Source: Bacillus sp. REN16
GTDB taxonomy: Bacteria > Bacillota > Bacilli > Bacillales > Bacillaceae_L
NCBI RefSeq assembly: GCF_020731355.1
Contig: NZ_JAJFZK010000004.1
Span: 124,001-188,000 of the forward strand
Direction of reading: 5' to 3'
DNA length: 64,000 nt
Each line of letters starts with the position of its first letter. Position 1 is the stretch's first letter. Below are positions 1 to 64,000 of the stretch, one piece after another. Below the pieces are notes generated by a model. The model saw only the letters and a list, made by a program, of their open reading frames with translations, was not told where the DNA came from and did not search any database. Both the position numbers and the translations under genes were made by a program.

Positions 1-437
1 AAAATGTGATAGAGGCTCCAACTCAGGTTAAAAAGATTCCAAAACAAGAAGCTATTGATCATGCTAAAGAATTACTTGGGAAGGTAGGGCTGGCTGACAA
101 ATTAAATGTGTATCCGTCTAAATTATCGGGTGGGCAAAAGCAACGTGTTGCCATAGCCCGGGCTTTGGCAATGCAACCTGAAATTATGTTATTTGATGAG
201 CCCACCTCGGCCCTTGATCCAGAATTGGTTGGAGAGGTACTCAATACAATGAAGCAATTAGCAAATGAGGGTATGACAATGATTGTCGTTACTCATGAAA
301 TGGGTTTTGCCAGGGAAGTTGCAGACCGCGTCGTATATATGCATGATGGAAAAATAGTTGAGGTCGGACATCCGAAGGACATTTTTGAAAATCCAAAAGA
401 ACAACGAACGAGAGACTTTCTAAACTCCATTTTATAG
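1..437 (+). CDS. Polar amino-acid ABC transporter ATP-binding protein (3' part)
   Basis: The gene enters from the left edge with the frame already open, so only about the last 144 codons are present. Visible motifs are the ABC signature [15 protein letters not shown], a Walker B ending [11 protein letters not shown] and the H-loop VVTHEMGFA, in the spacing typical of GlnQ/ArtM-type ATPases. These hydrolyse ATP on the cytoplasmic face to drive import of polar amino acids such as glutamine. The Walker A half lies outside the window. The start-like GTG at position 6 is internal. A rho-independent terminator follows 10 bases after the stop. The substrate cannot be judged from this part. Confidence 0.9.
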
Positions 438-446
438 TAAAAACAG

Positions 447-480
447 TACCTCAAGGGCATGCTTTGGGGTATTTGTTTTG
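447..480 (+). terminator. Rho-independent terminator of the ABC ATPase gene
   Basis: Stem TACCTCAAGG/CTTTGGGGTA (two G-U pairs) with a 5-base loop, followed by TTTGTTTTG. Confidence 0.75.
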
Positions 481-516
481 TAATAAAACACCCACGAAAA
501 TTTCCGTTTCGTGGGT
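481..516 (-). terminator. Rho-independent terminator of the LiaI-like gene
   Basis: Stem CCCACGAAA/TTTCGTGGG. Read on the minus strand it is followed by TGTTTTATTA, so it ends the leftward gene. Confidence 0.75.
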
Positions 517-535
517 ATGATTGTATTGGTATAAT

Positions 536-1021
536 TTACTTTTTCTTAATGAATAATAAATAAAAGCCGATTCCGACAAGGAGAAGGGGCCAAAAGTCGA
601 TTATGAATGACAAACCGCCTTCCAAAAATCCCAACCAGTTAATAAATCGGCCATAATTAAGGAACAATAGCGAAACAGCTATTAGAACGGCACTATGGAA
701 TAGTCCATTTTTTGTCTTAAAATATGTAAACAGCATTCCCAGACCAATGATAAACAAGAGAGTACCTGGCTGTTTCGGCCAAACTCCAAGTTGATTCATA
801 CCATGAAAATGGAAGCCAAAACCAACCAGAATAACACCAGGCAGGATACTGCTATGATTGTTTTCAATATACGCTTGAAAAAGAAAAGCAATCCCGACAA
901 GGATGACGAGTGTTTGCCACGAATAGAAGTTGGTAAATACTGGTACACCTAATTGTTGGAGCAAAAGATAGCAACCAATCCCAACAAGGATGATACCAGA
1001 AAAGAGATTATTTTTTTTCAT
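536..1021 (-). CDS. LiaI/LiaF-like transmembrane-domain protein
   Basis: Small integral membrane protein of about 161 residues made of six to seven short hydrophobic segments in pairs. The repeated glycine-rich pattern (GIILVGIGCYLLL near the N-terminus, LLLVGIGFYLLFIKKK at the C-terminus) is typical of the LiaI-LiaF-like TM region. Family members are membrane proteins of envelope-stress modules, but this one has no adjacent two-component system and no C-terminal LiaF domain, so its role is unknown. I take the ATG at 1021 rather than the one 12 bases upstream because GGGGGA lies 5 bases before it. The gene is monocistronic and divergent from hemA. Confidence 0.7.
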   Translation of the reverse strand: MKKNNLFSGIILVGIGCYLLLQQLGVPVFTNFYSWQTLVILVGIAFLFQAYIENNHSSILPGVILVGFGFHFHGMNQLGVWPKQPGTLLFIIGLGMLFTYFKTKNGLFHSAVLIAVSLLFLNYGRFINWLGFLEGGLSFIIDFWPLLLVGIGFYLLFIKKK

Positions 1022-1080
1022 ATAGTCCCCCATGCTAGTTACTTGATTTGAACATGCTTTTTTGTTAATGTTACCAGTGA

Positions 1081-1140
1081 TGTCTAGCTCCAGCGCCTAG
1101 CCTCTCGAGGTCGGGGCTGAACAGGCACTTGCGCTTTTCT
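1081..1140. repeat. Interspersed repeat, GTCTAGCTCCAG family, long copy
   Basis: Begins TGTCTAGCTCCAG and ends GCGCTTTTC; between them are AGCGCCTAGCC, a CCTCTCGAGG palindrome and GGGGCT, which can pair with AGCC. I recognise this intergenic sequence from memory as common in Bacillus-group genomes. A shortened copy with the same ends lies at 58618-58646. Confidence 0.55.
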
Positions 1141-1202
1141 AATTTTAGCATAGGTTGTCAAAAACTGTTCACACATTTTTCGACAATCCTAAGCGTCGTA
1201 CA

Positions 1203-1211
1203 TGGTATAAT
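1203..1211 (+). promoter_or_regulatory. hemA operon promoter (extended -10)
   Basis: TGGTATAAT gives a perfect -10 with an upstream TG. No good -35 is present 17 bases upstream; the nearest candidate, TCGACA, would need a 20-base spacer. It fits a SigA extended -10 promoter 57 bases before hemA. Confidence 0.6.
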
Positions 1212-1268
1212 AGTTGTAGTTTTTTAGATGAGATCCATTTTATTATGTAAAAGTTGGGGTGAGAGATT

Positions 1269-2630
1269 ATGCATACAATTATGGTCGGACTAAATTATAA
1301 AACAGCCCCTGTTGAAATTCGTGAAAAATTAACCTTTGATTCAGAGAGCATTGTACAGGCAATGAATGAATTAAAAGGGAAAAAAAGTATTTTAGAAAAT
1401 ATTATTGTTTCAACATGTAACCGGACAGAAATATATGCTGTTGTCGACCAACTGCATACAGGACGTTATTATATTAAAGAATTCCTTTCACAATGGTTTG
1501 GAATTGACAAAGAAGAATTTACTCCTTATTTGAATATCTTTGAAAATGATGGTGCAGTCGAACACCTTTTTCATGTGACATGCGGGTTGAATTCGATGGT
1601 TGTAGGTGAAACCCAAATCCTTGGACAAGTACGTTCAAGCTTTTTATCTGCACAAGAAAAAGGTACATCAGGAACTGTTTTTAACCACCTCTTTAAACAA
1701 TCGATTACATTAGCGAAACGTGCACATTCTGAAACGGAAATCGGTTCAAATGCTGTTTCTGTGAGCTATGCTGCCGTCGAACTTGCGAAGAAGATTTTTG
1801 GAGATCTTTCGAATAAAAAGGTGCTTATTTTGGGTGCTGGAAAAATGGGCGAATTAGCTGTGCAAAATCTTCATGGTTCAGGTGTGGGGAAAGTAACAGT
1901 TATGAATCGTACCTTCGAAAAAGCACAAAGCCTTGCAGACAAATTCCAAGGGGAAGCAAAAGCAATCGAAGAACTTCAATGTGCTTTAGTTGATGCTGAC
2001 ATCTTAATTAGTTCCACAGGTGCAAAAGGCTATGTCGTCACAAAAGAAATGATGCAAGATGTCGAGCGAATGAGAAAGGGTCGTCCTTTATTTATGGTTG
2101 ATATTGCTGTACCAAGAGATTTAGACCCAGAGCTTACCGAATTAGAAAGCGTCTTTTTATATGATATCGATGATTTAGAAGGAATCGTGGAAGCTAATCT
2201 TCAGGAACGTAAAGTTGCAGCGGAAGAAATTGAACTCATGATTGAAAGTGAGATTGTTGAATTCAAGAATTGGTTAAACACTTTAGGTGTCGTTCCAGTT
2301 ATCTCTGCACTAAGAGACAAGGCATTAGCGATACAAGCAGAAACAATGGAAAGCATTGAACGAAAAATGCCTAATCTTTCTGAACGCGAGAGAAAAGTCT
2401 TAAACAAACATACAAAGAGTATCATTAATCAGCTATTAAAGGACCCGATTTTACAAGCAAAAGAACTTGCTGCCCAGCCAAATGCACAGGAATCTCTCGC
2501 ATTATTTATGAAGATTTTTAATATTGAGGATGCCGTTTTTTCTGAGCAAGTGTTGCAGCAAGAAACAACGAAAAGTTTGAACCGGGCAGCGGTCACTAAA
2601 CCTAAACAGCAACCTTCTCTACAATCATAA
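1269..2630 (+). CDS. hemA: Glutamyl-tRNA reductase
   Basis: Reduces glutamyl-tRNA(Glu) to glutamate-1-semialdehyde with NADPH, the first committed step of C5-pathway tetrapyrrole synthesis, in the cytoplasm. The catalytic cysteine is Cys50 in [19 protein letters not shown] (109-120) is the conserved substrate-site segment; the NADPH-binding GAGKMG lies at 189-194; the rest is the long spinal helix and dimerisation domain. The length (453) matches Bacillus HemA. It is the first gene of hemAXCDBL, with a strong SD (GGGGTGAG) 5 bases before ATG. In B. subtilis HemX lowers HemA levels, and the next gene is hemX. Confidence 0.98.
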
Positions 2631-2646
2631 TGAGAGGTAAATCCAT

Positions 2647-3480
2647 ATGCTAGAGATGAATGTAACGAGATTACATGAGTTTACTGTAATTCTCTATGCC
2701 ATAAGTGTCCTCCTTTATTTTATAGACTTTCTTCATAATAACCGGAAGGTAAACAAGGTTGCCTTCTGGTTACTTGCATTTGTGTGGATCATTCAATCGA
2801 TTTTTCTATTTACACGCTTGCTGAATACTGGCAGGTTACCGATATTGTCCATGGTTGAAGGACTCTATTTTTATGCATGGGTATTGATTACACTTTCGTT
2901 ACTATTAAATAAATTTTTGAGAGTGGATTTCATTGTTTTTTTTACAAATTTATTAGGATTTTTCATTATGGCCTTACATACATTTGCCCCTGGTCAACAT
3001 GGTTCAAGCGCAGTGGAAAGTCAGCTTATTTCTGAATTGCTTATGATTCATATCACGATGGCGATTCTTTCGTATGGGGCATTTACGATATCTTTTGTTT
3101 TTTCAATCCTATATTTGATTCAATACAATTTGTTAAAACAGAAAAAATGGGGGAAGCGACTTCTTCGTCTTGATGATTTATCAAAACTTGACCATATGTC
3201 TTATGTATTGATTTTGATTGGGGTGCCAATGCTTTTATTAGCGCTTATTTTGGGGGTGCTCTGGGCATCTATTAAGGTTGAGAATTTTTATTTCTACGAT
3301 GCCAAGGTATTAGGTTCCTTTTTTGTTTTAGTCATCTACTCTTGGTATCTTTATAAACGGGTTGTCCAAAAGCTCCAGGGGAAAACACTTGCCTACTGGA
3401 ATATAGGAGCATTTTTACTTTTACTTGTTAATTTCTTTTTATTCGGAAGCCTATCGAATTTTCATTTTTGGCATACATAG
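2647..3480 (+). CDS. hemX: HemX, CcsA-like membrane protein controlling HemA level
   Basis: Integral membrane protein of 277 residues with about eight hydrophobic segments, of the cytochrome c assembly (CcsA/ResC) superfamily. Position between hemA and hemC identifies it as HemX, known in B. subtilis as a negative effector of HemA concentration rather than an enzyme. The CcsA-type WAS motif appears in VLWASIKVENF near residue 205. SD GAGAGG precedes ATG by 9 bases. Mechanism in this organism is inferred from the B. subtilis gene. Confidence 0.9.
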   Translation: MLEMNVTRLHEFTVILYAISVLLYFIDFLHNNRKVNKVAFWLLAFVWIIQSIFLFTRLLNTGRLPILSMVEGLYFYAWVLITLSLLLNKFLRVDFIVFFTNLLGFFIMALHTFAPGQHGSSAVESQLISELLMIHITMAILSYGAFTISFVFSILYLIQYNLLKQKKWGKRLLRLDDLSKLDHMSYVLILIGVPMLLLALILGVLWASIKVENFYFYDAKVLGSFFVLVIYSWYLYKRVVQKLQGKTLAYWNIGAFLLLLVNFFLFGSLSNFHFWHT

Positions 3481-3495
3481 ACAGGAGGAGCATTT

Positions 3496-4428
3496 ATGAG
3501 AAAAATAATAGTTGGTTCCAGAAGAAGTAAATTGGCGATTACTCAAACAAACTGGGTAATCAGGCAACTAAAAAATTTAGGTGTACCCAATGAGTTTGAA
3601 GTAAAGGAAATTGTCACAAAAGGTGATAAAATTCTTGATGTTACTTTATCAAAGGTTGGTGGGAAAGGCCTTTTTGTAAAGGAAATTGAACAAGCCTTAT
3701 ATGATAAGGAAATTGATATGGCTGTCCACAGTATGAAGGATATGCCAGCGGAGTTACCAGCAGGCCTTATCATCGGATGTGTTCCAAAGCGTGAAGACCA
3801 CCGTGATGTCATCATCTCAAAGGGAGATGTATCCTTCGATAAGCTTCCGAGTGGAGCTATTGTTGGAACAAGCAGCTTGCGAAGAAGTGCACAGCTCCTT
3901 GCAAAAAGGGAAGATATCGAAATTAAATGGATTCGTGGTAATATCGATACAAGACTTGCAAAGTTAGAAAATGAAGACTACGATGCCATCGTATTGGCTG
4001 CTGCCGGCTTAAAACGTATGGGGTGGTCTGATGATGTAGTGTCGGAATTTGTAGAACCAGAAGTATGTTTACCAGCAGTTGGACAAGGGGCTCTTGCCAT
4101 TGAATGTCGTGAAGATGATGCTGAAATCTTGCTTGCATTATCAAAGTTAAATGATCAATATACACAAAACACGGTGAACGCTGAGCGTGCTTTCCTTCAT
4201 AAAATGGAAGGGGGCTGCCAAATTCCAATAGCGGCTTATGCAACGATGTCAGATGATAATGAAATTGCCTTAACGGCATTGGTAGGTTCACCAGATGGGA
4301 AAACCATATACAAAGAACAAGTCTATGGTAAAAATCCAATTGAAGTGGGACATGTGGCAGCAAAAAAACTAACAGACCTTGGTGCGAAAGAGTTAATTGA
4401 TAAGGTGAAAGAGGAGCTTAACAAGTAA
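3496..4428 (+). CDS. hemC: Hydroxymethylbilane synthase (porphobilinogen deaminase)
   Basis: Joins four porphobilinogen molecules into hydroxymethylbilane. Cys241 in [11 protein letters not shown] carries the dipyrromethane cofactor; the N-terminal [13 protein letters not shown], the VHSMKDMP segment (residues 77-84) with its Asp, and GTSSLRR are all present. The length (310) is normal. SD AGGAGG lies 6 bases before ATG. The TAA stop overlaps the hemD start by one base, indicating translational coupling. Confidence 0.98.
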
Positions 4429-5231
4429 TGGAAGGCGAACAACCTCTTTTGGGGAAAACAATTTTAAATACAAGAGGTAAAAAGCAAGCTGCTGAATTTT
4501 CAAAGAAAATCTTGGCTGCTGGCGGGACTCCCATTGAAATTCCATTACTGACGTTTCAAAGATCTAAAATCACGACTTTCATTGAAGAGACAATAAAGTG
4601 TTTACATACTTATGATTGGCTGATTTTTACAAGTAAAAATGGCGTTGACTCCTTCTTTGATTTGTATGATCTAGTAGTGGAAAAAGTAAGCAGAAAAATT
4701 CTGATGCCCAAAATAGCAGTAGTAGGCACAAAGACAGAGACGGCCTTGTTAGCGAAGGGGTATAAGCCGGAGTTGGTTCCGGATGAATTTATCGCAGAAG
4801 GTTTATTCGAAAGTTTAAGACCATATGTGAAGAAGGGTGTCCGTTTTTTATTAGCACGTGGAAACTTATCGCGATCTTACTTAGTCGATGAACTTACAAA
4901 TCACGGTGCTTTTGCTACTGATTTAATTGTCTATGAGACTGTTGGAGATTCTAGTGAAAGGGAACGTCTAATCCATCTGTTAAAAGAAAAACAAATTGAT
5001 GTTATCACCTTTACCAGCCCATCAACAGTGAAGCAATTCTATAAAATGGTGGAGCAAACCGAATGGGAAGAATGGACAAAGCATGTTACATTTGCTTGTA
5101 TTGGACCGGAAACAAGCAAAGCAGCAAAGCAGTTACAGATTCCCATTCATATTTGTCCTAATAATTACACAAGTGACTTTTTACTTGCTGAAATCATTGA
5201 TTTTTTACAAAAACAAGAAGGAGGAGAATAA
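4428..5231 (+). CDS. hemD: Uroporphyrinogen-III synthase
   Basis: Cyclises hydroxymethylbilane with D-ring inversion to uroporphyrinogen III. The 267-residue protein shows the two-lobe pattern of this poorly conserved family: WLIFTSKNGVDSF near residue 65, FLLARGNLSRSYLVDEL near 145, ITFTSPSTVKQF near 190 and ACIGPETSKAAK near 225. The start is embedded in the hemC stop, with GAGGAGC inside hemC as SD. Only 3 bases separate it from hemB. Confidence 0.95.
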   Translation: MEGEQPLLGKTILNTRGKKQAAEFSKKILAAGGTPIEIPLLTFQRSKITTFIEETIKCLHTYDWLIFTSKNGVDSFFDLYDLVVEKVSRKILMPKIAVVGTKTETALLAKGYKPELVPDEFIAEGLFESLRPYVKKGVRFLLARGNLSRSYLVDELTNHGAFATDLIVYETVGDSSERERLIHLLKEKQIDVITFTSPSTVKQFYKMVEQTEWEEWTKHVTFACIGPETSKAAKQLQIPIHICPNNYTSDFLLAEIIDFLQKQEGGE

Positions 5232-5234
5232 GAG

Positions 5235-6218
5235 ATGGAGAAATTACAATTTGCAAGACATCGAAGATTACGCCAATCAGCAAACATGAGAGCATTAGTA
5301 CGCGAAACACATTTACATATTGATGATTTAATTTATCCATTATTCATTGTGGAAGGGGAAAACAAAAAAATAGAAGTTTCCTCCATGCCAGGTGTCTATA
5401 ATATTTCATTGGATTTACTTGAACAAGAACTTGATGAAGTTGTGGAGTTAGGAATTAAATCTGTTCTTTTATTTGGTGTACCTCATGAAAAAGATGAGGT
5501 CGGAACTGGGGCTTATCATAATCACGGTATTGTTCAGGAAGCGACTCGACTAACGAAGGAAAAATATCCGGAATTAATCGTGATTGCAGATACTTGTTTA
5601 TGTGAATATACATCACACGGCCACTGCGGAGTAATTGAGAATGGGCAAGTACTCAATGATCCATCACTTGAATTATTAGCAAAAACGGCTATTAGCCAGG
5701 CACAAGCAGGTGCTGATATCATTGCACCATCTAATATGATGGATGGCTTTGTGACAGCGATTCGCCACGGTCTGGATGAAGCAGGCTTTGAAAATGTGCC
5801 GATTATGTCTTATGCGGTTAAATATTCTTCTTCATTTTACGGTCCATTCCGCGATGCAGCTGGGAGTGCACCATCCTTTGGAGATCGTAAAACCTACCAA
5901 ATGGATTATGCAAACCGCCTAGAAGCAATTCGTGAAGCTGAATCTGATCTTGAAGAAGGGGCAGATTTCATCATTGTAAAGCCAGCATTATCATACCTGG
6001 ATATCGTTCGTGATGTTAAAAATAATTTTAATGTTCCAGTTGTTGCCTATAATGTTAGTGGTGAGTATTCGATGATTAAAGCAGCAGCTCAAAATGGATG
6101 GATAAATGAAAAAGAAATTGTGATGGAAATGCTAACCGGAATGAAACGTGCAGGAACGGATTTAATCATTACGTATCATTCAAAAGATGTAGCTCGTTGG
6201 TTACAAGAAAATAATTAG
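5235..6218 (+). CDS. hemB: Porphobilinogen synthase (delta-aminolevulinic acid dehydratase)
   Basis: Condenses two 5-aminolevulinate molecules to porphobilinogen. Lys249 in [11 protein letters not shown] is the Schiff-base residue and Lys196 lies in [16 protein letters not shown]. The cluster [14 protein letters not shown] with Cys121, Cys123 and Cys131 shows the zinc-binding variant rather than the magnesium-only type. SD AAGGAGGAGAATAAG precedes ATG. The length (327) is normal. Confidence 0.98.
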
Positions 6219-6264
6219 TGCCTGTCTCTCACTGACGCATTAACGCATCGGGGGTCAGGCCCCA
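6219..6264. repeat. Short intergenic repeat between hemB and hemL
   Basis: The segment starts TGCCTGTCTCTCACTGACG and ends GGGGTCAGGCCCC; GCCTG and CAGGC can pair around it, and ACGCAT occurs twice as a direct repeat in the middle. I recognise TGCCTG...GGGGTCAGGCCCC segments from memory as frequent intergenic elements in Bacillus-group genomes. There is no second copy in this window. It ends 5 bases before the hemL SD. Confidence 0.45.
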
Positions 6265-6285
6265 TAAAAGAAAGGGGTTACGAAC

Positions 6286-7575
6286 ATGAGAAGTTATGAA
6301 AAGTCAAAAGCGGCATTTTCAGAAAGCATTCACCTTATGCCAGGTGGGGTAAATAGCCCGGTTCGTGCTTTCAAATCTGTAAATATGGATCCTATCTTCA
6401 TGGAGCGCGGAAAAGGCTCCAAAATATATGATATCGATGGAAATGAATACATAGATTACGTACTATCATGGGGACCATTAATTCATGGCCATGCAGATGA
6501 TCAAGTTGTTGAAGCACTAAAGAAAGCAACAGAAATGGGAACAAGCTTTGGTGCTCCAACTTTATCTGAAAATAAGCTAGCGAAACTTGTCATTGAAAGG
6601 GTCCCATCAATTGAAATTGTTCGGATGGTGAACTCTGGAACGGAAGCAACGATGAGTGCCTTGCGTTTAGCTAGAGGTTATACTGGCCGTAATAAAATCT
6701 TGAAATTTGAAGGTTGTTATCATGGACATGGGGATTCATTATTGATTAAAGCAGGCTCTGGAGTCGCAACTCTTGGTCTGCCTGATAGCCCTGGAGTACC
6801 TGAAGGCATTGCGAAAAATACAATAACTGTCCCATATAACGATTTAGAGGCAGTTAAATATGCATTTGAACAATTTGGGGAAGACATAGCTGGTGTGATT
6901 GTTGAACCAGTAGCAGGAAATATGGGGGTAGTTCCTCCACAGCCTGGATTCCTTGAAGGTCTTCGTGAGATTACGACTCAAAATGGTGCATTGTTAATTT
7001 TTGATGAGGTTATGACTGGATTCCGCGTTGATTACAATTGTGCACAAGGTTATTTTGGTGTCACTCCTGATATCACTTGTCTTGGTAAAGTAATTGGAGG
7101 AGGTCTTCCAGTAGGTGCATATGGTGGTCGTGCAGACATCATGGAACAAATCGCACCGGCAGGCCCAATTTACCAAGCGGGAACACTTTCAGGTAACCCA
7201 TTAGCGATGACTGCAGGCTATGAGACTTTATCACAGCTAACACCGGAAGACTACACTGAATTTAAAAAGAAAGCTGATCGACTTGAAGAAGGATTTACAA
7301 AGGCAGCTGAAAAATATGATATCCCACATTGTATTAATCGTGCTGGCTCAATGATTGGCTTCTTCTTTACAAATGAAAAGGTAGTTAATTATGATGTTGC
7401 AAAATCATCAAATTTAGAGTATTTTGCATCGTATTACCGTGAAATGGCAAATGAGGGAGTATTCCTTCCGCCATCTCAATTCGAAGGACTTTTCCTTTCA
7501 ACCGCTCATTCAGAAGAGGATATTGAAAAAACAATTCAAGCGGCTGAAAAAGCATTTTCAAAACTTAAAGGTTAA
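6286..7575 (+). CDS. hemL: Glutamate-1-semialdehyde 2,1-aminomutase
   Basis: PLP enzyme converting glutamate-1-semialdehyde to 5-aminolevulinate, the substrate of the upstream hemB product. Lys268 in [17 protein letters not shown] binds [15 protein letters not shown] at the N-terminus, [15 protein letters not shown] and FDEVMTGFR are diagnostic. The length (429) is normal. SD AAAGGGG lies 10 bases before ATG. It is the last gene of the haem operon, closed by a strong terminator. Confidence 0.98.
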
Positions 7576-7590
7576 CAAAAAATATGCAAT

Positions 7591-7627
7591 GGCAGACTCA
7601 GATAATTCACTGGGTCTGCTTTTTTAT
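7591..7627 (+). terminator. Terminator of the hem operon
   Basis: Stem GCAGACTCAG/CTGGGTCTGC followed by TTTTTTATTTT. Confidence 0.9.
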
Positions 7628-7721
7628 TTTAATAACTTATCATAAATGCTAGTGATTTATCATAAAAATTGTAATGTCATAGTAAATCTGTATTGAAGGA
7701 GACTGAAAGGAGGAGTAGCTG

Positions 7722-9086
7722 ATGTCATCTGAAAACTTACGATTTTCAGTAGAGGAATCAGTCTGGTTTCAAAAGGGACAGGAAGTCTCAGAGCTCATCT
7801 CAATATCGCTTGACCCGGATATTGTCATTCAAGAGCATGACCAATATGTGTCCATTCGCGGTGCATTGCAGCTAACAGGTGAATATCGAATAGATGAAAT
7901 CAATGAGGAAGAGGGAGAACGTGACTTTGCCTCGGTTCGACTAGTAAATGAAGTAATTACACGTGAAGATGGAATTAGTGAACTAAACCATCGCTTCCCT
8001 GTTGATATTACGATTCCACAAGATCGTGTTCAAAGCTTAGATGATGTGTATGTTTTGATTGAAACATTTGACTATGAAATTCCAAAGCGTGGCTGTCTGC
8101 AAATCGTTGCTGATTTAGCCATTAGTGGGATCCACGGCATTACGCAAACACCAAAAGAGGAAAGTGTGCCAGAGGCTGTTAAACAAGAAGAACAAACACC
8201 TATTGTGAATGAGCAGCCTGCTGAAGAAGAACTTGAACTTGTGAGAAGCAGTTCTTTTGAAAAGAAAGAAACCCAAGATGCAGTTGCGGAAGAACAACGC
8301 GAAGAAGTAATTCAAGTGTCCGCAGAAGAACGCGATGAAGTTGAAGAAGTTCAAGTAGTCGCAGAGGAAAAACGAGAAGAACCAGAAGAAAGTCCAGTAG
8401 TTGCAGAAGAAAAACGAGAAGAACCAGAAAAAAGCCCAGTAGTTGCTAAAGAAAAACAAGAAGAACCAGAAGAAAATCAAGTAGTTGCAGAAGAAACACG
8501 TGAAGACGAAGAAGTAGTGCTGCAAAATAAAGAAGAAGTGGTGCTACATAATGAGGAGCAAGAAGTTATTGCGGTAAGTGAACAGCAAGATGAAGAAGAG
8601 GATTCTGATTTATTTGTTCCTTTTGAAGTCGAGGCTAGAAAAGAGGTCTATTTAGAACAAGAGGAAGTTGAAGTTATCGAAGCGATTGAGGAAGAGGAAG
8701 AGGTTCACGTTGTTTTAACTCCTTCAATCGAAGTGAAAGCAAGACATGATAATCAATTAACCTTTGGTTCTGATCAACCAAAAAAGAAAAGTACGACTGC
8801 TATACAGGAAAAAGAAGCGGTTCAAGATCAAAGACACGAACAAAATGAAGAAGAACAAATTAAACGAAATGAAAATGATTTATTATTAACCAAAATATTT
8901 GGCAGAGATGAAGTGGATGACCATTCGACCATGAAAATCTGCATCGTACAGCATGGCGATTCATTAGAAAAAATTTCACAACGCTACGAAATTAGCGTAC
9001 AACAGCTAGTACGTGTCAATTCACTGAATACTGATTCCGTCTCGGAAGGACAGCTATTATACATCCCTGTCCAGGCACATACGTAA
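7722..9086 (+). CDS. spoVID: Stage VI sporulation protein D (coat morphogenesis, LysM)
   Basis: Spore-coat encasement protein of the mother cell. The N-terminal 150 residues form the SpoVID domain (FSVEESVWFQKGQEVSEL onward). Residues about 150-400 are a highly acidic low-complexity spacer with near-perfect 14-15-residue repeats of the form VVAEEKREEPEES. The C-terminal LysM (KICIVQHGDSLEKISQRYEI) fits the domain that binds the forespore surface lipid II in B. subtilis. Its known partner SafA is encoded at 49442. SD AAAGGAGGAG lies 7 bases before ATG. In B. subtilis transcription is by SigE; I could not fix a SigE promoter here. Confidence 0.93.
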   Translation: MSSENLRFSVEESVWFQKGQEVSELISISLDPDIVIQEHDQYVSIRGALQLTGEYRIDEINEEEGERDFASVRLVNEVITREDGISELNHRFPVDITIPQDRVQSLDDVYVLIETFDYEIPKRGCLQIVADLAISGIHGITQTPKEESVPEAVKQEEQTPIVNEQPAEEELELVRSSSFEKKETQDAVAEEQREEVIQVSAEERDEVEEVQVVAEEKREEPEESPVVAEEKREEPEKSPVVAKEKQEEPEENQVVAEETREDEEVVLQNKEEVVLHNEEQEVIAVSEQQDEEEDSDLFVPFEVEARKEVYLEQEEVEVIEAIEEEEEVHVVLTPSIEVKARHDNQLTFGSDQPKKKSTTAIQEKEAVQDQRHEQNEEEQIKRNENDLLLTKIFGRDEVDDHSTMKICIVQHGDSLEKISQRYEISVQQLVRVNSLNTDSVSEGQLLYIPVQAHT

Positions 9087-9134
9087 AGATAACCGATAGG
9101 GCGGGGAGGAAAACCTCGCCCTGTTATCTTTTTA
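9086..9134 (+). terminator. Terminator of spoVID
   Basis: Long hairpin AAGATAAC...GTTATCTT enclosing GGGCG.GAGG/CCTCGCCC, then TTTTT. The stem starts at the spoVID stop codon. Confidence 0.85.
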
Positions 9135-9161
9135 TGGAACATTAAAAAAATTGTTAGGAAA

Positions 9162-10220
9162 GTGAGTGACGGCCCAATGAATAATCAAGAAGGAAGTAAG
9201 ATCGGGCCCATCCTAAATAAATATAACCTTCAGCCAACATCATTTGAACAGATTGGAAAAGTCACAAAAGTCATGACAAACAAAGGTATTTATGCTCTAA
9301 AATCCATTTCAAACAAAATCAATCCGTCCTTCCCCACTTTCCTCCAACAATTATTTCAACAGGGCTACACAAGAGCAGTACCCATATATCCAACCATCGA
9401 AGGAAAATACCTTGTCTATGATAATCAAAAATTCTATTACCTGATGCCATGGTTGCACAGCGATATTCCGGATCACCGTGGGGACCACTATCATGCCTTT
9501 TTTAACGAGATCGCGAGGATTCATCTTACGACTGCAAGAAAACAAAAAATTGACAATGAAAATGAGATAACTGGACATTATGAAACAATCATCAAAAAAT
9601 GGGAAGAGCGCAACCAGATTCTGGAGCGCTTTGTTGAAGAAGCTGAGGCAAAATGGTATATGTCACCATTCGAACTCCAATTCTGTACGTATTTTTATGA
9701 AGTCAGTTTGGCTTCATCATTTGCAAGAAACCAGCTCGATAAATGGCATGAATTAATGATGGAGAAGAAGTCTTACCGCACAACCTTAACATTAAATAAT
9801 TTATCAGATAGCCATTTTTTATATGATGAAAGTGGAAAAGGGTATCTCTCAAATTTTGAAAGGGCAGGCTATGCAAATCCGACAAATGATTTGGTGAGTC
9901 TCTATTTTCGAATCTTAAAAACCTACCCAACCCTTTGTACGGATTGCCTCGAGTGGTTTGCATCCTATCAAAGCCGTTTTCCATTACGTGAAGAGGAGTT
10001 TTACCTGTTTTTAAGTCATTTAACATTTCCAGACCCCATTTATCGATGTGTTCGAAATTATGCCGATCAAAAACGGAAGAAATCAGAGCGGGAGCATGTC
10101 CAAGTTTTACAAAGGGCTTATTGGCTTACGAAAAACATTGAATTTGTTTCAGTAAAACTTTTGGAGGCAGAACAAAAAAGAAAAGAGCAGGAAGAAGAAG
10201 AAGAATCCCATACGGAATAA
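9162..10220 (+). CDS. ysxE: YsxE-like spore coat protein (CotS/kinase-like fold)
   Basis: The 352-residue protein resembles the CotS/YsxE/YutH family, which has an aminoglycoside-phosphotransferase-like fold. An ALKSI strand after a nucleotide-loop-like region lies near residue 45 and the lobe MPWLHSDI near 110. The kinase catalytic loop appears replaced by TLNNLSDSHFLYDE near 210, so activity is doubtful. Position between spoVID and valS matches B. subtilis. The start is uncertain: GTG at 9162 has AGGAA only 1 base upstream, while ATG at 9177 has AGGAAAGTGAG farther off. The C-terminus is a charged EEQKRKEQEEEEE-type tail. Confidence 0.85.
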   Translation: MSDGPMNNQEGSKIGPILNKYNLQPTSFEQIGKVTKVMTNKGIYALKSISNKINPSFPTFLQQLFQQGYTRAVPIYPTIEGKYLVYDNQKFYYLMPWLHSDIPDHRGDHYHAFFNEIARIHLTTARKQKIDNENEITGHYETIIKKWEERNQILERFVEEAEAKWYMSPFELQFCTYFYEVSLASSFARNQLDKWHELMMEKKSYRTTLTLNNLSDSHFLYDESGKGYLSNFERAGYANPTNDLVSLYFRILKTYPTLCTDCLEWFASYQSRFPLREEEFYLFLSHLTFPDPIYRCVRNYADQKRKKSEREHVQVLQRAYWLTKNIEFVSVKLLEAEQKRKEQEEEEESHTE

Positions 10221-10235
10221 TGTATGGGATTTTTT
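10205..10235 (+). terminator. Terminator of ysxE, overlapping its last codons
   Basis: Stem ATCCCATAC/GTATGGGAT with TTTTTT. The 5' arm is inside the coding sequence. Confidence 0.8.
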
Positions 10236-10428
10236 AGATCATATCGAGGTGAAATGCAACGGCAAGTAAAATTAAGATGGCTAAAAATAGTACATCAAAC
10301 GATGTCGGCAGAAATATCGTTCGAACTGCTTGAACAATCGTGATGGGGATAATAAATTGGTGACAAACATCTCGACATTGCCGCAGCCAATGAGGATAAG
10401 AGTATTTTCGAAATCGACGGTTTCTCAT
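10234..10428 (-). CDS. Small conserved-looking membrane protein, 64 aa
   Basis: Short protein starting MRNRRFRKYSYPHW, with a basic N-terminus, one amphipathic middle (VCHQFIIPITIVQAVRTIFLP) and one clear C-terminal transmembrane segment (FDVLFLAILILLAVAFHLDMI). The start is set by GGGAGAG 8 bases before this ATG; an ATG 18 bases earlier has no SD. Function unknown. It is convergent with ysxE. The strong SD and the ordered hydrophobic pattern favour a real gene. Confidence 0.6.
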   Translation of the reverse strand: MRNRRFRKYSYPHWLRQCRDVCHQFIIPITIVQAVRTIFLPTSFDVLFLAILILLAVAFHLDMI

Positions 10429-10564
10429 GCTGATCTCTCCCTTCATGGAATCCTATAATTAAAATATGCTTGGAAAAGCAGAATAGTTCCCTTAAATGTT
10501 TGTAACAAAACGTACAAAAGTGAATAAAGTAGTAAAAACTTGGCTACCCTTATTCACATACCTA

Positions 10565-10593
10565 TTGAAATTTCAAAACATTAGTAGTAGAAT
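10565..10593 (+). promoter_or_regulatory. Promoter of the valS T-box transcript
   Basis: TTGAAA, a 17-base spacer and TAGAAT, a good SigA match. It lies upstream of the 140-base repeat, so the repeat should be transcribed as part of the leader. Confidence 0.6.
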
Positions 10594-10614
10594 CTTATAG
10601 TAATAAAAATAAAA

Positions 10615-10754
10615 GTTTTAAAGTCGACGAATCAGAAGCGAGGAGGTCAAGGAACGAGAGTCTTGAGGACCGGAGCGTATGCCTTTTATACGTGAGGACC
10701 GGAGAGACCGAGTGACGCAGAGATTCGAAGCTTATCATTTGGCGACTTTTAAAC
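10615..10754. repeat. 140-base element with imperfect terminal inverted repeats
   Basis: Ends GTTTTAAAGTCG and CGACTTTTAAAC are inverted repeats matching at 11 of 12 positions; inside, CGAATC pairs with GATTCG. The core is G/A-rich, with GAGGACCGGAG present twice and a hairpin CGTAT...ATACG between the copies. There is no coding potential. It looks like a MITE-like or structured-RNA repeat; similar GAGGACCGGAG elements are familiar to me from other Bacillus genomes, but I could not search. Confidence 0.6.
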
Positions 10755-10755
10755 A

Positions 10756-11020
10756 TCATTAATGCTTACATACGATGAGAGGGAAGAGTACATCGAAAAC
10801 CCCTTCAGAGAGAGAAATCATTAGCTGAGAGATTTCTTAGGAATGTTACGATGGAAGGTCGCCCTTAAGTAGCTTTTATGAAGCCCAGTAGTAAAAGCCG
10901 GTGAAAAGCCGTTATCTTTTCTTGAGAGCATAGATAATCTTTATTTATCTATGAAAAAAGGTGGTACCGCGAATATACTCCATTCGTCCTTTTAATAGGG
11001 ATGAGTGGAGTTTTTTATTT
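10756..11020 (+). ncRNA. T-box riboswitch of valS (specifier GTC, valine)
   Basis: The T-box core AGGTGGTACCGCG is at 10959-10971. Stem I is readable: GAGGG pairs with CCCTT and CATC with GATG, and the internal loop between them has AAGAGTA on the 5' side and GAAGGTCG on the 3' side, placing the specifier codon GTC (valine) at 10858-10860. T at the variable T-box base fits the A discriminator of tRNA(Val). The terminator stem ACTCCATTCGTCC/GGGATGAGTGGAGT followed by TTTTTT ends the element; uncharged tRNA(Val) should favour the antiterminator. Confidence 0.95.
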
Positions 11021-11135
11021 ATTCAGCCAGGGCTGAATAAATAAGCCTCCGGCGGATGCCACAGATTTTTAATGGAAACTTTTCGAGCTTGCTCGAAAAA
11101 AATCTGGGCGGCAAATACGCCAAGGCGCATTTGAT
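11019..11135. repeat. CCTCCGGCGGATGCCAC repeat element, copy A
   Basis: Starts with a perfect 10-base inverted repeat (TTATTCAGCC AG GGCTGAATAA), then GCCTCCGGCGGATGCCAC, an AGATTTTT/AAAAATCT stem enclosing the palindrome TTCGAGCTTGCTCGAA, then GGGCGGCAAATACGCC and GGCGCATTTGAT. The same boxes in the same order occur at 63187-63336. It sits between the T-box terminator and the valS SD. Confidence 0.75.
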
Positions 11136-11167
11136 TGAATTTTGGATATTTTTACTAGGAGGTATAC

Positions 11168-13813
11168 ATGATGGAAGGAAATGAAACGACGTTATCAACA
11201 AAGTATGATCCGCAAACGATTGAAGCGGGCCGCTATCAATATTGGTTGGATGGTAAATTTTTTGAAGCAAAAGATGATGCCGATAAAAAACCATATACAA
11301 TTGTGATACCACCCCCAAACGTAACAGGGAGACTTCACCTTGGTCATGCATGGGATACAACCTTACAGGATATCCTTACCCGCATCAAAAGAATGCAAGG
11401 CTATGATGTTCTCTGGCTGCCTGGAATGGACCATGCAGGAATCGCAACACAGGCTAAGGTTGAGGGTAAGCTGCGTGAGGAAGGAAAAACTCGCTACGAC
11501 CTGGGCCGTGAAAAATTTGTAGAGGAAACATGGAAGTGGAAGGAAGAGTATGCGAGCCATATTCGTGAACAATGGTCTAAGCTTGGACTTGGTTTAGATT
11601 ACTCAAGAGAGCGATTCACACTTGATGAAGGACTTTCAAAAGCGGTTCGTGAAGTATTCGTAACTCTTTATAAAAAAGGTCTAATTTATCGTGGTGAATA
11701 CATTATTAACTGGGACCCTGCAACAAAAACAGCCCTTTCTGACATTGAGGTAATTTATAAGGATGTTCAAGGTGCATTTTACCATATGCGCTATCCATTA
11801 GCGGATGGAAGCGGGTCTATTGAAATTGCAACCACTCGTCCAGAAACAATGCTTGGCGATACTGCAATTGCTGTTCACCCGGAGGATGAGCGCTTTAAAC
11901 ACCTAATCGGTAAAACAGTCATTCTCCCAATCGTAGGAAGAGAAATTCCGATTGTTGGTGATGATTATGTTGATATGGAATTTGGTTCAGGCGCAGTTAA
12001 AATTACACCGGCACATGACCCAAATGACTTTGAGGTAGGAAATCGCCACAATCTTGAACGCGTTCTAGTAATGAATGAGGATGGAACGATGAATGCGAAA
12101 GCTGGTAAATACCAAGGTATGGACCGCTTTGAATGCAGAAAGCAAATTGTCAAGGATCTTCAAGAAGAAGGCGTGCTTTTTGAAATTGAAGACCACCTTC
12201 ATTCAGTTGGCCACAGCGAGCGCAGCGGGGCAGTTGTTGAACCATATTTATCAACACAATGGTTTGTAAAAATGCAGCCTTTAGCAGATGAAGCGATTAA
12301 GCTTCAAGCTCAGGAAGATAAGGTACATTTTGTTCCTGACCGTTTTGAAAAGACATATCTGCATTGGATGGAAAACATTCGTGACTGGTGTATTTCTCGA
12401 CAATTATGGTGGGGACACAGAATCCCAGCTTGGTACCATAAAGAAACAGGTGAGGTTTATGTTGATCATGAACCACCAGCAGATATTGAAAACTGGGAGC
12501 AGGACAATGATGTCTTAGATACATGGTTTAGTTCTGCATTATGGCCATTTTCAACAATGGGCTGGCCAGATAAGGATGCAGCTGATTTTAATCGCTACTA
12601 CCCAACAGCTGCTCTTGTAACAGGCTATGATATCATCTTCTTCTGGGTATCAAGAATGATTTTCCAAGGGCTGGAATTTACAGGAAAACGTCCATTTAAA
12701 GACGTTCTGATCCATGGTCTCGTACGTGATGCAGAAGGTCGAAAAATGAGTAAGTCACTCGGAAATGGTGTGGACCCAATGGATGTCATCGCGAAATATG
12801 GTGCCGATTCATTACGATACTTCTTATCAACAGGAAGTTCACCAGGCCAAGACTTGCGCTTTAGCATGGAGAAGGTTGAAGCAACATGGAACTTTGCAAA
12901 TAAGATTTGGAATGCATCACGTTTTGCATTAATGAATATGGATAATCTTCAGTATGAAGACATCGATTTCAGCGGTGAAAAATCTGTTGCTGATAAATGG
13001 ATCTTAACTCGCCTAAATGAAACAATCGAATCAGTTACGAAGCTTGCTGATAAATATGAATTCGGCGAAGTTGGCAGAGTATTATATAACTTCATTTGGG
13101 ATGACTTCTGTGATTGGTATATTGAAATGGCGAAGCTTCCTTTATACGGTGAAGACGAGCAAGCAAAGAAAACAACAAGATCAATTCTTGCATATGTTTT
13201 AGATAACACAATGAGACTCTTGCATCCATTCATGCCATTCATTACCGAGGAAATATGGCAGAATCTGCCGCATAATGGCGAATCGATTACGGTTGCAAAC
13301 TGGCCAGAAGTAAACCCTGGGCTTTCAGATAACCAAGCAGCCGGGGAAATGCGACTATTAGTTGATATTATTCGCTCTGTTCGTAATATCCGTGCAGAAG
13401 TGAATACACCAATGAGTAAGCAGATTAAACTTCACATTAAAGCAAAGGATGAAACAGTTCTAGCACAATTAGAGAAGAATCGTTCCTACCTTGAGAGATT
13501 CTGTAATCCAAGTGAGCTTGTGATTGCAACTGAGATTACTTCACCTGAGAAGGCGATGACATCTGTTGTAACAGGCGCAGAATTATTCCTTCCACTTGAA
13601 GGGCTCATTAATATCGATGAAGAAATTAAACGACTAGAAAAAGAACTTGATAAACTTGATAAAGAGGTTGAACGCGTTCAGAAGAAACTAGGCAACGAAG
13701 GTTTCGTTAAGAAAGCACCTCAAAAAGTAATCAACGAAGAACGAGCTAAAGAACAAGACTATCTTGAAAAACGCGAAACAGTTCGTGAGCGTATTGCAGA
13801 ATTAAGAGGTTAA
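11168..13813 (+). CDS. valS: Valyl-tRNA synthetase
   Basis: Charges tRNA(Val) with valine. The class I signature HLGH is at 57-60 in [19 protein letters not shown] lies in [16 protein letters not shown] near residue 525, the editing domain holds [17 protein letters not shown], and the C-terminal coiled arm begins near residue 815 ([22 protein letters not shown]). The length (881) is normal. SD TAGGAGG precedes ATG at 11168; a second ATG follows at once and could also serve. Expression is controlled by the upstream T-box. Confidence 0.98.
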
Positions 13814-13820
13814 AGGAATA

Positions 13821-13855
13821 AAAGGCGAATCTATCATAGATTCGTCTTTCCTTCA
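13821..13855 (+). terminator. Terminator of valS
   Basis: Stem GGCGAATCTAT/ATAGATTCGTC followed by TTTCCTTCATTTT; modest T-run, so readthrough into folC is possible. Confidence 0.65.
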
Positions 13856-13884
13856 TTTTCAAAATAATATGTGGAGGAACGCAT

Positions 13885-15195
13885 ATGATACAGACGTATG
13901 AAGAGGCCCTATCTTGGATTCATGGTAGATTAAGACTTGGAATGAAGCCAGGGCTTGCCAGAATGGAATGGATGATGGAGCAGCTTAATCACCCTGAGAG
14001 AAAAATTCAAGCAATTCATGTGGCGGGGACTAACGGAAAAGGATCAACAGTTAGTTATATCCGAAATATTTTACAAGAAGCAGGTTATAAAGTCGGAACC
14101 TTCACTTCACCATATATTGAGACCTTTAATGAACGGATCAGTGTAAATGGAAAACCGATTTCAAATGATGAAATTGTCTCCCTCTTACAGGTAATAAAAC
14201 CATTGGCAGAAGAATTAGAGGAGACAGAACTTGGCGGTCCAACAGAATTTGAAGTCATCACAGCAATGGCCCTCTATTATTTCGGACAAGCATCCGACAT
14301 CGACTTCGTAATTATGGAAGTAGGATTAGGTGGAAGACTTGATTCAACTAATGTCATTACTCCTCTTATATCCGTAATCACGAGCATTGGTTTTGACCAC
14401 ATGAATATTTTAGGAGATACTATTGAAGAAATTGCCGCAGAAAAAGCGGGAATTATCAAATGGAATGTCCCTGTTGTCACAGCAGTCGAGCAGCAAAAAG
14501 CAATCGAAGTGATTAGTACAAAGGCAAAAGAGGAAAATAGTCTATTTTATCAACTAGGCCTAGATTTCTTTATCCTTGATCATCAATCAAATGATGGTGA
14601 AGCTTTTTCATTAAAAACGCAAACTACAACCTTTCAAAATTTACAAATCTCTATGAAAGGCGCTCATCAGGTGCGAAACGCAAGCCTAGCAGTAATGGCC
14701 GTTCACTTATTACAAAATAGCGGTCTTTTACAAATAAAAGGTAGTGAGCTTTCAACAGGTTTGGAGAAAACAAAATGGATTGGTCGATTTGAGGAGATTT
14801 CGAAGGAGCCACTGGTCATTCTAGACGGCGCCCATAACCCTGAAGGCATTAACAGCCTTATTAGGACAATCGAGGTTCACTTAAAGGGTAAAGACATCCA
14901 CATTATTTTAAGTGCATTAAGCGACAAAAAATTAGACACGATGATCGGAAAACTCGAAAATATCGCCAAAACATTAACGTTTACGAGCTTTGACTACCCA
15001 AGAGCTGCAAGTACCAGTGAGCTTTATGAAAATTCATCTGAGGAAGAATTTATACATACAGTGGATGATTGGCGGGAAGCAGTGAACAAGGGACTAGCAC
15101 GTGTTTCATTAGAAGAAAATGCTGCTTTAGTTATCACTGGCTCACTTTATTTTATTTCAGAAGTACGATCCTATCTTAAACATACAAGAATTTAA
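13885..15195 (+). CDS. folC: Dihydrofolate/folylpolyglutamate synthase
   Basis: ATP-dependent ligase adding glutamate to folates. The P-loop VAGTNGKGST lies at residues 46-55, followed by TSPYIETFNERI, VGLGGRLDSTN and DHMNILGDTIEEIAAEKAGIIK, all Mur-ligase-superfamily folate signatures; ILDGAHNPEGI marks the C-terminal domain. The length (436) is normal. SD GTGGAGG precedes ATG. In B. subtilis comC follows folC; here the gene is convergent with a pilin operon. Confidence 0.97.
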   Translation: MIQTYEEALSWIHGRLRLGMKPGLARMEWMMEQLNHPERKIQAIHVAGTNGKGSTVSYIRNILQEAGYKVGTFTSPYIETFNERISVNGKPISNDEIVSLLQVIKPLAEELEETELGGPTEFEVITAMALYYFGQASDIDFVIMEVGLGGRLDSTNVITPLISVITSIGFDHMNILGDTIEEIAAEKAGIIKWNVPVVTAVEQQKAIEVISTKAKEENSLFYQLGLDFFILDHQSNDGEAFSLKTQTTTFQNLQISMKGAHQVRNASLAVMAVHLLQNSGLLQIKGSELSTGLEKTKWIGRFEEISKEPLVILDGAHNPEGINSLIRTIEVHLKGKDIHIILSALSDKKLDTMIGKLENIAKTLTFTSFDYPRAASTSELYENSSEEEFIHTVDDWREAVNKGLARVSLEENAALVITGSLYFISEVRSYLKHTRI

Positions 15196-15210
15196 TTAAT
15201 GCCAATAACC

Positions 15211-15252
15211 AAAAACCCAAGAATGTCGAGGAAACAAACATTCTTGGGTTTT
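15211..15252. terminator. Bidirectional terminator between folC and the minor-pilin operon
   Basis: Stem AAAACCCAAGAATG/CATTCTTGGGTTTT flanked by A-run and T-run, usable on both strands. Confidence 0.85.
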
Positions 15253-15292
15253 AACTGTTGATATAAGCTTAATAAAATCATGACAGGTTTTT

Positions 15293-16711
15293 TCATCCTT
15301 GTTCCCTAATTGGTCCTGGTTCAATAATAGGTTTTGAATCACCAGGCTCATTATTTTCTGTTGGTGGATAATAAGGGATTAATTCATCATCTTCAAACTT
15401 TTCAAATTCTATTGATGCTCCACCATCAGAACGGAATGTATTACTAATAATTGAACCATACACTTTTCCGCCTCCTGTTAATAATACATGTGCATTAGGA
15501 GCTAAAATTAGTTTACTATTATTGCTTGATCCACCTTCAATGGTTAATTTGTTTCCCCCCATAATAATATGACTATTAATTGCGCCGCTACCGGTTAATA
15601 CCATGTTGGCACTTTTTGCATATAAAGATCCATAAATTTTAACACTGCCACCAAAGTTGAGTTCTTTTGAGCCTTTGTAGAAAATGTTAAGGTCTTTACT
15701 ATTCGCATTTGTGTTTACTGTACTGCTACCTGTCACTGAAAAATTTTCTTCAATCTTTAAGGTTAATTTTTTCGAATTATTTTGAGTGCCAATTATTTTA
15801 ATAAAACCTTGAGAGACATTAAGGTTTTTAACTTGAATGGTTCGATCTTGACCATTCAAATCTATCGTAAGTGTCCTGCCACTTTCTAATTTAATTTCAT
15901 TAAAATATAAATTCTTATTTAAAATAATTTTTTTGTCATTGGAAGCTCCCCCCGACAAATGGATAGTACCTTCATTTGGAAGTCCACGCTCAAATTCCGG
16001 AAAAGGAGGTAAAATATAGTTCCTCTTTTCAATTCGAGTGAAGGTAGGCTTGAAATTTGGCATGCCATATGGCATATTTACCATACTTTTTTGGGCATTG
16101 GGCGCTTTAATAGTCCCTTTAAAATTTTCCATTCCATATCCAATAGTAATTGAGTTAGCGTTAGTACCTATGCTATCAGTAGCCCCGACCCCTGTAATCA
16201 TTTCCATTACTCCATTTGAAAAAACTGCAACATCATTTAAAATCTCAATTGGGACATTACTTTCTTCATCTTGGTCCTGGTTGTTACTTCCGCAATTCAA
16301 TGAAAATGTATTTTTTACAGACCTCTTATTTCTTCCAATCTCTCCGGTGGAGGTCAAATTATAGGTATAAACATCAGTAACCTTGCTAGGTGCCCCGATT
16401 TTAATTGTTGCATTTGGAATTTCTCCAAAAGATTTTTCAAATGTGTATGTTTTGTTATCCCATTTATTTAAATTTGGGGGACATGTTGCTTGTTTGCTTA
16501 TTTCATTCAAAGCCTTCGTTGCACCTGCTTCTGCAATATAATAGGCTGATTGTTGATTATGTTCGTTAGAACTCATTTTTGCATTATTTAGTGTCAGTCC
16601 CATGATTCCTAGTCCCAAAACAGAAATGATAACAAGAACCATTAGTACCACATACAAAGCTATACCCTTTTCATTTTGAACATAATTGCGAAGATTCCCC
16701 GGTATTCTCAC
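15293..16711 (-). CDS. PilX-N minor pilin with large secreted, probably beta-solenoid, domain
   Basis: The 472-residue protein starts GTG (MRIPGNLRNYVQNEKG). A prepilin-like cleavage site follows Gly16 and a hydrophobic helix IALYVVLMVLVIISVLGLG follows directly; the mature +5 residue is Val, not Glu. SSNEHNQQSAYYIAEAGATKAL is typical of the PilX N-terminal domain. Residues about 215-440 are short repetitive strands rich in Gly/Asn/Ser (LNGQDRTIQVKNLNVSQG, LTIEGGSSNNSKLILAPNAHV), suggesting a bactofilin- or beta-helix-like fold. The tail is Pro/Glu-rich. Likely a pilus-tip or adhesin subunit (inference). Last gene of a leftward three-gene operon. Confidence 0.8.
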   Translation of the reverse strand: MRIPGNLRNYVQNEKGIALYVVLMVLVIISVLGLGIMGLTLNNAKMSSNEHNQQSAYYIAEAGATKALNEISKQATCPPNLNKWDNKTYTFEKSFGEIPNATIKIGAPSKVTDVYTYNLTSTGEIGRNKRSVKNTFSLNCGSNNQDQDEESNVPIEILNDVAVFSNGVMEMITGVGATDSIGTNANSITIGYGMENFKGTIKAPNAQKSMVNMPYGMPNFKPTFTRIEKRNYILPPFPEFERGLPNEGTIHLSGGASNDKKIILNKNLYFNEIKLESGRTLTIDLNGQDRTIQVKNLNVSQGFIKIIGTQNNSKKLTLKIEENFSVTGSSTVNTNANSKDLNIFYKGSKELNFGGSVKIYGSLYAKSANMVLTGSGAINSHIIMGGNKLTIEGGSSNNSKLILAPNAHVLLTGGGKVYGSIISNTFRSDGGASIEFEKFEDDELIPYYPPTENNEPGDSKPIIEPGPIREQG

Positions 16712-16719
16712 TGTTCCAC

Positions 16720-17133
16720 CTACTCCCGTATATAAATTTTGGTAGATAAGGTTACTTCCTGATCATTCTTATCAGAAATAGATGTGATATCTATTTGAAT
16801 TTTATTCTTATTTTTAATAACTTGCAGATCTTTAATTGATGAAACTAAGGCAGATCCTTTCTTTGTAATGGCGTTATTTTCTAATTTATAAATTGTACCG
16901 TCAATATTTAAAACATTATTAGATACTTCAACACTATTGGCTTTACGTATTTCTCTTGTAAGAATATTAATCGCTAATCTAACATTTGCCTGGTTTTCAA
17001 TCTGAGAGGTTTGATTTGATGTTTGTCTTTGACCAAATAGATGGACGGAAGTAGCCAAAGTAAGAATCAAAGTTAAAAGCGCGAGTACAGCTAATAATTC
17101 GATTAATGTAACACCTTTATTATTTCTTACCAA
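16720..17133 (-). CDS. Type IV prepilin-like protein (minor pilin)
   Basis: Protein of 137 residues with the class III leader MVRNNKG followed by VTLIELLAVLALLTLILTLA; Glu is at mature position 5. The C-terminal half is beta-rich and contains no cysteine. It resembles PulG/GspJ-type minor pilins, exported with the N-terminal helix in the membrane and processed by PilD. Start is TTG with GAGGGTG 8 bases upstream; that SD overlaps the stop of the preceding gene, so the two are coupled. Confidence 0.85.
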   Translation of the reverse strand: MVRNNKGVTLIELLAVLALLTLILTLATSVHLFGQRQTSNQTSQIENQANVRLAINILTREIRKANSVEVSNNVLNIDGTIYKLENNAITKKGSALVSSIKDLQVIKNKNKIQIDITSISDKNDQEVTLSTKIYIRE

Positions 17134-17147
17134 TTATTTCACACCCT

Positions 17148-17537
17148 CTACTGTTTCCAAGATAATAATGTTTCCATTTGGGCTTCCTTACGTCCGGTGG
17201 ACTGATTCAATACAACTACAAGCACTTTATACAAGTCTTCTTCTTTGACTATTGAAATTGTTGTATCGTATCCGTCATTCTTTGGGGTGCAGTCTCCCTT
17301 TACTTTCACGCTATTAAAGCTTGAAGTTTTGCTGCTATTATATATACATTCCATTGTATCTTGGGCAAGGTATGTAGCAACTAATGTATCCTCGGAAATT
17401 TTATTTGTTTTTGCGGATTGAACAAACATTGTTAAAAAAGAAACTACAATAATGGATAGAAGTACAATTGATATAAGAATTTCAATTAAGCTAATTCCCT
17501 TTTCTGTGAAAATTGATTTATTTAAGAGCCTGCCCAA
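17148..17537 (-). CDS. Type IV prepilin-like protein (PilV/GspI-like minor pilin)
   Basis: Protein of 129 residues with leader MGRLLNKSIFTEKG, then ISLIEILISIVLLSIIVVSFL with Glu at mature position 5. Two cysteines (CIYNSS and GDCTPK) about 20 residues apart could form a surface disulfide. First gene of the leftward minor-pilin operon. Start TTG; upstream AAAGGTTGTGAT is a plausible though imperfect SD. Confidence 0.85.
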   Translation of the reverse strand: MGRLLNKSIFTEKGISLIEILISIVLLSIIVVSFLTMFVQSAKTNKISEDTLVATYLAQDTMECIYNSSKTSSFNSVKVKGDCTPKNDGYDTTISIVKEEDLYKVLVVVLNQSTGRKEAQMETLLSWKQ

Positions 17538-17872
17538 TTACAATCACAACCTTTATGATGTAAAAATTATTAATTCGTTACCAATTACCTATTTTCCACT
17601 ATTATACGACATTATTTTACAAATACGACATTAGATTTTATATTTCATTTTCAAAGGATAAAAAATGTCACAAATAACAACAAAATATACGAAAATTCGT
17701 CTTTTGTATTTTCATATTTTCATATAGAATGTAAGATGAAATATAGGAATAAATTACTAGTCAGTTTTATTCCTATTATGGAAAATCATGTGATTGAACT
17801 GGGGACACTACAACCTAATAGAAATAGATCATTTTTAAGCAGAACTAAGAAGTGTAAGCAAGGGGGACAAAC
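17538..17872. promoter_or_regulatory. AT-rich divergent control region between the two pilus operons
   Basis: The 335 bases have no gene. For the leftward operon the minus strand has TATAAT (17606-17601) with GTCGTA 17 bases upstream; the 10-base sequence ATACGACATT occurs twice on the plus strand (17604 and 17623), 19 bases apart, so one copy overlaps each hexamer. For the rightward operon TAGAAT lies at the end of CATATAGAATG near 17730, followed by a perfect 11-base hairpin ATAGGAATAAA/TTTATTCCTAT at 17743-17776. No c-di-GMP riboswitch motif was seen. Confidence 0.5.
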
Positions 17873-19216
17873 ATGCTAAAGATAAAGATGGTTAAAGTTT
17901 TTAGTCTACTCTTAATCTGCGTGTTATTTATATCGCTTTTTTCGACAATCGGTGCGACAACATATCATGCATTTTTTGGAGGAAACTCTTTTAAACAAGG
18001 CACAATGATAGGTCCCGTAGATGTTTCAGGTCTTACAGAAGAGGGTGCAAAAGCAGCCTTATTAACAGAGGTTGAAACCTGGTATGAAATGGGGCAAATC
18101 TCAATTGTAAAAGAAGATGAAAATGTTGTACTGCAAAAGCGACAAGTGTATAGCTTTGATATTCTTAAAAGTGTAAGTTCCGCTATTGATGGTAAGCAGA
18201 ATCCACTACTTGCGGATATCAAAGATGAAGAATTTGAAACTATGATCAATGAATTTAATCAGACAGATACACAGGATCTTAAATCTGAAGAGTTTAAAAA
18301 TGATTTGTTACAACCAGCGGTAACCTTACATCCAGGAGAAGTAGTATTCAACCTCGCACAGTTTATAAAGGTTGATGAAGGAAATGTTGTAGCACAAGCT
18401 CTTGTAAGTAATATAAGAGATGAAAGTGAACTCATAAAATGGGTTAAAGAGTTTGGGAACATCAATGTTCCAGCTAATACCCCATTATCCTTATATACAT
18501 TTCTGAAAGAGAATGATGTATTAAATAAATTTTCAAATGAAACATTAAGCATGATAGCAACTGGGATATATTCAACCGTTCTGCCAACTAATTTTGATAT
18601 CGTTGAGCGTCATATAAGCGATATCCTGCCACCTTATGCAACTTTCGGAAATGAAGCCATGATTGAAAAAGAAAAGAAGGATTTTATTATTTATAATACG
18701 AACCCTTATGAATATAGATTTGTCTTTTCTTTAACAGACAAAGGTTTCGAGGTTCAACTTACAGGTGCCCAAATGCCGCAAACCATTAGTATTTCAATAA
18801 GAGATGAAGAATCGTTTAAACCGAAAATAATTAAGCAATTTGATAGTACCCTAAAGAAAGGACAAGTTGTTGTCAAACAAAAAGGGACTCCCGGCCAGGT
18901 AGGTAAAATATATCGGATCGTCAAAAAACAAGGGCAGCTTGACCAAAGCGTGCTTGTCGCACAAGACTACTATCCGCCAATTCCGAAAATCGAAGTGCAG
19001 AGTATTGTAGTCCCAGAAGAGGAACAACAAAACCCTACCGGACAAGAGCAAGATATATCAAATCCTGATTCGAACCAAAATCCTCCTACGAATGATTCAG
19101 AAGGGAAAAATGGAGAAAATGATCAGTCAGGTAACGATACAGATGAAAATGGTAATGATAACTCAGATACGGACCTTTGGGAAGATCCTGATCCATTGCA
19201 TTTACAAAAGTCTTAG
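17873..19216 (+). CDS. VanW-like / G5-like extracytoplasmic protein, first gene of pilus operon
   Basis: 447 residues. One N-terminal membrane segment (VFSLLLICVLFISLFSTIGATT), then GTMIGPVDVSGLTEEGAKAAL, which resembles the peptidoglycan-binding repeat of YoaR/VanW proteins. Near residues 225-285 SMIATGIYSTVLPTNFDIVE and ILPPYATFGNEAMI follow the end of a VanW domain. A G5-like region follows (FDSTLKKGQVVVKQKGTPGQ) and a polar Asn/Asp/Gly-rich tail. The usual VanW block ending GGGICQVSS is not recognisable. It lies 15 bases before pilB, so a role in passing or anchoring the pilus in the wall is inferred. Confidence 0.65.
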   Translation: MLKIKMVKVFSLLLICVLFISLFSTIGATTYHAFFGGNSFKQGTMIGPVDVSGLTEEGAKAALLTEVETWYEMGQISIVKEDENVVLQKRQVYSFDILKSVSSAIDGKQNPLLADIKDEEFETMINEFNQTDTQDLKSEEFKNDLLQPAVTLHPGEVVFNLAQFIKVDEGNVVAQALVSNIRDESELIKWVKEFGNINVPANTPLSLYTFLKENDVLNKFSNETLSMIATGIYSTVLPTNFDIVERHISDILPPYATFGNEAMIEKEKKDFIIYNTNPYEYRFVFSLTDKGFEVQLTGAQMPQTISISIRDEESFKPKIIKQFDSTLKKGQVVVKQKGTPGQVGKIYRIVKKQGQLDQSVLVAQDYYPPIPKIEVQSIVVPEEEQQNPTGQEQDISNPDSNQNPPTNDSEGKNGENDQSGNDTDENGNDNSDTDLWEDPDPLHLQKS

Positions 19217-19231
19217 GAAAGGGGAAACTCC

Positions 19232-20887
19232 ATGCGTATAACTCGAAAACGGCTAGGAAATTTATTGGTAGAATCTGGTCTTATTTCGGAAGACCAGCTA
19301 CAACAGGCCCTAAAGGATAAGACGGAATCACAGAAGCTGGGTGATATCTTACTTCAAAAAGGATTTATTACAGAACAACAATTAATTGAGGTTTTAGAAT
19401 TTCAATTAGGAATTCCGCATGTCAGCTTATTCCGATATCCTATTGACGCATCTTTAATATCACTAATACCTAGGGAAATGGCTAGAAGGTATTTGTTGAT
19501 TGCCCTTAGAAAAGAAGGGGACAGGCTCTATGTGGCAATGGCTGACCCGATGGACTTTTATGCAATCGAAGATTTACGTCTGAGGACAGGCTTTCACATC
19601 GAACCTGCCATTGCTTCAAAAGATGAGATTTTACGTGCAATCAATAAGTTTTATGACTTAGACGATGGGATCAAAGAGTTTCTAGATGAGACACCAACTG
19701 AAATACAAGAGGAAAAGATAACAAATGAGGACGCACCAGTCGTTAAATTAGTAAATCAAATTTTACAAAATGCAGTTCAACAGCGTGCAAGTGATATTCA
19801 TATCGATCCTCATGAAACAAAGGTAATTCTGCGTTATCGAGTAGATGGGGTGCTGCGTACAGAAAGAACCTTACCGCGCAGTATGCAAAGTGTCCTAACA
19901 GCACGTATTAAAATTATGGCAAACTTAGATATTACGGAAAGTCGTATCCCTCAGGATGGACGGATTAAAGTAAGTTTGGAAGCACATCATATTGATTTAC
20001 GTGTTTCTACTTTACCAACGGTATTCGGTGAAAAAATTGTACTGCGTGTGTTGGATATGAGTAGTTCGCTTAATAATATTTCACAATTAGGATTCAATAA
20101 AGTTAACTTAGAACGGTTTAAGAAATTAATTCAACAACCGACTGGAATCGTTTTAATAACGGGTCCAACAGGTTCAGGGAAATCGTCCACCCTTTATGCT
20201 GCCTTGAATCAGCTAAATTCAGAGGATGTAAATATTATTACCGTTGAAGATCCAGTGGAGTACCAACTAGAAGGCATTAATCAAATTCAGGTAAACCCAA
20301 ATGTCGGTATGACTTTTGCCAAAGGACTTCGTGCAATTTTACGGCAAGATCCCAATATTATTATGGTCGGAGAAATTCGTGACAGTGAGACGGCGGATGT
20401 TGCTGTAAGAGCATCACTAACTGGGCATTTAGTATTAAGTACACTTCATACCAATGATTCGCTTGGAACAATCACACGTTTGATCGATATGGGGGTTGAA
20501 CCATTCCTTGTTGCGTCATCTTTATCAGGAGTCGTTTCCCAACGCTTAGTTCGCCGTGTATGCCGAGACTGTGGTCAGTTACATGAACCTACCGTTCGAG
20601 AACTTGAAATTTTCGGGAGACGAGGCATTACCATCGATAAAGTGAATCGAGGCAGAGGTTGTGGAACATGTAATATGACAGGTTATAAAGGAAGAGTAGC
20701 CATTCATGAGCTATTAGTTCTTAATAATGAGATGAGACGAATGATTATGAATAAAGAGCCATACTCAAGCCTTCGAGAGGTCGCAATAAAAGATGGAACC
20801 ATCTTCCTGATTGATGATGGTCTATTAAAGGTAAAGCAAGGGATTACGACAACCGAGGAAATACTTCGCGTAGCAACTGCTGAATAG
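19232..20887 (+). CDS. pilB: Type IV pilus assembly ATPase PilB (GspE/PulE family)
   Basis: Cytoplasmic hexameric ATPase for pilus extension. The N-terminus holds two 24-residue MshEN-like motifs (residues 7-30 from RLGNLLVESGLIS and 35-58 from KLGDILLQKGFIT) that in related ATPases bind c-di-GMP. Walker A GPTGSGKSS is at 311-319, the Asp box ITVEDPVEYQ follows, Walker B is IIMVGEIRDSETA, and the zinc tetracysteine is Cys444, Cys447, Cys477, Cys480. The length (551) is that of PilB rather than the shorter ComGA. SD GGAAAGGGG precedes ATG. Confidence 0.93.
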   Translation: MRITRKRLGNLLVESGLISEDQLQQALKDKTESQKLGDILLQKGFITEQQLIEVLEFQLGIPHVSLFRYPIDASLISLIPREMARRYLLIALRKEGDRLYVAMADPMDFYAIEDLRLRTGFHIEPAIASKDEILRAINKFYDLDDGIKEFLDETPTEIQEEKITNEDAPVVKLVNQILQNAVQQRASDIHIDPHETKVILRYRVDGVLRTERTLPRSMQSVLTARIKIMANLDITESRIPQDGRIKVSLEAHHIDLRVSTLPTVFGEKIVLRVLDMSSSLNNISQLGFNKVNLERFKKLIQQPTGIVLITGPTGSGKSSTLYAALNQLNSEDVNIITVEDPVEYQLEGINQIQVNPNVGMTFAKGLRAILRQDPNIIMVGEIRDSETADVAVRASLTGHLVLSTLHTNDSLGTITRLIDMGVEPFLVASSLSGVVSQRLVRRVCRDCGQLHEPTVRELEIFGRRGITIDKVNRGRGCGTCNMTGYKGRVAIHELLVLNNEMRRMIMNKEPYSSLREVAIKDGTIFLIDDGLLKVKQGITTTEEILRVATAE

Positions 20888-20899
20888 GTGGAGAACAGT

Positions 20900-21946
20900 A
20901 TGAAAGAAAAAATAAACCAAATATTACTTTCAGCACATGAATTAAAAGCTTCTGATATTCATATCACAGCCGGTGTTCCCCCTATCTTTCGAATTAATGG
21001 GGATTTAAAGAGATATGGCAAGGAAATGATTTTGCCAAACATGATTGACTCGATTGCTAAGGCAATTGTACCAGAAGATATGTGGTTGTATTTCAAAGAA
21101 AAAGGAGAACTTGATTTCTCATATGGAATCCAGGGTGTCTCACGGTTTCGTGTAAATTTATATAAACAGAGAACAACTCTCGCAATTGCATTTCGCGTGA
21201 TACCTACCGCAATTCCAACATTTGAGGAACTTGAACTTCCGCAGGTATTAAAGAAAATTTGTCAAAAACCCCAAGGTCTTGTTCTCGTTACAGGGCCGAC
21301 CGGAAGCGGGAAATCGACAACACTTGCATCCATGATTCAATTTATTAATCAAACAATGAGTAAACATGTAGTCACTCTTGAAGACCCAATTGAATACCTG
21401 CATAAGCATGGCGCTAGTATCATTGAGCAGCGAGAAATTGGAAGTGATACACTTAATTTTGCGAACGGACTTCGTGCAGCACTTAGGCAGGACCCTGATG
21501 TGATCCTTGTAGGTGAAATGCGAGATTTAGAAACCATTCACACAGCCATTACAGCAGCTGAAACGGGTCATCTTGTGCTTGGTACATTACACACAGTTAG
21601 TGCACCATCAACGATTGAACGGATTATAGATGTGTTTCCATCTTCACAGCAACCGCAAATTAGAATTCAACTTGCTAATGTGCTTGTAAGTGTGATTTCG
21701 CAAAGGCTTTTTCCAACAGCTAATCGAAAGGGCAGGAGAGCAGCAACCGAAATTCTGATTAATAACTCAGCAGTTGCCAATTTAATTCGCAATGAAAAGA
21801 CTCATCAAATTAAAAATGTAATGCAGACAAGCCGTGCTGAAGGAATGCACACACTGGATAGTAACCTAATAGATTTAGTCCGTGCCGGGACTATTTCAAA
21901 GGATGTTGCCCAACCTTTCTTACAGGAGACCATGAATAATGCCTAG
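20900..21946 (+). CDS. pilT: Type IV pilus retraction ATPase PilT
   Basis: PilT/VirB11-type ATPase of 348 residues. Walker A GPTGSGKST lies near 132-140, the Asp box VTLEDPIEYLH and Walker B VILVGEMRDLETI follow, with the His box TGHLVLGTLHT. AVANLIRNEKTHQI corresponds to the AIRNLIRE motif needed for retraction in the family. It lacks the zinc tetracysteine, separating it from PilB. I start at the ATG 12 bases after the pilB stop; GGTGGAG lies 6 bases before it. Its presence implies retractable pili. Confidence 0.93.
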   Translation: MKEKINQILLSAHELKASDIHITAGVPPIFRINGDLKRYGKEMILPNMIDSIAKAIVPEDMWLYFKEKGELDFSYGIQGVSRFRVNLYKQRTTLAIAFRVIPTAIPTFEELELPQVLKKICQKPQGLVLVTGPTGSGKSTTLASMIQFINQTMSKHVVTLEDPIEYLHKHGASIIEQREIGSDTLNFANGLRAALRQDPDVILVGEMRDLETIHTAITAAETGHLVLGTLHTVSAPSTIERIIDVFPSSQQPQIRIQLANVLVSVISQRLFPTANRKGRRAATEILINNSAVANLIRNEKTHQIKNVMQTSRAEGMHTLDSNLIDLVRAGTISKDVAQPFLQETMNNA

Positions 21947-23144
21947 ATATAAGTATGAGGGACGAGACAAATATGGAAAAAAATCCGGCACAATATCTGG
22001 AACGTCTAAGACAGATGCAGTAGCAAATCTAAGGCAAAAAGGAATCCGAGTTACGAATATAAATGAAATTCCTGAAACCTTACTAACAAAAGAAATTGCA
22101 ATTGGAAGTCCAGTAAAATATAAAGATTTCGTTATCTTTTTAAGGCAATTTGCTACACTTATCAAAGCTGGGGTTACGATTGTTGATACGATGAATATTT
22201 TGGCGAATCAAACAAGCAGTAAGCCTTTAAAAAATGCTTTACTTGAGGTAGAAGAAGACCTAAGGGAGGGTATTTCCTTATCGGCAGCAACAGCAAAGCA
22301 TAAACGAATTTTTACAACACTTTTTACAAATATGGTACGGGTTGGTGAGGTTGGAGGAAATCTTGATGACACTCTGGAAAACCTTGCAGATTATTATGAG
22401 AAGCAAAATAAAACAAGACAAAAAGTAAAGTCGGCAATGGCATACCCTGCGGTTATTGGGGTTGTTGCAGTAGCTGTCGTTATCTTTTTATTAGTTTCTG
22501 TTGTACCAACTTTTGTCGATATGTTTGCAGACTTTGGAGCTGAGCTGCCGGCTATTACCAAATTTGTCTTAAATGCAAGTGAATTTATGCAGCAATTTTG
22601 GTGGCTTGTCATTTTGATCTTTATTTTTATTTTTCTGCTCTTCACGATTATAAAACAAAGAAAAGAAACTAGGTATTATCTTGATTTTGTATTATTAAAA
22701 ATGCCGATTTTTGGAACACTAATGCAAAAAGCGGCCCTTGCTCGAATGACAAGAACATTAGCTTCTATGTTAAGCAGTTCTGTTCCGATATTACAGGCGC
22801 TTGCAGTTGTGGAAACAATTGTTGAAAATGAAGTGATTGCAGATGTTATCAAACAATCAAGGAAATCACTAGAACAAGGTAAGTCCATGACAGAGCCAAT
22901 GAAAAAGCATTGGGCATTTCCGCCACTCATTACTCATATGATCGCAATTGGTGAAACGACAGGATCTTTGGATGAGATGCTAGGTAAGGTAGCGAATTTC
23001 TATGAAGATGATGTAGAGAACACAACGGATCAATTAAAATCACTAATTGAACCACTTATGATAGTATTCTTAAGTAGTATAGTAGGGACTATTGTCACAG
23101 CTATTCTTGTACCAATGTTTGATATATTTAACCAAATTCAATAA
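21939..23144 (+). CDS. pilC: Type IV pilus inner-membrane platform protein PilC
   Basis: Polytopic GspF-family protein of 401 residues with two GspF domains (FVIFLRQFATLIKAGV near residue 65 and ALARMTRTLASMLSSSVPIL near 265) and three membrane helices. It connects the PilB/PilT motors with the pilin. SD CAGGAG lies inside pilT and the reading frames overlap by 8 bases. Confidence 0.93.
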   Translation: MPRYKYEGRDKYGKKSGTISGTSKTDAVANLRQKGIRVTNINEIPETLLTKEIAIGSPVKYKDFVIFLRQFATLIKAGVTIVDTMNILANQTSSKPLKNALLEVEEDLREGISLSAATAKHKRIFTTLFTNMVRVGEVGGNLDDTLENLADYYEKQNKTRQKVKSAMAYPAVIGVVAVAVVIFLLVSVVPTFVDMFADFGAELPAITKFVLNASEFMQQFWWLVILIFIFIFLLFTIIKQRKETRYYLDFVLLKMPIFGTLMQKAALARMTRTLASMLSSSVPILQALAVVETIVENEVIADVIKQSRKSLEQGKSMTEPMKKHWAFPPLITHMIAIGETTGSLDEMLGKVANFYEDDVENTTDQLKSLIEPLMIVFLSSIVGTIVTAILVPMFDIFNQIQ

Positions 23145-23289
23145 TTTAAATGGTATTTTATCTTTTTCTACAAAAATCGCTCAAAATTTCGTTTGTTTCC
23201 AACAAATAAGTAGTGTATTCTACATGGTTTGCAATTATAATGAATAGTATAAATGGACTAGTTCCGTGTAAAAAGGAGAGGAAAAATAA

Positions 23290-23751
23290 ATGCTGAAAAA
23301 GTATTTAAAAAATCAAAAAGGTTTGACGTTAATTGAGTTATTAGCAGTAATCGTAATTCTAGGGATTATTGCGGCGATTGCAATACCGAGTATTGGAAAA
23401 ATATTGGATAATTCAAACAAAGATGCTCATGTTTCGAATGCTGAAGCGATAGTTAATGCGGCTAAGTTATATGTTTCATCTCAAAATCAGTCAATTTCTG
23501 CTGCCGAGGCAACACCAACAAATATAACACTTGAAGAACTTATTAATAATGGTTTCATGGATGAGATTAAGGATCCTAGTAATAAAAGTTCAACATATAA
23601 TCCAAAAACAACTTTAGTTGCTATTCATAAACCCGCTGGATCAGGTACTGTTTATAAAGTAACTCTTGTATCACGACATGATCCAGCGAGAACTTATTTA
23701 GACGCGATAAATATAAACGATTTGGATAGAGCGGATGTTAAAAATAATTAA
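23290..23751 (+). CDS. pilA: Major type IV pilin (prepilin)
   Basis: 153 residues, leader MLKKYLKNQKG then LTLIELLAVIVILGIIAAIAIP, the strongest prepilin signature of the cluster with Glu at mature position 5. The mature protein (about 142 residues) has no cysteine, so the C-terminal domain is not disulfide-bonded. It has its own 145-base upstream region with TATAAT near 23240 and an SD AAAGGAGAGG, and is followed by a strong hairpin; both suggest separate high-level expression, as for a major subunit. Calling it major rather than minor is inference. Confidence 0.85.
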   Translation: MLKKYLKNQKGLTLIELLAVIVILGIIAAIAIPSIGKILDNSNKDAHVSNAEAIVNAAKLYVSSQNQSISAAEATPTNITLEELINNGFMDEIKDPSNKSSTYNPKTTLVAIHKPAGSGTVYKVTLVSRHDPARTYLDAININDLDRADVKNN

Positions 23752-23770
23752 TTGATGAAGTAGATTAATA

Positions 23771-23815
23771 AAGTATATAGATGAATTATCTCGTTATTTC
23801 ATCTATATACTTTTA
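23771..23815 (+). terminator. Hairpin between pilin gene and pilD
   Basis: Perfect 15-base stem AAGTATATAGATGAA/TTCATCTATATACTT followed by TTAATTTC. The weak T-run suggests partial termination or a 3' stabiliser for pilin mRNA, with some readthrough to pilD. Confidence 0.65.
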
Positions 23816-23832
23816 ATTTCAAGGAGATAGAA

Positions 23833-24591
23833 ATGATAATAACGATTTATTTATATATATTTATCGTTGGGCTTTTGCTAGGCTCCTTCTTCAATGTAGT
23901 CGGCCTACGAATCCCAGCCGGTGAATCAATCGTTCGCCCACGTTCAGCATGCCCGACTTGTAAGCATCAGCTGACGGCAATTGAATTAATACCGGTATTT
24001 TCATACATACTCCAAGGTGGCAAATGCCGAAATTGTAAAACACGCATTTCACCTATTTATGCATCTTTTGAATTAGTAACCGCAATTCTTTTTACGATTT
24101 CACCATTGTTGGTGGGATGGTCAAAAGAATTGATTATCGCTTGGACGTTAATTTCCTTATTAATGATCATCTTTGTTTCAGATCTTACATACATGATTAT
24201 CCCAGATAAAGTGCTTCTGTTCTTTGCACCGGTTTTCATCATTGAACGTATTTTCATTCCACTTGAACCGTGGTGGGACATGCTAGCCGGGAGTATCGTC
24301 GGATTTCTTCTCCTTTATCTAATCGCTATTATCAGTAGAGGAGGCATGGGCGGTGGAGATATTAAGCTTTATGCAGTTCTTGGACTTGTATTGGGCTGGA
24401 AACTTGTTCTGTTATCGTTTTTCTTAGCAACCATCTTTGGTACTGTGATTGGACTTTGTGGAATGGTCATTGGTAAAGTAAAGAAAGGGAAACCCATGCC
24501 TTTTGGTCCATCCATCGTCATTGGGACCCTCCTTGCATACTTTTTTGGACAAGACATTATCTCGTGGTATATTGAACTATTCGTACATTGA
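23833..24591 (+). CDS. pilD: Prepilin peptidase / N-methyltransferase (A24 family)
   Basis: 252-residue membrane aspartyl protease that cleaves prepilin leaders after Gly and methylates the new N-terminus. The N-terminal methylase segment has Cys40, Cys43, Cys65 and Cys68 (CPTC...CRNC). Catalytic aspartates are Asp117 in VSDLTYMIIPD and Asp176 in GGGDIKL. It occupies the place of comC in B. subtilis and could also process competence pseudopilins encoded elsewhere (inference). SD AAGGAG. Confidence 0.95.
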   Translation: MIITIYLYIFIVGLLLGSFFNVVGLRIPAGESIVRPRSACPTCKHQLTAIELIPVFSYILQGGKCRNCKTRISPIYASFELVTAILFTISPLLVGWSKELIIAWTLISLLMIIFVSDLTYMIIPDKVLLFFAPVFIIERIFIPLEPWWDMLAGSIVGFLLLYLIAIISRGGMGGGDIKLYAVLGLVLGWKLVLLSFFLATIFGTVIGLCGMVIGKVKKGKPMPFGPSIVIGTLLAYFFGQDIISWYIELFVH

Positions 24592-24608
24592 TTTAAAGGG
24601 GATACATA

Positions 24609-25583
24609 ATGGCTTTTACACTATTTTCATCAAACAAAATGGCAAATATTATTATTAAAGATCATGCGATCAGATATGTGGGTGTGAAGCAAACAAACCC
24701 TATTACCGTTCAAAAGTTTCGTGAAAAATATTTACCCCCTGGTATTATTCAAGAAGGAAGAATAATTGAAAGGGATACACTACTTTTAATTTTAGATGAG
24801 TGTGTGTCAGATTGGGGAATAAAAAAAAATCATGTTCAATTTGTGATTCCAGACCCTTTCGTGGTGATTCGCAAAATAACAATCCCAAATGAAGTAAAAG
24901 ATGATGAGATTTTAGGATATATCTATTTGGAACTTGGCACAACCATCCATCTTCCTTTTGAGGAACCTGTTATTGATTTCAAAAAGCTTACAGAGGATGA
25001 AACCCGAAAAGAAGTACTCATTATTGCTGCACCTGAGGACGTTGCGTCCGAGTATTCTTCGTTATTAGAAGAGGTAGATTTAAAGCCAGTAGCAGCTGAT
25101 ATTACACCACTATGTATGTATCGTCTCTTTCATTTTTGCGATAAAACAAAAGAGGAAGGTCATTCATTGCTTATACAGTTTGATCTACAATCTGTTAATT
25201 TGAGTATTTTTCATCAAGATGTACCTTTGTTTATGAGACATATTACGTTAGAAACATCCATAGAAGATTGGGATATTCAACAAAATAATTCTCATACATT
25301 AGCGGATATACGATGGAATAGTCATCGAAGTAAAATAGAAGTTCTAATGGATGAATTAATCAAAGAGATAGAGCATGTGATGAATTTTTATAGCTTTAAT
25401 ATGACTCAGGGGAAGGAAAGGATTACCAATATATTAATGAGCGGTGACCATCCATATCTTTCAGGCATTAGGACAACACTAAAGCAAAGATATGAAATAC
25501 CGGTTCAAACCATTGATAAATTTGAACAGCTTCCTGCCCATTATTATTTACCATTAGGATTGGCTCTTAAAGAGGTGCAATAA
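24609..25583 (+). CDS. pilM: Type IV pilus biogenesis protein PilM (actin-like)
   Basis: 324 residues of the PilM/SHS2-FtsA-like ATPase family: NIIIKDHAIRYVGVKQ at the N-terminus, VIPDPFVVIRKITIPNEV near 80-97, LLIQFDLQSVNLSIFH near 190. It should bind the cytoplasmic N-terminus of PilN. The usual leading glycine loop is weakly conserved. SD AAAGGGGATA. The stop overlaps the pilN start by one base. Confidence 0.85.
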   Translation: MAFTLFSSNKMANIIIKDHAIRYVGVKQTNPITVQKFREKYLPPGIIQEGRIIERDTLLLILDECVSDWGIKKNHVQFVIPDPFVVIRKITIPNEVKDDEILGYIYLELGTTIHLPFEEPVIDFKKLTEDETRKEVLIIAAPEDVASEYSSLLEEVDLKPVAADITPLCMYRLFHFCDKTKEEGHSLLIQFDLQSVNLSIFHQDVPLFMRHITLETSIEDWDIQQNNSHTLADIRWNSHRSKIEVLMDELIKEIEHVMNFYSFNMTQGKERITNILMSGDHPYLSGIRTTLKQRYEIPVQTIDKFEQLPAHYYLPLGLALKEVQ

Positions 25584-26269
25584 TGCTAGTAGATATTAAT
25601 TTACTTCCTAGAAAAGAATATAGAAATAGAGCTAATTTATTTCTTGTCATACTTATCGTGATTGTTGCCTTAGTTGGCTTTCTTTTTGTTTTTTTACAAC
25701 TAAATAAAGCTCATGCACTTGAAAAGGATCTTAACAATCAACTTGTAACAGTTCAAGCAGCCAGAGTTGCTGCCGAAGAAGAAGGTGCAGTTTCAAATAA
25801 TTCAAATAGTGTTCTACAGCTAGAAAGAACAGCAGAATGGGCGGATGCTTATTTTGTTGAAACAGTTCCGATCTTAAATCACCTAACGAAATTATTACCG
25901 GAACGAGGATTTGTTCAATCCTTTACCTATTCAGATACCGGTGTTATTTCTTTTGAAGTCCAGTTTGATACGAATACCGAGGTTGCACATTATTTAGCAT
26001 TGCTTAATGAATCTCCTAACTTTGAATCAGTCAAGCTGTTTACTGTATCAACTAGTCCGCTAACTGAAGAGGTTAATGAAGAGGATGTAGGACAAGGGAA
26101 TGAAACAAATAATGAGTCGAACCCTACTAATACTGAAGGCAATGTAACGTTACCTAATAATGCGACTAAAACAGATGCAAATGATAACATTTTACCAAGA
26201 TATTATGCACAATTTGAATTAATTATTAACAAGGCTGCATTTAATACGATAGAAAAGGAGGGTGACTAA
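25583..26269 (+). CDS. pilN: Type IV pilus protein PilN
   Basis: Bitopic membrane protein of 228 residues. The diagnostic cytoplasmic N-terminus MLVDINLLPRKEYRN is the PilM-binding INLLP motif; one TM helix follows (LFLVILIVIVALVGFLFVFL), then a coiled coil and an extracytoplasmic domain with an Asn/Thr-rich insertion near 175-205. It forms the alignment subcomplex with PilM and PilO. Confidence 0.88.
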   Translation: MLVDINLLPRKEYRNRANLFLVILIVIVALVGFLFVFLQLNKAHALEKDLNNQLVTVQAARVAAEEEGAVSNNSNSVLQLERTAEWADAYFVETVPILNHLTKLLPERGFVQSFTYSDTGVISFEVQFDTNTEVAHYLALLNESPNFESVKLFTVSTSPLTEEVNEEDVGQGNETNNESNPTNTEGNVTLPNNATKTDANDNILPRYYAQFELIINKAAFNTIEKEGD

Positions 26270-26270
26270 T

Positions 26271-27062
26271 ATGACTCTCCATTTCTCACGAAAACAGCTT
26301 ACTCTTTTAATCCTTTCAACTGTTGTCTTACTTGGCTTATCTTATTTAGCCTATTTTTTACTAGTAACACCGGTCAATCAAAAAATCTCTCAGCTAGAGA
26401 ATAGTTTGAAAACGGAACAAAGACTGTTAGAGTTGGTTTCTGAAAAAAGTACTACTGAGGAAGCTATTGTTAGCTCGACTGAGATTCAAAAGAAAATACC
26501 GGTAATCCCATTAGTGGAACAAATCATTTTGGATATAGAACGTGCCGAAACCTTATCTGAAAGTAAAGTTACCAACATGTCCTATAGTGAAAATGAATTT
26601 ATTTTAGATGAAGAATCTCAAACTGAGGGACAGGAAGAAGTAACAGAACCTAACGATACAACTGAAACGGTAGAGGTTGCTCCAGACAAGACCACGCAGG
26701 CTGAACAACCTGAGGAAGAGAATACATTCGATCCTGAACTAGTAGATGGTTTAAGTCTAGTAACGGTTACATTGAGTGTTGAATCTCCAAATTATAGTGA
26801 ATTGGAGAAATTCTTGTCGGTTGTCGAACATCAAACAAGAATAACGAAGGTTGATGCATTAAGCTTTACGGGTACATCGGAGCTGACTTCAATCGAACAA
26901 GTTCCTGCACCGCTAGTGTACAATGTGACAATATCTTCATTCTACATGCCAAAATATAAGGATCTTGCTGAAGAGGCACCTAGACTAACGGTACCACCCC
27001 CAGGAAATAAAAAAAATCCGTTGGCTACTGGTTTAGAAAATGAAAGCAAAGATAGTCAATGA
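26271..27062 (+). CDS. pilO: Type IV pilus PilO-like protein
   Basis: About 263 residues: short cytoplasmic start, one TM helix (LTLLILSTVVLLGLSYLAYFLLV), coiled coil (QKISQLENSLKTEQRLLELVSEK), and an extracytoplasmic domain split by an acidic Glu/Thr-rich insertion near 120-155; FLSVVEHQTRITKVDALSF near 185 is the ferredoxin-like PilO core. I start at the ATG preceded by AGGAGGGTG inside pilN. No PilP or secretin follows, as expected for a single-membrane cell. Confidence 0.82.
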   Translation: MTLHFSRKQLTLLILSTVVLLGLSYLAYFLLVTPVNQKISQLENSLKTEQRLLELVSEKSTTEEAIVSSTEIQKKIPVIPLVEQIILDIERAETLSESKVTNMSYSENEFILDEESQTEGQEEVTEPNDTTETVEVAPDKTTQAEQPEEENTFDPELVDGLSLVTVTLSVESPNYSELEKFLSVVEHQTRITKVDALSFTGTSELTSIEQVPAPLVYNVTISSFYMPKYKDLAEEAPRLTVPPPGNKKNPLATGLENESKDSQ

Positions 27063-27079
27063 TTAATAAACCTATATGT

Positions 27080-27106
27080 ACGAGGCATGATTTGTCTCGT
27101 TTTTTT
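27080..27106 (+). terminator. Terminator after pilO
   Basis: Stem ACGAGGCA/TGTCTCGT (one G-U pair) followed by seven T. It separates the core pilus operon from the next gene. Confidence 0.75.
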
Positions 27107-27135
27107 AAGAAATTATAGATGGATGTGATAACAGC

Positions 27136-28404
27136 TTGGAATCGCTACTATTTGCAATTATTTCGCTTCTTCTAATTCTGCCTATTATCTATTTTATTCC
27201 CTTTGGTTTTACGAAGAAGGGAAAAATTATTATTCTAATAAGTGCTTTTATTGTATTTATTATAGGTTTAGCGGCAAGGACAGTAATGAGCGTATGGCAA
27301 ACTGGGATTGTGTTAATACTGCTAGCAATAGGGGTTACATATATTTTAGCCACCCGATTCGGTAATAAGCTATTTGAAAAAAACGAATATGAATTGGGTT
27401 CAGAGAATAAAGTGATTAAGTTTGAACTTGAAGATGGTATAGAGGAAGAAATGCGTAGTCAGGTGGTACATAAGGAAGAGCTTATTCTTCCTACTTTCGA
27501 ACCGTCTGCTTCCTTATCTATTCCGGAGCAAACAGATGAAAATCAATTAGAAAATACGGATTTCCTTGATGAAACAATAGATGAACGGTTTGAATTGGAA
27601 GAAGTTTCAGAAGTACAAAATGAACTGAACAATGAGATCGTGTATGAGGAAATCGAAGATAAAAAGGAAGTTCAAATAAGTAATAATAATAACCTCGATG
27701 ATTTACTGAAGGAATTAGAATTGGAGTTAGAGACAGCTAATCAAAAAAGCGAAGAAGCCGACGAAGCTGTTGTCGAAACAACTGTCAATAATGATAATAT
27801 AGATGAGCTTGAAGAAATAGAAGTTAAGGACTTATATACCTATTCGCAACCTGAACTTGAGGAAATCAATATTGATAGTTTACAAGTAGCTAACGATCAT
27901 CAAGAGGAAGAATTAATCGATATTGCAGATGAAACAAATGATGAGGTAATGGAAGTTATTGAAGATACAAAAATAGAAGAATATTCGGAAGATGAAATCA
28001 TACCAAATAATAGTCCATCGGATTCCGAAATGAAAAACGAATTACTCGAAATTAATGAGAACGATGTAAATCTTCATAATCAAGAACCTGAAGTAATTGA
28101 TATTCAAGAAGAAAAAGATGTAACGAAACAATTACTTTTCAATTCTATGGTGTCTCAAATCAATCTCTCTAAGAATCAATTATCAAGTACACAATATGAA
28201 AAATTGATAGTAGATCACCTTCATCCCGGAATGTCTGATCATGATTATTATACTTTTGTCAGCTTATTAATTGATCATTATATAGAAACGAAACAATACG
28301 AGGAACTATCTTCATTAATTTCCAAAAATATGAACAGATTCAAGGAATATCCTGTTATTTTACAGGAAATTAACTTTTTGTTAGAAGAATATTGCAAAAT
28401 ATGA
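27136..28404 (+). CDS. Unknown acidic membrane-anchored protein at end of pilus locus
   Basis: 422 residues, TTG start with GGATGTGAT 6 bases upstream. Two or three hydrophobic helices fill residues 1-70, followed by an extremely acidic low-complexity stretch (about 95-330; for example ELEEIEVKDLYTYSQPELEE) and a folded helical C-terminus (from QLLFNSMVSQINLSKNQLSS to NFLLEEYCKI) that could form a small helical hairpin or TPR-like domain. I do not recognise the family. Same strand as the pil genes but after a terminator. A link to pilus function is only positional. Confidence 0.7.
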   Translation: MESLLFAIISLLLILPIIYFIPFGFTKKGKIIILISAFIVFIIGLAARTVMSVWQTGIVLILLAIGVTYILATRFGNKLFEKNEYELGSENKVIKFELEDGIEEEMRSQVVHKEELILPTFEPSASLSIPEQTDENQLENTDFLDETIDERFELEEVSEVQNELNNEIVYEEIEDKKEVQISNNNNLDDLLKELELELETANQKSEEADEAVVETTVNNDNIDELEEIEVKDLYTYSQPELEEINIDSLQVANDHQEEELIDIADETNDEVMEVIEDTKIEEYSEDEIIPNNSPSDSEMKNELLEINENDVNLHNQEPEVIDIQEEKDVTKQLLFNSMVSQINLSKNQLSSTQYEKLIVDHLHPGMSDHDYYTFVSLLIDHYIETKQYEELSSLISKNMNRFKEYPVILQEINFLLEEYCKI

Positions 28405-28479
28405 CGAAAAATAACGAAAAGCATGGTAGAATAAAATGAAAAAGCCGTTTTAAACATGAATAGGTGTGGTGAATGATTT

Positions 28480-29292
28480 ATGAAAAAAAGTGTTGAAATC
28501 GTTGGGTTACCAATCATAAGTATTATAGATGGTGTAGAAATCGGAAAAGTAAAATCTTTAGTTATTAACCCTGAGAAAGGCTCAGTCGACTTCCTGACAA
28601 TTGAACATGAAGATTGGCAGGTAAGTGTAAAAGCCATTCCGTTCAAAAGAGTGGTTGGAATCGGAGAATACGCGGTTACCATTGAAAGTGAAAGCGCCGT
28701 AATTGATTTAAATGAAATTCCGATTGCGAATACACTTGTTAATAAGAAAATTAAAATTACAAATACAAAAGTAATGACAAGAAAAGGGCAATTATTAGGG
28801 GAAGTCCTTGAATATTATGTTGATGATGAATCCGGAAATCTATTAGGAACATTATTAAATGTTTCTGGCAATGAGGTTGCTTTACCTTCTGATTCTGTCC
28901 TTACATATGGAAAAGACATTATCATTGTTGAAGAAAATGCTTCATCTAAATTCCTTGATTCAGTAGAGTCATTAGAAAATCCACAACCGGAGTCTACTGA
29001 AACTCAATCAAATGAAATCATCGAAGAACTACTCCCTGCATCAACAGATGAACAAGGTCCATTTGATGAAATTAATGCGTCAATCGATAAGCACGAAGAG
29101 TCTGAATCAAAGGCATTACGTTTAAAACAAGTTGACCTACTTTACGGTAAAGTTGTGAAGAAAGACATTCTGGACAATGAAGGAAATATACTAATTCCAG
29201 CTGGAACTCATTTATCCGTAGATGATATTATTAAAGCCCAAGATCTAGGACCAAGTGTATTTGTTGAATTATCAATGAATGTTGAAGGATAA
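28480..29292 (+). CDS. Protein with two PRC-barrel domains
   Basis: 270 residues, no signal peptide. The first PRC-barrel-like unit is SVEIVGLPIISIIDGVEIGKVKSLVINPEKG; the second begins near residue 95 with TNTKVMTRKGQLLGEVLEYYVDDESG. An acidic linker (about 160-205) leads to a C-terminal domain with LYGKVVKKDILDNEGNILIP, resembling an AfsA/SpoIIAA-unrelated barrel repeat. PRC barrels bind proteins or RNA; the role here is unknown. TAGAAT preceded by TG near 28427 is a possible promoter, giving its own transcript. Confidence 0.7.
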   Translation: MKKSVEIVGLPIISIIDGVEIGKVKSLVINPEKGSVDFLTIEHEDWQVSVKAIPFKRVVGIGEYAVTIESESAVIDLNEIPIANTLVNKKIKITNTKVMTRKGQLLGEVLEYYVDDESGNLLGTLLNVSGNEVALPSDSVLTYGKDIIIVEENASSKFLDSVESLENPQPESTETQSNEIIEELLPASTDEQGPFDEINASIDKHEESESKALRLKQVDLLYGKVVKKDILDNEGNILIPAGTHLSVDDIIKAQDLGPSVFVELSMNVEG

Positions 29293-29294
29293 AG

Positions 29295-29317
29295 CCCACT
29301 ATTTAGTGGGTTTTTTT
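29295..29317 (+). terminator. Terminator of the PRC-barrel gene
   Basis: CCCACTA/TAGTGGG hairpin followed by seven T. Confidence 0.85.
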
Positions 29318-29373
29318 GATGCCCAAAATTTCTAAATGTTAATGCTTGTAGGAATTTGACGAAAACCTCTAGT

Positions 29374-29407
29374 AACAAGACGACAAATGTCTTGTTCTTT
29401 TTTTTTT
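29374..29407 (+). terminator. Second terminator, upstream of spoIIB
   Basis: AACAAGAC/GTCTTGTT hairpin followed by C and eleven T, a stronger terminator than the one 57 bases earlier, with no open frame between them. Confidence 0.8.
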
Positions 29408-29421
29408 GAGGTATGGTAGGA

Positions 29422-29450
29422 TTGACAAAAATAGAGCTTTTCCTTAAATA
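29422..29450 (+). promoter_or_regulatory. Possible spoIIB promoter
   Basis: TTGACA, 17-base spacer, TAAATA. The predicted transcript would start only about 6 bases before ATG, so this is tentative. Confidence 0.35.
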
Positions 29451-29462
29451 GGTGGTGAAGAA

Positions 29463-30545
29463 ATGGATAAGCACAATCGGATTTCTATTAAAATCAATGG
29501 TAAGGAGTCAAAAGTTAAAAAAGAAGAGAAAGAAACCCATGAATTTGTCGAATCGGAAAAACCTCTTATTATTATAGAGAATGATGAGGTTGCCGCGGCA
29601 CAAGAGGAAGAGGAGGATGATTTTAGCTGGGTTCTGCCAGATGAAAACTTGAAAAATCATTCTTCAAAGGAAAAAGAGATTCCAGTAATCCCGATCGAAG
29701 ATTTACGACTATCAAAAGGTCCTAGTAAAATACCGTATAAACCAAAAAATAAAAAAGGATTTCACTTTTTTCCTGTTAAACAATTTGCCGTTTCTTTTGT
29801 TTTAGCAGTTATCCTTGGAGTTGGTTTTGGATTCATGATTTTAAAAATAGTGGATGATGTAAATGCAGGACCTGCGGAAAACGAGACGCCAGCCGAGGTT
29901 ACTGATAATACCCCGCCTTCTACTGGGAAACAGGAGGACACGCCTGTGAGTGGCCAAACAGCAATTGATTTAGAAACACTGGCTACCGGTGTAGTCCAAG
30001 GTGGGAAGTTTTCAACTGCTGAATCTGCGAATACAACTGTCAGCGAAATTAAAGGCAAGGGTTTTGCCGCGACTGCTGTTGAAGTTGATGGAGCTTTTTT
30101 CGTAATTGCCGGTATTGGATCTGAACAAGGATCGGTAAGCGGGATTAAGACAAAATATGAAGAAGCCTTCCCTGAATTTTTTGCAAAAACATTTGAATTA
30201 CCTGGTGGGTCCTATACGAATGCAGGAAAGGCAGATGCGGAAGCTATTAACGCAGCTCTTCCAGTATATAAGGAATTAGTGGCACTTTCTTCTCAGGCTT
30301 TCGAAAACGGTGAAATTGATAATGGACAATGGGATAATCTAACCAAACAAATAGCAACAGTAAAAGATGTAAAGACTGACAGCCTGCATGCACAAATGAA
30401 AGAATTCCATACAAATGTACAATCCGCCTTTACACAACTGCAAGAATTTAAAAATGGAGGCGGCCAAAAATCTCTATGGCAATCACAGCAATCATTATTA
30501 AATGCATACCAAGCTTATTCAGTGTGGATTTCTGAGTTAAGCTAG
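29463..30545 (+). CDS. spoIIB: SpoIIB-like SPOR-domain sporulation protein
   Basis: Bitopic protein of 360 residues: acidic cytoplasmic N-terminus (1-100), one TM helix (FAVSFVLAVILGVGFGFMIL, about 107-126), polar linker, SPOR-like domain (VVQGGKFSTAESANTTVSEIKGKGF onward, about 178-250) and a helical C-terminus. SPOR domains bind denuded peptidoglycan; SpoIIB of B. subtilis acts at the engulfing septum. The place just before maf-radC-mreB matches B. subtilis. SD GGTGGTGAAG. Confidence 0.8.
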   Translation: MDKHNRISIKINGKESKVKKEEKETHEFVESEKPLIIIENDEVAAAQEEEEDDFSWVLPDENLKNHSSKEKEIPVIPIEDLRLSKGPSKIPYKPKNKKGFHFFPVKQFAVSFVLAVILGVGFGFMILKIVDDVNAGPAENETPAEVTDNTPPSTGKQEDTPVSGQTAIDLETLATGVVQGGKFSTAESANTTVSEIKGKGFAATAVEVDGAFFVIAGIGSEQGSVSGIKTKYEEAFPEFFAKTFELPGGSYTNAGKADAEAINAALPVYKELVALSSQAFENGEIDNGQWDNLTKQIATVKDVKTDSLHAQMKEFHTNVQSAFTQLQEFKNGGGQKSLWQSQQSLLNAYQAYSVWISELS

Positions 30546-30571
30546 ACAAAATTCAATTTTTTAGTGAAAAT

Positions 30572-30601
30572 AGAAAGGGGATCTTTACTCCTTTCTTTTT
30601 C
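30572..30601 (+). terminator. Terminator of spoIIB
   Basis: Stem AGAAAGGGG/CTCCTTTCT with one G-U pair and TTTTT. Confidence 0.75.
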
Positions 30602-30760
30602 TATGTCTTGATTTCCATAGCTTTTACATAAAGGGACAAATTTTCTCAAACAATAAATTATCTGGAAAATTGGATTTTACATAATTGTAGAGTGTTGATT
30701 TGTTTGTTAGGATAAACAGGTATCTTCCATTCTGAAAAAAATGATAAAGGGTGAATAAAC

Positions 30761-31327
30761 ATGCAACACCTCGTTTTAGCCTCAGGTTCTCCACGACGAA
30801 AAGAACTTCTTAGAAATGTGAAACTTTCCTTCGATGTTTCCGTCAGTAATATTGATGAAACCATTGACGAAACTCTCACTCCTGAAGAAAAGGTCATGAC
30901 GATTGCCTTTAATAAAGCAAAGGCAATTGCCAAGCAATTCCCAGATTCCTGTATCCTTGCAGCTGATACAGCTGTTGTGTTTCAAAACCAATTTTTAGGT
31001 AAACCTAAAAGCGAACAGGAATCGATACACGTTTTAAAAAAATTATCAAATCAAACACATGAAGTCGTAACAGGAGTTGCGATTCTTTTTAAGGACACCA
31101 AAAAGATGTTCTTTGAAAGAACAGAAGTAACGTTTTGGGATTTAACTGATGAGGAAATTCAAGCATATGTTGCTTCAGGCGAACCAAAGGATAAAGCAGG
31201 TTCATATGGAATTCAAGGACTTGGATCTGCACTCGTAAAACATATTAAAGGCGACTATTTTTCTGTCGTTGGCTTGCCTGTATCACGAACTCTTCGTGAA
31301 CTTAGAGAGCTGGGATTTCACAGCTAA
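30761..31327 (+). CDS. maf: Maf family nucleoside-triphosphate pyrophosphatase
   Basis: 188-residue house-cleaning enzyme hydrolysing dTTP/UTP and modified nucleotides to monophosphates. LASGSPRRKELL at residues 5-16 is the Maf signature, ILAADTAVV (about 66) has the catalytic Asp and GKPKSEQES follows. Overexpression inhibits septation in B. subtilis. SD AAAGGGTG lies 6 bases before ATG. Confidence 0.96.
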   Translation: MQHLVLASGSPRRKELLRNVKLSFDVSVSNIDETIDETLTPEEKVMTIAFNKAKAIAKQFPDSCILAADTAVVFQNQFLGKPKSEQESIHVLKKLSNQTHEVVTGVAILFKDTKKMFFERTEVTFWDLTDEEIQAYVASGEPKDKAGSYGIQGLGSALVKHIKGDYFSVVGLPVSRTLRELRELGFHS

Positions 31328-31456
31328 AAATGGATTCATTTACGCAGAAAAGAATGCAACTAATAAACAGCGCAATTATAGGCTAAATGACATAGTAGCC
31401 AGTATTTTTTCCGAGTAGGGTCCAAGTATCTAGTACAATGGATAGGAGGAACCTTT

Positions 31457-32143
31457 TTGAAATCAGCACTTATGATTCGAGATTATCCTCAAGAGGAAAG
31501 GCCGCGGGAACGATTGGTTTCAGACGGTCCTGACAGCCTTTCAAATCATGAGCTTTTAGCCATTCTTTTACGAACAGGATCAAAGGAAGAATCCGTCATT
31601 CAGCTTTCAAACCGCTTATTGCATCATTTTGAAGGACTAAGATTATTAAAGGATGCATCTGTCGAAGAAATCACTTCCATTAAAGGGATCGGAACAGCGA
31701 AAGCCGTACAAATCATGGCGGCGATTGAGCTAGGTCGCAGAATTGGAAAACTTCAATATGAAGATCGATATGTGATCAGATCCCCAGAGGATGGGGCTAA
31801 ATATGTGATGGAGGATATGCGATTTTTATCACAGGAACATTTTGTTTGTCTTTACCTGAATACGAAAAATCAGGTGATACACCGTCAAACGATTTTTATC
31901 GGAAGTCTTAATGCTTCGATCGTTCATCCGCGTGAGGTGTATAAGGAGGCTTTTCGAAGATCAGCGGCATCCATCATTTGCATCCATAATCATCCTTCAG
32001 GTGACCCGGCACCGAGCCGGGAAGATATTGAGGTCACAAAGCGGCTAGTTGAATGTGGCAGGATAATCGGCATAGAGCTTTTGGACCATTTAATCATCGG
32101 TGAACAGAAATATGTCAGTCTAAAAGAAAAAGGGTATGTGTGA
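31457..32143 (+). CDS. radC: RadC / JAB-domain DNA-repair-associated protein
   Basis: 228 residues: N-terminal UPF0758 helical domain with a helix-hairpin-helix (ITSIKGIGTAKAVQIMAAIELG), then the JAMM metalloprotease-like domain with the zinc motif HNHPSGDPAPSREDIEVT near 176-193. The biochemical function of RadC is unsettled. TTG start with AGGAGG 7 bases before; a downstream ATG (codon 6) has no SD. Confidence 0.95.
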   Translation: MKSALMIRDYPQEERPRERLVSDGPDSLSNHELLAILLRTGSKEESVIQLSNRLLHHFEGLRLLKDASVEEITSIKGIGTAKAVQIMAAIELGRRIGKLQYEDRYVIRSPEDGAKYVMEDMRFLSQEHFVCLYLNTKNQVIHRQTIFIGSLNASIVHPREVYKEAFRRSAASIICIHNHPSGDPAPSREDIEVTKRLVECGRIIGIELLDHLIIGEQKYVSLKEKGYV

Positions 32144-32156
32144 CTGTTAAAATGTG

Positions 32157-32199
32157 TGTTCAAAAGACGGTGTCATTTTCGACCGACTTTTTGAACATC
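32157..32199 (+). terminator. Long hairpin between radC and mreB
   Basis: Arms TGTTCAAAAGACGGT and ACCGACTTTTTGAACA pair with one bulge and one mismatch. The T-run lies inside the 3' arm, so termination is possible but not typical. Confidence 0.5.
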
Positions 32200-32225
32200 C
32201 TCTATTAATTTTTAATTTAGTACGA

Positions 32226-32231
32226 TATAAT
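32226..32231 (+). promoter_or_regulatory. mreB promoter -10
   Basis: Perfect TATAAT 67 bases before mreB; no clear -35 at 17 bases (TATTAA). Confidence 0.45.
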
Positions 32232-32297
32232 ATTGGTTATGAGTTTTTAGCATGTTAACCCATTTTTATTCGCGTATCAGAAAGGAAGATACATATT

Positions 32298-33320
32298 ATG
32301 TTTGGAATAGGTACAAGAGACCTTGGTATAGATTTAGGGACGGCAAATACACTTGTTTTTATTAAGGGAAAAGGCATTGCAGTTAGAGAGCCATCTGTAG
32401 TTGCGATGCAAACAGACACAAAGCAGATTGTAGCAGTAGGAAACGATGCTAAAAACATGATTGGGCGTACACCTGGCAATGTTGTTGCACTTCGTCCGAT
32501 GAAGGATGGTGTCATTGCTGACTATGAAACAACTGCGACAATGATGAAATATTACATCAATTCAGCAGTTAAAACGAAAAACTTCTTTTCAAGAAAGCCA
32601 TATATTATGGTTTGTGTCCCATCGGGGATTACTGCGGTCGAACAACGTGCGGTGATTGATGCTACAAGGCAAGCTGGTGCAAGAGATGCATATCCAATCG
32701 AAGAGCCATTTGCAGCGGCTATTGGTGCAAATCTTCCGGTATGGGAACCAACTGGCAGCATGATTGTTGATATCGGTGGCGGAACAACTGAAGTTGCCAT
32801 TATCTCTTTAGGTGGAATTGTTACAAGTCAGTCAATTCGTATTGCCGGAGATGAAATGGATGATGCAATTATTCAATATATTCGTAAAACCTATAACCTC
32901 ATGATTGGGGATCGCACAGCGGAAGCAATCAAAGTAGAGATTGGTTCAGCCGGTGCTCCTGAGGGTGTAGAGAACATGGAAATCCGTGGAAGAGATTTAT
33001 TAACTGGATTGCCAAAAACAATTGAGATTACGGCCGAAGAAATTTCGGGCGCTCTGCATGACACTGTGTATGCGATTGTCGATGCGGTTAAAAATACGCT
33101 TGAAAAGACACCGCCTGAGCTAGCAGCAGATATAATGGATCGCGGAATCGTTTTAGCTGGTGGGGGAGCTCTTTTACGCAATTTGGATAAAGTGATTAGT
33201 GAGGAAACAAGTATGCCTGTTCTTATTGCTGAAAATCCATTAGATTGTGTAGCTATTGGTACAGGTAAAGCCCTTGACCATATTCATTTATTTAAAGGGA
33301 AATCAAAGGATTTACGATAA
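32298..33320 (+). CDS. mreB: Rod-shape-determining protein MreB
   Basis: Actin-homologue of 340 residues directing lateral wall synthesis. The phosphate-1 loop [29 protein letters not shown] (phosphate 2) and the adenosine loop [14 protein letters not shown] are all present. The length is normal for MreB. SD AAAGGAAG. Followed by mreC and mreD. Confidence 0.98.
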
Positions 33321-33336
33321 AGAAGAACATGATGAT

Positions 33337-33360
33337 AGTGGGGAATTGATTTCCCCACTT
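33337..33360 (+). terminator. Hairpin between mreB and mreC
   Basis: Perfect 9-base stem AGTGGGGAA/TTCCCCACT with weak following T-run; probably partial terminator or mRNA processing signal. Confidence 0.5.
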
Positions 33361-33399
33361 TATGTGTTGAAATTTTAGTTTAGTTAGAGGGTGTAACAC

Positions 33400-34263
33400 A
33401 TGCCACAATTTTTTCTTAATAAGCGATTAATTATTTTACTTGTTTGTATCATCGTTCTAGTGGCATTGATTGGATTTTCCTTAAAAGAGCGTGACAAATT
33501 ATCATGGCCTGAACAGTTTTTAAAGGATTCAGTTGGTTGGGTTCAAAGTATATTTCATCAACCCTCTCAAGCTATTGCTGGATTTTTTGATAATGTCAAT
33601 CATATTCAACATACTTTTGAAGAGAATCAGCTTTTAAAGGAAAAGCTTGATTCCTATGGTCAAATCGAAGCAAAAGTACAGGAATTAGAAAAAGAAAATG
33701 ATAAATTGCGTGATGTTTTGAAAAAAACGGAATCACTCGATCATTTTAATAAAATACAGGCTACGGTAATAGGGCGTAACCCTGATCAATGGCATGAAAT
33801 TATAACGGTTAATAGAGGAACACGGCATGGAGTGAAGGTTGACATGGCTGTGATTACCTCAAAGGGTTTAATTGGTAAAATAAAACATGCAAATGAATTT
33901 ACATCGACCATCCAATTATTAAGCTCCCCAAATCGTATCAATCGTATCTCAGCTTATATTCAAGGAGATACAAAAATTATGGGGTTAATTGAGGGGTATG
34001 ACGAAGAAAAAGAAGCGCTTCTATTTAAAATCAATACACCAGATGCAAAAATAGAAAAAGATCAAAAGGTACTTACTTCTGGACTTGGTGGAATTTTTCC
34101 GAGTGAGCTGTATATTGGTGAGGTCATGGACGTTGTACCTGATGATTATGGGTTAACGAAGACTGCCTATATTAAGCCAGCAGCTGATTTTTATGAAATT
34201 GATCATGTTATAATTGTTGAAAGAACGATGATTGTTCCAAATGAAGAGGAGGAGGAATCGTGA
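33400..34263 (+). CDS. mreC: Rod-shape-determining protein MreC
   Basis: Bitopic protein of 287 residues: TM helix (LIILLVCIIVLVALIGFSL), coiled coil (QLLKEKLDSYGQIEAKVQEL, about 78-112), then the periplasm-equivalent double beta-barrel (VIGRNPDQWHEIITVNRGTRHGV, VLTSGLGGIFPSELYIGEV). It links MreB to wall synthases. The stop overlaps the mreD GTG start. Confidence 0.97.
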   Translation: MPQFFLNKRLIILLVCIIVLVALIGFSLKERDKLSWPEQFLKDSVGWVQSIFHQPSQAIAGFFDNVNHIQHTFEENQLLKEKLDSYGQIEAKVQELEKENDKLRDVLKKTESLDHFNKIQATVIGRNPDQWHEIITVNRGTRHGVKVDMAVITSKGLIGKIKHANEFTSTIQLLSSPNRINRISAYIQGDTKIMGLIEGYDEEKEALLFKINTPDAKIEKDQKVLTSGLGGIFPSELYIGEVMDVVPDDYGLTKTAYIKPAADFYEIDHVIIVERTMIVPNEEEEES

Positions 34264-34769
34264 GGCGTTTCGTCCTTCCTTTTATTTTGTCCTTTGTTTT
34301 TTTATTTGAAAGCAGCTTTATTGATTTAGTGCCAGCAGACATTTTTCATCAGGAAAATGTCTACGTTCCTCGGTTTTTATTTGTTTTGATTGGTTTTATT
34401 ACAGTCTATTTTAATAAACCAATTGGGCTTATATATGCGGCTATTTTTGGTTTGCTTTATGATATTGTTTATACTGAAATACTAGGAGTTTATTTGTTTT
34501 TATATACACTTATGGCTTATCTTATTTCCTGGGCAAGTCGGATTCTTCAAACCAATATCTTTGTCATTTCTTTTTTAAGTCTGGTTGGGATAGCAGCTTT
34601 GGAATTCTGTGTATATGCGGTAAATTTAGCAATCGGTTCAGCTTCTCTTTCAGTTGAACAATTTCTGCAAATCCGTATTTTGCCGACAATCCTATTAAAT
34701 AGTATATTTATCCTAGTATTTGCTTACCCATTTAAGAAATTACTAGGAAAGCTACATATAGAAGAGTAA
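34260..34769 (+). CDS. mreD: Rod-shape-determining membrane protein MreD
   Basis: 169-residue hydrophobic protein with about five TM helices (LPFILSFVFLFESSFIDLV, FLFVLIGFITVYFNKPIGLIYA and others). GTG start overlapping the mreC stop by 4 bases; SD GAGGAGGAGG inside mreC. Confidence 0.93.
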   Translation: MRRFVLPFILSFVFLFESSFIDLVPADIFHQENVYVPRFLFVLIGFITVYFNKPIGLIYAAIFGLLYDIVYTEILGVYLFLYTLMAYLISWASRILQTNIFVISFLSLVGIAALEFCVYAVNLAIGSASLSVEQFLQIRILPTILLNSIFILVFAYPFKKLLGKLHIEE

Positions 34770-34852
34770 ATTGGTTCTTTCAAAAAAACTTTGAGATTTA
34801 ACAGGAAAAATGGAGTCTTTTGTTGAAGTATATTATCGTTGAGGTGAACGTC

Positions 34853-35536
34853 GTGAAAGGACAAAAACAGCAGTATGTTACTATAAAAGGGACAAAAGAC
34901 GGACTTACGTTGCATCTCGATGATTCATGTTCATTTGAAGAACTGATTTCAGATTTAGAGATTATGCTATCCTTGAATCGTAAAACGAAAGATGATGTTC
35001 CGTTCGTTCCTGTTAAAGTGAAAACTGGCAATCGTTTTCTAACGCAAGATCAAGAAGAAGAAATACGTTCTATCATTCGCAATAAAAAGCATTTGGTTGT
35101 GGATGTAATTGACAGTAATGTGATTACAAAACAAGAAGCCGAAGAATTGAAGAAGAAGAATGAGATTGTTTCAGTTGCAAAGGTGATTCGTTCTGGACAA
35201 GTCCTTAAAGTAGATGGAGACCTAGTGCTTGTCGGGGATGTGAATCCCGGGGCAACTGTTATAGCAGGCGGTAATATTTTTATTATGGGTTCTTTGCGCG
35301 GAATTGCACATGCAGGATTCAATGGTAATCAGGATGCAATCATTGCAGCGTCAGTCATGAAGCCAACTCAGCTTCGAATTGCTGATATAATGAACAGAGC
35401 ACCTGACTTCGCTCAAACAGAAACCAACATAATGGAATGTGCATATGTGGACGACAATGAGACAATTGTAGTAGACAGATTGCAACAGTTAACTCATTTA
35501 AGACCTAACTTAACAAGGTTAGAAGGGGGAATCTAG
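34853..35536 (+). CDS. minC: Septum site-determining protein MinC
   Basis: FtsZ-assembly inhibitor, about 227 residues. N-domain begins [18 protein letters not shown]; the C-terminal beta-helix holds [22 protein letters not shown] and [16 protein letters not shown], the MinD- and FtsZ-contact face. I choose GTG at 34853 because GAGGTGAACGTC is its SD and the protein then starts as B. subtilis MinC does. 2 bases separate it from minD. Confidence 0.97.
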
Positions 35537-35538
35537 CT

Positions 35539-36339
35539 GTGGGAGAGGCTATAGTTATTACATCAGGAAAAGGTGGAGTCGGAAAGACGACTACGTCTGC
35601 TAATGTAGGCACTTCCTTGGCTGTGCTAGGGAAACGTGTGTGTTTAATAGATACAGATATTGGCCTGCGAAATTTAGATGTTGTCATGGGTTTAGAGAAC
35701 CGCATCATCTATGATTTAGTAGACGTTGTTCAAGGTCGTTGTAAGCTTAAACAAGCTTTAGTAAAGGATAAAAGATTCGATGACCATCTCTATTTACTGC
35801 CAGCTGCCCAAACAAGTGATAAGACAGCAGTAGAGCCTAGCCAAATGAAGATATTGGTCGAAGAGTTAAAACAAAATTTTGATTATATTGTTATCGACTG
35901 TCCTGCCGGTATTGAACAAGGTTTTCAAAATGCTGTTGCTGGCGCAGACAAAGCAATAGTTGTTACAACACCAGAAGTTTCAGCAGTTCGTGATGCTGAC
36001 CGGATTATCGGATTACTAGAAAAAGAGGAAATTGAGCCGCCACGTCTCATCGTGAATCGGATTCGAAATCATATGATGAAGACAGGCGAAATGCTCGATA
36101 TCGATGAAATTGTTACACATCTATCCATTGATTTAATTGGAATTGTGGCAGATGATGATGCAGTCATTAAAGCTTCCAATAGTGGTGAACCAATCGCATT
36201 AAATTCAAGCAGCAAAACAGCGATCGCCTATCGAAATATCGCACGAAGAATTTTAGGAGAATCCATTCCTCTACAATCTCTTGAAAACGACCAAACAGGT
36301 ATGTTCTCAAAGATTAAGAAATTCTTTGGTGTCCGTTAA
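35539..36339 (+). CDS. minD: Septum site-determining ATPase MinD
   Basis: ParA-superfamily ATPase of 266 residues with deviant Walker A GKGGVGKTT at 10-18, LIDTDIGLRNLDVVMGLENR and IVIDCPAGIEQGF. The C-terminal amphipathic helix MFSKIKKFFGVR is the membrane-targeting sequence. GTG start. It recruits MinC to poles and mid-cell membrane. Confidence 0.98.
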   Translation: MGEAIVITSGKGGVGKTTTSANVGTSLAVLGKRVCLIDTDIGLRNLDVVMGLENRIIYDLVDVVQGRCKLKQALVKDKRFDDHLYLLPAAQTSDKTAVEPSQMKILVEELKQNFDYIVIDCPAGIEQGFQNAVAGADKAIVVTTPEVSAVRDADRIIGLLEKEEIEPPRLIVNRIRNHMMKTGEMLDIDEIVTHLSIDLIGIVADDDAVIKASNSGEPIALNSSSKTAIAYRNIARRILGESIPLQSLENDQTGMFSKIKKFFGVR

Positions 36340-36369
36340 ACCACCTATTTAATCGGGTGGTTTTTTCTT
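36340..36369 (+). terminator. Terminator of minD
   Basis: ACCACC.../GGGTGGT hairpin followed by TTTTTTCTTTT. Confidence 0.85.
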
Positions 36370-36995
36370 TTGCCTGGAAATGAATCTAGCTAGTTATTAG
36401 AAAAACTTACATTAACCATGAGGATTAGGTCCTGATTTTTCTTAAAAAGAGTCTTGTTGGCGGGGGTCTTTACCTATTATTAGAAATAAAAGGTAAGGAA
36501 TAATTTACCAAAACGGGCTTGCTCTTATAATTATTGAAAATGATGTAAGGAAAAAATAATCATTTTTTAATAATAAATATTGAACTTGTAACAATTATGC
36601 TATTCTACCTAGAAAAAGTTTTGTGGGAATTACGCGTGAATAATATAGGTAAAACCTCATTTTCTTTGAATAACCCCTATAAAAATAAACTTCTACCGAA
36701 TATATATTACTTCGTTCTAACCTCCTAGTTTGCATTTTACAAAATAGGTAAAAATTACCAAATTCCTAATATTCAAAATATTATCCTGTTTTTCGACACT
36801 TTTTCCACTTTTAAATAGCTACTACATTTAATGTATACCTGTTCATCTACATAATGCGGTTTCTACTGGAAAATCGCAATTTCGATCTAGAGAAAAATGG
36901 GGGGACTTTAACAACCCAAAGCATTCGAAAGGACAGGAATTCAAGAAAAGGAGGTTGCTTACGTAATTACAAAAAATTATAAGGGAGGAAACCTG
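36370..36995 (+). other. 626-base AT-rich gene-free leader of the subtilase gene
   Basis: No open frame with an SD, no tRNA-like or T-box structure. A small inverted repeat GGTAA/TTACC lies near 36747. There are several A/T tracts but no convincing -35/-10 pair. Two SD-like sequences, AAAAGGAGG near 36950 and AAGGGAGG near 36985, occur before the ATG; only the second is correctly spaced. Confidence 0.5.
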
Positions 36996-39900
36996 ATGAG
37001 GAGGAACGGGAAACGTAGGTTAACGAAGGTAGCAAGTGTGTTAATGTGTGCGCTTTTACTCGTGCCTGGTGTTACGTTGGAGGCATCTGCACAAACAAAG
37101 GATTCTTCAACATCCTATCTGGGAAGTAAAAAAGGGGTAGCTTCAACTAAAATTTCGAAGAGCTTGCAGGACCAGTATGCGAATGAAAAAATGGTTACAT
37201 TTCTTGTTAAATTCAAGGAACAAGTGGATTCAAAGGCAGTAGCAAATGAAGCGGCTAAAAAAGCTAGTTTACAAAAAGCTACGGCAGCAAACACGAAATC
37301 CATTAAGCGAAATGCTATCGTTTCAGAACTTCGAACAACTGCAATCGAAACACAAGGCAATATTAAGGAATACCTTGAAAAAGAAGAAGCGGCAGGAAAT
37401 GCAAAAGATATAAAATCCTTCTTCATCGTGAACGGAATGGGGGTTACTGCGACTAAGGAAGTAATGGAAAAAATCGCTTCATTCCCTGAGGTTGAAAAGG
37501 TGTTACCAAATGAAATTCGTCAATTGCATGCACCTGTTAAAGCGGAGAAGTCAGTGGCTGTAGAGTCAAAGGCAAGCCCACAAAACATTGAGTGGAATAT
37601 TGATCGTGTTGCTGCTCCACAAGTATGGGAAATGGGAATTGATGGTTCAGGAACAGTAGTTGCGAGTATTGATACGGGTGTTCAATGGAACCATCCGGCA
37701 CTTGTGGAACAGTACCGAGGCTATAATCCTGCAAGTCCTACTAATCCGAACCATCAATATAGCTGGTTTGATGCAACGGCTGGCCAATCTGCACCATATG
37801 ATGATATTGGCCACGGAACGCATGTTACAGGTACCATGGTTGGGGCTGAACCAAATGGAGGGAACCAAATTGGGGTTGCTCCAGGTGCGAAGTGGATTGC
37901 TGTAAAGGCATTTACATCTGCTGGTGGATCAGATTTGGATCTTCTAGAAGCTGGAGAGTGGATTATTGCTCCAGGAGGTAATCCAGATATGGCGCCAGAC
38001 GTTGTCAACAACTCATGGGGTGGCGGACCAGGATTAGATGAATGGTATCGTCCAATGGTTCAAAACTGGAGAGCCGCTGATATTTTCCCGGAGTTTTCAG
38101 CTGGTAATACAACATTAACTAATCCTGGTGGCCCTGGGTCAATTGCTAATCCAGCGAATTACCCAGAATCTTTCGCAACAGGAGCAACGGATATCAATGA
38201 TCGTTTGGGAAGCTTTTCGTTACAAGGCCCATCACCATATCCAGGCGATATGAAACCGGATATTTCAGCACCGGGAGTGAATATTCGGTCATCAGTACCA
38301 GGGAGCGGCTATGAAGGAGGATGGAATGGAACTTCAATGGCTGGACCTCATATTTCCGCAGTTGTAGCCTTATTAAAACAAGCAAATGCATCATTAACAA
38401 TTGAACAAATTGAAGAAATTATCACAACAACTGCAACTCCTTTAACGGACGGTACATTTCCGGAATCACCAAACTTTGGTTACGGTTATGGATTGGTAAA
38501 CGCATATTTAGCTGTATCCTCTGTTGCTTCCGGGCTGGGAAAAATTAAAGGTCAGGTTGCAAAAGATGGTGTAGATGATGCAGCTCCAACATTTGAGCAC
38601 ACTGCACCGGGTGAAACATATGCAGGTATGGATTTACCACTAAGTATTTCTGTTAAAGACAATGTAAGTATTACATCGGTAGTGCTTCAATATGAAAATG
38701 AAGCTGGCGACTGGACAAATGTAGCCACTACTCAAACATCCGGTACTTACAATGAAGGAGCATACGAGGCAGTCATTCCAGGGCAAGAAATATCGGTGCC
38801 AACTGTTTCATATCGTTGGAAAATTGTTGATTTTGGTCAAAACGATATAACAACAGATGTTTATGAAGTTTCTGTAGAACCGGGAATTTCAGTTGGTTAT
38901 TCCCAAGACTTTGAATCTGCTCCAATCGGTTGGTTCTCTTTTGGCGCCGAGGACACATGGCAATGGGGTGCTCCAACAAGTGGTCCAAATGGTGCTTACT
39001 CAGGAGAGAACGTTTATGCTACCAATTTAGCAGGAACGTATAATAGTCGAGCGAATATGACGCTTGTAATGCCTCCAATTGATTTACCAGCAGAGGGTGC
39101 TGCATACCTGCAATACATGAATTGGTATAATCTTGAACGTAACTGGGATTTTGGTCATGTGTTTGTTTCGACCGATATGGAGAACTGGACGCAGCTGCGA
39201 CGTATCACGGATGTTTCTTCAGGCTGGCAGTCTGCGCAAGTTGATTTATCGGAGTATGCAGGTCAAAGAATATATATTGGATTTAACGTAACAACAGATG
39301 GAAGTGTAGTTCGTGATGGATGGTATATTGATGATGTTCGTCTATCAGATGAGCCATTGACAGAAGGAAGTAAAGCCAAATTAGGAGTTATGCCAACTAA
39401 AGGTGATGACTCTGTTGCTCTTAAAGAAGGGGAAAAAGTAGACCCAGCAAAAATTAAGCCAGAGGGTTCACAACATGACATGAAGGAAGTCGATGTTGAT
39501 AAAGTTAACCCGCAAGCATTACCATTATACGCTCAAGTAAGTGTTATTGAATCCGGCAGATCTGTTACGACTAATCCTGCAAACGGTGCATTTGAATTAA
39601 TCCATGGAACAGGAGACTTTACAGTTGTTGCTGAAAGCTATGGATATCACCCGGCACAACAAACGGTAACAGTTGAAGCTGATGGTGAGGCCGTAGCAAA
39701 CTTTGTCTTAGAAGAAAAAGCAAAAGGGACGATCTCAGGAACGGTAACAAATGCTGCAACTGGTGAACCAGTTTCAGGTGCAACTATGTTACTTGTAGAA
39801 GATGCTAACGTAGCTCCTGTTGAGACAGATGAAAATGGTCAATATTCACTAACTGCTTATGAAGGTACCTATACTGTTCGAGTAATGGCACCTTCTTATT

Positions 39901-41408
39901 ACAGTGAATCATTTGAAGTTGTCCTTGAAGGAGACGGAACCTTAGAACAAAACGTTGAATTAAGGCCATTCATCGGATACCCTGGGGAAATTGGGTATGA
40001 TGACGGTACTGCGGAAAATGCTCGTGCATTCTATGATGCTGGAAATGGCTGGGCTGTGAAAATGTCTTTACCTGAGGGTCACGATACAGCACTTGTGACA
40101 GGTGGACTCTTCCGTTTCTGGGATACTTCTTGGCCGACCCCTGGAGGTACAAATTTCAAAGTAGAAGTATGGGATGCAACGGGAACAGACGGTGCTCCAG
40201 GTAAGAAACTAGCAGGACCAATTGACGTAACAGCCCTTCGAACAGGTGAATGGACAAATATTGACCTTGCTGCTGAAGGAATCATTGTAGAAGGAGACTT
40301 CTATATGGTATACATTCAAGCAGATCCGAATCCTAATGCTCCTGGACTTGGAACTGACGAAGACGGTGAATTTTCAGGGCGCAGCTGGCAGTTTGTTGGT
40401 GGCGGATGGTCATTAGCACCTGAAGAAGAAGGCAACTATATGATTCGGGCTACTGTCAATTATGAAGTAACAGCGCCTACTATTACTTCACCAGCCACAG
40501 GATTATTTACAAATGAAACCACCGTAACAGTTGAAGGAAAGGCTGCCCCTACAACAACTGTTCACGTCCTAAATAATGGTGAGGAAGTAGCGACAACTGC
40601 TGCAACTGCTGAAGGGACGTATTCAGTGGACATTGACTTACAGGTTGGTGAAAACTCATTAACAGCTAAGGCATCAACTGATACTGGTGTTACGGACGAA
40701 TCCGAAGCCGTTGTAGTAGTACTTGATCAAACAGCACCGGAACTTGCCATAACTAGTCCGGAAGATGGCTTTAAGACAAATAAAGAAGCGATTACTGTAA
40801 CAGGAACTGTACATGACGAGAATATCGACACTGTTACTGTTAACGGTGAGAGTGCGACGATTACAGATGGCAGCTTTACAAAGCGGATTCTTGTTGAAAA
40901 TGGTGAAAATAAGATTGAAGCAGTCGCCACTGACAAAGCAGGGAATTCGACTAATCACCAGATTACTGTATTTGCTAAATTTGGTGAGATAACAATAGCT
41001 GATCTAAAACCTACTGAAGATGTTCATTTGCAATCAGGCGAAAGTGTGAAGATTGAATTCACAAGTGACCCAGGATTGAATGCAACCTACGCGATACGCT
41101 TACCGTTAACAAATACAGCAGGTCTTAGCAATGTGACTGAACTTCCATTGCAAGAAGTTTCGGCGGGTGTCTATGAAGGATACTGGACAGCAGTATCTAG
41201 TGTAGTTGCGGATGGTGCTGAAATTGAGGTGATTGTAAGAGACGAGTACGGTAACGAAGCTAGACAATTAGCAACAGGTAAGCTAATCATCAACGTGCAA
41301 GAAGATGATGGCAAGCCTGGAAAAGGTAAACCGGGCAAACCAGGTAAGCCGGATAAACCAGGAAAGCCAGAAAAACCAGGTAAACCGGATAAGCCAGGAA
41401 AGAATTAA
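36996..41408 (+). CDS. bpr: Secreted subtilisin-like protease, bacillopeptidase F-like
   Basis: 1470 residues. Signal peptide with cleavage expected after ASA at 32; an inhibitor I9-type propeptide (about 55-175); S8 domain with Asp226 (SIDTGVQWNHPAL), His273 (GHGTHVTGT) and Ser447 (NGTSMAGPH). Then a region with QDFESAPIGWFSFG and WYIDDVRLS as in immune-inhibitor-A/MAM-like beta domains, a carboxypeptidase-regulatory-like unit (GTISGTVTNAATGEPVSGATM), two Ig-like repeats (from VTVEGKAAPTTTVHVLNN and VTGTVHDENIDTVTVNG), and a Gly-Lys-Pro repeat tail. Architecture matches B. subtilis Bpr, which lies by ftsZ there. No LPXTG or S-layer anchor. Confidence 0.9.
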   Translation: MRRNGKRRLTKVASVLMCALLLVPGVTLEASAQTKDSSTSYLGSKKGVASTKISKSLQDQYANEKMVTFLVKFKEQVDSKAVANEAAKKASLQKATAANTKSIKRNAIVSELRTTAIETQGNIKEYLEKEEAAGNAKDIKSFFIVNGMGVTATKEVMEKIASFPEVEKVLPNEIRQLHAPVKAEKSVAVESKASPQNIEWNIDRVAAPQVWEMGIDGSGTVVASIDTGVQWNHPALVEQYRGYNPASPTNPNHQYSWFDATAGQSAPYDDIGHGTHVTGTMVGAEPNGGNQIGVAPGAKWIAVKAFTSAGGSDLDLLEAGEWIIAPGGNPDMAPDVVNNSWGGGPGLDEWYRPMVQNWRAADIFPEFSAGNTTLTNPGGPGSIANPANYPESFATGATDINDRLGSFSLQGPSPYPGDMKPDISAPGVNIRSSVPGSGYEGGWNGTSMAGPHISAVVALLKQANASLTIEQIEEIITTTATPLTDGTFPESPNFGYGYGLVNAYLAVSSVASGLGKIKGQVAKDGVDDAAPTFEHTAPGETYAGMDLPLSISVKDNVSITSVVLQYENEAGDWTNVATTQTSGTYNEGAYEAVIPGQEISVPTVSYRWKIVDFGQNDITTDVYEVSVEPGISVGYSQDFESAPIGWFSFGAEDTWQWGAPTSGPNGAYSGENVYATNLAGTYNSRANMTLVMPPIDLPAEGAAYLQYMNWYNLERNWDFGHVFVSTDMENWTQLRRITDVSSGWQSAQVDLSEYAGQRIYIGFNVTTDGSVVRDGWYIDDVRLSDEPLTEGSKAKLGVMPTKGDDSVALKEGEKVDPAKIKPEGSQHDMKEVDVDKVNPQALPLYAQVSVIESGRSVTTNPANGAFELIHGTGDFTVVAESYGYHPAQQTVTVEADGEAVANFVLEEKAKGTISGTVTNAATGEPVSGATMLLVEDANVAPVETDENGQYSLTAYEGTYTVRVMAPSYYSESFEVVLEGDGTLEQNVELRPFIGYPGEIGYDDGTAENARAFYDAGNGWAVKMSLPEGHDTALVTGGLFRFWDTSWPTPGGTNFKVEVWDATGTDGAPGKKLAGPIDVTALRTGEWTNIDLAAEGIIVEGDFYMVYIQADPNPNAPGLGTDEDGEFSGRSWQFVGGGWSLAPEEEGNYMIRATVNYEVTAPTITSPATGLFTNETTVTVEGKAAPTTTVHVLNNGEEVATTAATAEGTYSVDIDLQVGENSLTAKASTDTGVTDESEAVVVVLDQTAPELAITSPEDGFKTNKEAITVTGTVHDENIDTVTVNGESATITDGSFTKRILVENGENKIEAVATDKAGNSTNHQITVFAKFGEITIADLKPTEDVHLQSGESVKIEFTSDPGLNATYAIRLPLTNTAGLSNVTELPLQEVSAGVYEGYWTAVSSVVADGAEIEVIVRDEYGNEARQLATGKLIINVQEDDGKPGKGKPGKPGKPDKPGKPEKPGKPDKPGKN

Positions 41409-41427
41409 TCAAAAATAATGGAGCAGG

Positions 41428-41460
41428 AAGAAGGGTGGGAAATCTCATCCTTCTTTTTTA
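41428..41460 (+). terminator. Terminator of the subtilase gene
   Basis: AGAAGGGTGGGA/CTCATCCTTCT hairpin followed by TTTTTT. Confidence 0.85.
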
Positions 41461-41616
41461 GTGATTTTTAGAAGTTGTCCCCACATCCACATACAGGTTG
41501 ACCGTTCATAGTAATGAAGCTTAAATTTGCTAGATAAAAAGGTTCAATCTGTCATAACCAAGGTCCATCAATCATAAACTTGTACAAATAATATGGACAA
41601 GGAATGATGTGAAAAT

Positions 41617-42396
41617 ATGAGTAATCGAGCAAACGAAATTAGACGGCGGATTGAAAAGAGAAAACGTGCGAGATACTCCACCTCAGGTTCCCCTAAAAAA
41701 GCCGCTCCTCCCTTTTTAGCTAGTGATGAGGAACGATACGGAGGCAGTACATACACATCCATTGATGGTGGAGGGCCAGGTGAAGGAGGGCATCCTCTGT
41801 TTCGAAAGGAAGTTTTTCTTTTTAAAGTGTTACTTTCGGCTATTCTTGTTTTATCGATCGGCATTGTATTTAAAAATCAATCTCCGACATTTGAAAAAGT
41901 TCGGCATTACGTATCGAGCACGATGGAAACGGAATTTCAATTTGCTGCCGTAACTGAATGGTATACAGATACGTTTGGCAGTCCGCTTGCATTGATCCCT
42001 ATTAATCAAAATAAAGAAAAAGTTGATACCCCGGCTCCTGGTAAATACGCAATTCCAGCAGTGGGTAAAGTGACTGAAACCTTTGAAGCTAATGGCCAAG
42101 GAATTATTGTTGAAACGGATAGTAAAGTAGTAGAAGCAATGAATGCGGGAAAAGTGATTGACTTGGCAGTTAAAGGTGATCTTGGTAAAACCGTTGTGAT
42201 CCAGCATAGTGATGGCTCTGAAACTTGGTATGGGAATTTAGGTACTGTTGATGTCATGCTATATGATTATGTGGAAACTGGCCAAGAAGTCGGAAAGGTT
42301 CAGGAACCAGAAGGTGACAGCAAAGGAACGTATTATTTTGCAATTAAGCAAGGTGAAACATTTATTGATCCGATACAGGTGATAAAATTTGAATAA
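41617..42396 (+). CDS. spoIVFA: Stage IV sporulation protein FA
   Basis: 259 residues: basic N-terminus RRRIEKRKRARY, Gly/Pro-rich stretch, one TM helix (LFKVLLSAILVLSIGIVF about 76-93), then a degenerate M23/LytM domain (GKYAIPAVGKVTETFEANGQGI, KTVVIQHSDGSETWYGNL) without catalytic His set. It scaffolds and restrains SpoIVFB in the outer forespore membrane and is cleaved by SpoIVB. It overlaps spoIVFB by 8 bases. Confidence 0.95.
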   Translation: MSNRANEIRRRIEKRKRARYSTSGSPKKAAPPFLASDEERYGGSTYTSIDGGGPGEGGHPLFRKEVFLFKVLLSAILVLSIGIVFKNQSPTFEKVRHYVSSTMETEFQFAAVTEWYTDTFGSPLALIPINQNKEKVDTPAPGKYAIPAVGKVTETFEANGQGIIVETDSKVVEAMNAGKVIDLAVKGDLGKTVVIQHSDGSETWYGNLGTVDVMLYDYVETGQEVGKVQEPEGDSKGTYYFAIKQGETFIDPIQVIKFE

Positions 42397-43255
42397 TTAT
42401 TTAAAACTTCTCAGAAAAATTGAAGTGCATCCTTTGCTTTGGCTCATCGTCGGAGTGGCGGTCATTACTGCCAACTTTAGAGAGCTATTGATGCTATTTA
42501 TTATCATATTGGTCCATGAAATGGGACATGCCGCATGTGCCCATTTTTTTTCATGGAGAATTAAAAAAATTCAACTCCTTCCATTTGGTGGAGTAGCGGA
42601 AATGGATGAGCACGGAAATCGTCCATTAAAGGAGGAACTCCTTGTTATATTAGCAGGACCCCTTCAACATATTTGGATGGTAGTCGTTGCATATTTGTTA
42701 ACAGCTGGTTCTGTTATTTCTGAAAAGACCTTTGATCTCTTTTTTTATCATAATGCTGTCATCTTTTTCTTTAATCTCCTTCCGATATGGCCGCTAGATG
42801 GAGGGAAACTTGTCTATTTATTTTTCTCTTATAGGCATTCCTTTTTTGAAGCTCATAAACGGATGCTAATAGTATCTACCCTGGTTACAATGATCATTTT
42901 AATTGTAATTCTAGTCTATGCACCTACTAATCTTAATCTTTGGGTCATTTTATCCTTCTTGATATTTTCAATTATTATGGAATGGAAGAAGCGTCATTAC
43001 GTCTTTATGAGGTTCTTATTGGAGCGTTATTATGGGAAGCAAGATACGTTTACGAAACTGAAGCCTTTGGTGGTGGATGAAACGGAGATGGTATATTCCG
43101 TTTTATCGATGTTTCAACGGGGATATAAGCATCCGATTGTGATCCAAAAGGATGGAGAAAACCAGCTGCCATTAGATGAGAATGAGCTTTTACATGCTTA
43201 TTTTAATGATAAAAAAATTACGCAACCGATTGGTGAGCTTCTCTACTTGTATTGA
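42389..43255 (+). CDS. spoIVFB: SpoIVFB intramembrane metalloprotease (pro-SigmaK processing)
   Basis: M50 site-2 protease of 288 residues. Zinc motif HEMGH at 43-47, third ligand in LPIWPLDGGKLVY (Asp near 137), six TM helices and a C-terminal CBS-like domain (SVLSMFQRGYKHPIVIQKDG) that senses ATP in B. subtilis. TTG start with AGGTGAT 6 bases before. It releases SigmaK in the mother cell; inhibitors SpoIVFA (adjacent) and BofA act on it. Confidence 0.96.
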   Translation: MNNYLKLLRKIEVHPLLWLIVGVAVITANFRELLMLFIIILVHEMGHAACAHFFSWRIKKIQLLPFGGVAEMDEHGNRPLKEELLVILAGPLQHIWMVVVAYLLTAGSVISEKTFDLFFYHNAVIFFFNLLPIWPLDGGKLVYLFFSYRHSFFEAHKRMLIVSTLVTMIILIVILVYAPTNLNLWVILSFLIFSIIMEWKKRHYVFMRFLLERYYGKQDTFTKLKPLVVDETEMVYSVLSMFQRGYKHPIVIQKDGENQLPLDENELLHAYFNDKKITQPIGELLYLY

Positions 43256-43316
43256 CGTTGCTAGATAGGTTACATTAAAAATAGAAAAGCGTAATGTCAA
43301 AGCGAGGATTAAGACT

Positions 43317-44786
43317 TTGAAAACAATAATTATGAATGTAAAAACAACTGAAAAGCGTGTAGCAGTAGTCGAGGGAAATAAAGTTGTTGAATTAAATATC
43401 CAACAACCTAAACATAAAGAAATCGTTGGAAATATTTATAAGGGGCGTGTGATTGATGTCCTTCCGGGGATGCAGGCGGCTTTTGTTGATATTGGCATAG
43501 GCAGGAACGGGTATATTGGACGAGAACAGCTTGCTGCCTACCATCTATCCCCCTCAAGTGATAAAGAAAAAAGCATATCGCATTTTGTTAGACAAGGTGA
43601 GGAAATCATTGTCCAGGTAATGAAAGAAGGGGCAGAGCGGAAAGGCCCTAAATTAACTGGTCTAATTGAATTTCCTGGAGCTTCCCTTGTCTATTTGCCG
43701 TTTGGCAACTATGTAGCGGTCTCAAGGAAAATGAAAGAAGAGGAAGAGAGGACTCGATGGCGCAGATTTGGACAAACATACCTTCAACACCAAGAGGGTT
43801 TAATCGTCCGAACCGCATGTGAAAATCAAGATGAAACAAGGATACTGAAAGAGCTTGAATTTGGACGAAGTCGTTACAAATCCCTCCAAGACCAACAAAA
43901 AGACCTCAAGCCGCCAAGCCTTCTAATTGATGCCAATACCCTTGTTGATAAAATCCTCCTTGAGCATCGGTTTGAAACAATTCAGGAAATTGTGATTGAT
44001 GATGCGGAAGAATTTCGTCAGTTAAAGGCACAATTAGGTGAAGAAAAGGTAAGCTTTTATCGCCGAAAAGAAAATATATTTTCCTACTATGGAATTGAGA
44101 AAGAAATTGAACGAGGTCTTAAGCAAATAGTGTGGCTTGACAATGGTGCCTACCTGATAATTGAACAAACGGAAGCTTTGACAATAATTGATGTAAATAC
44201 TGGTAAATTCCAAGGGAAAGAAAATTTGCGAGACACTGTATTGAAAACAAATATAGCTGCGGCAAAAGAAATTGCAAATCAACTAATGCTCCGTGATATT
44301 GGCGGGATTATCTTGATTGATTTTATCGACATGAAGCTTAATGATGAACGTCAAAAAGTGATCCAAGCTTTACGCCGGGGAGCGAAGGAAGACAGAAATC
44401 GGGTGACAATTCACGGATTTACCTCACTCGGTATTTTAGAAATTACTCGTAAGAAGACACGAAAGGATCTCTCCGCTATTTTACAGACAAATTGTCCAAC
44501 CTGTTTAGGAACCGGAAGGATTGATTCTGCTGAAACGGTTGTTTTTAAGCTCGAGCGGGAACTATGGGAGCATCAAGGAATGGACCATGATGCTGTCTGG
44601 ATTGAAGCGACTGAAGAAGTAATAACTATTTTCCTGGGAGAACAGAAGGAGCACAAAAAAAGATTAGAGGAAGCTTTGTCTATGAAAATCTACATAACTG
44701 AAGCAGTTTCATCACGACATGGTTACACGATTAGACAAATGGGCAGTGAAGCCGAAATAAAAGCAAGACTAAATCATTTATTGTAG
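43317..44786 (+). CDS. rng: Ribonuclease G/E family endoribonuclease
   Basis: 489 residues. S1-like RNA-binding region near 35-130 (GNIYKGRVIDVLPGMQAAFVD...), catalytic DNase-I-like region with LTIIDVNTGKF and GGIILIDFIDM carrying the metal-binding aspartates, and the zinc link CPTCLGTGRI near 395. The family cuts single-stranded AU-rich RNA. Absent from B. subtilis, but present at this spoIVFB-rplU position in several other Bacilli from memory. TTG start, SD AGCGAGGATTAAG. Confidence 0.93.
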   Translation: MKTIIMNVKTTEKRVAVVEGNKVVELNIQQPKHKEIVGNIYKGRVIDVLPGMQAAFVDIGIGRNGYIGREQLAAYHLSPSSDKEKSISHFVRQGEEIIVQVMKEGAERKGPKLTGLIEFPGASLVYLPFGNYVAVSRKMKEEEERTRWRRFGQTYLQHQEGLIVRTACENQDETRILKELEFGRSRYKSLQDQQKDLKPPSLLIDANTLVDKILLEHRFETIQEIVIDDAEEFRQLKAQLGEEKVSFYRRKENIFSYYGIEKEIERGLKQIVWLDNGAYLIIEQTEALTIIDVNTGKFQGKENLRDTVLKTNIAAAKEIANQLMLRDIGGIILIDFIDMKLNDERQKVIQALRRGAKEDRNRVTIHGFTSLGILEITRKKTRKDLSAILQTNCPTCLGTGRIDSAETVVFKLERELWEHQGMDHDAVWIEATEEVITIFLGEQKEHKKRLEEALSMKIYITEAVSSRHGYTIRQMGSEAEIKARLNHLL

Positions 44787-44806
44787 TTCAGTACTGATAA
44801 TTCATA

Positions 44807-44835
44807 TTGACTCCACTGTGTCTTTGTGATAATAT
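44807..44835 (+). promoter_or_regulatory. rplU operon promoter
   Basis: TTGACT, exactly 17 bases, TAATAT: a strong SigA promoter. Confidence 0.85.
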
Positions 44836-44850
44836 TTTCATGTTATTGTT

Positions 44851-44940
44851 TGTAGCACCCAATGCTACAACCGCACATTCCAGGTATGTAAGTTTCCAGT
44901 AATGGAGCGCCTGTGTAGTGGCGAGTCTTAGTCCAAATTA
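44851..44940 (+). ncRNA. L21 leader (ribosomal protein leader of rplU)
   Basis: The transcribed leader begins with a hairpin TGTAGCA/TGCTACA, followed by CCGCACATTCCAGGTATG and GGAGCGCCTGTGTAGTGGCG, which can form a second stem. Position and size match the Firmicute L21 leader, thought to give feedback control by L21. Assigned by context and structure, not by alignment. Confidence 0.7.
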
Positions 44941-44954
44941 TAGGAGGTGCAATT

Positions 44955-45263
44955 ATGTACGCAATTATTGAAACTGGCGGTAAGCAAATCAAAGTTCAAG
45001 AAGGCCAAGAAATCTATGTTGAAAAGCTTGACGTAGAACAAAGTGGAACAGTTACTTTTGACAAGGTTTTATTCGTAGGTGGCGACAACGTAAAAGTTGG
45101 CAGCCCAACTGTTGAAGGTGCAACTGTTACTGCTAAAGTTGAAAAACAAGGTCGCGCTAAGAAGATCATTGTTTTCAAATATAAGGCTAAAAAGAACTAC
45201 CGTAAAAAACAAGGTCATCGTCAACCTTACACTAAAGTTACAATCGAAAAAATCAACGCATAA
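44955..45263 (+). CDS. rplU: 50S ribosomal protein L21
   Basis: 102 residues; [18 protein letters not shown] at the N-terminus and the C-terminal [18 protein letters not shown] signature. SD TAGGAGGTG. Cotranscribed with prp and rpmA. Confidence 0.99.
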
Positions 45264-45274
45264 GGCTTTCTATC

Positions 45275-45601
45275 ATGATAAAGATAACTATTAACCGAAA
45301 TAGTTCTGGTAGAATCGACTCATTTACAATGAGTGGACATGCTGAATATGACGATTCTGGTAAGGATATCGTTTGTGCGGGTGCCTCAGCAGTTGCTTTT
45401 GGTACCATTAATTCCATATATGCTTTATGTAAAGTAGAGCCGATATTGGAGCAAGAAAAAAATGGATTCCTCCGCTGTCAGATTCCTCATCTTGAGGATG
45501 TGACAATAGAGGATAAGGTACAGCTTCTTTTAGAGGGAATGCTTGTATCACTCCAAACGATTGAACTTGATTATGGACAGTATATGAAAATTCAATCATA
45601 A
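45275..45601 (+). CDS. prp: Ribosomal-processing cysteine protease Prp
   Basis: 108 residues (ysxB of B. subtilis). His22 in SGHAEYDDSGKDIVCAGAS and Cys34 form the catalytic dyad. In Firmicutes Prp removes the N-terminal extension of L27; the substrate is encoded next, with the expected extension. The start overlaps no gene; 11 bases follow rplU. Confidence 0.95.
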   Translation: MIKITINRNSSGRIDSFTMSGHAEYDDSGKDIVCAGASAVAFGTINSIYALCKVEPILEQEKNGFLRCQIPHLEDVTIEDKVQLLLEGMLVSLQTIELDYGQYMKIQS

Positions 45602-45630
45602 AAACTTTATTATATAGGCGGTGAAATATA

Positions 45631-45924
45631 ATGTTCGTAAGATTAGACTTGCAATTCTTCGCTTCTAAAAAAGGAGTAGGTAGTACTAAGAACGGTCGTG
45701 ATTCAATCGCGAAGCGTCTTGGTGCAAAACGTGCTGATGGTCAATTTGTTTCTGGTGGATCCATTTTATACCGTCAACGCGGTACTAAAATCTACCCTGG
45801 AGTAAACGTTGGCCGTGGTGGTGACGACACTCTATACGCAAAAGTTGACGGAGTTGTTAAATTTGAGCGTTTAGGCCGTGACCGCAAACAAGTAAGTGTA
45901 TACCCAGCTGCGCAAGAAGCGTAA
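45631..45924 (+). CDS. rpmA: 50S ribosomal protein L27 with cleavable N-terminal extension
   Basis: 97 residues. [10 protein letters not shown] precedes [20 protein letters not shown] is the Prp cleavage site. The exposed N-terminus reaches the peptidyl-transferase centre. SD GGCGGTGAAAT. Confidence 0.99.
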
Positions 45925-45931
45925 TCGTAAT

Positions 45932-45967
45932 AAAACTCTAACCACATGGTTAGAGTTTTATTTTTTA
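45932..45967 (+). terminator. Terminator of rplU-prp-rpmA
   Basis: 13-base stem AAAACTCTAACCA/TGGTTAGAGTTTT followed by ATTTTTTATT. Confidence 0.9.
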
Positions 45968-46083
45968 TTGGGAATCGTACGATTAGAATGTAGTGTTATT
46001 TTTCAAAGTTTGATATAATTTTTAGACAAGATTGAATTCATTCATGTTGTCCTTGGCGGCATTTGAATTTTAGGGGAAATGTT

Positions 46084-46623
46084 ATGAATAAAAATTGGAG
46101 TACAGTTGATGTATTAAAACATACGCGACATGATTGGTTAAATAAAATACAACTGATCAAAGGGAATATTTCATTAAATAAGATAGACCGGGTTAATACG
46201 ATAATCGAAGAAATTGTAATAGACGCTCAAAACGAAACACATCTCACAAATTTACAAATTCCATCCTTTGCTGCACTTATCATGACCTTTAATTGGGAGC
46301 CACATAAATATCAATTAGACTATGATCTCGTCGGGGATATTCGAAATTTATCAAACCACGATTTGAATTTAACGGAATGGTCCACACAATTTTTTGCCAT
46401 ACTTGATGAAGAAGTGGACGACCTGGGGGAAAATCATTTATCTCTCACAATCGATTGTTCATCAGAGGAAACCCGATTCTTTTTTGATTTTAGTGGAATA
46501 CTAAAAAATAGGGAAAACCTTACAAATTGGCTACATACAATGAGTCAAGCAGAACAGCTCCCTAAAATAACGGAATATAAAGTACATAAAGAAGAAGTAA
46601 GTTTAACACTACATATTGCATAA
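46084..46623 (+). CDS. spo0B: Sporulation initiation phosphotransferase Spo0B
   Basis: 179 residues. TRHDWLNKIQLIKGN near 11-25 contains the phospho-accepting His of the DHp-like hairpin; the C-terminal domain is a degenerate ATPase fold. It passes phosphate from Spo0F to Spo0A. ATG at 46084 has AGGGGAAATG 5 bases before it; the TTG frame extension upstream lacks an SD. It precedes obgE as in B. subtilis. Confidence 0.95.
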   Translation: MNKNWSTVDVLKHTRHDWLNKIQLIKGNISLNKIDRVNTIIEEIVIDAQNETHLTNLQIPSFAALIMTFNWEPHKYQLDYDLVGDIRNLSNHDLNLTEWSTQFFAILDEEVDDLGENHLSLTIDCSSEETRFFFDFSGILKNRENLTNWLHTMSQAEQLPKITEYKVHKEEVSLTLHIA

Positions 46624-46656
46624 TGATAAAGACGCATAATTAACCGGAGGTAAAAC

Positions 46657-47943
46657 ATGTTTGTTGATCAAGTCAAAGTGTATGTAAAAGGTGGAGACGG
46701 CGGTAATGGAATGGTTGCATACCGTCGTGAAAAATATGTTCCAATGGGCGGACCAGCGGGAGGAGACGGCGGAAAAGGTGCGGACGTAATTTTTGAAGTC
46801 GAAGAAGGACTAAGAACCTTAATGGATTTCCGTTACCAACGTCATTTTAAGGCAAAACGTGGAGAACACGGAATGTCTAAAAATCAGCATGGGAAAAATG
46901 CTGATTCAATGATTGTAAAGGTACCGCCTGGAACTGTCGTAACAGATGACGATACAGGTGTGGTGATTGCAGATTTAACACAGCATGGGCAAAGAGCAGT
47001 CATTGCAAAAGGCGGCCGTGGCGGAAGAGGTAATTCACGATTTGCGACTCCTGCCAATCCGGCACCAGAAATTGCTGAAAATGGTGAGCCTGGACAAGAG
47101 CGAAACGTAAAACTTGAACTAAAAGTTTTAGCTGACGTTGGTTTAGTTGGTTTTCCTAGCGTAGGAAAATCAACCCTATTATCTGTTGTTTCAGCAGCAA
47201 AACCGAAAATTGCAGAATATCATTTTACAACGATTGTTCCAAATCTTGGAGTTGTGGAAACTGAAGATGGACGCAGCTTTGTGATGGCCGATCTTCCCGG
47301 TCTAATTGAAGGTGCACACCAAGGTGTTGGTCTTGGACATCAATTTTTACGACATATTGAACGAACCAGAGTTATTGTTCATGTCATTGATATGTCTGCG
47401 ATGGAAGGGCGCGATCCTTACGAAGACTATCAAACGATAAATCAGGAATTAAAGGAATACAACCTAAGGTTGACTGAACGTCCGCAAATCATTGTAGCGA
47501 ATAAAATGGATATTCCTGAAGCGGAAGAAAATTTAAAAATATTTAAAGAAAAGCTTCAGGATGATGTGAAAATTTTTCCGATTTCGGCAATTACAAGACA
47601 AGGTCTTCGTGACTTATTATTTACCATTGCCGACTTGCTTGAAACGACTCCAGAATTTCCGCTTGAGGTGGAGGAAGATACAAGCACTCACCGCGTGATG
47701 TATCGTCACGAAAAAGAAGAAGTGGACTTTGTGATTTCACGTGAAAGTGATGGCTCATTTGTGATTTCTGGGGAACGAGTTGAAAAACTCTTTAAAATGA
47801 CTGACTTTAATAGAGATGAGTCTGTAAAACGATTTGCACGCCAAATAAGAGGAATGGGAATCGATGATGCGCTTCGTGAAAAAGGTGCAAAACATGGGGA
47901 TATCGTTAAATTACTTGAATATGAGTTTGAATTTATAGAATAA
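46657..47943 (+). CDS. obgE: Obg GTPase
   Basis: 428 residues: glycine-rich Obg fold ([27 protein letters not shown], 1-158), G domain with [11 protein letters not shown] (G1), [10 protein letters not shown] (G3) and NKMD (G4), and C-terminal OCT domain ([23 protein letters not shown]). Ribosome assembly and stress/sporulation factor. SD GGAGG. Confidence 0.98.
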
Positions 47944-47974
47944 AGAGATGGAGAAGTTGGGGGGAGCAGCATAC

Positions 47975-48415
47975 ATGGATGGCAAATTCTATCTTGTTCG
48001 TGAGGATGTACTTCCAGAAGCGGTTCGAAAAACCTTAGACGCCAAGGAACTATTAGACAGTGGAGAAGCACAATCAATTGCTGAAGCTACACAAAAAGTA
48101 GACTTAAGCAGAAGTGCCTATTACAAATACAAAGACACTGTCTTTCCTTTCCACACGACTGTGAAAGAAAAAATTATCTCATTATTTTTTCATTTGGAAG
48201 ACCGATCTGGTACACTATCACAATTGCTAAGAACAGTAGCCGATACTGGTTGTAATGTGTTAACAATTCACCAAACAATTCCGCTTAGGGGAAAAGCGAA
48301 TGTAACACTTTCTTTAAATACGTCAGGCATTTATTGTGAAGTAACTGACCTCCTTGCTAAACTTCGAAAACTCGAATTCGTAGATAAAGTTGAAATTCTT
48401 GGAACAGGAGCATAG
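47975..48415 (+). CDS. pheB: ACT-domain protein PheB
   Basis: 146 residues. Begins [19 protein letters not shown]; a helical N-terminal part with a [12 protein letters not shown] helix-turn-helix-like stretch and a C-terminal ACT domain ([20 protein letters not shown]). ACT domains bind amino acids; probably senses phenylalanine with PheA (inference). ATG at 47975 has GGGGGGAG 9 bases before, better than the ATG at 47948. Confidence 0.9.
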
Positions 48416-48427
48416 GGGGAGACACAG

Positions 48428-49282
48428 ATGAATATAACGAATGTAGGATTTTTGGGACCAAACGCAACATTCACAGAACAAGCGGTAACGGCACTATTTC
48501 CTAGTAAGAAAAATATTCCGTATCGAACTATCCCGGCATGTATTGATGCAGTGGAAAATCGGGAAGTCGATGTAGCTGTTGTTCCAATTGAAAATACAAT
48601 AGAAGGAACTGTAAATTTAACCATTGACTATTTAATTCATGAAAAACAGTTGAAAATAGTTGGCGAAGTGATTATTCCGATTAAGCAACATTTAATGGTG
48701 CACCCCGACAATACAATTGAATGGGAAAATGTTGACGGAATTTATTCACATCCTCATGCGATCGCACAATGTCATAAATTTTTATACAATAGTTTTCCAA
48801 GTATACAACCGATTGAAATTAGCTCTACGGGTGCAGCTGCGAAATTTGTAAGTGAGCATCCTGATCAAAAGGTAGCCGCGATTGCAAATTCATTTGCAGC
48901 TAAGGAATATGGTTTAACAATCGTGAGACATGATATCCACGATTTTGACAATAATCATACTCGGTTTGTTGTTCTTCATAAAGAGATGTTAGATTTAGAT
49001 ATCATGAAGGACAATTCAGGCAATAAAACAACTTTAATGGTTACTTTGCCATCAGACCAGGCAGGAGCATTGCATCAAGTATTATCTGTATTTGCATGGA
49101 GAAAATTAAATTTATCAAAAATTGAATCAAGACCCATGAAAACAGGTCTTGGTAATTACTTCTTTTTAATTGATATTGAACAAAAAATGGATGATATTCT
49201 AATCCCAAGCGCGATTGCTGAACTAGAGGCACTGGGAAGTGGTGTTACCGTGTTAGGTAGCTATCCATATTATCGCATTTGA
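48428..49282 (+). CDS. pheA: Prephenate dehydratase
   Basis: 284 residues converting prephenate to phenylpyruvate for phenylalanine synthesis. VGFLGPNATFTEQA at the N-terminus, VVPIENTIEGTVNLTID, and NNHTRFVVL as active-site TRF motif; C-terminal ACT domain with KIESRPMKTGLGNYFFLIDI carries the ESRP phenylalanine-binding motif, so feedback inhibition is expected. SD GGGGGAGA. Confidence 0.97.
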   Translation: MNITNVGFLGPNATFTEQAVTALFPSKKNIPYRTIPACIDAVENREVDVAVVPIENTIEGTVNLTIDYLIHEKQLKIVGEVIIPIKQHLMVHPDNTIEWENVDGIYSHPHAIAQCHKFLYNSFPSIQPIEISSTGAAAKFVSEHPDQKVAAIANSFAAKEYGLTIVRHDIHDFDNNHTRFVVLHKEMLDLDIMKDNSGNKTTLMVTLPSDQAGALHQVLSVFAWRKLNLSKIESRPMKTGLGNYFFLIDIEQKMDDILIPSAIAELEALGSGVTVLGSYPYYRI

Positions 49283-49314
49283 GACTTGACCTTTTGGTTG
49301 AGTCTTATTTTTTT
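49282..49314 (+). terminator. Terminator of pheA
   Basis: AGACTTGACC/GGTTGAGTCT stem with two G-U pairs, then TATTTTTTT. Confidence 0.75.
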
Positions 49315-49441
49315 AAACTTGACCACCCTTCATAATACACATAATTTGTGTAGCCTACGCATAAGTTGTGATGAGAAATAGTGGCAATTTGCCTAATTTG
49401 TCATAGTATGTATGGACTTATGTATAGGAGGGGAAAAACGC

Positions 49442-51001
49442 GTGAAGATCCATATCGTTCAAAAAGGAGACACCTTATGGGAAATTGCGAAAAAATATGG
49501 TGTAGACTTCGGGGAACTAAAAGCTGTAAATACCCAATTAAGCAATCCGGATATGCTTATGCCTGGTATGAAAATTAAAGTACCAACAGGAACTGTTCAT
49601 GTAAAAAAAGAAGCTCAAATTGGCGGAGCCAAAAAAGAAGCACAAATTCACGTAGCACCTAAAAAGGAGGAACAAATTCAGCATCCATTTGCTAATATTA
49701 CTCCGCAGCCATTTCCAGTAATGGAAGTAGAAGAAGAGGTACCAGAGGTAAAAGAGGAAGTAAAGGGAGTGGAGACCGGTCCATATATACCTCAAATGCC
49801 GCAAATATTTGTTATGCCACAGGCGCCAGCACCTCCGCCACCAATGCCTGTTATGCCACAGATGCCGCAATATCAGCCGCTTGAAATTGATATCAATAAT
49901 TATAATTTAATGGATGTTGGTATGCCACAACTTCCAACAGCACCACAGAATGTTTTACCAGGAATGATGGCACCCGTGGAAGATGATTTTGGACCAGAGG
50001 AGGATTATGAAGCAGCGATGTCGCAAATGCCTCAATCTCAACCGATGGCACAGATGCCACAAATGCCACAAATGCCAATTCAACAGCCTGCAATGTTTAA
50101 TCATTGCGTACCAATGACACCGGTAATGCCTGGATCTGGATTTAATTATGTTCCAGGTTTTCAGGGAGGTTTTCCACCACAAGGACCTTTTAATCCGATG
50201 GGTGGATCCCCACGTACAGAAGGTGTGAAAGAGCAAGTTAAGGAAGAAGTGGCACCTGTACAAATGGCACCAGCACCAGCACCAGTACCAATGCCACAAC
50301 CAAATCCATTTGAAATTGATATTAACAATTTTAATATTATGCAGGCACAAATGCCGCAAATGGTAGCAGGAGTGGAGGATGAATTTGAAGATGTACCAGA
50401 AATGCCACAAATGATGCCACAGATGGCACCAATGCAAGCACCACCATTCCCGATGGGGCCAGGTCCATGTGTGCCAGTTTCACCAGTAATGCCTGGGATG
50501 GGCTTTAATGGAGGGTTTCCGGGCATGGGTCAAGGACCAACGCCGTTTGCTCCAGGTATGCCAATGCAAGCTGCACCACAAGCTGTAAGTCCAGCGATGA
50601 CTACTAATCCATTTGGTAATCCTGGACCAGGTTATGCAGGTCCTATGAATCAACAAATGATGCCATCACAGTTCTATAACAAAAAAGATTGTGGCTGTGG
50701 AGGACCAAAGCCGCCGTTTGAAGGTGGGCAATTTCCTCAACAAGGCTATCCGATGGGGCAACCAGGATTTGCAGGGCAATTTCCTCAACAAGGCTTTCCG
50801 ATGGGGCAGCCGGGATTTGCAGGGCAATTTCCTCAGCAAAACTTTCCGATGGGGCAACCTGGCTTTCCTGGACAATTCCAACCCCAATTTCAAGGGGGGT
50901 TCCCAGGACAACAAGGTGTACCATTCGGAATGAATCCAAATCAACAAATGGCGTTTAACCCAATGTTTAATATGCCTGATGTCGATGATGATCTAGATTA
51001 A
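49442..51001 (+). CDS. safA: Spore coat assembly protein SafA
   Basis: 519 residues. N-terminal LysM (IHIVQKGDTLWEIAKKYGVDF), then KKEAQI repeats and a very Met/Pro/Gln-rich body. Two related units begin LEIDINNYNLMDVGMP and FEIDINNFNIMQAQMP, each leading to a CVPxxPVMPG block. Near the C-terminus DCGCGGPKPPFEGG precedes three 16-residue tandem repeats (GQFPQQGFPMGQPGFA). SafA anchors to the cortex side and binds SpoVID (encoded at 7722). GTG start chosen because AGGAGGGG lies 8 bases upstream. Confidence 0.93.
   Translation: MKIHIVQKGDTLWEIAKKYGVDFGELKAVNTQLSNPDMLMPGMKIKVPTGTVHVKKEAQIGGAKKEAQIHVAPKKEEQIQHPFANITPQPFPVMEVEEEVPEVKEEVKGVETGPYIPQMPQIFVMPQAPAPPPPMPVMPQMPQYQPLEIDINNYNLMDVGMPQLPTAPQNVLPGMMAPVEDDFGPEEDYEAAMSQMPQSQPMAQMPQMPQMPIQQPAMFNHCVPMTPVMPGSGFNYVPGFQGGFPPQGPFNPMGGSPRTEGVKEQVKEEVAPVQMAPAPAPVPMPQPNPFEIDINNFNIMQAQMPQMVAGVEDEFEDVPEMPQMMPQMAPMQAPPFPMGPGPCVPVSPVMPGMGFNGGFPGMGQGPTPFAPGMPMQAAPQAVSPAMTTNPFGNPGPGYAGPMNQQMMPSQFYNKKDCGCGGPKPPFEGGQFPQQGYPMGQPGFAGQFPQQGFPMGQPGFAGQFPQQNFPMGQPGFPGQFQPQFQGGFPGQQGVPFGMNPNQQMAFNPMFNMPDVDDDLD
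50725..50880 (+). repeat. Three tandem 48-base repeats inside safA
   Basis: Units begin GGGCAATTTCCTCAACAAGG and differ at a few positions, encoding GQFPQQxxPMGQPGFx. Confidence 0.85.
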
Positions 51002-51023
51002 ATAAACTTTAAAAAACTTTTGC

Positions 51024-51057
51024 AAGGGCGAATCAGAAATTCGTCCTTTTATTTTTT
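51024..51057 (+). terminator. Terminator of safA
   Basis: AAGGGCGAAT/ATTCGTCCTT hairpin followed by TTATTTTTT. Confidence 0.85.
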
Positions 51058-51132
51058 GTAGTTCCTAGGAATAATAATAAAAAAATGTTTGCCCAAAATT
51101 TTAATATCCTGCAAATAACTAACAGAAATAAT

Positions 51133-51192
51133 CCCCCTTTGATAAGACAACCTAAAGATGAACATAAATTTATGTTCAAAGGTCAAAGGGGG
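51133..51192 (+). promoter_or_regulatory. Nested hairpin burying the SD of the coxA-like gene
   Basis: Outer arms CCCCCTTTGA (51133-51142) and TCAAAGGGGG (51183-51192) are perfectly complementary; the loop holds a perfect palindrome GAACATAAATTTATGTTC. GGGGG of the 3' arm is the only SD for the TTG start 8 bases later. Confidence 0.75.
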
Positions 51193-51200
51193 TTATTGTA

Positions 51201-52109
51201 TTGAGGAAAATACTTTATTCAGTTTCGACTGCAGCATTGCTGCTTGGGGGACTAACAGCTTGTAATACCGACCAAGGGGCATCAACAAATAGTAATGATA
51301 ATGCCAGACCAATTGGGTATTACTCAAACGAAGATGATCGTGACCGAAATGTTCGCAACGGAAATGGATATCAACTCCGTGACAACGATGGTCCACTAAC
51401 AGAGATCATGGACCGCAATGGGAACAATTTCAATAGGAACGATCGCACTGGCGTTATGAACAACAGAAACGACAGAAATAACAAAACCGGCATCATGAAC
51501 AACCGGAACGACAGAAATAACAACTCTTATAGTATGGACAACGATAAAACAAGAAAGAATCGTCCGGGAATTATGAATTATCGCGATGAACAACGCCGAA
51601 CTGGCATTATGAATAATCGCGATGGCCGAACAATAAACCCTTATAATGATGGTAATCCAAATACAATTGGATATAATAAACATGGATATGCCGATCAAAA
51701 TTATCACAGCCATCTTAACGACAATAACCATAAGGTCCAAACGTATGGTTATTACAATGACAATGGAAATTTAGTTCGTAAAATTTCCGAACGTGCGGAG
51801 AAGGTTAAAAATGTCGAAGATGCTCGTGTAATCGTGACAGATGATAATGTCCTGATTGCTGTTGATACAAATGACAATAACAACCGTAATAATGTACAAA
51901 ATGCAGTCGAAAAAGCAGTTGCACCCCTAGCTGGGAATCGAAATGTAAATGTTGTTACAGATGAAGGTACTTTTACCCGAGTTCGTGACATCGATAATAA
52001 TATTCGCAATGGAAACAGACGCGAAACCATCGATGCTGACATTAAAGACCTCTTCGACAACATTGGCAACACAATTAAAGCCCCATTTACAAATCATAAT
52101 AGGGGTTAA
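51201..52109 (+). CDS. coxA: YhcN/YlaJ-family sporulation lipoprotein (CoxA-like)
   Basis: 302 residues. Lipoprotein signal LLLGGLTAC with the lipid Cys near residue 21. The middle (about 70-170) is Asn/Asp/Arg-rich with repeats of the form TGIMNNRNDRNN; the folded C-terminal YhcN/YlaJ domain (AEKVKNVEDARVIVTDDNVLIAVD) covers about 195-300. In B. subtilis coxA follows safA and its product is in the spore cortex. TTG start; translation may be limited by the hairpin upstream. The exact orthologue is uncertain because the repeat region differs. Confidence 0.75.
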   Translation: MRKILYSVSTAALLLGGLTACNTDQGASTNSNDNARPIGYYSNEDDRDRNVRNGNGYQLRDNDGPLTEIMDRNGNNFNRNDRTGVMNNRNDRNNKTGIMNNRNDRNNNSYSMDNDKTRKNRPGIMNYRDEQRRTGIMNNRDGRTINPYNDGNPNTIGYNKHGYADQNYHSHLNDNNHKVQTYGYYNDNGNLVRKISERAEKVKNVEDARVIVTDDNVLIAVDTNDNNNRNNVQNAVEKAVAPLAGNRNVNVVTDEGTFTRVRDIDNNIRNGNRRETIDADIKDLFDNIGNTIKAPFTNHNRG

Positions 52110-52130
52110 CTTTATTCAGCAGAGGTTAAA

Positions 52131-52156
52131 GGATGTCCCTAGGGGCATCCTTTTCT
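52131..52156 (+). terminator. Terminator of the coxA-like gene
   Basis: GGATGTCCCT/AGGGGCATCC hairpin then TTTTCT. Confidence 0.75.
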
Positions 52157-52278
52157 AATGAAAGTAAAAATTTTGGTTAAACCTGTTAATTTTGGTCACA
52201 CTAGTGAGTGTAGGGCGGTAATTGCAATTTTAAAAAATTCTAATGTAGATGGCAACTAATTGTAAGAGGTGATGCCAA

Positions 52279-52806
52279 ATGAGAACGATCGTAAAAGTAA
52301 TCGTTTGTCTAGCGGTTGTATTTATATTGCCAAGCTTTTCAGGAAGCAGTGCAGAGTTAACAGAGGAAAATAATGAGACAGTTCATGAAGTGAATGGTCC
52401 TTTAGAAGTCACGGTCATTCTTGAACGCGTTTATGTTGATGGTGAGGTAAGTGAAGAAATACTGAAAGAGACAATCCTATCGATGGAGGATTTTTGGGCC
52501 ACTTACGAAGATTGGAACCTCGTTCATCAAGATGAAGATCAGGTTGTTTTTCAACAGCGTATCGATGATATTTCGCCGTTACTAAAATCAAATGGTTATT
52601 TTGGCTTAACCAATGATGGAATTTTATCAATTTTTAACGGAAAACCAGATGAATCTGATAATGTCATACAGTCTTTCTTCCAAATCGATGTTGAAAAGCT
52701 TGAAAGTTACCAGCATGATTTATTACGAAAAGGAATCAAGGTTGGCACAAAGGACGAATATATTAATGTGATTGAAACCTATAAGACATATACATCCTCC
52801 CCATAA
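52279..52806 (+). CDS. bofC: Forespore regulator BofC
   Basis: 175 residues with signal peptide (VIVCLAVVFILPSFSGSSA), a N-terminal beta domain (LEVTVILERVYVDGEVSEE) and the C-terminal DGILSIFNGKPD segment typical of BofC. Secreted into the intermembrane space of the forespore, it restrains SpoIVB and so delays pro-SigmaK processing by SpoIVFB (encoded at 42389). SD AGAGGTGAT. It precedes ruvA as in B. subtilis. Confidence 0.92.
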   Translation: MRTIVKVIVCLAVVFILPSFSGSSAELTEENNETVHEVNGPLEVTVILERVYVDGEVSEEILKETILSMEDFWATYEDWNLVHQDEDQVVFQQRIDDISPLLKSNGYFGLTNDGILSIFNGKPDESDNVIQSFFQIDVEKLESYQHDLLRKGIKVGTKDEYINVIETYKTYTSSP

Positions 52807-52820
52807 TACATTAGTATTTG

Positions 52821-52857
52821 AGAGACTAGGAAAGCTTCTAGTCTCTTTTTATTTTAG
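52821..52857 (+). terminator. Terminator of bofC
   Basis: AGAGACTAG/CTAGTCTCT hairpin then TTTTATTTT. Confidence 0.85.
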
Positions 52858-52914
52858 TCTTTTTTGGACGAATATGATAAAATGATGTACAGCAAAGCAG
52901 GGGAGAGAAGATGT

Positions 52915-53517
52915 TTGATTGAATTTATTAAAGGTACGGTTGAATATATAAATCCTGAATATGTTGTTGTTGAAAATAACGGAGTAGGCTATCAAATTTA
53001 TACACCTAACCCATTTGTTTTTAAAAAAGAAAATCTGGAAACCGTTTATACATATCAGCATGTAAGAGAGGATATACTGGCGCTCTATGGCTTTAAGACG
53101 CGTGAGGAACGTGCTTTATTTTTGAAACTATTAAATGTCACAGGGATTGGCCCAAAAGGCGGGCTAGCAATTCTAGCATCTGGAGAGCCTGAACAACTTG
53201 TTAGAGCGATTGAGAATGAGGATGAAAAGTTCTTAGTAAAGTTCCCGGGTGTTGGGAAAAAGACGGCACGACAAATCATCTTAGATTTAAAAGGAAAACT
53301 TCATGATTTGATGCCTTCATTACATCCTGATTTATTTTCCGAAGATCATGAGTTGGAGATATATACAAGTCAGACAGAGCTTGATGAAGCGGCAGAAGCG
53401 TTAAAAGTATTAGGCTATGCTGAGAGAGAAATCAATAAAGTATTGCCGGAACTGCGGAAAGAAAAGCTTTCAACAGATCAATATATTAAAAAGGCTTTAC
53501 AAAAGCTATTAAAATAA
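52915..53517 (+). CDS. ruvA: Holliday junction DNA helicase subunit RuvA
   Basis: 200 residues: OB domain ([20 protein letters not shown]), two helix-hairpin-helix motifs ([33 protein letters not shown]) and the C-terminal RuvB-contact domain. TTG start: GGGGAGAG lies 7 bases before it and the protein then begins exactly as B. subtilis RuvA; longer frames upstream lack homology. Confidence 0.97.
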
Positions 53518-53530
53518 GGGGGTTGCTTGA

Positions 53531-54532
53531 ATGGAGGACAGAATCGTTTCAGGTAGTGCAAATTACGAAGAGTCAGCGATCGAGCAAAGCCTTAGACCAC
53601 AAACCTTATCCCAATATATTGGACAAGAAAAGGTAAAATCGAATTTATCGATTTTTATCGAAGCGGCAAAAATGAGGCAGGAAACCTTGGACCATGTATT
53701 ATTATATGGACCTCCAGGGCTGGGGAAAACGACGCTTGCCACCATTATTGCAAACGAAATGGGTGTAAATATTCGCACGACCTCTGGCCCGGCGATTGAA
53801 AGGCCTGGAGATCTAGCAGCTATTTTGACAGCACTTGAACCAGGTGATGTCCTTTTTATTGATGAAATCCATCGACTTCAACGCTCCATCGAGGAAGTTT
53901 TATATCCTGCAATGGAGGATTTTTGTTTAGATATCGTGATCGGAAAGGGGGCAGGGGCGCGTTCTGTCAGACTTGATTTGCCACCCTTCACCCTGGTTGG
54001 GGCGACAACAAGGGCTGGTTCCTTGTCTGCACCACTTCGGGATCGATTTGGGGTCCTTAGCCGTCTTGAATACTACAATGAAAATCAGCTTGCGGATATT
54101 GTAGTGAGGACAGCAGAATTGCTGGAGGTAGAAATTGAAGACCGGGCTGCACATGAAATTGCGAGACGGTCAAGAGGGACACCGAGGATTGCGAATCGTC
54201 TGCTAAGGCGGGTAAGAGATTTCGCCCAAGTACGTGGTGACGGGACAATCACGACAACTATGGCAAATACGGCATTAGAATTACTTCAGGTTGACCGTTT
54301 AGGACTTGACCATATTGACCATAAATTACTTAAAGGAATCATTGAGAAGTTTCGTGGTGGTCCAGTTGGTCTTGAGACCATATCAGCCACTATTGGTGAA
54401 GAGTCGCTGACAATTGAAGATGTGTACGAGCCTTATCTTCTTCAAATCGGCTTCTTGCAGCGAACCCCACGTGGTCGAGTCGTAACAGACCTTGTTTACC
54501 GGCATTTTCAAATTGAGATTCCGAAGGAGTAG
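53531..54532 (+). CDS. ruvB: Holliday junction branch-migration ATPase RuvB
   Basis: 333 residues. Walker [12 protein letters not shown], Walker B FIDEIHRL, sensor [18 protein letters not shown] and C-terminal winged helix ([13 protein letters not shown]). 13 bases after ruvA; SD GGGGG. Confidence 0.98.
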
Positions 54533-54542
54533 GTAATGAAAC

Positions 54543-54734
54543 ATGGGCAAAATGCTAATGATAATGGGGATTCTCCTATTAATTGTTGGATTTATCATGC
54601 ATTTTATTGGAAAGTTGCCAGGGGATATTGTAGTGAAAAAGGGAAATACAACCTTCTATTTTCCGATTGTTACATCGATTGTAATTAGCATTGTTTTATC
54701 ATTAATTTTATATGTCTTTAGTCGGTTTCGTTAA
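54543..54734 (+). CDS. DUF2905 small membrane protein
   Basis: 63 residues, two TM helices separated by the conserved GKLPGDIVVKKGNTTFYFP. Function unknown; frequently found between ruvB and queA. SD GAGTAGG partly in the ruvB end. Confidence 0.85.
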   Translation: MGKMLMIMGILLLIVGFIMHFIGKLPGDIVVKKGNTTFYFPIVTSIVISIVLSLILYVFSRFR

Positions 54735-54757
54735 ACTGTTAGGAATAAGGTGAGATT

Positions 54758-55783
54758 ATGAAAGTAGATTTATTTGATTTTGATTTACCAGAGGAATTAA
54801 TTGCACAAACTCCATTGGAAAAACGCGAGGCTTCACGTTTAATGGTAGTAGATAAGGAGACGGGCGAAATTACTCATACTCATTTCCGCTCCATTCTTTC
54901 GTACCTTAATGAAGGAGACTGCTTAGTCTTAAACGATACACGTGTTCTTCCAGCACGACTTTATGGTGTAAAAGAGGATACAGGCGCTAAAGTAGAGGTG
55001 CTTCTTTTAAAACAAAAAGACGGGGATACATGGGAGACACTTGTGAAGCCTGCAAAACGGGTCAAGGAAGGCACTGAATTAACCTTTGGAGATGGACGCT
55101 TAAAAGCAACTTGTACGGAAATCGGCGATCACGGTGGCAGAATATTGGACTTCCACTATGAAGGTATATTTTTCGAGGTTTTAGATGCGCTGGGTGAAAT
55201 GCCCTTACCTCCATATATACACGAGCAATTGGACGATAAAGAGCGATACCAAACAGTGTATGCTAAGCACCGTGGCTCAGCAGCCGCACCCACAGCTGGC
55301 CTGCATTTTACAGAAGAACTTCTTCAGGAAATTCGTGACAAAGGTGTACATACAGCATTTATTACCTTGCATGTTGGCTTAGGTACCTTCCGCCCGGTAA
55401 ACTCGGATACGATTGAGGATCATGACATGCATTCTGAATTTTATCAAATGACTGAGGAGACAGCTAAATTACTTAACGATGTGAAAGCTAACGGCGGTAA
55501 AATCATTTCCGTGGGGACTACATCGACTAGAACGCTTGAAACTATTGTGAAAAAGAATGGAAAATTTGCAGAGTCAAGCGGTTGGACAAGTATCTTCATT
55601 TATCCAGGATATCAATATGAGGCGATTGATGGACTCATCACGAACTTCCATCTACCTAAGAGCACACTTATCATGCTCGTAAGCGCGCTAGCAGGTCGAG
55701 AGCATATCCTTCATGCCTACAATGAAGCAGTAAAAGAGCGTTACCGTTTCTTTAGCTTTGGAGATGCAATGCTTATTAAATAA
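54758..55783 (+). CDS. queA: S-adenosylmethionine:tRNA ribosyltransferase-isomerase
   Basis: 341 residues. Converts preQ1 in tRNA to epoxyqueuosine using SAM. Motifs [45 protein letters not shown] and [10 protein letters not shown] are typical. SD AAGGTGA. Works with tgt, the next gene. Confidence 0.98.
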
Positions 55784-55819
55784 ATTGGAACTTCGGGTAG
55801 TGACAAACACCCATAATAA

Positions 55820-56974
<1,155 letters not shown>

Positions 56975-57017
56975 ATAAAGAAAATGTAGTAGAGAAAATA
57001 TTCGGGAGGTGAAATGA

Positions 57018-57278
57018 ATGGAAGGTATTTTAGGAACAGTTGGTCCTTTAATTCTGATGTTTGCGATTTTCTATTTTCTACTAATTCGTCCACAACAAAA
57101 GCGTCAAAAAGCTACTGTACAAATGCAATCTAATCTTGCAAAGGGTGATAAGGTAGTTACTGTTGGTGGTTTACACGGAATCATTGATTCAATCGATGAG
57201 AACAAGGTAGTCATTAAATCAGGGAATGCGAATCTTACATACGATAGACAAGCAATACGTGATGTTAATAAGGACTAA
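57018..57278 (+). CDS. yajC: Preprotein translocase accessory subunit YajC
   Basis: 86 residues: one TM helix (PLILMFAIFYFLLIRPQQKR) and the soluble KGDKVVTVGGLHGIIDSID segment. Associates with SecDF, which is encoded at 60812. SD GGGAGGTGA. Confidence 0.96.
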   Translation: MEGILGTVGPLILMFAIFYFLLIRPQQKRQKATVQMQSNLAKGDKVVTVGGLHGIIDSIDENKVVIKSGNANLTYDRQAIRDVNKD

Positions 57279-57290
57279 ATTAAACCCAGC

Positions 57291-57321
57291 AAAAAAAGAG
57301 CGTCTAGAACGCTCTTTTTTT
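57291..57321. terminator. Bidirectional terminator between yajC and yrzE
   Basis: GAGCGT/ACGCTC stem with A-run before and T-run after. Confidence 0.85.
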
Positions 57322-57331
57322 AGTTCATCAA

Positions 57332-57715
57332 CTAAACCTCTCTTCTTGAAGGTGTAGTCATATTCACACCGAAAATACCACCTAGGACAGCAGCCACTAA
57401 AAACCCAACATGATACATTGTTTGTTCTGCTGTAAATGTAGTGTCATAGCCCAAGAATTGTACGATTAACACAAGGATGGAATACAAAACTCCAGTTCCT
57501 CCACCAATTAGCCAGCCTTTTTCCTTTCCTTTTCCACCTGATACAAACCCTCCGACAAAAAGAGCAAGGAATGAAGCACCCAAAATCACCCATGACATTG
57601 AAGCTTCTTGAAGTGAAGTAAAACGAAGTAATAATGAAATAAGTAAACTAGATACAATAACAATGACAAAAATAGTTACGACACCATAAACCATTGCAAC
57701 TCCCATTTTTCTCAT
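57332..57715 (-). CDS. yrzE: TIGR04086-type membrane protein YrzE
   Basis: 127 residues, four TM helices; the conserved centre FVGGFVSGGKGKEKGWLIGGGTGVLYS marks the TIGR04086 family. Function unknown. SD GGGGGAGA before ATG. The same position, yajC-yrzE-yrbG, occurs in B. subtilis. Confidence 0.85.
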   Translation of the reverse strand: MRKMGVAMVYGVVTIFVIVIVSSLLISLLLRFTSLQEASMSWVILGASFLALFVGGFVSGGKGKEKGWLIGGGTGVLYSILVLIVQFLGYDTTFTAEQTMYHVGFLVAAVLGGIFGVNMTTPSRREV

Positions 57716-57921
57716 ATCGATTCTCTCCCCCTTATATTCATACGAAAAACCCTTAGTACGAGCATATTCATGTCCACAATGAATTAGAATAAAAAGTACA
57801 AACTTTTCATGTACCCCTAATCAGGAATGGAAAAACCTATGAATGATGTTTTTTCTGGAATTGTACAAACTACATGTATATGCTTTTGCATTAATTTTCT
57901 TATATGGAAGGAGGATTCATC

Positions 57922-58587
57922 TTGGAGGAATACCTCATCATAATGGGGAGGACTGTTTTACTTTACGTTATCATTCTTTTGATTTTTCGATTGATGGGTA
58001 AACGCGAAATTGGTGAGCTTAGCCTGCTGGATTTGATTGTATCGATGATGATTGCCGAGATGGCTGTCATTGCGATTGAATCCCCTAAAGATCCAATCTT
58101 ACATTCCGTCGTACCGATGGCTTTGTTAATGGTAATCCAATACTCGCTTGCTCTCCTTTCCTTGAAAAGTAAGAAAATAAGAGAGATTATTGATGGTAAG
58201 CCAACTGTTATTATTAATAAGGGTAAAATTGATGAACATGCCATGAGACAGCAACGTTATAGTCTCGATGATCTGATGATGCAGCTGCGTGAAAATAATG
58301 TGAAGAACTTAGCCGATGTGGAATTTGCCATCTTGGAATCTTCAGGTGAGTTGTCCGTCCTGGCCAAAAGTCAAAATCAATCATCTGCGGTAACCGATTA
58401 TACTATTGATTTACCCCTTATTCTTGATGGGCAAATTCAGAATGGACATTTAGATCAAATCAATAAAACGGAATTTTGGTTGCGGTCTGAGATGAAAAAG
58501 CTTGGGCATAGCGATATTAAGAAAATCTCCTATTGCAGCTATCATCATGGAAAACTGCATGTAGATATTAAGGACGAAAAAAGGTAA
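57922..58587 (+). CDS. yrbG: DUF421/YetF-type membrane protein YrbG
   Basis: 221 residues: three TM helices in the first 90 residues (including LLYVIILLIFRLMGKREIGELSLLD), then the cytoplasmic YetF domain (PTVIINKGKIDEHAMRQQRY and SLDDLMMQLRENNVKNLADV). Some YetF homologues reach the spore membrane; biochemical role unknown. TTG at 57922 chosen because AAGGAGG lies 7 bases before it; the ATG at 57904 has no SD. Confidence 0.85.
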   Translation: MEEYLIIMGRTVLLYVIILLIFRLMGKREIGELSLLDLIVSMMIAEMAVIAIESPKDPILHSVVPMALLMVIQYSLALLSLKSKKIREIIDGKPTVIINKGKIDEHAMRQQRYSLDDLMMQLRENNVKNLADVEFAILESSGELSVLAKSQNQSSAVTDYTIDLPLILDGQIQNGHLDQINKTEFWLRSEMKKLGHSDIKKISYCSYHHGKLHVDIKDEKR

Positions 58588-58604
58588 CCGCATTGGTTAC
58601 CTTT
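58580..58604. terminator. Terminator between yrbG and spoVB
   Basis: AAAGGTAACC/GGTTACCTTT hairpin, usable from both sides but with short T-runs. Confidence 0.6.
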
Positions 58605-58617
58605 CAGTCTTCTTATG

Positions 58618-58646
58618 TGTCTAGCTCCAGGCGCATTAAGCTTTTC
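58618..58646. repeat. GTCTAGCTCCAG-family repeat, short copy
   Basis: TGTCTAGCTCCAG followed by GCGCATTAAGCTTTTC; looks like the 60-base copy at 1081 with its centre deleted. Confidence 0.45.
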
Positions 58647-58649
58647 GTT

Positions 58650-60212
58650 TTATAACAGTATAGCAAGCTTTGGTCCGATAAATGGTATTCTTTTCACTTC
58701 CTCTTTAGTTAAGAGTTTAAATACAAACAGGAAGATGATATAAATGAATGATGTTATGCTAATTGCTGATAATGTCCTGATGGCAAGGGAGCAATCGGTC
58801 AGGAACATTTGATAAAAATAGTGTCCACCAATTCCCGAGAGGATCATTGTAATCCCACTCTTAAGGTAATCTCGGATATAGAAGCTATAGGAGATTACTT
58901 TGACAATCGTCGAAAAATGGAGCAAGGTGACAAGCATCATCCCAAGAACGATGGCAAGTGCTGCCCCCATGATTCCGAGGGAAGGTCTAGTTGCAAGAAC
59001 AAAAATAGCTGCTGTTTTAATTGCATTTCCGATAAAACTGTTTATCATCGCAGCTTTCGCTAAATCAAGTGCCTGAAGTGTTGCTTGAAGCGGCCCCTGA
59101 AAATAATAAAAGATAAAAAATGGAGCCATAACCTTTATATAGATGGCGGATTTACTATTTCCGTACATAAGCTCCATAACAGGTGAAGCAAACACATATA
59201 AAACAACAATGGCCAATCCGCCAGACACAAGCGATAAACGCAACGCCTGTTTAAGGCGGTATTCAATTAATAATGATTGTTTTTTTGCTGCTGCTTCACT
59301 TATTGAAGGTACGAGAGCTGTTGACAGTGAAGTTGTGATAAAAGATGGAAGCATGAGCAATGGTAATGCAAATCCGGTAAGCTCCCCATATTGCCTTGTA
59401 GCAAGATGGGTGACGACACCGGCAATCGCTAAACTTTGTGCTACTACAATCGGTTCAAAAAACCATGAAATTGACCCGATTAGTCTGCTTCCTAGTGTTG
59501 GGACTGCAATACGTGTCAAATCATTAAACGTTTCTTTTCCTTGCTTAGCAGAATTGAAAAAGTTCTTTCGAATCCGAATTCGCTTTTTCATTTTAAACAT
59601 AAAGAATAAATAAAGTAATGACATTAGTTCTCCAACAACAGCCGAAAGCATTGCACCAGCAGCTGCGTATTCGATCCCCATTGGTAAAAATGCTTTTGTA
59701 AATATATACACTAAAGTAATCCTAACGACTTGTTCGATAACCTGTGAATAAGCAGGCGGCTTCATATTTTGTCGGCCTTGGAAATAGCCGCGGAGAACAG
59801 ACGAAATCGCCACAATTGGTACAATTGGTGAAATGGCTAACAAAGGATAGTATGTTCTTTGGTCGGTTAGTAAGGTCTCAGATAAAAGAGGTGCAAGAAA
59901 AATCATCATTGGTGTAAAGATAATACTTAATGTCCCTGTAATCGATAAAGAAACGACAAGGATTTTTTTGATTCTTCTTGTATCACCCTGTGCCTCTGCT
60001 TCAGCTACTAATTTCGAGATTGCTACTGGGAGCCCCATTTGGGTTAATGTAATGGTGAGTACAAAAGTGGGGATGGCCATCATATAAAGCCCCACACCTT
60101 CTTCCCCAATAAGCCGTGCGACAACAATTCTATTAATAAATCCCAATATCCTTGTAATGAGTCCCGCGATTATTAAAATTAATGTTCCTTTTAGGAATGT
60201 TTGCTTTGACAA
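58650..60212 (-). CDS. spoVB: Stage V sporulation protein B (MurJ/MATE-like flippase)
   Basis: 520 residues with about 14 TM helices; begins SKQTFLKGTLILIIAGLITRILGFINRIVVARLIGEEGVG-type MVF signature (read in two parts). SpoVB is needed for spore cortex synthesis and is related to lipid II flippases. SD AGGTAGGG in the region before ATG at 60212. It is divergent from comN. Confidence 0.95.
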   Translation of the reverse strand: MSKQTFLKGTLILIIAGLITRILGFINRIVVARLIGEEGVGLYMMAIPTFVLTITLTQMGLPVAISKLVAEAEAQGDTRRIKKILVVSLSITGTLSIIFTPMMIFLAPLLSETLLTDQRTYYPLLAISPIVPIVAISSVLRGYFQGRQNMKPPAYSQVIEQVVRITLVYIFTKAFLPMGIEYAAAGAMLSAVVGELMSLLYLFFMFKMKKRIRIRKNFFNSAKQGKETFNDLTRIAVPTLGSRLIGSISWFFEPIVVAQSLAIAGVVTHLATRQYGELTGFALPLLMLPSFITTSLSTALVPSISEAAAKKQSLLIEYRLKQALRLSLVSGGLAIVVLYVFASPVMELMYGNSKSAIYIKVMAPFFIFYYFQGPLQATLQALDLAKAAMINSFIGNAIKTAAIFVLATRPSLGIMGAALAIVLGMMLVTLLHFSTIVKVISYSFYIRDYLKSGITMILSGIGGHYFYQMFLTDCSLAIRTLSAISITSFIYIIFLFVFKLLTKEEVKRIPFIGPKLAILL

Positions 60213-60365
60213 TTCGTTTTCCCTACCTTCTCAAAAAAGGTGATATCATTTACAATTAACTATATGCTCGCTTAGTGGCCAAGCATGACAAGTATTAACT
60301 ATATTCCTCAGAAGTCCTGGCGCATTTGATTGGAAGACATAGTTGAAAAATGGGAGAGATGACGA

Positions 60366-60668
60366 GTGAATCAAGCAGAGACTCACATGTATGACAAGTA
60401 TCGTGAAACAGTTCGTCCATTTTTAATAAGTAAGCTGGAGGAATTCCAACTGTACGGATATGACAGTGTGAAAGAGGATGAACTTTGGGAGTTCCTGAAA
60501 AATAAAACATGGAGAAAAGAAAAAGAAGAGAGGCTTTTACATCAAATTGTTAACGATATTTTATCTATTAAAGTTGGAGATTATATGAACTATGCAACTG
60601 TCGAGGCTTTTAAAGCCCCAAATTGGTTTGAAGGTGAAGGAAGAGACGTTTTGGAAAAGTTATTATAA
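60366..60668 (+). CDS. comN: Post-transcriptional regulator ComN
   Basis: 100-residue soluble protein (yrzD position). DKYRETVRPFLISKLEEFQLYGYD and EDELWEFLKNKTWRKEKEERLLHQIV are typical of the post-transcriptional regulator family. In B. subtilis ComN controls comE mRNA and interacts with DivIVA. GTG start with GGGAGAG upstream. Confidence 0.9.
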   Translation: MNQAETHMYDKYRETVRPFLISKLEEFQLYGYDSVKEDELWEFLKNKTWRKEKEERLLHQIVNDILSIKVGDYMNYATVEAFKAPNWFEGEGRDVLEKLL

Positions 60669-60811
60669 CTCTTTTTGAAAACTTTTTCGATGTGACTATG
60701 TATTCACAAAACTGCAATTGACATGAAATTCGCATTGTTTCATAATTGTGATGGAGGGCTTAAGGGACAGGCTTTGTTTTTTAAGCTAGATAAAGGAGGA
60801 TTTACATACTT

Positions 60812-63061
60812 ATGGTTAAAAAAGGCCGCATCGTGGTGTTTTTCGTAGTGGTGCTTCTCTTCGGAGCCTTAATCGGAATTAACGGTACAGACACCGCAAA
60901 AAACATTAAATTAGGACTTGATCTTCAAGGTGGTTTTGAGATCCTTTATGAGGTATTGCCAGCAAAGGATGGCGATGTCATTGATAAGGAAGCGCTAGTA
61001 AGTACGGTAAATGCCTTAACGAACCGTGTTGACGTACTAGGCGTAAATGAGCCAAATATTCAGATTGAAGGCAAGGACCGCGTCCGTGTGCAATTGGCGG
61101 GTGTAGAAAACCAAGATAAAATTCGTGAAATTCTATCAACCCAAGCAAAGCTTACATTCAGAGATGTAAACGATAACGTATTATTGGATGGATCTCAATT
61201 AGCACAAAATGGTGCTAAACAATCATTTGATGATATGGGAAGACCATCTGTTGCCTTAACAGTTAAAAATTCTGATGATCTGAAAAATGCAACTAAAAAG
61301 GTTAAGGATTATGGTAGACCAAATAACCTCATGGTGATTTGGTTAGATTTTGAAGAAGGTGTTGATTCCTTTGAGGCTGAAAGTAAGAAACCAAATCCAA
61401 AGTATCTTTCAGCAGCAACAGTTGATGAAGTGTTTAACACAAAAACAGTTTCAATAACAGGTGGTAATTTTTCTGTTGAATCAGCGAATGAACTTGCTTC
61501 CTTGTTAAATGCAGGAGCACTTCCAGTTGATTTGAACGAAATTTATTCAACTTCTGTTGGAGCAAAATTTGGTGAACAAGCATTAAATAAAACGGTTTTC
61601 GCAGGAGCTATTGGTATTTTCTTAGTGCTATTATTTATGCTTATTTTTTACCGATTCCCTGGTTTTATTGCTGTCATTACATTAAGTATATTCGTATATT
61701 TAAATTTACTTGTTTTTGACTGGATGAATGCGGTGCTAACACTTCCTGGTATAGCAGCCCTAATTCTCGGGGTAGGTATGGCAGTCGATGCCAATATTAT
61801 AACCTACGAGAGAATTAAGGAAGAGATAAGGTCCGGGAAATCCATCTTATCAGCATACCGTTCAGGTAGTAAAAATTCATTCCTGACCATCTTTGATGCT
61901 AACATTACAACCATATTAGCAGGTGTCGTCTTATTTATTTTTGGTACAAGTGCCGTAAAAGGATTCGCAACGATGTTAATCGTGAGTATAATATTAAGCT
62001 TCTTAACTGCGGTATATGGAAGCAGACTTTTACTAGGGCTTTGGGTCAACAGCAAATATTTAAATAAGAAACCGAGCTGGTTTGGGGTCAAACAAAGTCA
62101 GATTCGAGATCTAGCTGATGCCGATCCGGAAGGAAATTTCCCAACTCGCTTTGATCGTTTTGATTTTGCGAAGCATAAGAATAAATTCTTTATTGCATCC
62201 GGACTTATGGTCTTAGTAGGAATCGTGGTATTACTAATTTTTAGACTTAATCTTGGGATTGATTTTGTTGCTGGTACCCGTATGGATGTACTTGCTGACC
62301 ATCCAATTTCCAAAGCAGAACTTACAGAAGAACTTAGTAAGCTGAATTTAGAGGCTAAAGAAATTGTTATTTCTGGGGATAATGATGAAATTGGTGTTGC
62401 TAGATTCGCTGATGAGCTATCAAAAGACGAAGTGAGCAAAGTGAAAAACCACTTCCAAGACCTTTATGGGGCAGACCCTAACGTAAGTACTGTTTCTCCG
62501 ACTGTTGGAAAAGAATTGGCACGGAATGCATTTTACGCCAGTTTAATCGCGATGCTCGGTATTATCATCTATGTTGCATTCCGTTTTGAGTGGTTAATGG
62601 GCTTAGCAGCGATTGTAGCACTTGTTCATGATGCGTTCTTTATGATTGTACTTTTTAGTGTTACACGCCTTGAGGTCGATGTTACATTTATCGCGGCTGT
62701 TTTAACGATTATCGGTTATTCCATCAACGATACCATTGTAACCTTCGATAGAATACGTGAACTATTAAAGAAGAAAAAGCGTATTAAAACATATGAAGAT
62801 CTTGCAAGCATTGTAAATAATGGATTAAGACAAACATTAGGTCGTTCCATTAATACTGCGATTACGGTAATTTTCACAAGTGTTGCATTACTACTCTTAG
62901 GTGGACAAGCCATTACAAACTTCTCATTTGCCTTAACAATTGGTTTAGTAGCTGGTATGTATTCATCCATTTTCATTGCTGCACAGCTTTGGTTAGTATG
63001 GAAGTCTAAGCAAATCTCAAAGAAACAATCAGTAAAAGCTGAGACTGAGCCACAAGTGTAA
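60812..63061 (+). CDS. secDF: Protein translocase SecDF (fused)
   Basis: 749 residues, SecD and SecF in one chain as in B. subtilis. D1-type region NIKLGLDLQGGFEILYEV; 12 TM helices; VGMAVDANIITYERIKEEI and IGYSINDTIVTFDRIRELL are the two matching proton-relay segments with Asp. SD AAAGGAGG. Uses proton motive force to help Sec export; partner YajC is upstream. Confidence 0.97.
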   Translation: MVKKGRIVVFFVVVLLFGALIGINGTDTAKNIKLGLDLQGGFEILYEVLPAKDGDVIDKEALVSTVNALTNRVDVLGVNEPNIQIEGKDRVRVQLAGVENQDKIREILSTQAKLTFRDVNDNVLLDGSQLAQNGAKQSFDDMGRPSVALTVKNSDDLKNATKKVKDYGRPNNLMVIWLDFEEGVDSFEAESKKPNPKYLSAATVDEVFNTKTVSITGGNFSVESANELASLLNAGALPVDLNEIYSTSVGAKFGEQALNKTVFAGAIGIFLVLLFMLIFYRFPGFIAVITLSIFVYLNLLVFDWMNAVLTLPGIAALILGVGMAVDANIITYERIKEEIRSGKSILSAYRSGSKNSFLTIFDANITTILAGVVLFIFGTSAVKGFATMLIVSIILSFLTAVYGSRLLLGLWVNSKYLNKKPSWFGVKQSQIRDLADADPEGNFPTRFDRFDFAKHKNKFFIASGLMVLVGIVVLLIFRLNLGIDFVAGTRMDVLADHPISKAELTEELSKLNLEAKEIVISGDNDEIGVARFADELSKDEVSKVKNHFQDLYGADPNVSTVSPTVGKELARNAFYASLIAMLGIIIYVAFRFEWLMGLAAIVALVHDAFFMIVLFSVTRLEVDVTFIAAVLTIIGYSINDTIVTFDRIRELLKKKKRIKTYEDLASIVNNGLRQTLGRSINTAITVIFTSVALLLLGGQAITNFSFALTIGLVAGMYSSIFIAAQLWLVWKSKQISKKQSVKAETEPQV

Positions 63062-63066
63062 ACAGT

Positions 63067-63099
63067 AAAAAGTCGTGAGTTTTCACGGCTTTTTGTTTT
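63067..63099 (+). terminator. Terminator of secDF
   Basis: AAAAAGTCGTGA/TCACGGCTTTTT hairpin then GTTTTC. Confidence 0.85.
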
Positions 63100-63144
63100 C
63101 TCATAGACTTGATGAGTTGTTCTGATTTTGGTTACACTAGAAAG

Positions 63145-63336
63145 CATAACTTTAATAAGCAGACAATTTCTGCTTATTAAAGTTATGCCTCCGGCGGATG
63201 CCACGATTTTTCAAGGGAAATTTTTCGATCTTAAGATCAAAGACTAAGAGCGCCACGTCCTGTGGCAACGTCTTTGTGACCCACATCGTGTGGGCCAAAA
63301 AAAATCGGGCGGCAAATACGCCATGGCGTATTTGAT
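63145..63336. repeat. CCTCCGGCGGATGCCAC repeat element, copy B with 19-base hairpin
   Basis: Starts with a perfect 19-base inverted repeat whose 3' arm is TCTGCTTATTAAAGTTATG (5-base loop), then GCCTCCGGCGGATGCCAC, CGATTTTT pairing with AAAAATCG around the palindrome GATCTTAAGATC and two extra hairpins (CCACGTCCTGTGG, CCCACATCGTGTGGG), then GGGCGGCAAATACGCC and GGCGTATTTGAT. Same box order as copy A at 11019-11135, but about 60 bases longer in the centre. Confidence 0.75.
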
Positions 63337-63372
63337 GTATTCTCAAACTTACATGGGGAGGATGAGGAGTTT

Positions 63373-64000
63373 TTGAAAGAGAATGATCGCTTTAAACAAG
63401 CGGAAAAAGCCATCATTATTGGTGTTGTGGGGAATATTATCTTAGCTATTATTAAATGGGTGGTTGGGGTTCAATCCAATAGCCGCGCTCTTATTGCTGA
63501 CGCTGTCCACTCAGCCTCAGATGTAGCTGGCTCAATCGCTGTTTACATCGGTGTGCGAGCAGCGAAAAGACCGCCTGATGAGGATCATCCATATGGTCAT
63601 GGGAAGGCCGAGTCAGTTTCCGCAATCATCGTTGCGGTGCTGCTGGCCCTTGTTGGGTTTGAAATCGGAAAAGCTTCAATTGGAGCATTCTTTAAGCCGA
63701 TTGATGTTCCGAAAACAACGGCGATATATGCTGTCGTTTTTTCAATCATTATTAAGGAAGTTATGTTTCGTTATAAATTTAATCTTGGGAAAAAGATAAA
63801 GAGTGACGCACTGATTATTAATGCGTATGATGATCGTTCCGATGTATTCGCCTCGATTGCAACCCTTGTGGGGATCGTAGGGGCTATAATTGGCGGTTAT
63901 TTAGGGCTAGATTGGCTTGTTTATGCCGATCCTGTTGCGGGTCTTGTGGTTGCTGTGCTGATTGTGAAAATGGCATGGGAATTTGGAATAGAAGCCATAC
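63373..64000 (+). CDS. Cation diffusion facilitator transporter (5' part)
   Basis: Runs off the right edge after about 209 codons. TTG start with GAGGAG 5 bases before. N-terminal TM helices; metal-site motif LIADAVHSASD (HxxxD) in TM2, HPYGHGKAE in the loop, and NAYDDRSDV (DxxxD rather than HxxxD) in TM5. Exports divalent metal from the cytoplasm in exchange for protons; the DxxxD in TM5 fits the manganese-exporter (MneP-like) branch better than the zinc branch (inference). Confidence 0.9.
   Translation, partial: MKENDRFKQAEKAIIIGVVGNIILAIIKWVVGVQSNSRALIADAVHSASDVAGSIAVYIGVRAAKRPPDEDHPYGHGKAESVSAIIVAVLLALVGFEIGKASIGAFFKPIDVPKTTAIYAVVFSIIIKEVMFRYKFNLGKKIKSDALIINAYDDRSDVFASIATLVGIVGAIIGGYLGLDWLVYADPVAGLVVAVLIVKMAWEFGIEAI

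Follow-up and report, generated by a model that had tools for sequence, protein, structure and literature searches.

What is a full set of type IV pilus genes doing at the chromosomal position where Bacillus subtilis has only comC? The question is raised by Bacillus sp. REN16, from which a stretch of 64,000 nucleotides (the window) was analysed. A sequence-only reading had described a complete pilus set between folC and spoIIB, with a comC-like gene embedded in it, and had proposed that B. subtilis may be the reduced state. Pil operons in some Bacilli have been known since 2011: they are in print for Bacillus sp. NRRL B-14911, two Geobacillus and one Exiguobacterium, pilT is noted in some Gram-positive pil operons, and B. 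subtilis 168 is listed with one com operon and no pil operon (Imam et al., 2011, PMC3244431). In the part of that paper available to us there is no chromosomal address, link between comC and the pil slot, series of losses or exchange in place, and in the open literature, as far as accessible, we found nothing linking comC to the pil slot, nor on a shared address, remnants or in-place exchange.

Positions 15293-29292 of the window encode PilB, PilT, PilC, a major prepilin, PilD/ComC, PilM, PilN and PilO, together with three minor pilins and three further accessory proteins. Each gene is an uninterrupted full-length ORF (Table 1), and the set occupies a slot bordered by valS-folC on the left and by a spoIIB-like gene and then maf-radC-mreB on the right. 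ORFs and Pfam matches thus bear out the genes as originally named, and the three left uncharacterised encode a VanW-G5 protein, a 422-aa protein and a PRC-barrel protein. Above the curated Pfam cut-offs are PilX_N and DUF7305, VanW and G5, T2SSE with MshEN (PilB), T2SSE (PilT), T2SSF (PilC), A24_N and A24 (PilD), PilM_2, PilN and PRC. N_methyl exceeds its cut-off in two of the four pilins, falls slightly under it in the 129-aa pilin and is absent from PilX. PilO has a weak T2SSM match (E 4.5e-4, under the cut-off), with which its position and the profile of relatives agree. With the model of the PilT/PilU type 4a family (TIGR01420), for which the cut-off is 319, PilT reaches 483 bits. Walker A boxes, the CxxC pairs and GGGD of PilD and the INLLP motif of PilN are present. 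Omega is 0.02-0.22 for pilB, T, C, D, M, N and O (two congener pairs; dS mostly >1) and the core genes look constrained; with the core ORFs open and omega low, the inactivating mutations named beforehand as evidence against the set are not found. The locus unites an extension ATPase, a platform protein, a prepilin and a peptidase with a retraction ATPase of the PilT/PilU family and a PilM-PilN-PilO base complex, in which PilM and PilN are above cut-off and PilO is weak but in place. This gene content supports the prediction of a complete T4aP set at the comC slot, with pilD/comC enclosed. No mobile-element family was found by Pfam among the slot proteins of the window, and no Rfam family in the pil locus at the gathering threshold.

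Table 1. Features of the pil slot in the window (positions are those of the window).
Feature	Position	Strand	Evidence
folC, left border of the slot (valS 11168-13813 precedes)	13885..15195	+	Mur_ligase_M/C; ORF
Inverted repeat in the folC-pilX spacer, 15 nt and perfect; putatively terminator-like for both strands	15212..15252	.	
pilX, minor pilin of the K type lacking Glu5, with a predicted beta-solenoid; probable tip subunit	15293..16711	-	PilX_N, DUF7305; model; fold matches to ComZ and to ice-binding solenoids
pilW-like minor pilin (J/ComGF type)	16720..17133	-	N_methyl; ComGF model E 5e-8, under cut-off
pilV-like minor pilin (I type)	17148..17537	-	N_methyl slightly under cut-off; PilV model E 2.9e-9, under cut-off
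VanW-G5 protein, ahead of pilB	17873..19216	+	VanW, G5; model mean pLDDT 80; G5 fold matches
pilB, extension ATPase with MshEN domain	19232..20887	+	T2SSE 1.8e-138, MshEN 3.8e-25
pilT, retraction ATPase	20888..21946	+	TIGR01420 483 bits; PDB 2ewv PilT E 3.1e-106
pilC, platform protein	21939..23144	+	T2SSF, two stretches, 8.3e-67
Major prepilin	23290..23751	+	N_methyl 1.4e-8
pilD/comC, sole A24_N prepilin peptidase found in the genome	23833..24591	+	A24_N and A24
pilM	24609..25583	+	PilM_2 8e-19; PDB PilM 3jc8 E 4e-14
pilN	25583..26269	+	PilN 1.1e-6
pilO	26262..27062	+	T2SSM 4.5e-4, under cut-off; position; profile of relatives
Terminator-like hairpin 3' of pilO; possible end of a vanW-pilO operon	27080..27100	+	Pattern scan; shuffles yield at least as many such hits
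422-aa protein with hydrophobic N-terminus, matching no family	27136..28404	+	ORF; homologue in G006 57% identical
PRC-barrel protein	28480..29292	+	PRC; homologue in 19/62 full same-order loci
spoIIB-like gene, right border of the slot (maf 30761, radC 31457, mreB 32298 next)	29463..30545	+	Position; SPOR under threshold

The VanW-G5 protein, which probably has an N-terminal membrane helix and an extracytoplasmic body, stands ahead of pilB; it is present in 51 of the 62 full loci from the same order, and its fold-search matches at E <0.001 are G5-domain proteins, judged by their titles. The 422-aa ORF matches no Pfam family, and its profile may have drifted in distant relatives. The spoIIB-like gene has a weak SPOR match (E 0.076, under the cut-off) and no NCBIfam match; its name otherwise rests on position, by comparison with B. 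subtilis. The operon ends are weakly supported, since promoter and terminator patterns turned up no more often here than in shuffled sequence.

For PilX, the structural model (mean pLDDT 74) predicts a pilin joined to a beta-solenoid, like Thermus ComZ. In the fold search the solenoid (residues 154-438) matches well and the pilin match spans 44-472; with a returning strand at 462-470 (pLDDT about 50-60), the model suggests insertion of the solenoid into the pseudopilin sheet. As described in PMC6561018, ComZ of Thermus thermophilus is likewise a pilin bearing a large beta-solenoid, and both solenoids align with the ice-binding protein FfIBP, whereas no sequence match between the two was found at E 1; the PilX sequence finds nothing in the PDB at that threshold. 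We infer a role for PilX at the pilus tip. We rejected the idea that the minor-pilin cassette is switched by inversion: because the flanking inverted repeats are weak and the sequence is very unlike that of congeners, exchange fits the cassette better than inversion.

Whether REN16 has a comG operon as well can be answered directly: it lies away from the pil locus, elsewhere in L006, with ComGA, GB, GC, GD and GF above the cut-off and GE and GG under it. The pil locus itself does not contain the seven-gene comG operon of a Com pilus. ComEC is found in the genome. A PilB-like gene adjoining PilD in L053 was tried as comGA and dismissed, its best model being that of the TadA family. PilD/ComC of the pil locus is the one A24_N prepilin peptidase found genome-wide, and because no other such peptidase was found, PilD probably serves the ComG pilins too. 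No match to the secretin family PF00263 exists in the genome; secretins belong to diderm T4aP only and their absence is expected in a monoderm. It also bears on whether the set could form a type II-like secretion pseudopilus instead of a surface pilus. PilB, PilC and PilO do resemble parts of type II systems and PilX has a weak GspK match, but such a system combines a secretin with the lack of a retraction ATPase, while here the secretin is missing, PilT is far over the type 4a cut-off and PilM is present, so that we regard this reading as highly improbable.

We infer instead that a pilus is made and retracts. Its pilins would be matured by PilD, which would also process those of ComG, the base would be formed by PilC with PilM-PilN-PilO, and PilB would drive extension and PilT retraction, while the PilV-PilW-PilX trio may initiate the fibre and place a beta-solenoid receptor at its tip. 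As far as the cited sources were available, monoderm T4aP such as that of Streptococcus sanguinis (PMC10191384) have the same secretin-less machinery and modular minor pilins, whereas the REN16 locus encloses the peptidase that ComG must share and adds the VanW-G5, PRC and 422-aa genes. Other Bacillales, namely Bacillus sp. NRRL B-14911 (B. infantis), Geobacillus and Exiguobacterium, likewise have a pil operon in addition to a com operon at another place (PMC3244431). Paenibacillus thiaminolyticus Mbale (PMC9765702) is a spore-former with pilT in a pil operon, in an order close to that of B. infantis; that operon is reported in a mobile element, in contrast to the REN16 slot, whose proteins include no mobile-element family.

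How widely is this arrangement shared? Occurrence was counted by PilT. PF11104 alone is unfit for counting PilM, as it also matches ORFs of about 720 aa, which we take to be FtsA-like. PilT is found in 111 of the 149 sampled genomes (REN16 included) and a prepilin peptidase in 148, 37 of the 38 PilT-less genomes among them. From 61 of the 111 PilT-bearing genomes we chose 63 regions, and for the slot counts 102 loci from the same order and 40 others from the same class were read. In the order, pilBTC is present in 62 loci, 52 of which show the flanking genes of the folC-maf slot, and absent from 40, of which 29 have PilD in the slot, a finding that is partly built in because the loci were retrieved via their PilD. 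Slot genes were not recognised in 21 of the 102 same-order loci and in 19 of the 40 others from the class. Many relatives carry the same pil set at the same slot, which recurs in numerous families both within the order and elsewhere in the class; others retain little beyond comC.

Loss at this address has left traces. Four of the 29 in-slot loci lacking pilBTC (G040, G085, G111 and G114) keep pil remnants, showing that loss recurred, and on the flank tree of 86 loci the pil state changed at least 20 times. Reduction toward comC alone more than once is therefore supported. The part of the sequence-only reading that saw B. subtilis as reduced gains from these losses; on the other hand, the pil block has also been exchanged, and the two loci nearest B. 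subtilis, G058 and G125, hold no remnant, so for B. subtilis the case rests on synteny. It is probably the reduced state. Since exchange at the slot does occur, a full locus may in some cases have been gained, or regained, by a slot that held only comC.

If the full locus were ancestral and purely vertical, each comC-only lineage would simply have lost pil. The remnants and the slot shared across so many families fit this, and pil distances correlate with those of the flanks (61 loci, r 0.52, a value that none of 999 permutations reached; 0.38 within the order), so part of the pil history is vertical. Because this correlation is blurred by missing flank genes, quartets on complete gene sets were used; over 33 loci their agreement is 0.60 for pil and PilD, 0.44 for flank and pil, and 0.67 for flank and SpoIIB. 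The flank tree recovers 23 of 26 multi-locus families as single clades, the pil tree only 7 of 19. The two trees are in conflict, and pil descent is not simply vertical. The clearest case is the congener G002, whose ValS, FolC, Maf, RadC and MreB are 80-99% identical to those of the window while its PilB, T, C and D are only 54-64% identical. Its pil block is foreign between native flanks (AU p 2.7e-94; in the flank tree the genus forms a single clade with support of 100), contradicting pure vertical descent, which we consider unlikely; the notion of the block as purely inherited cargo does not hold. The window itself shows no sign of a recent transfer with flanks unlike those of relatives: its pil block groups with family members G006, G001, G009 and G011, with G010 apart.

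Alternatively, comC alone could be ancestral, with pil blocks repeatedly inserted beside it by recombination between the conserved flanks. In-place exchange, PilD tracking the pil block better than the flanks in quartets, and a lone PilD in the slot of three families outside the order (L232, L247, L253) all speak for it. That lone PilD, and a PilD-flank quartet agreement of only 0.52 among the 21 PilT-less loci, also weigh against the reading favoured below. Against it are the remnants, which show losses, the full state of 9 of the 10 out-of-order loci in the flank tree, though its root is only the midpoint, and the slot order pilBTC-A-D-VWX-MNO of families f186, f188 and f213, which matches that of the non-Bacilli loci L164 and L186. 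On balance we find this improbable, if a little less so than pure vertical descent. What we consider probable is that the locus makes a retractable monoderm T4aP and that the pil block resides at one address, from folC to spoIIB-maf, where it has been lost many times with the peptidase retained and has also been replaced by foreign pil blocks. A lone comC, that of B. subtilis included, would be a leftover, and homologous recombination within the flanking genes presumably brings about the exchange, natural transformation being a possible route. More speculatively, folC-maf of Bacilli might be a fixed address trading whole pilus systems, with pilD/comC kept for competence. A retraction motor and a tip pilin resembling a DNA receptor may then aid the DNA uptake behind the exchange, and the B. 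subtilis comC would be the minimal allele; this wider picture is possible but doubtful.

The classic competence gene comC is thus likely to be the one piece that B. subtilis has kept of a retractable pilus locus still carried by about three-quarters of the sampled relatives. This points to tractable spore-formers for testing monoderm T4P and the possible retraction of the Com pilus by a PilT, and it offers a clear example from nature in which a surface machine was swapped in place between native flanks.

Fourteen open reading frames lie between folC and the spoIIB-like gene, including the pil gene set that the sequence-only reading had placed there (see the table below). All fourteen frames are open, and no inactivating mutation was found in the core genes, for which omega is 0.02-0.22 in comparisons of the window with the congeners G006 and G001: 0.02-0.11 for pilB, pilT, pilC, pilD and pilM and 0.09-0.22 for pilN and pilO, with 0.22-0.56 for the four pilins, all of these values being rough because dS exceeds 1 for most genes. 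The pilins are the variable parts in the same comparisons (41-52% identity for the major pilin and 27-49% for the minor pilins, 86-94% for PilB). The locus is a genuine, common type IVa pilus (T4aP) locus. Its right-hand neighbour, called spoIIB-like for its position, which is that of spoIIB in B. subtilis, has a SPOR match below threshold and no match in the NCBIfam scan. The minor-pilin cassette stands in the opposite orientation in the congener loci L080 and L260 and is strongly diverged there, looking as if it had been swapped independently.

Features of the window and related loci (G000, the window's own genome; G008, a congener)
Feature	Position	Strand	Content
T-box leader	10766-10994		before valS
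Left flank	folC ends 15195		valS-folC
Pil locus	15293-29292
Genes on plus strand		plus	VanW-G5, pilB, pilT, pilC, prepilin, pilD, pilM, pilN, pilO, 422-aa protein, PRC-barrel protein
Minor-pilin cassette	15293-17537	minus	pilV, pilW, pilX
Right flank	from 29463		spoIIB-like gene, then maf-radC-mreB
L21 leader	44859-44938
Bacillaceae-1 RNA	63228-63294
Extra prepilin-like ORF	G000:C31:14180-14248		132 aa, outside both pilus loci
Tandem pil loci (L079)	G008:C25:29800-49700		two, flanking spoIIB-like gene

A comG operon does exist elsewhere in the genome, as a single copy (L006) about 190 kb from the pil locus, with ComGA, GB, GC, GD and GF above the NCBIfam cut-offs and ComGE and ComGG below them, yet matching their own models best. 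No A24_N prepilin peptidase other than the window's pilD was found in the genome, so both systems very probably depend on this one enzyme. The T2SSE ATPases that score above cut-off are three, PilB, PilT and ComGA, so no Tad ATPase is seen among the matches; a search of the genome for a secretin found none, and ComEC is encoded.

Using the window's PilT as query (E 1e-60), we found the protein in 111 of 149 genomes, the window's own included, and in 64 of 81 genera; in a sample of the phylum it occurs in 288 of 398 genomes, most of the listed entries of that sample lying outside the class. The A24_N peptidase is present in 148 of the 149 genomes, in single copy in 147 and in two copies in G102. 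We read 100 regions, centred on PilD except for one centred on PilT/PilM. Every PilT-less genome that has a peptidase contributed one (37 in all), and 61 of the 111 PilT-bearing genomes contributed 63, picked to spread over families; two regions added later give 102 loci from 100 genomes of the same order, and 40 further loci from other families of the class were likewise located via PilD. Loci were assigned to the slot (the address around comC) by valS or folC, or the spoIIB-like gene, maf or radC, within the stretch read. Full loci (pilB, pilT and pilC) number 62 of 102 in the order, and 52 of these have slot genes, two by the spoIIB-like gene alone: 21 have them on both sides and 31 just on the right, many of these stretches stopping short of folC; ten have none. 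The other 40 comprise 29 in which slot genes flank PilD on either side and 11 with no slot gene; among the 29, two (G102, G052) belong to genomes with a pil locus elsewhere. Elsewhere in the class 24 of 40 loci are full, 16 of them with slot genes, and five of the 16 that are not full have one: lone PilD in L232, L247 and L253, L246, whose pil genes are in a different order and fail the length rule, and L241, which lacks pilT and has folC reversed. The locus occupies the slot in Heyndrickxia, Metabacillus, Neobacillus sp. PS3-12, Domibacillus, Planococcus and Virgibacillus senegalensis, among others; the clostridial loci among 80 named have no slot gene labelled within the stretches covered, many of them short.

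In G102 the pil locus, with its own pilD, lies off the slot, which holds comC alone, and in G103 a similar order (pilA-pilD-pilVWX-pilMNO-pilBTC) is found within the slot (L089, L093). L053 and L074 (family f46) have no slot genes around PilD and an ATPase with a platform gene 3-5 kb away, the L053 ATPase matching the TadA family best, slightly below its cut-off. Many relatives (L114, L082, L134 and others) carry some 2 kb, probably an additional gene, between folC and the pil/comC genes that is absent from the window. L141 comes from a record titled Chryseobacterium sp. ISL-80 although its valS-folC-pil-spoIIB-maf region is of Bacillaceae type; the record is therefore probably misnamed.

Remnants were sought at 39 peptidase loci without a full set: 37 from the PilT-less genomes, plus the slots of G102 and G052. 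Within the slot, G040 lacks pilB, pilT and pilC and keeps vanW, pilD, pilM, pilN and pilO; G085 has a 58-aa PilO end adjoining pilD, G111 a 72-aa PilX end and a short PilM, and G114 a PilM split in two pieces with PilN kept. G027, whose flanks are not in view, lacks pilB and has only the end of pilT; G097 has a pilA-like ORF, and in G100 and G129, where no slot gene is in view, pilB and pilC are present but pilT is absent. The remaining loci gave nothing at E 1e-4 beyond the ATPase/platform pairs of G061 (TadA-type) and G127, the latter similar to the former, which alone was covered by the family scan. On a tree of flank proteins from the 86 of 143 loci with two of Maf, RadC and MreB (57 full, 4 partial, 25 none), changes between full and not full number at least 20. 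The two loci nearest to B. subtilis by its Maf (PDB 1EX2), G125 (79% identity) and G058 (64%), hold comC alone in the slot, with no remnants at E 1e-4; full loci occur within their family (f43) in G096 and G719.

Is a full locus then inherited with its address? Over 33 complete loci, quartet agreement between flanks and pil genes is 0.44 (chance, one third), against 0.58 for RadC with MreB+Maf, 0.67 for flanks with SpoIIB and 0.83 within the pil block; PilD is closer to pil (0.60) than to the flanks (0.44), and agrees with the flanks at 0.52 among 21 PilT-less loci. When the set is widened to 61 loci, flanks and pil genes agree at 0.52 (0.46 within the order, 0.68 for the 15 loci from outside it), and their distances are correlated more closely than expected by chance, so part of the history is shared. 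In fast trees 23 of 26 multi-locus families form single clades by flanks, versus 7 of 19 by pil genes. The clearest case is the congener G002, with 80-99% identity to the window in ValS, FolC, Maf, RadC and MreB, 69% in SpoIIB (71-76% in congeners) and 54-64% in PilB, PilT, PilC and PilD. Four members of the genus form one fully supported clade in the flank tree, whereas an AU test on a quick pil tree built from 30 selected loci rejects forcing them together (p 2.7e-94); this test was set up after the odd identity of G002 had been noticed. In G002 the pil block has been replaced in place; the route of such exchange at the slot we infer. The pil block of G010, of the window's family, is placed with another family. 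The window's own block falls, with full support, into one clade with the family members G006, G001, G009 and G011, and so is not a recent arrival from afar. The tandem loci of G008 share 88% identity in PilT and 91% in PilB, of which one copy is cut, with pilD in one only within the stretch read.

A publication of 2011 described pil operons from a few Bacillales and noted pilT in some operons of Gram-positives (PMC3244431), monoderm T4aP have been reviewed (PMC10191384) and a superfamily phylogeny is available (PMC6668835); in searches of open papers we found no statement on the link to the comC slot, the remnants or exchange in place. What makes the locus interesting is that its address around comC is fixed, that stages of loss are caught there and that replacement is shown in a close relative.
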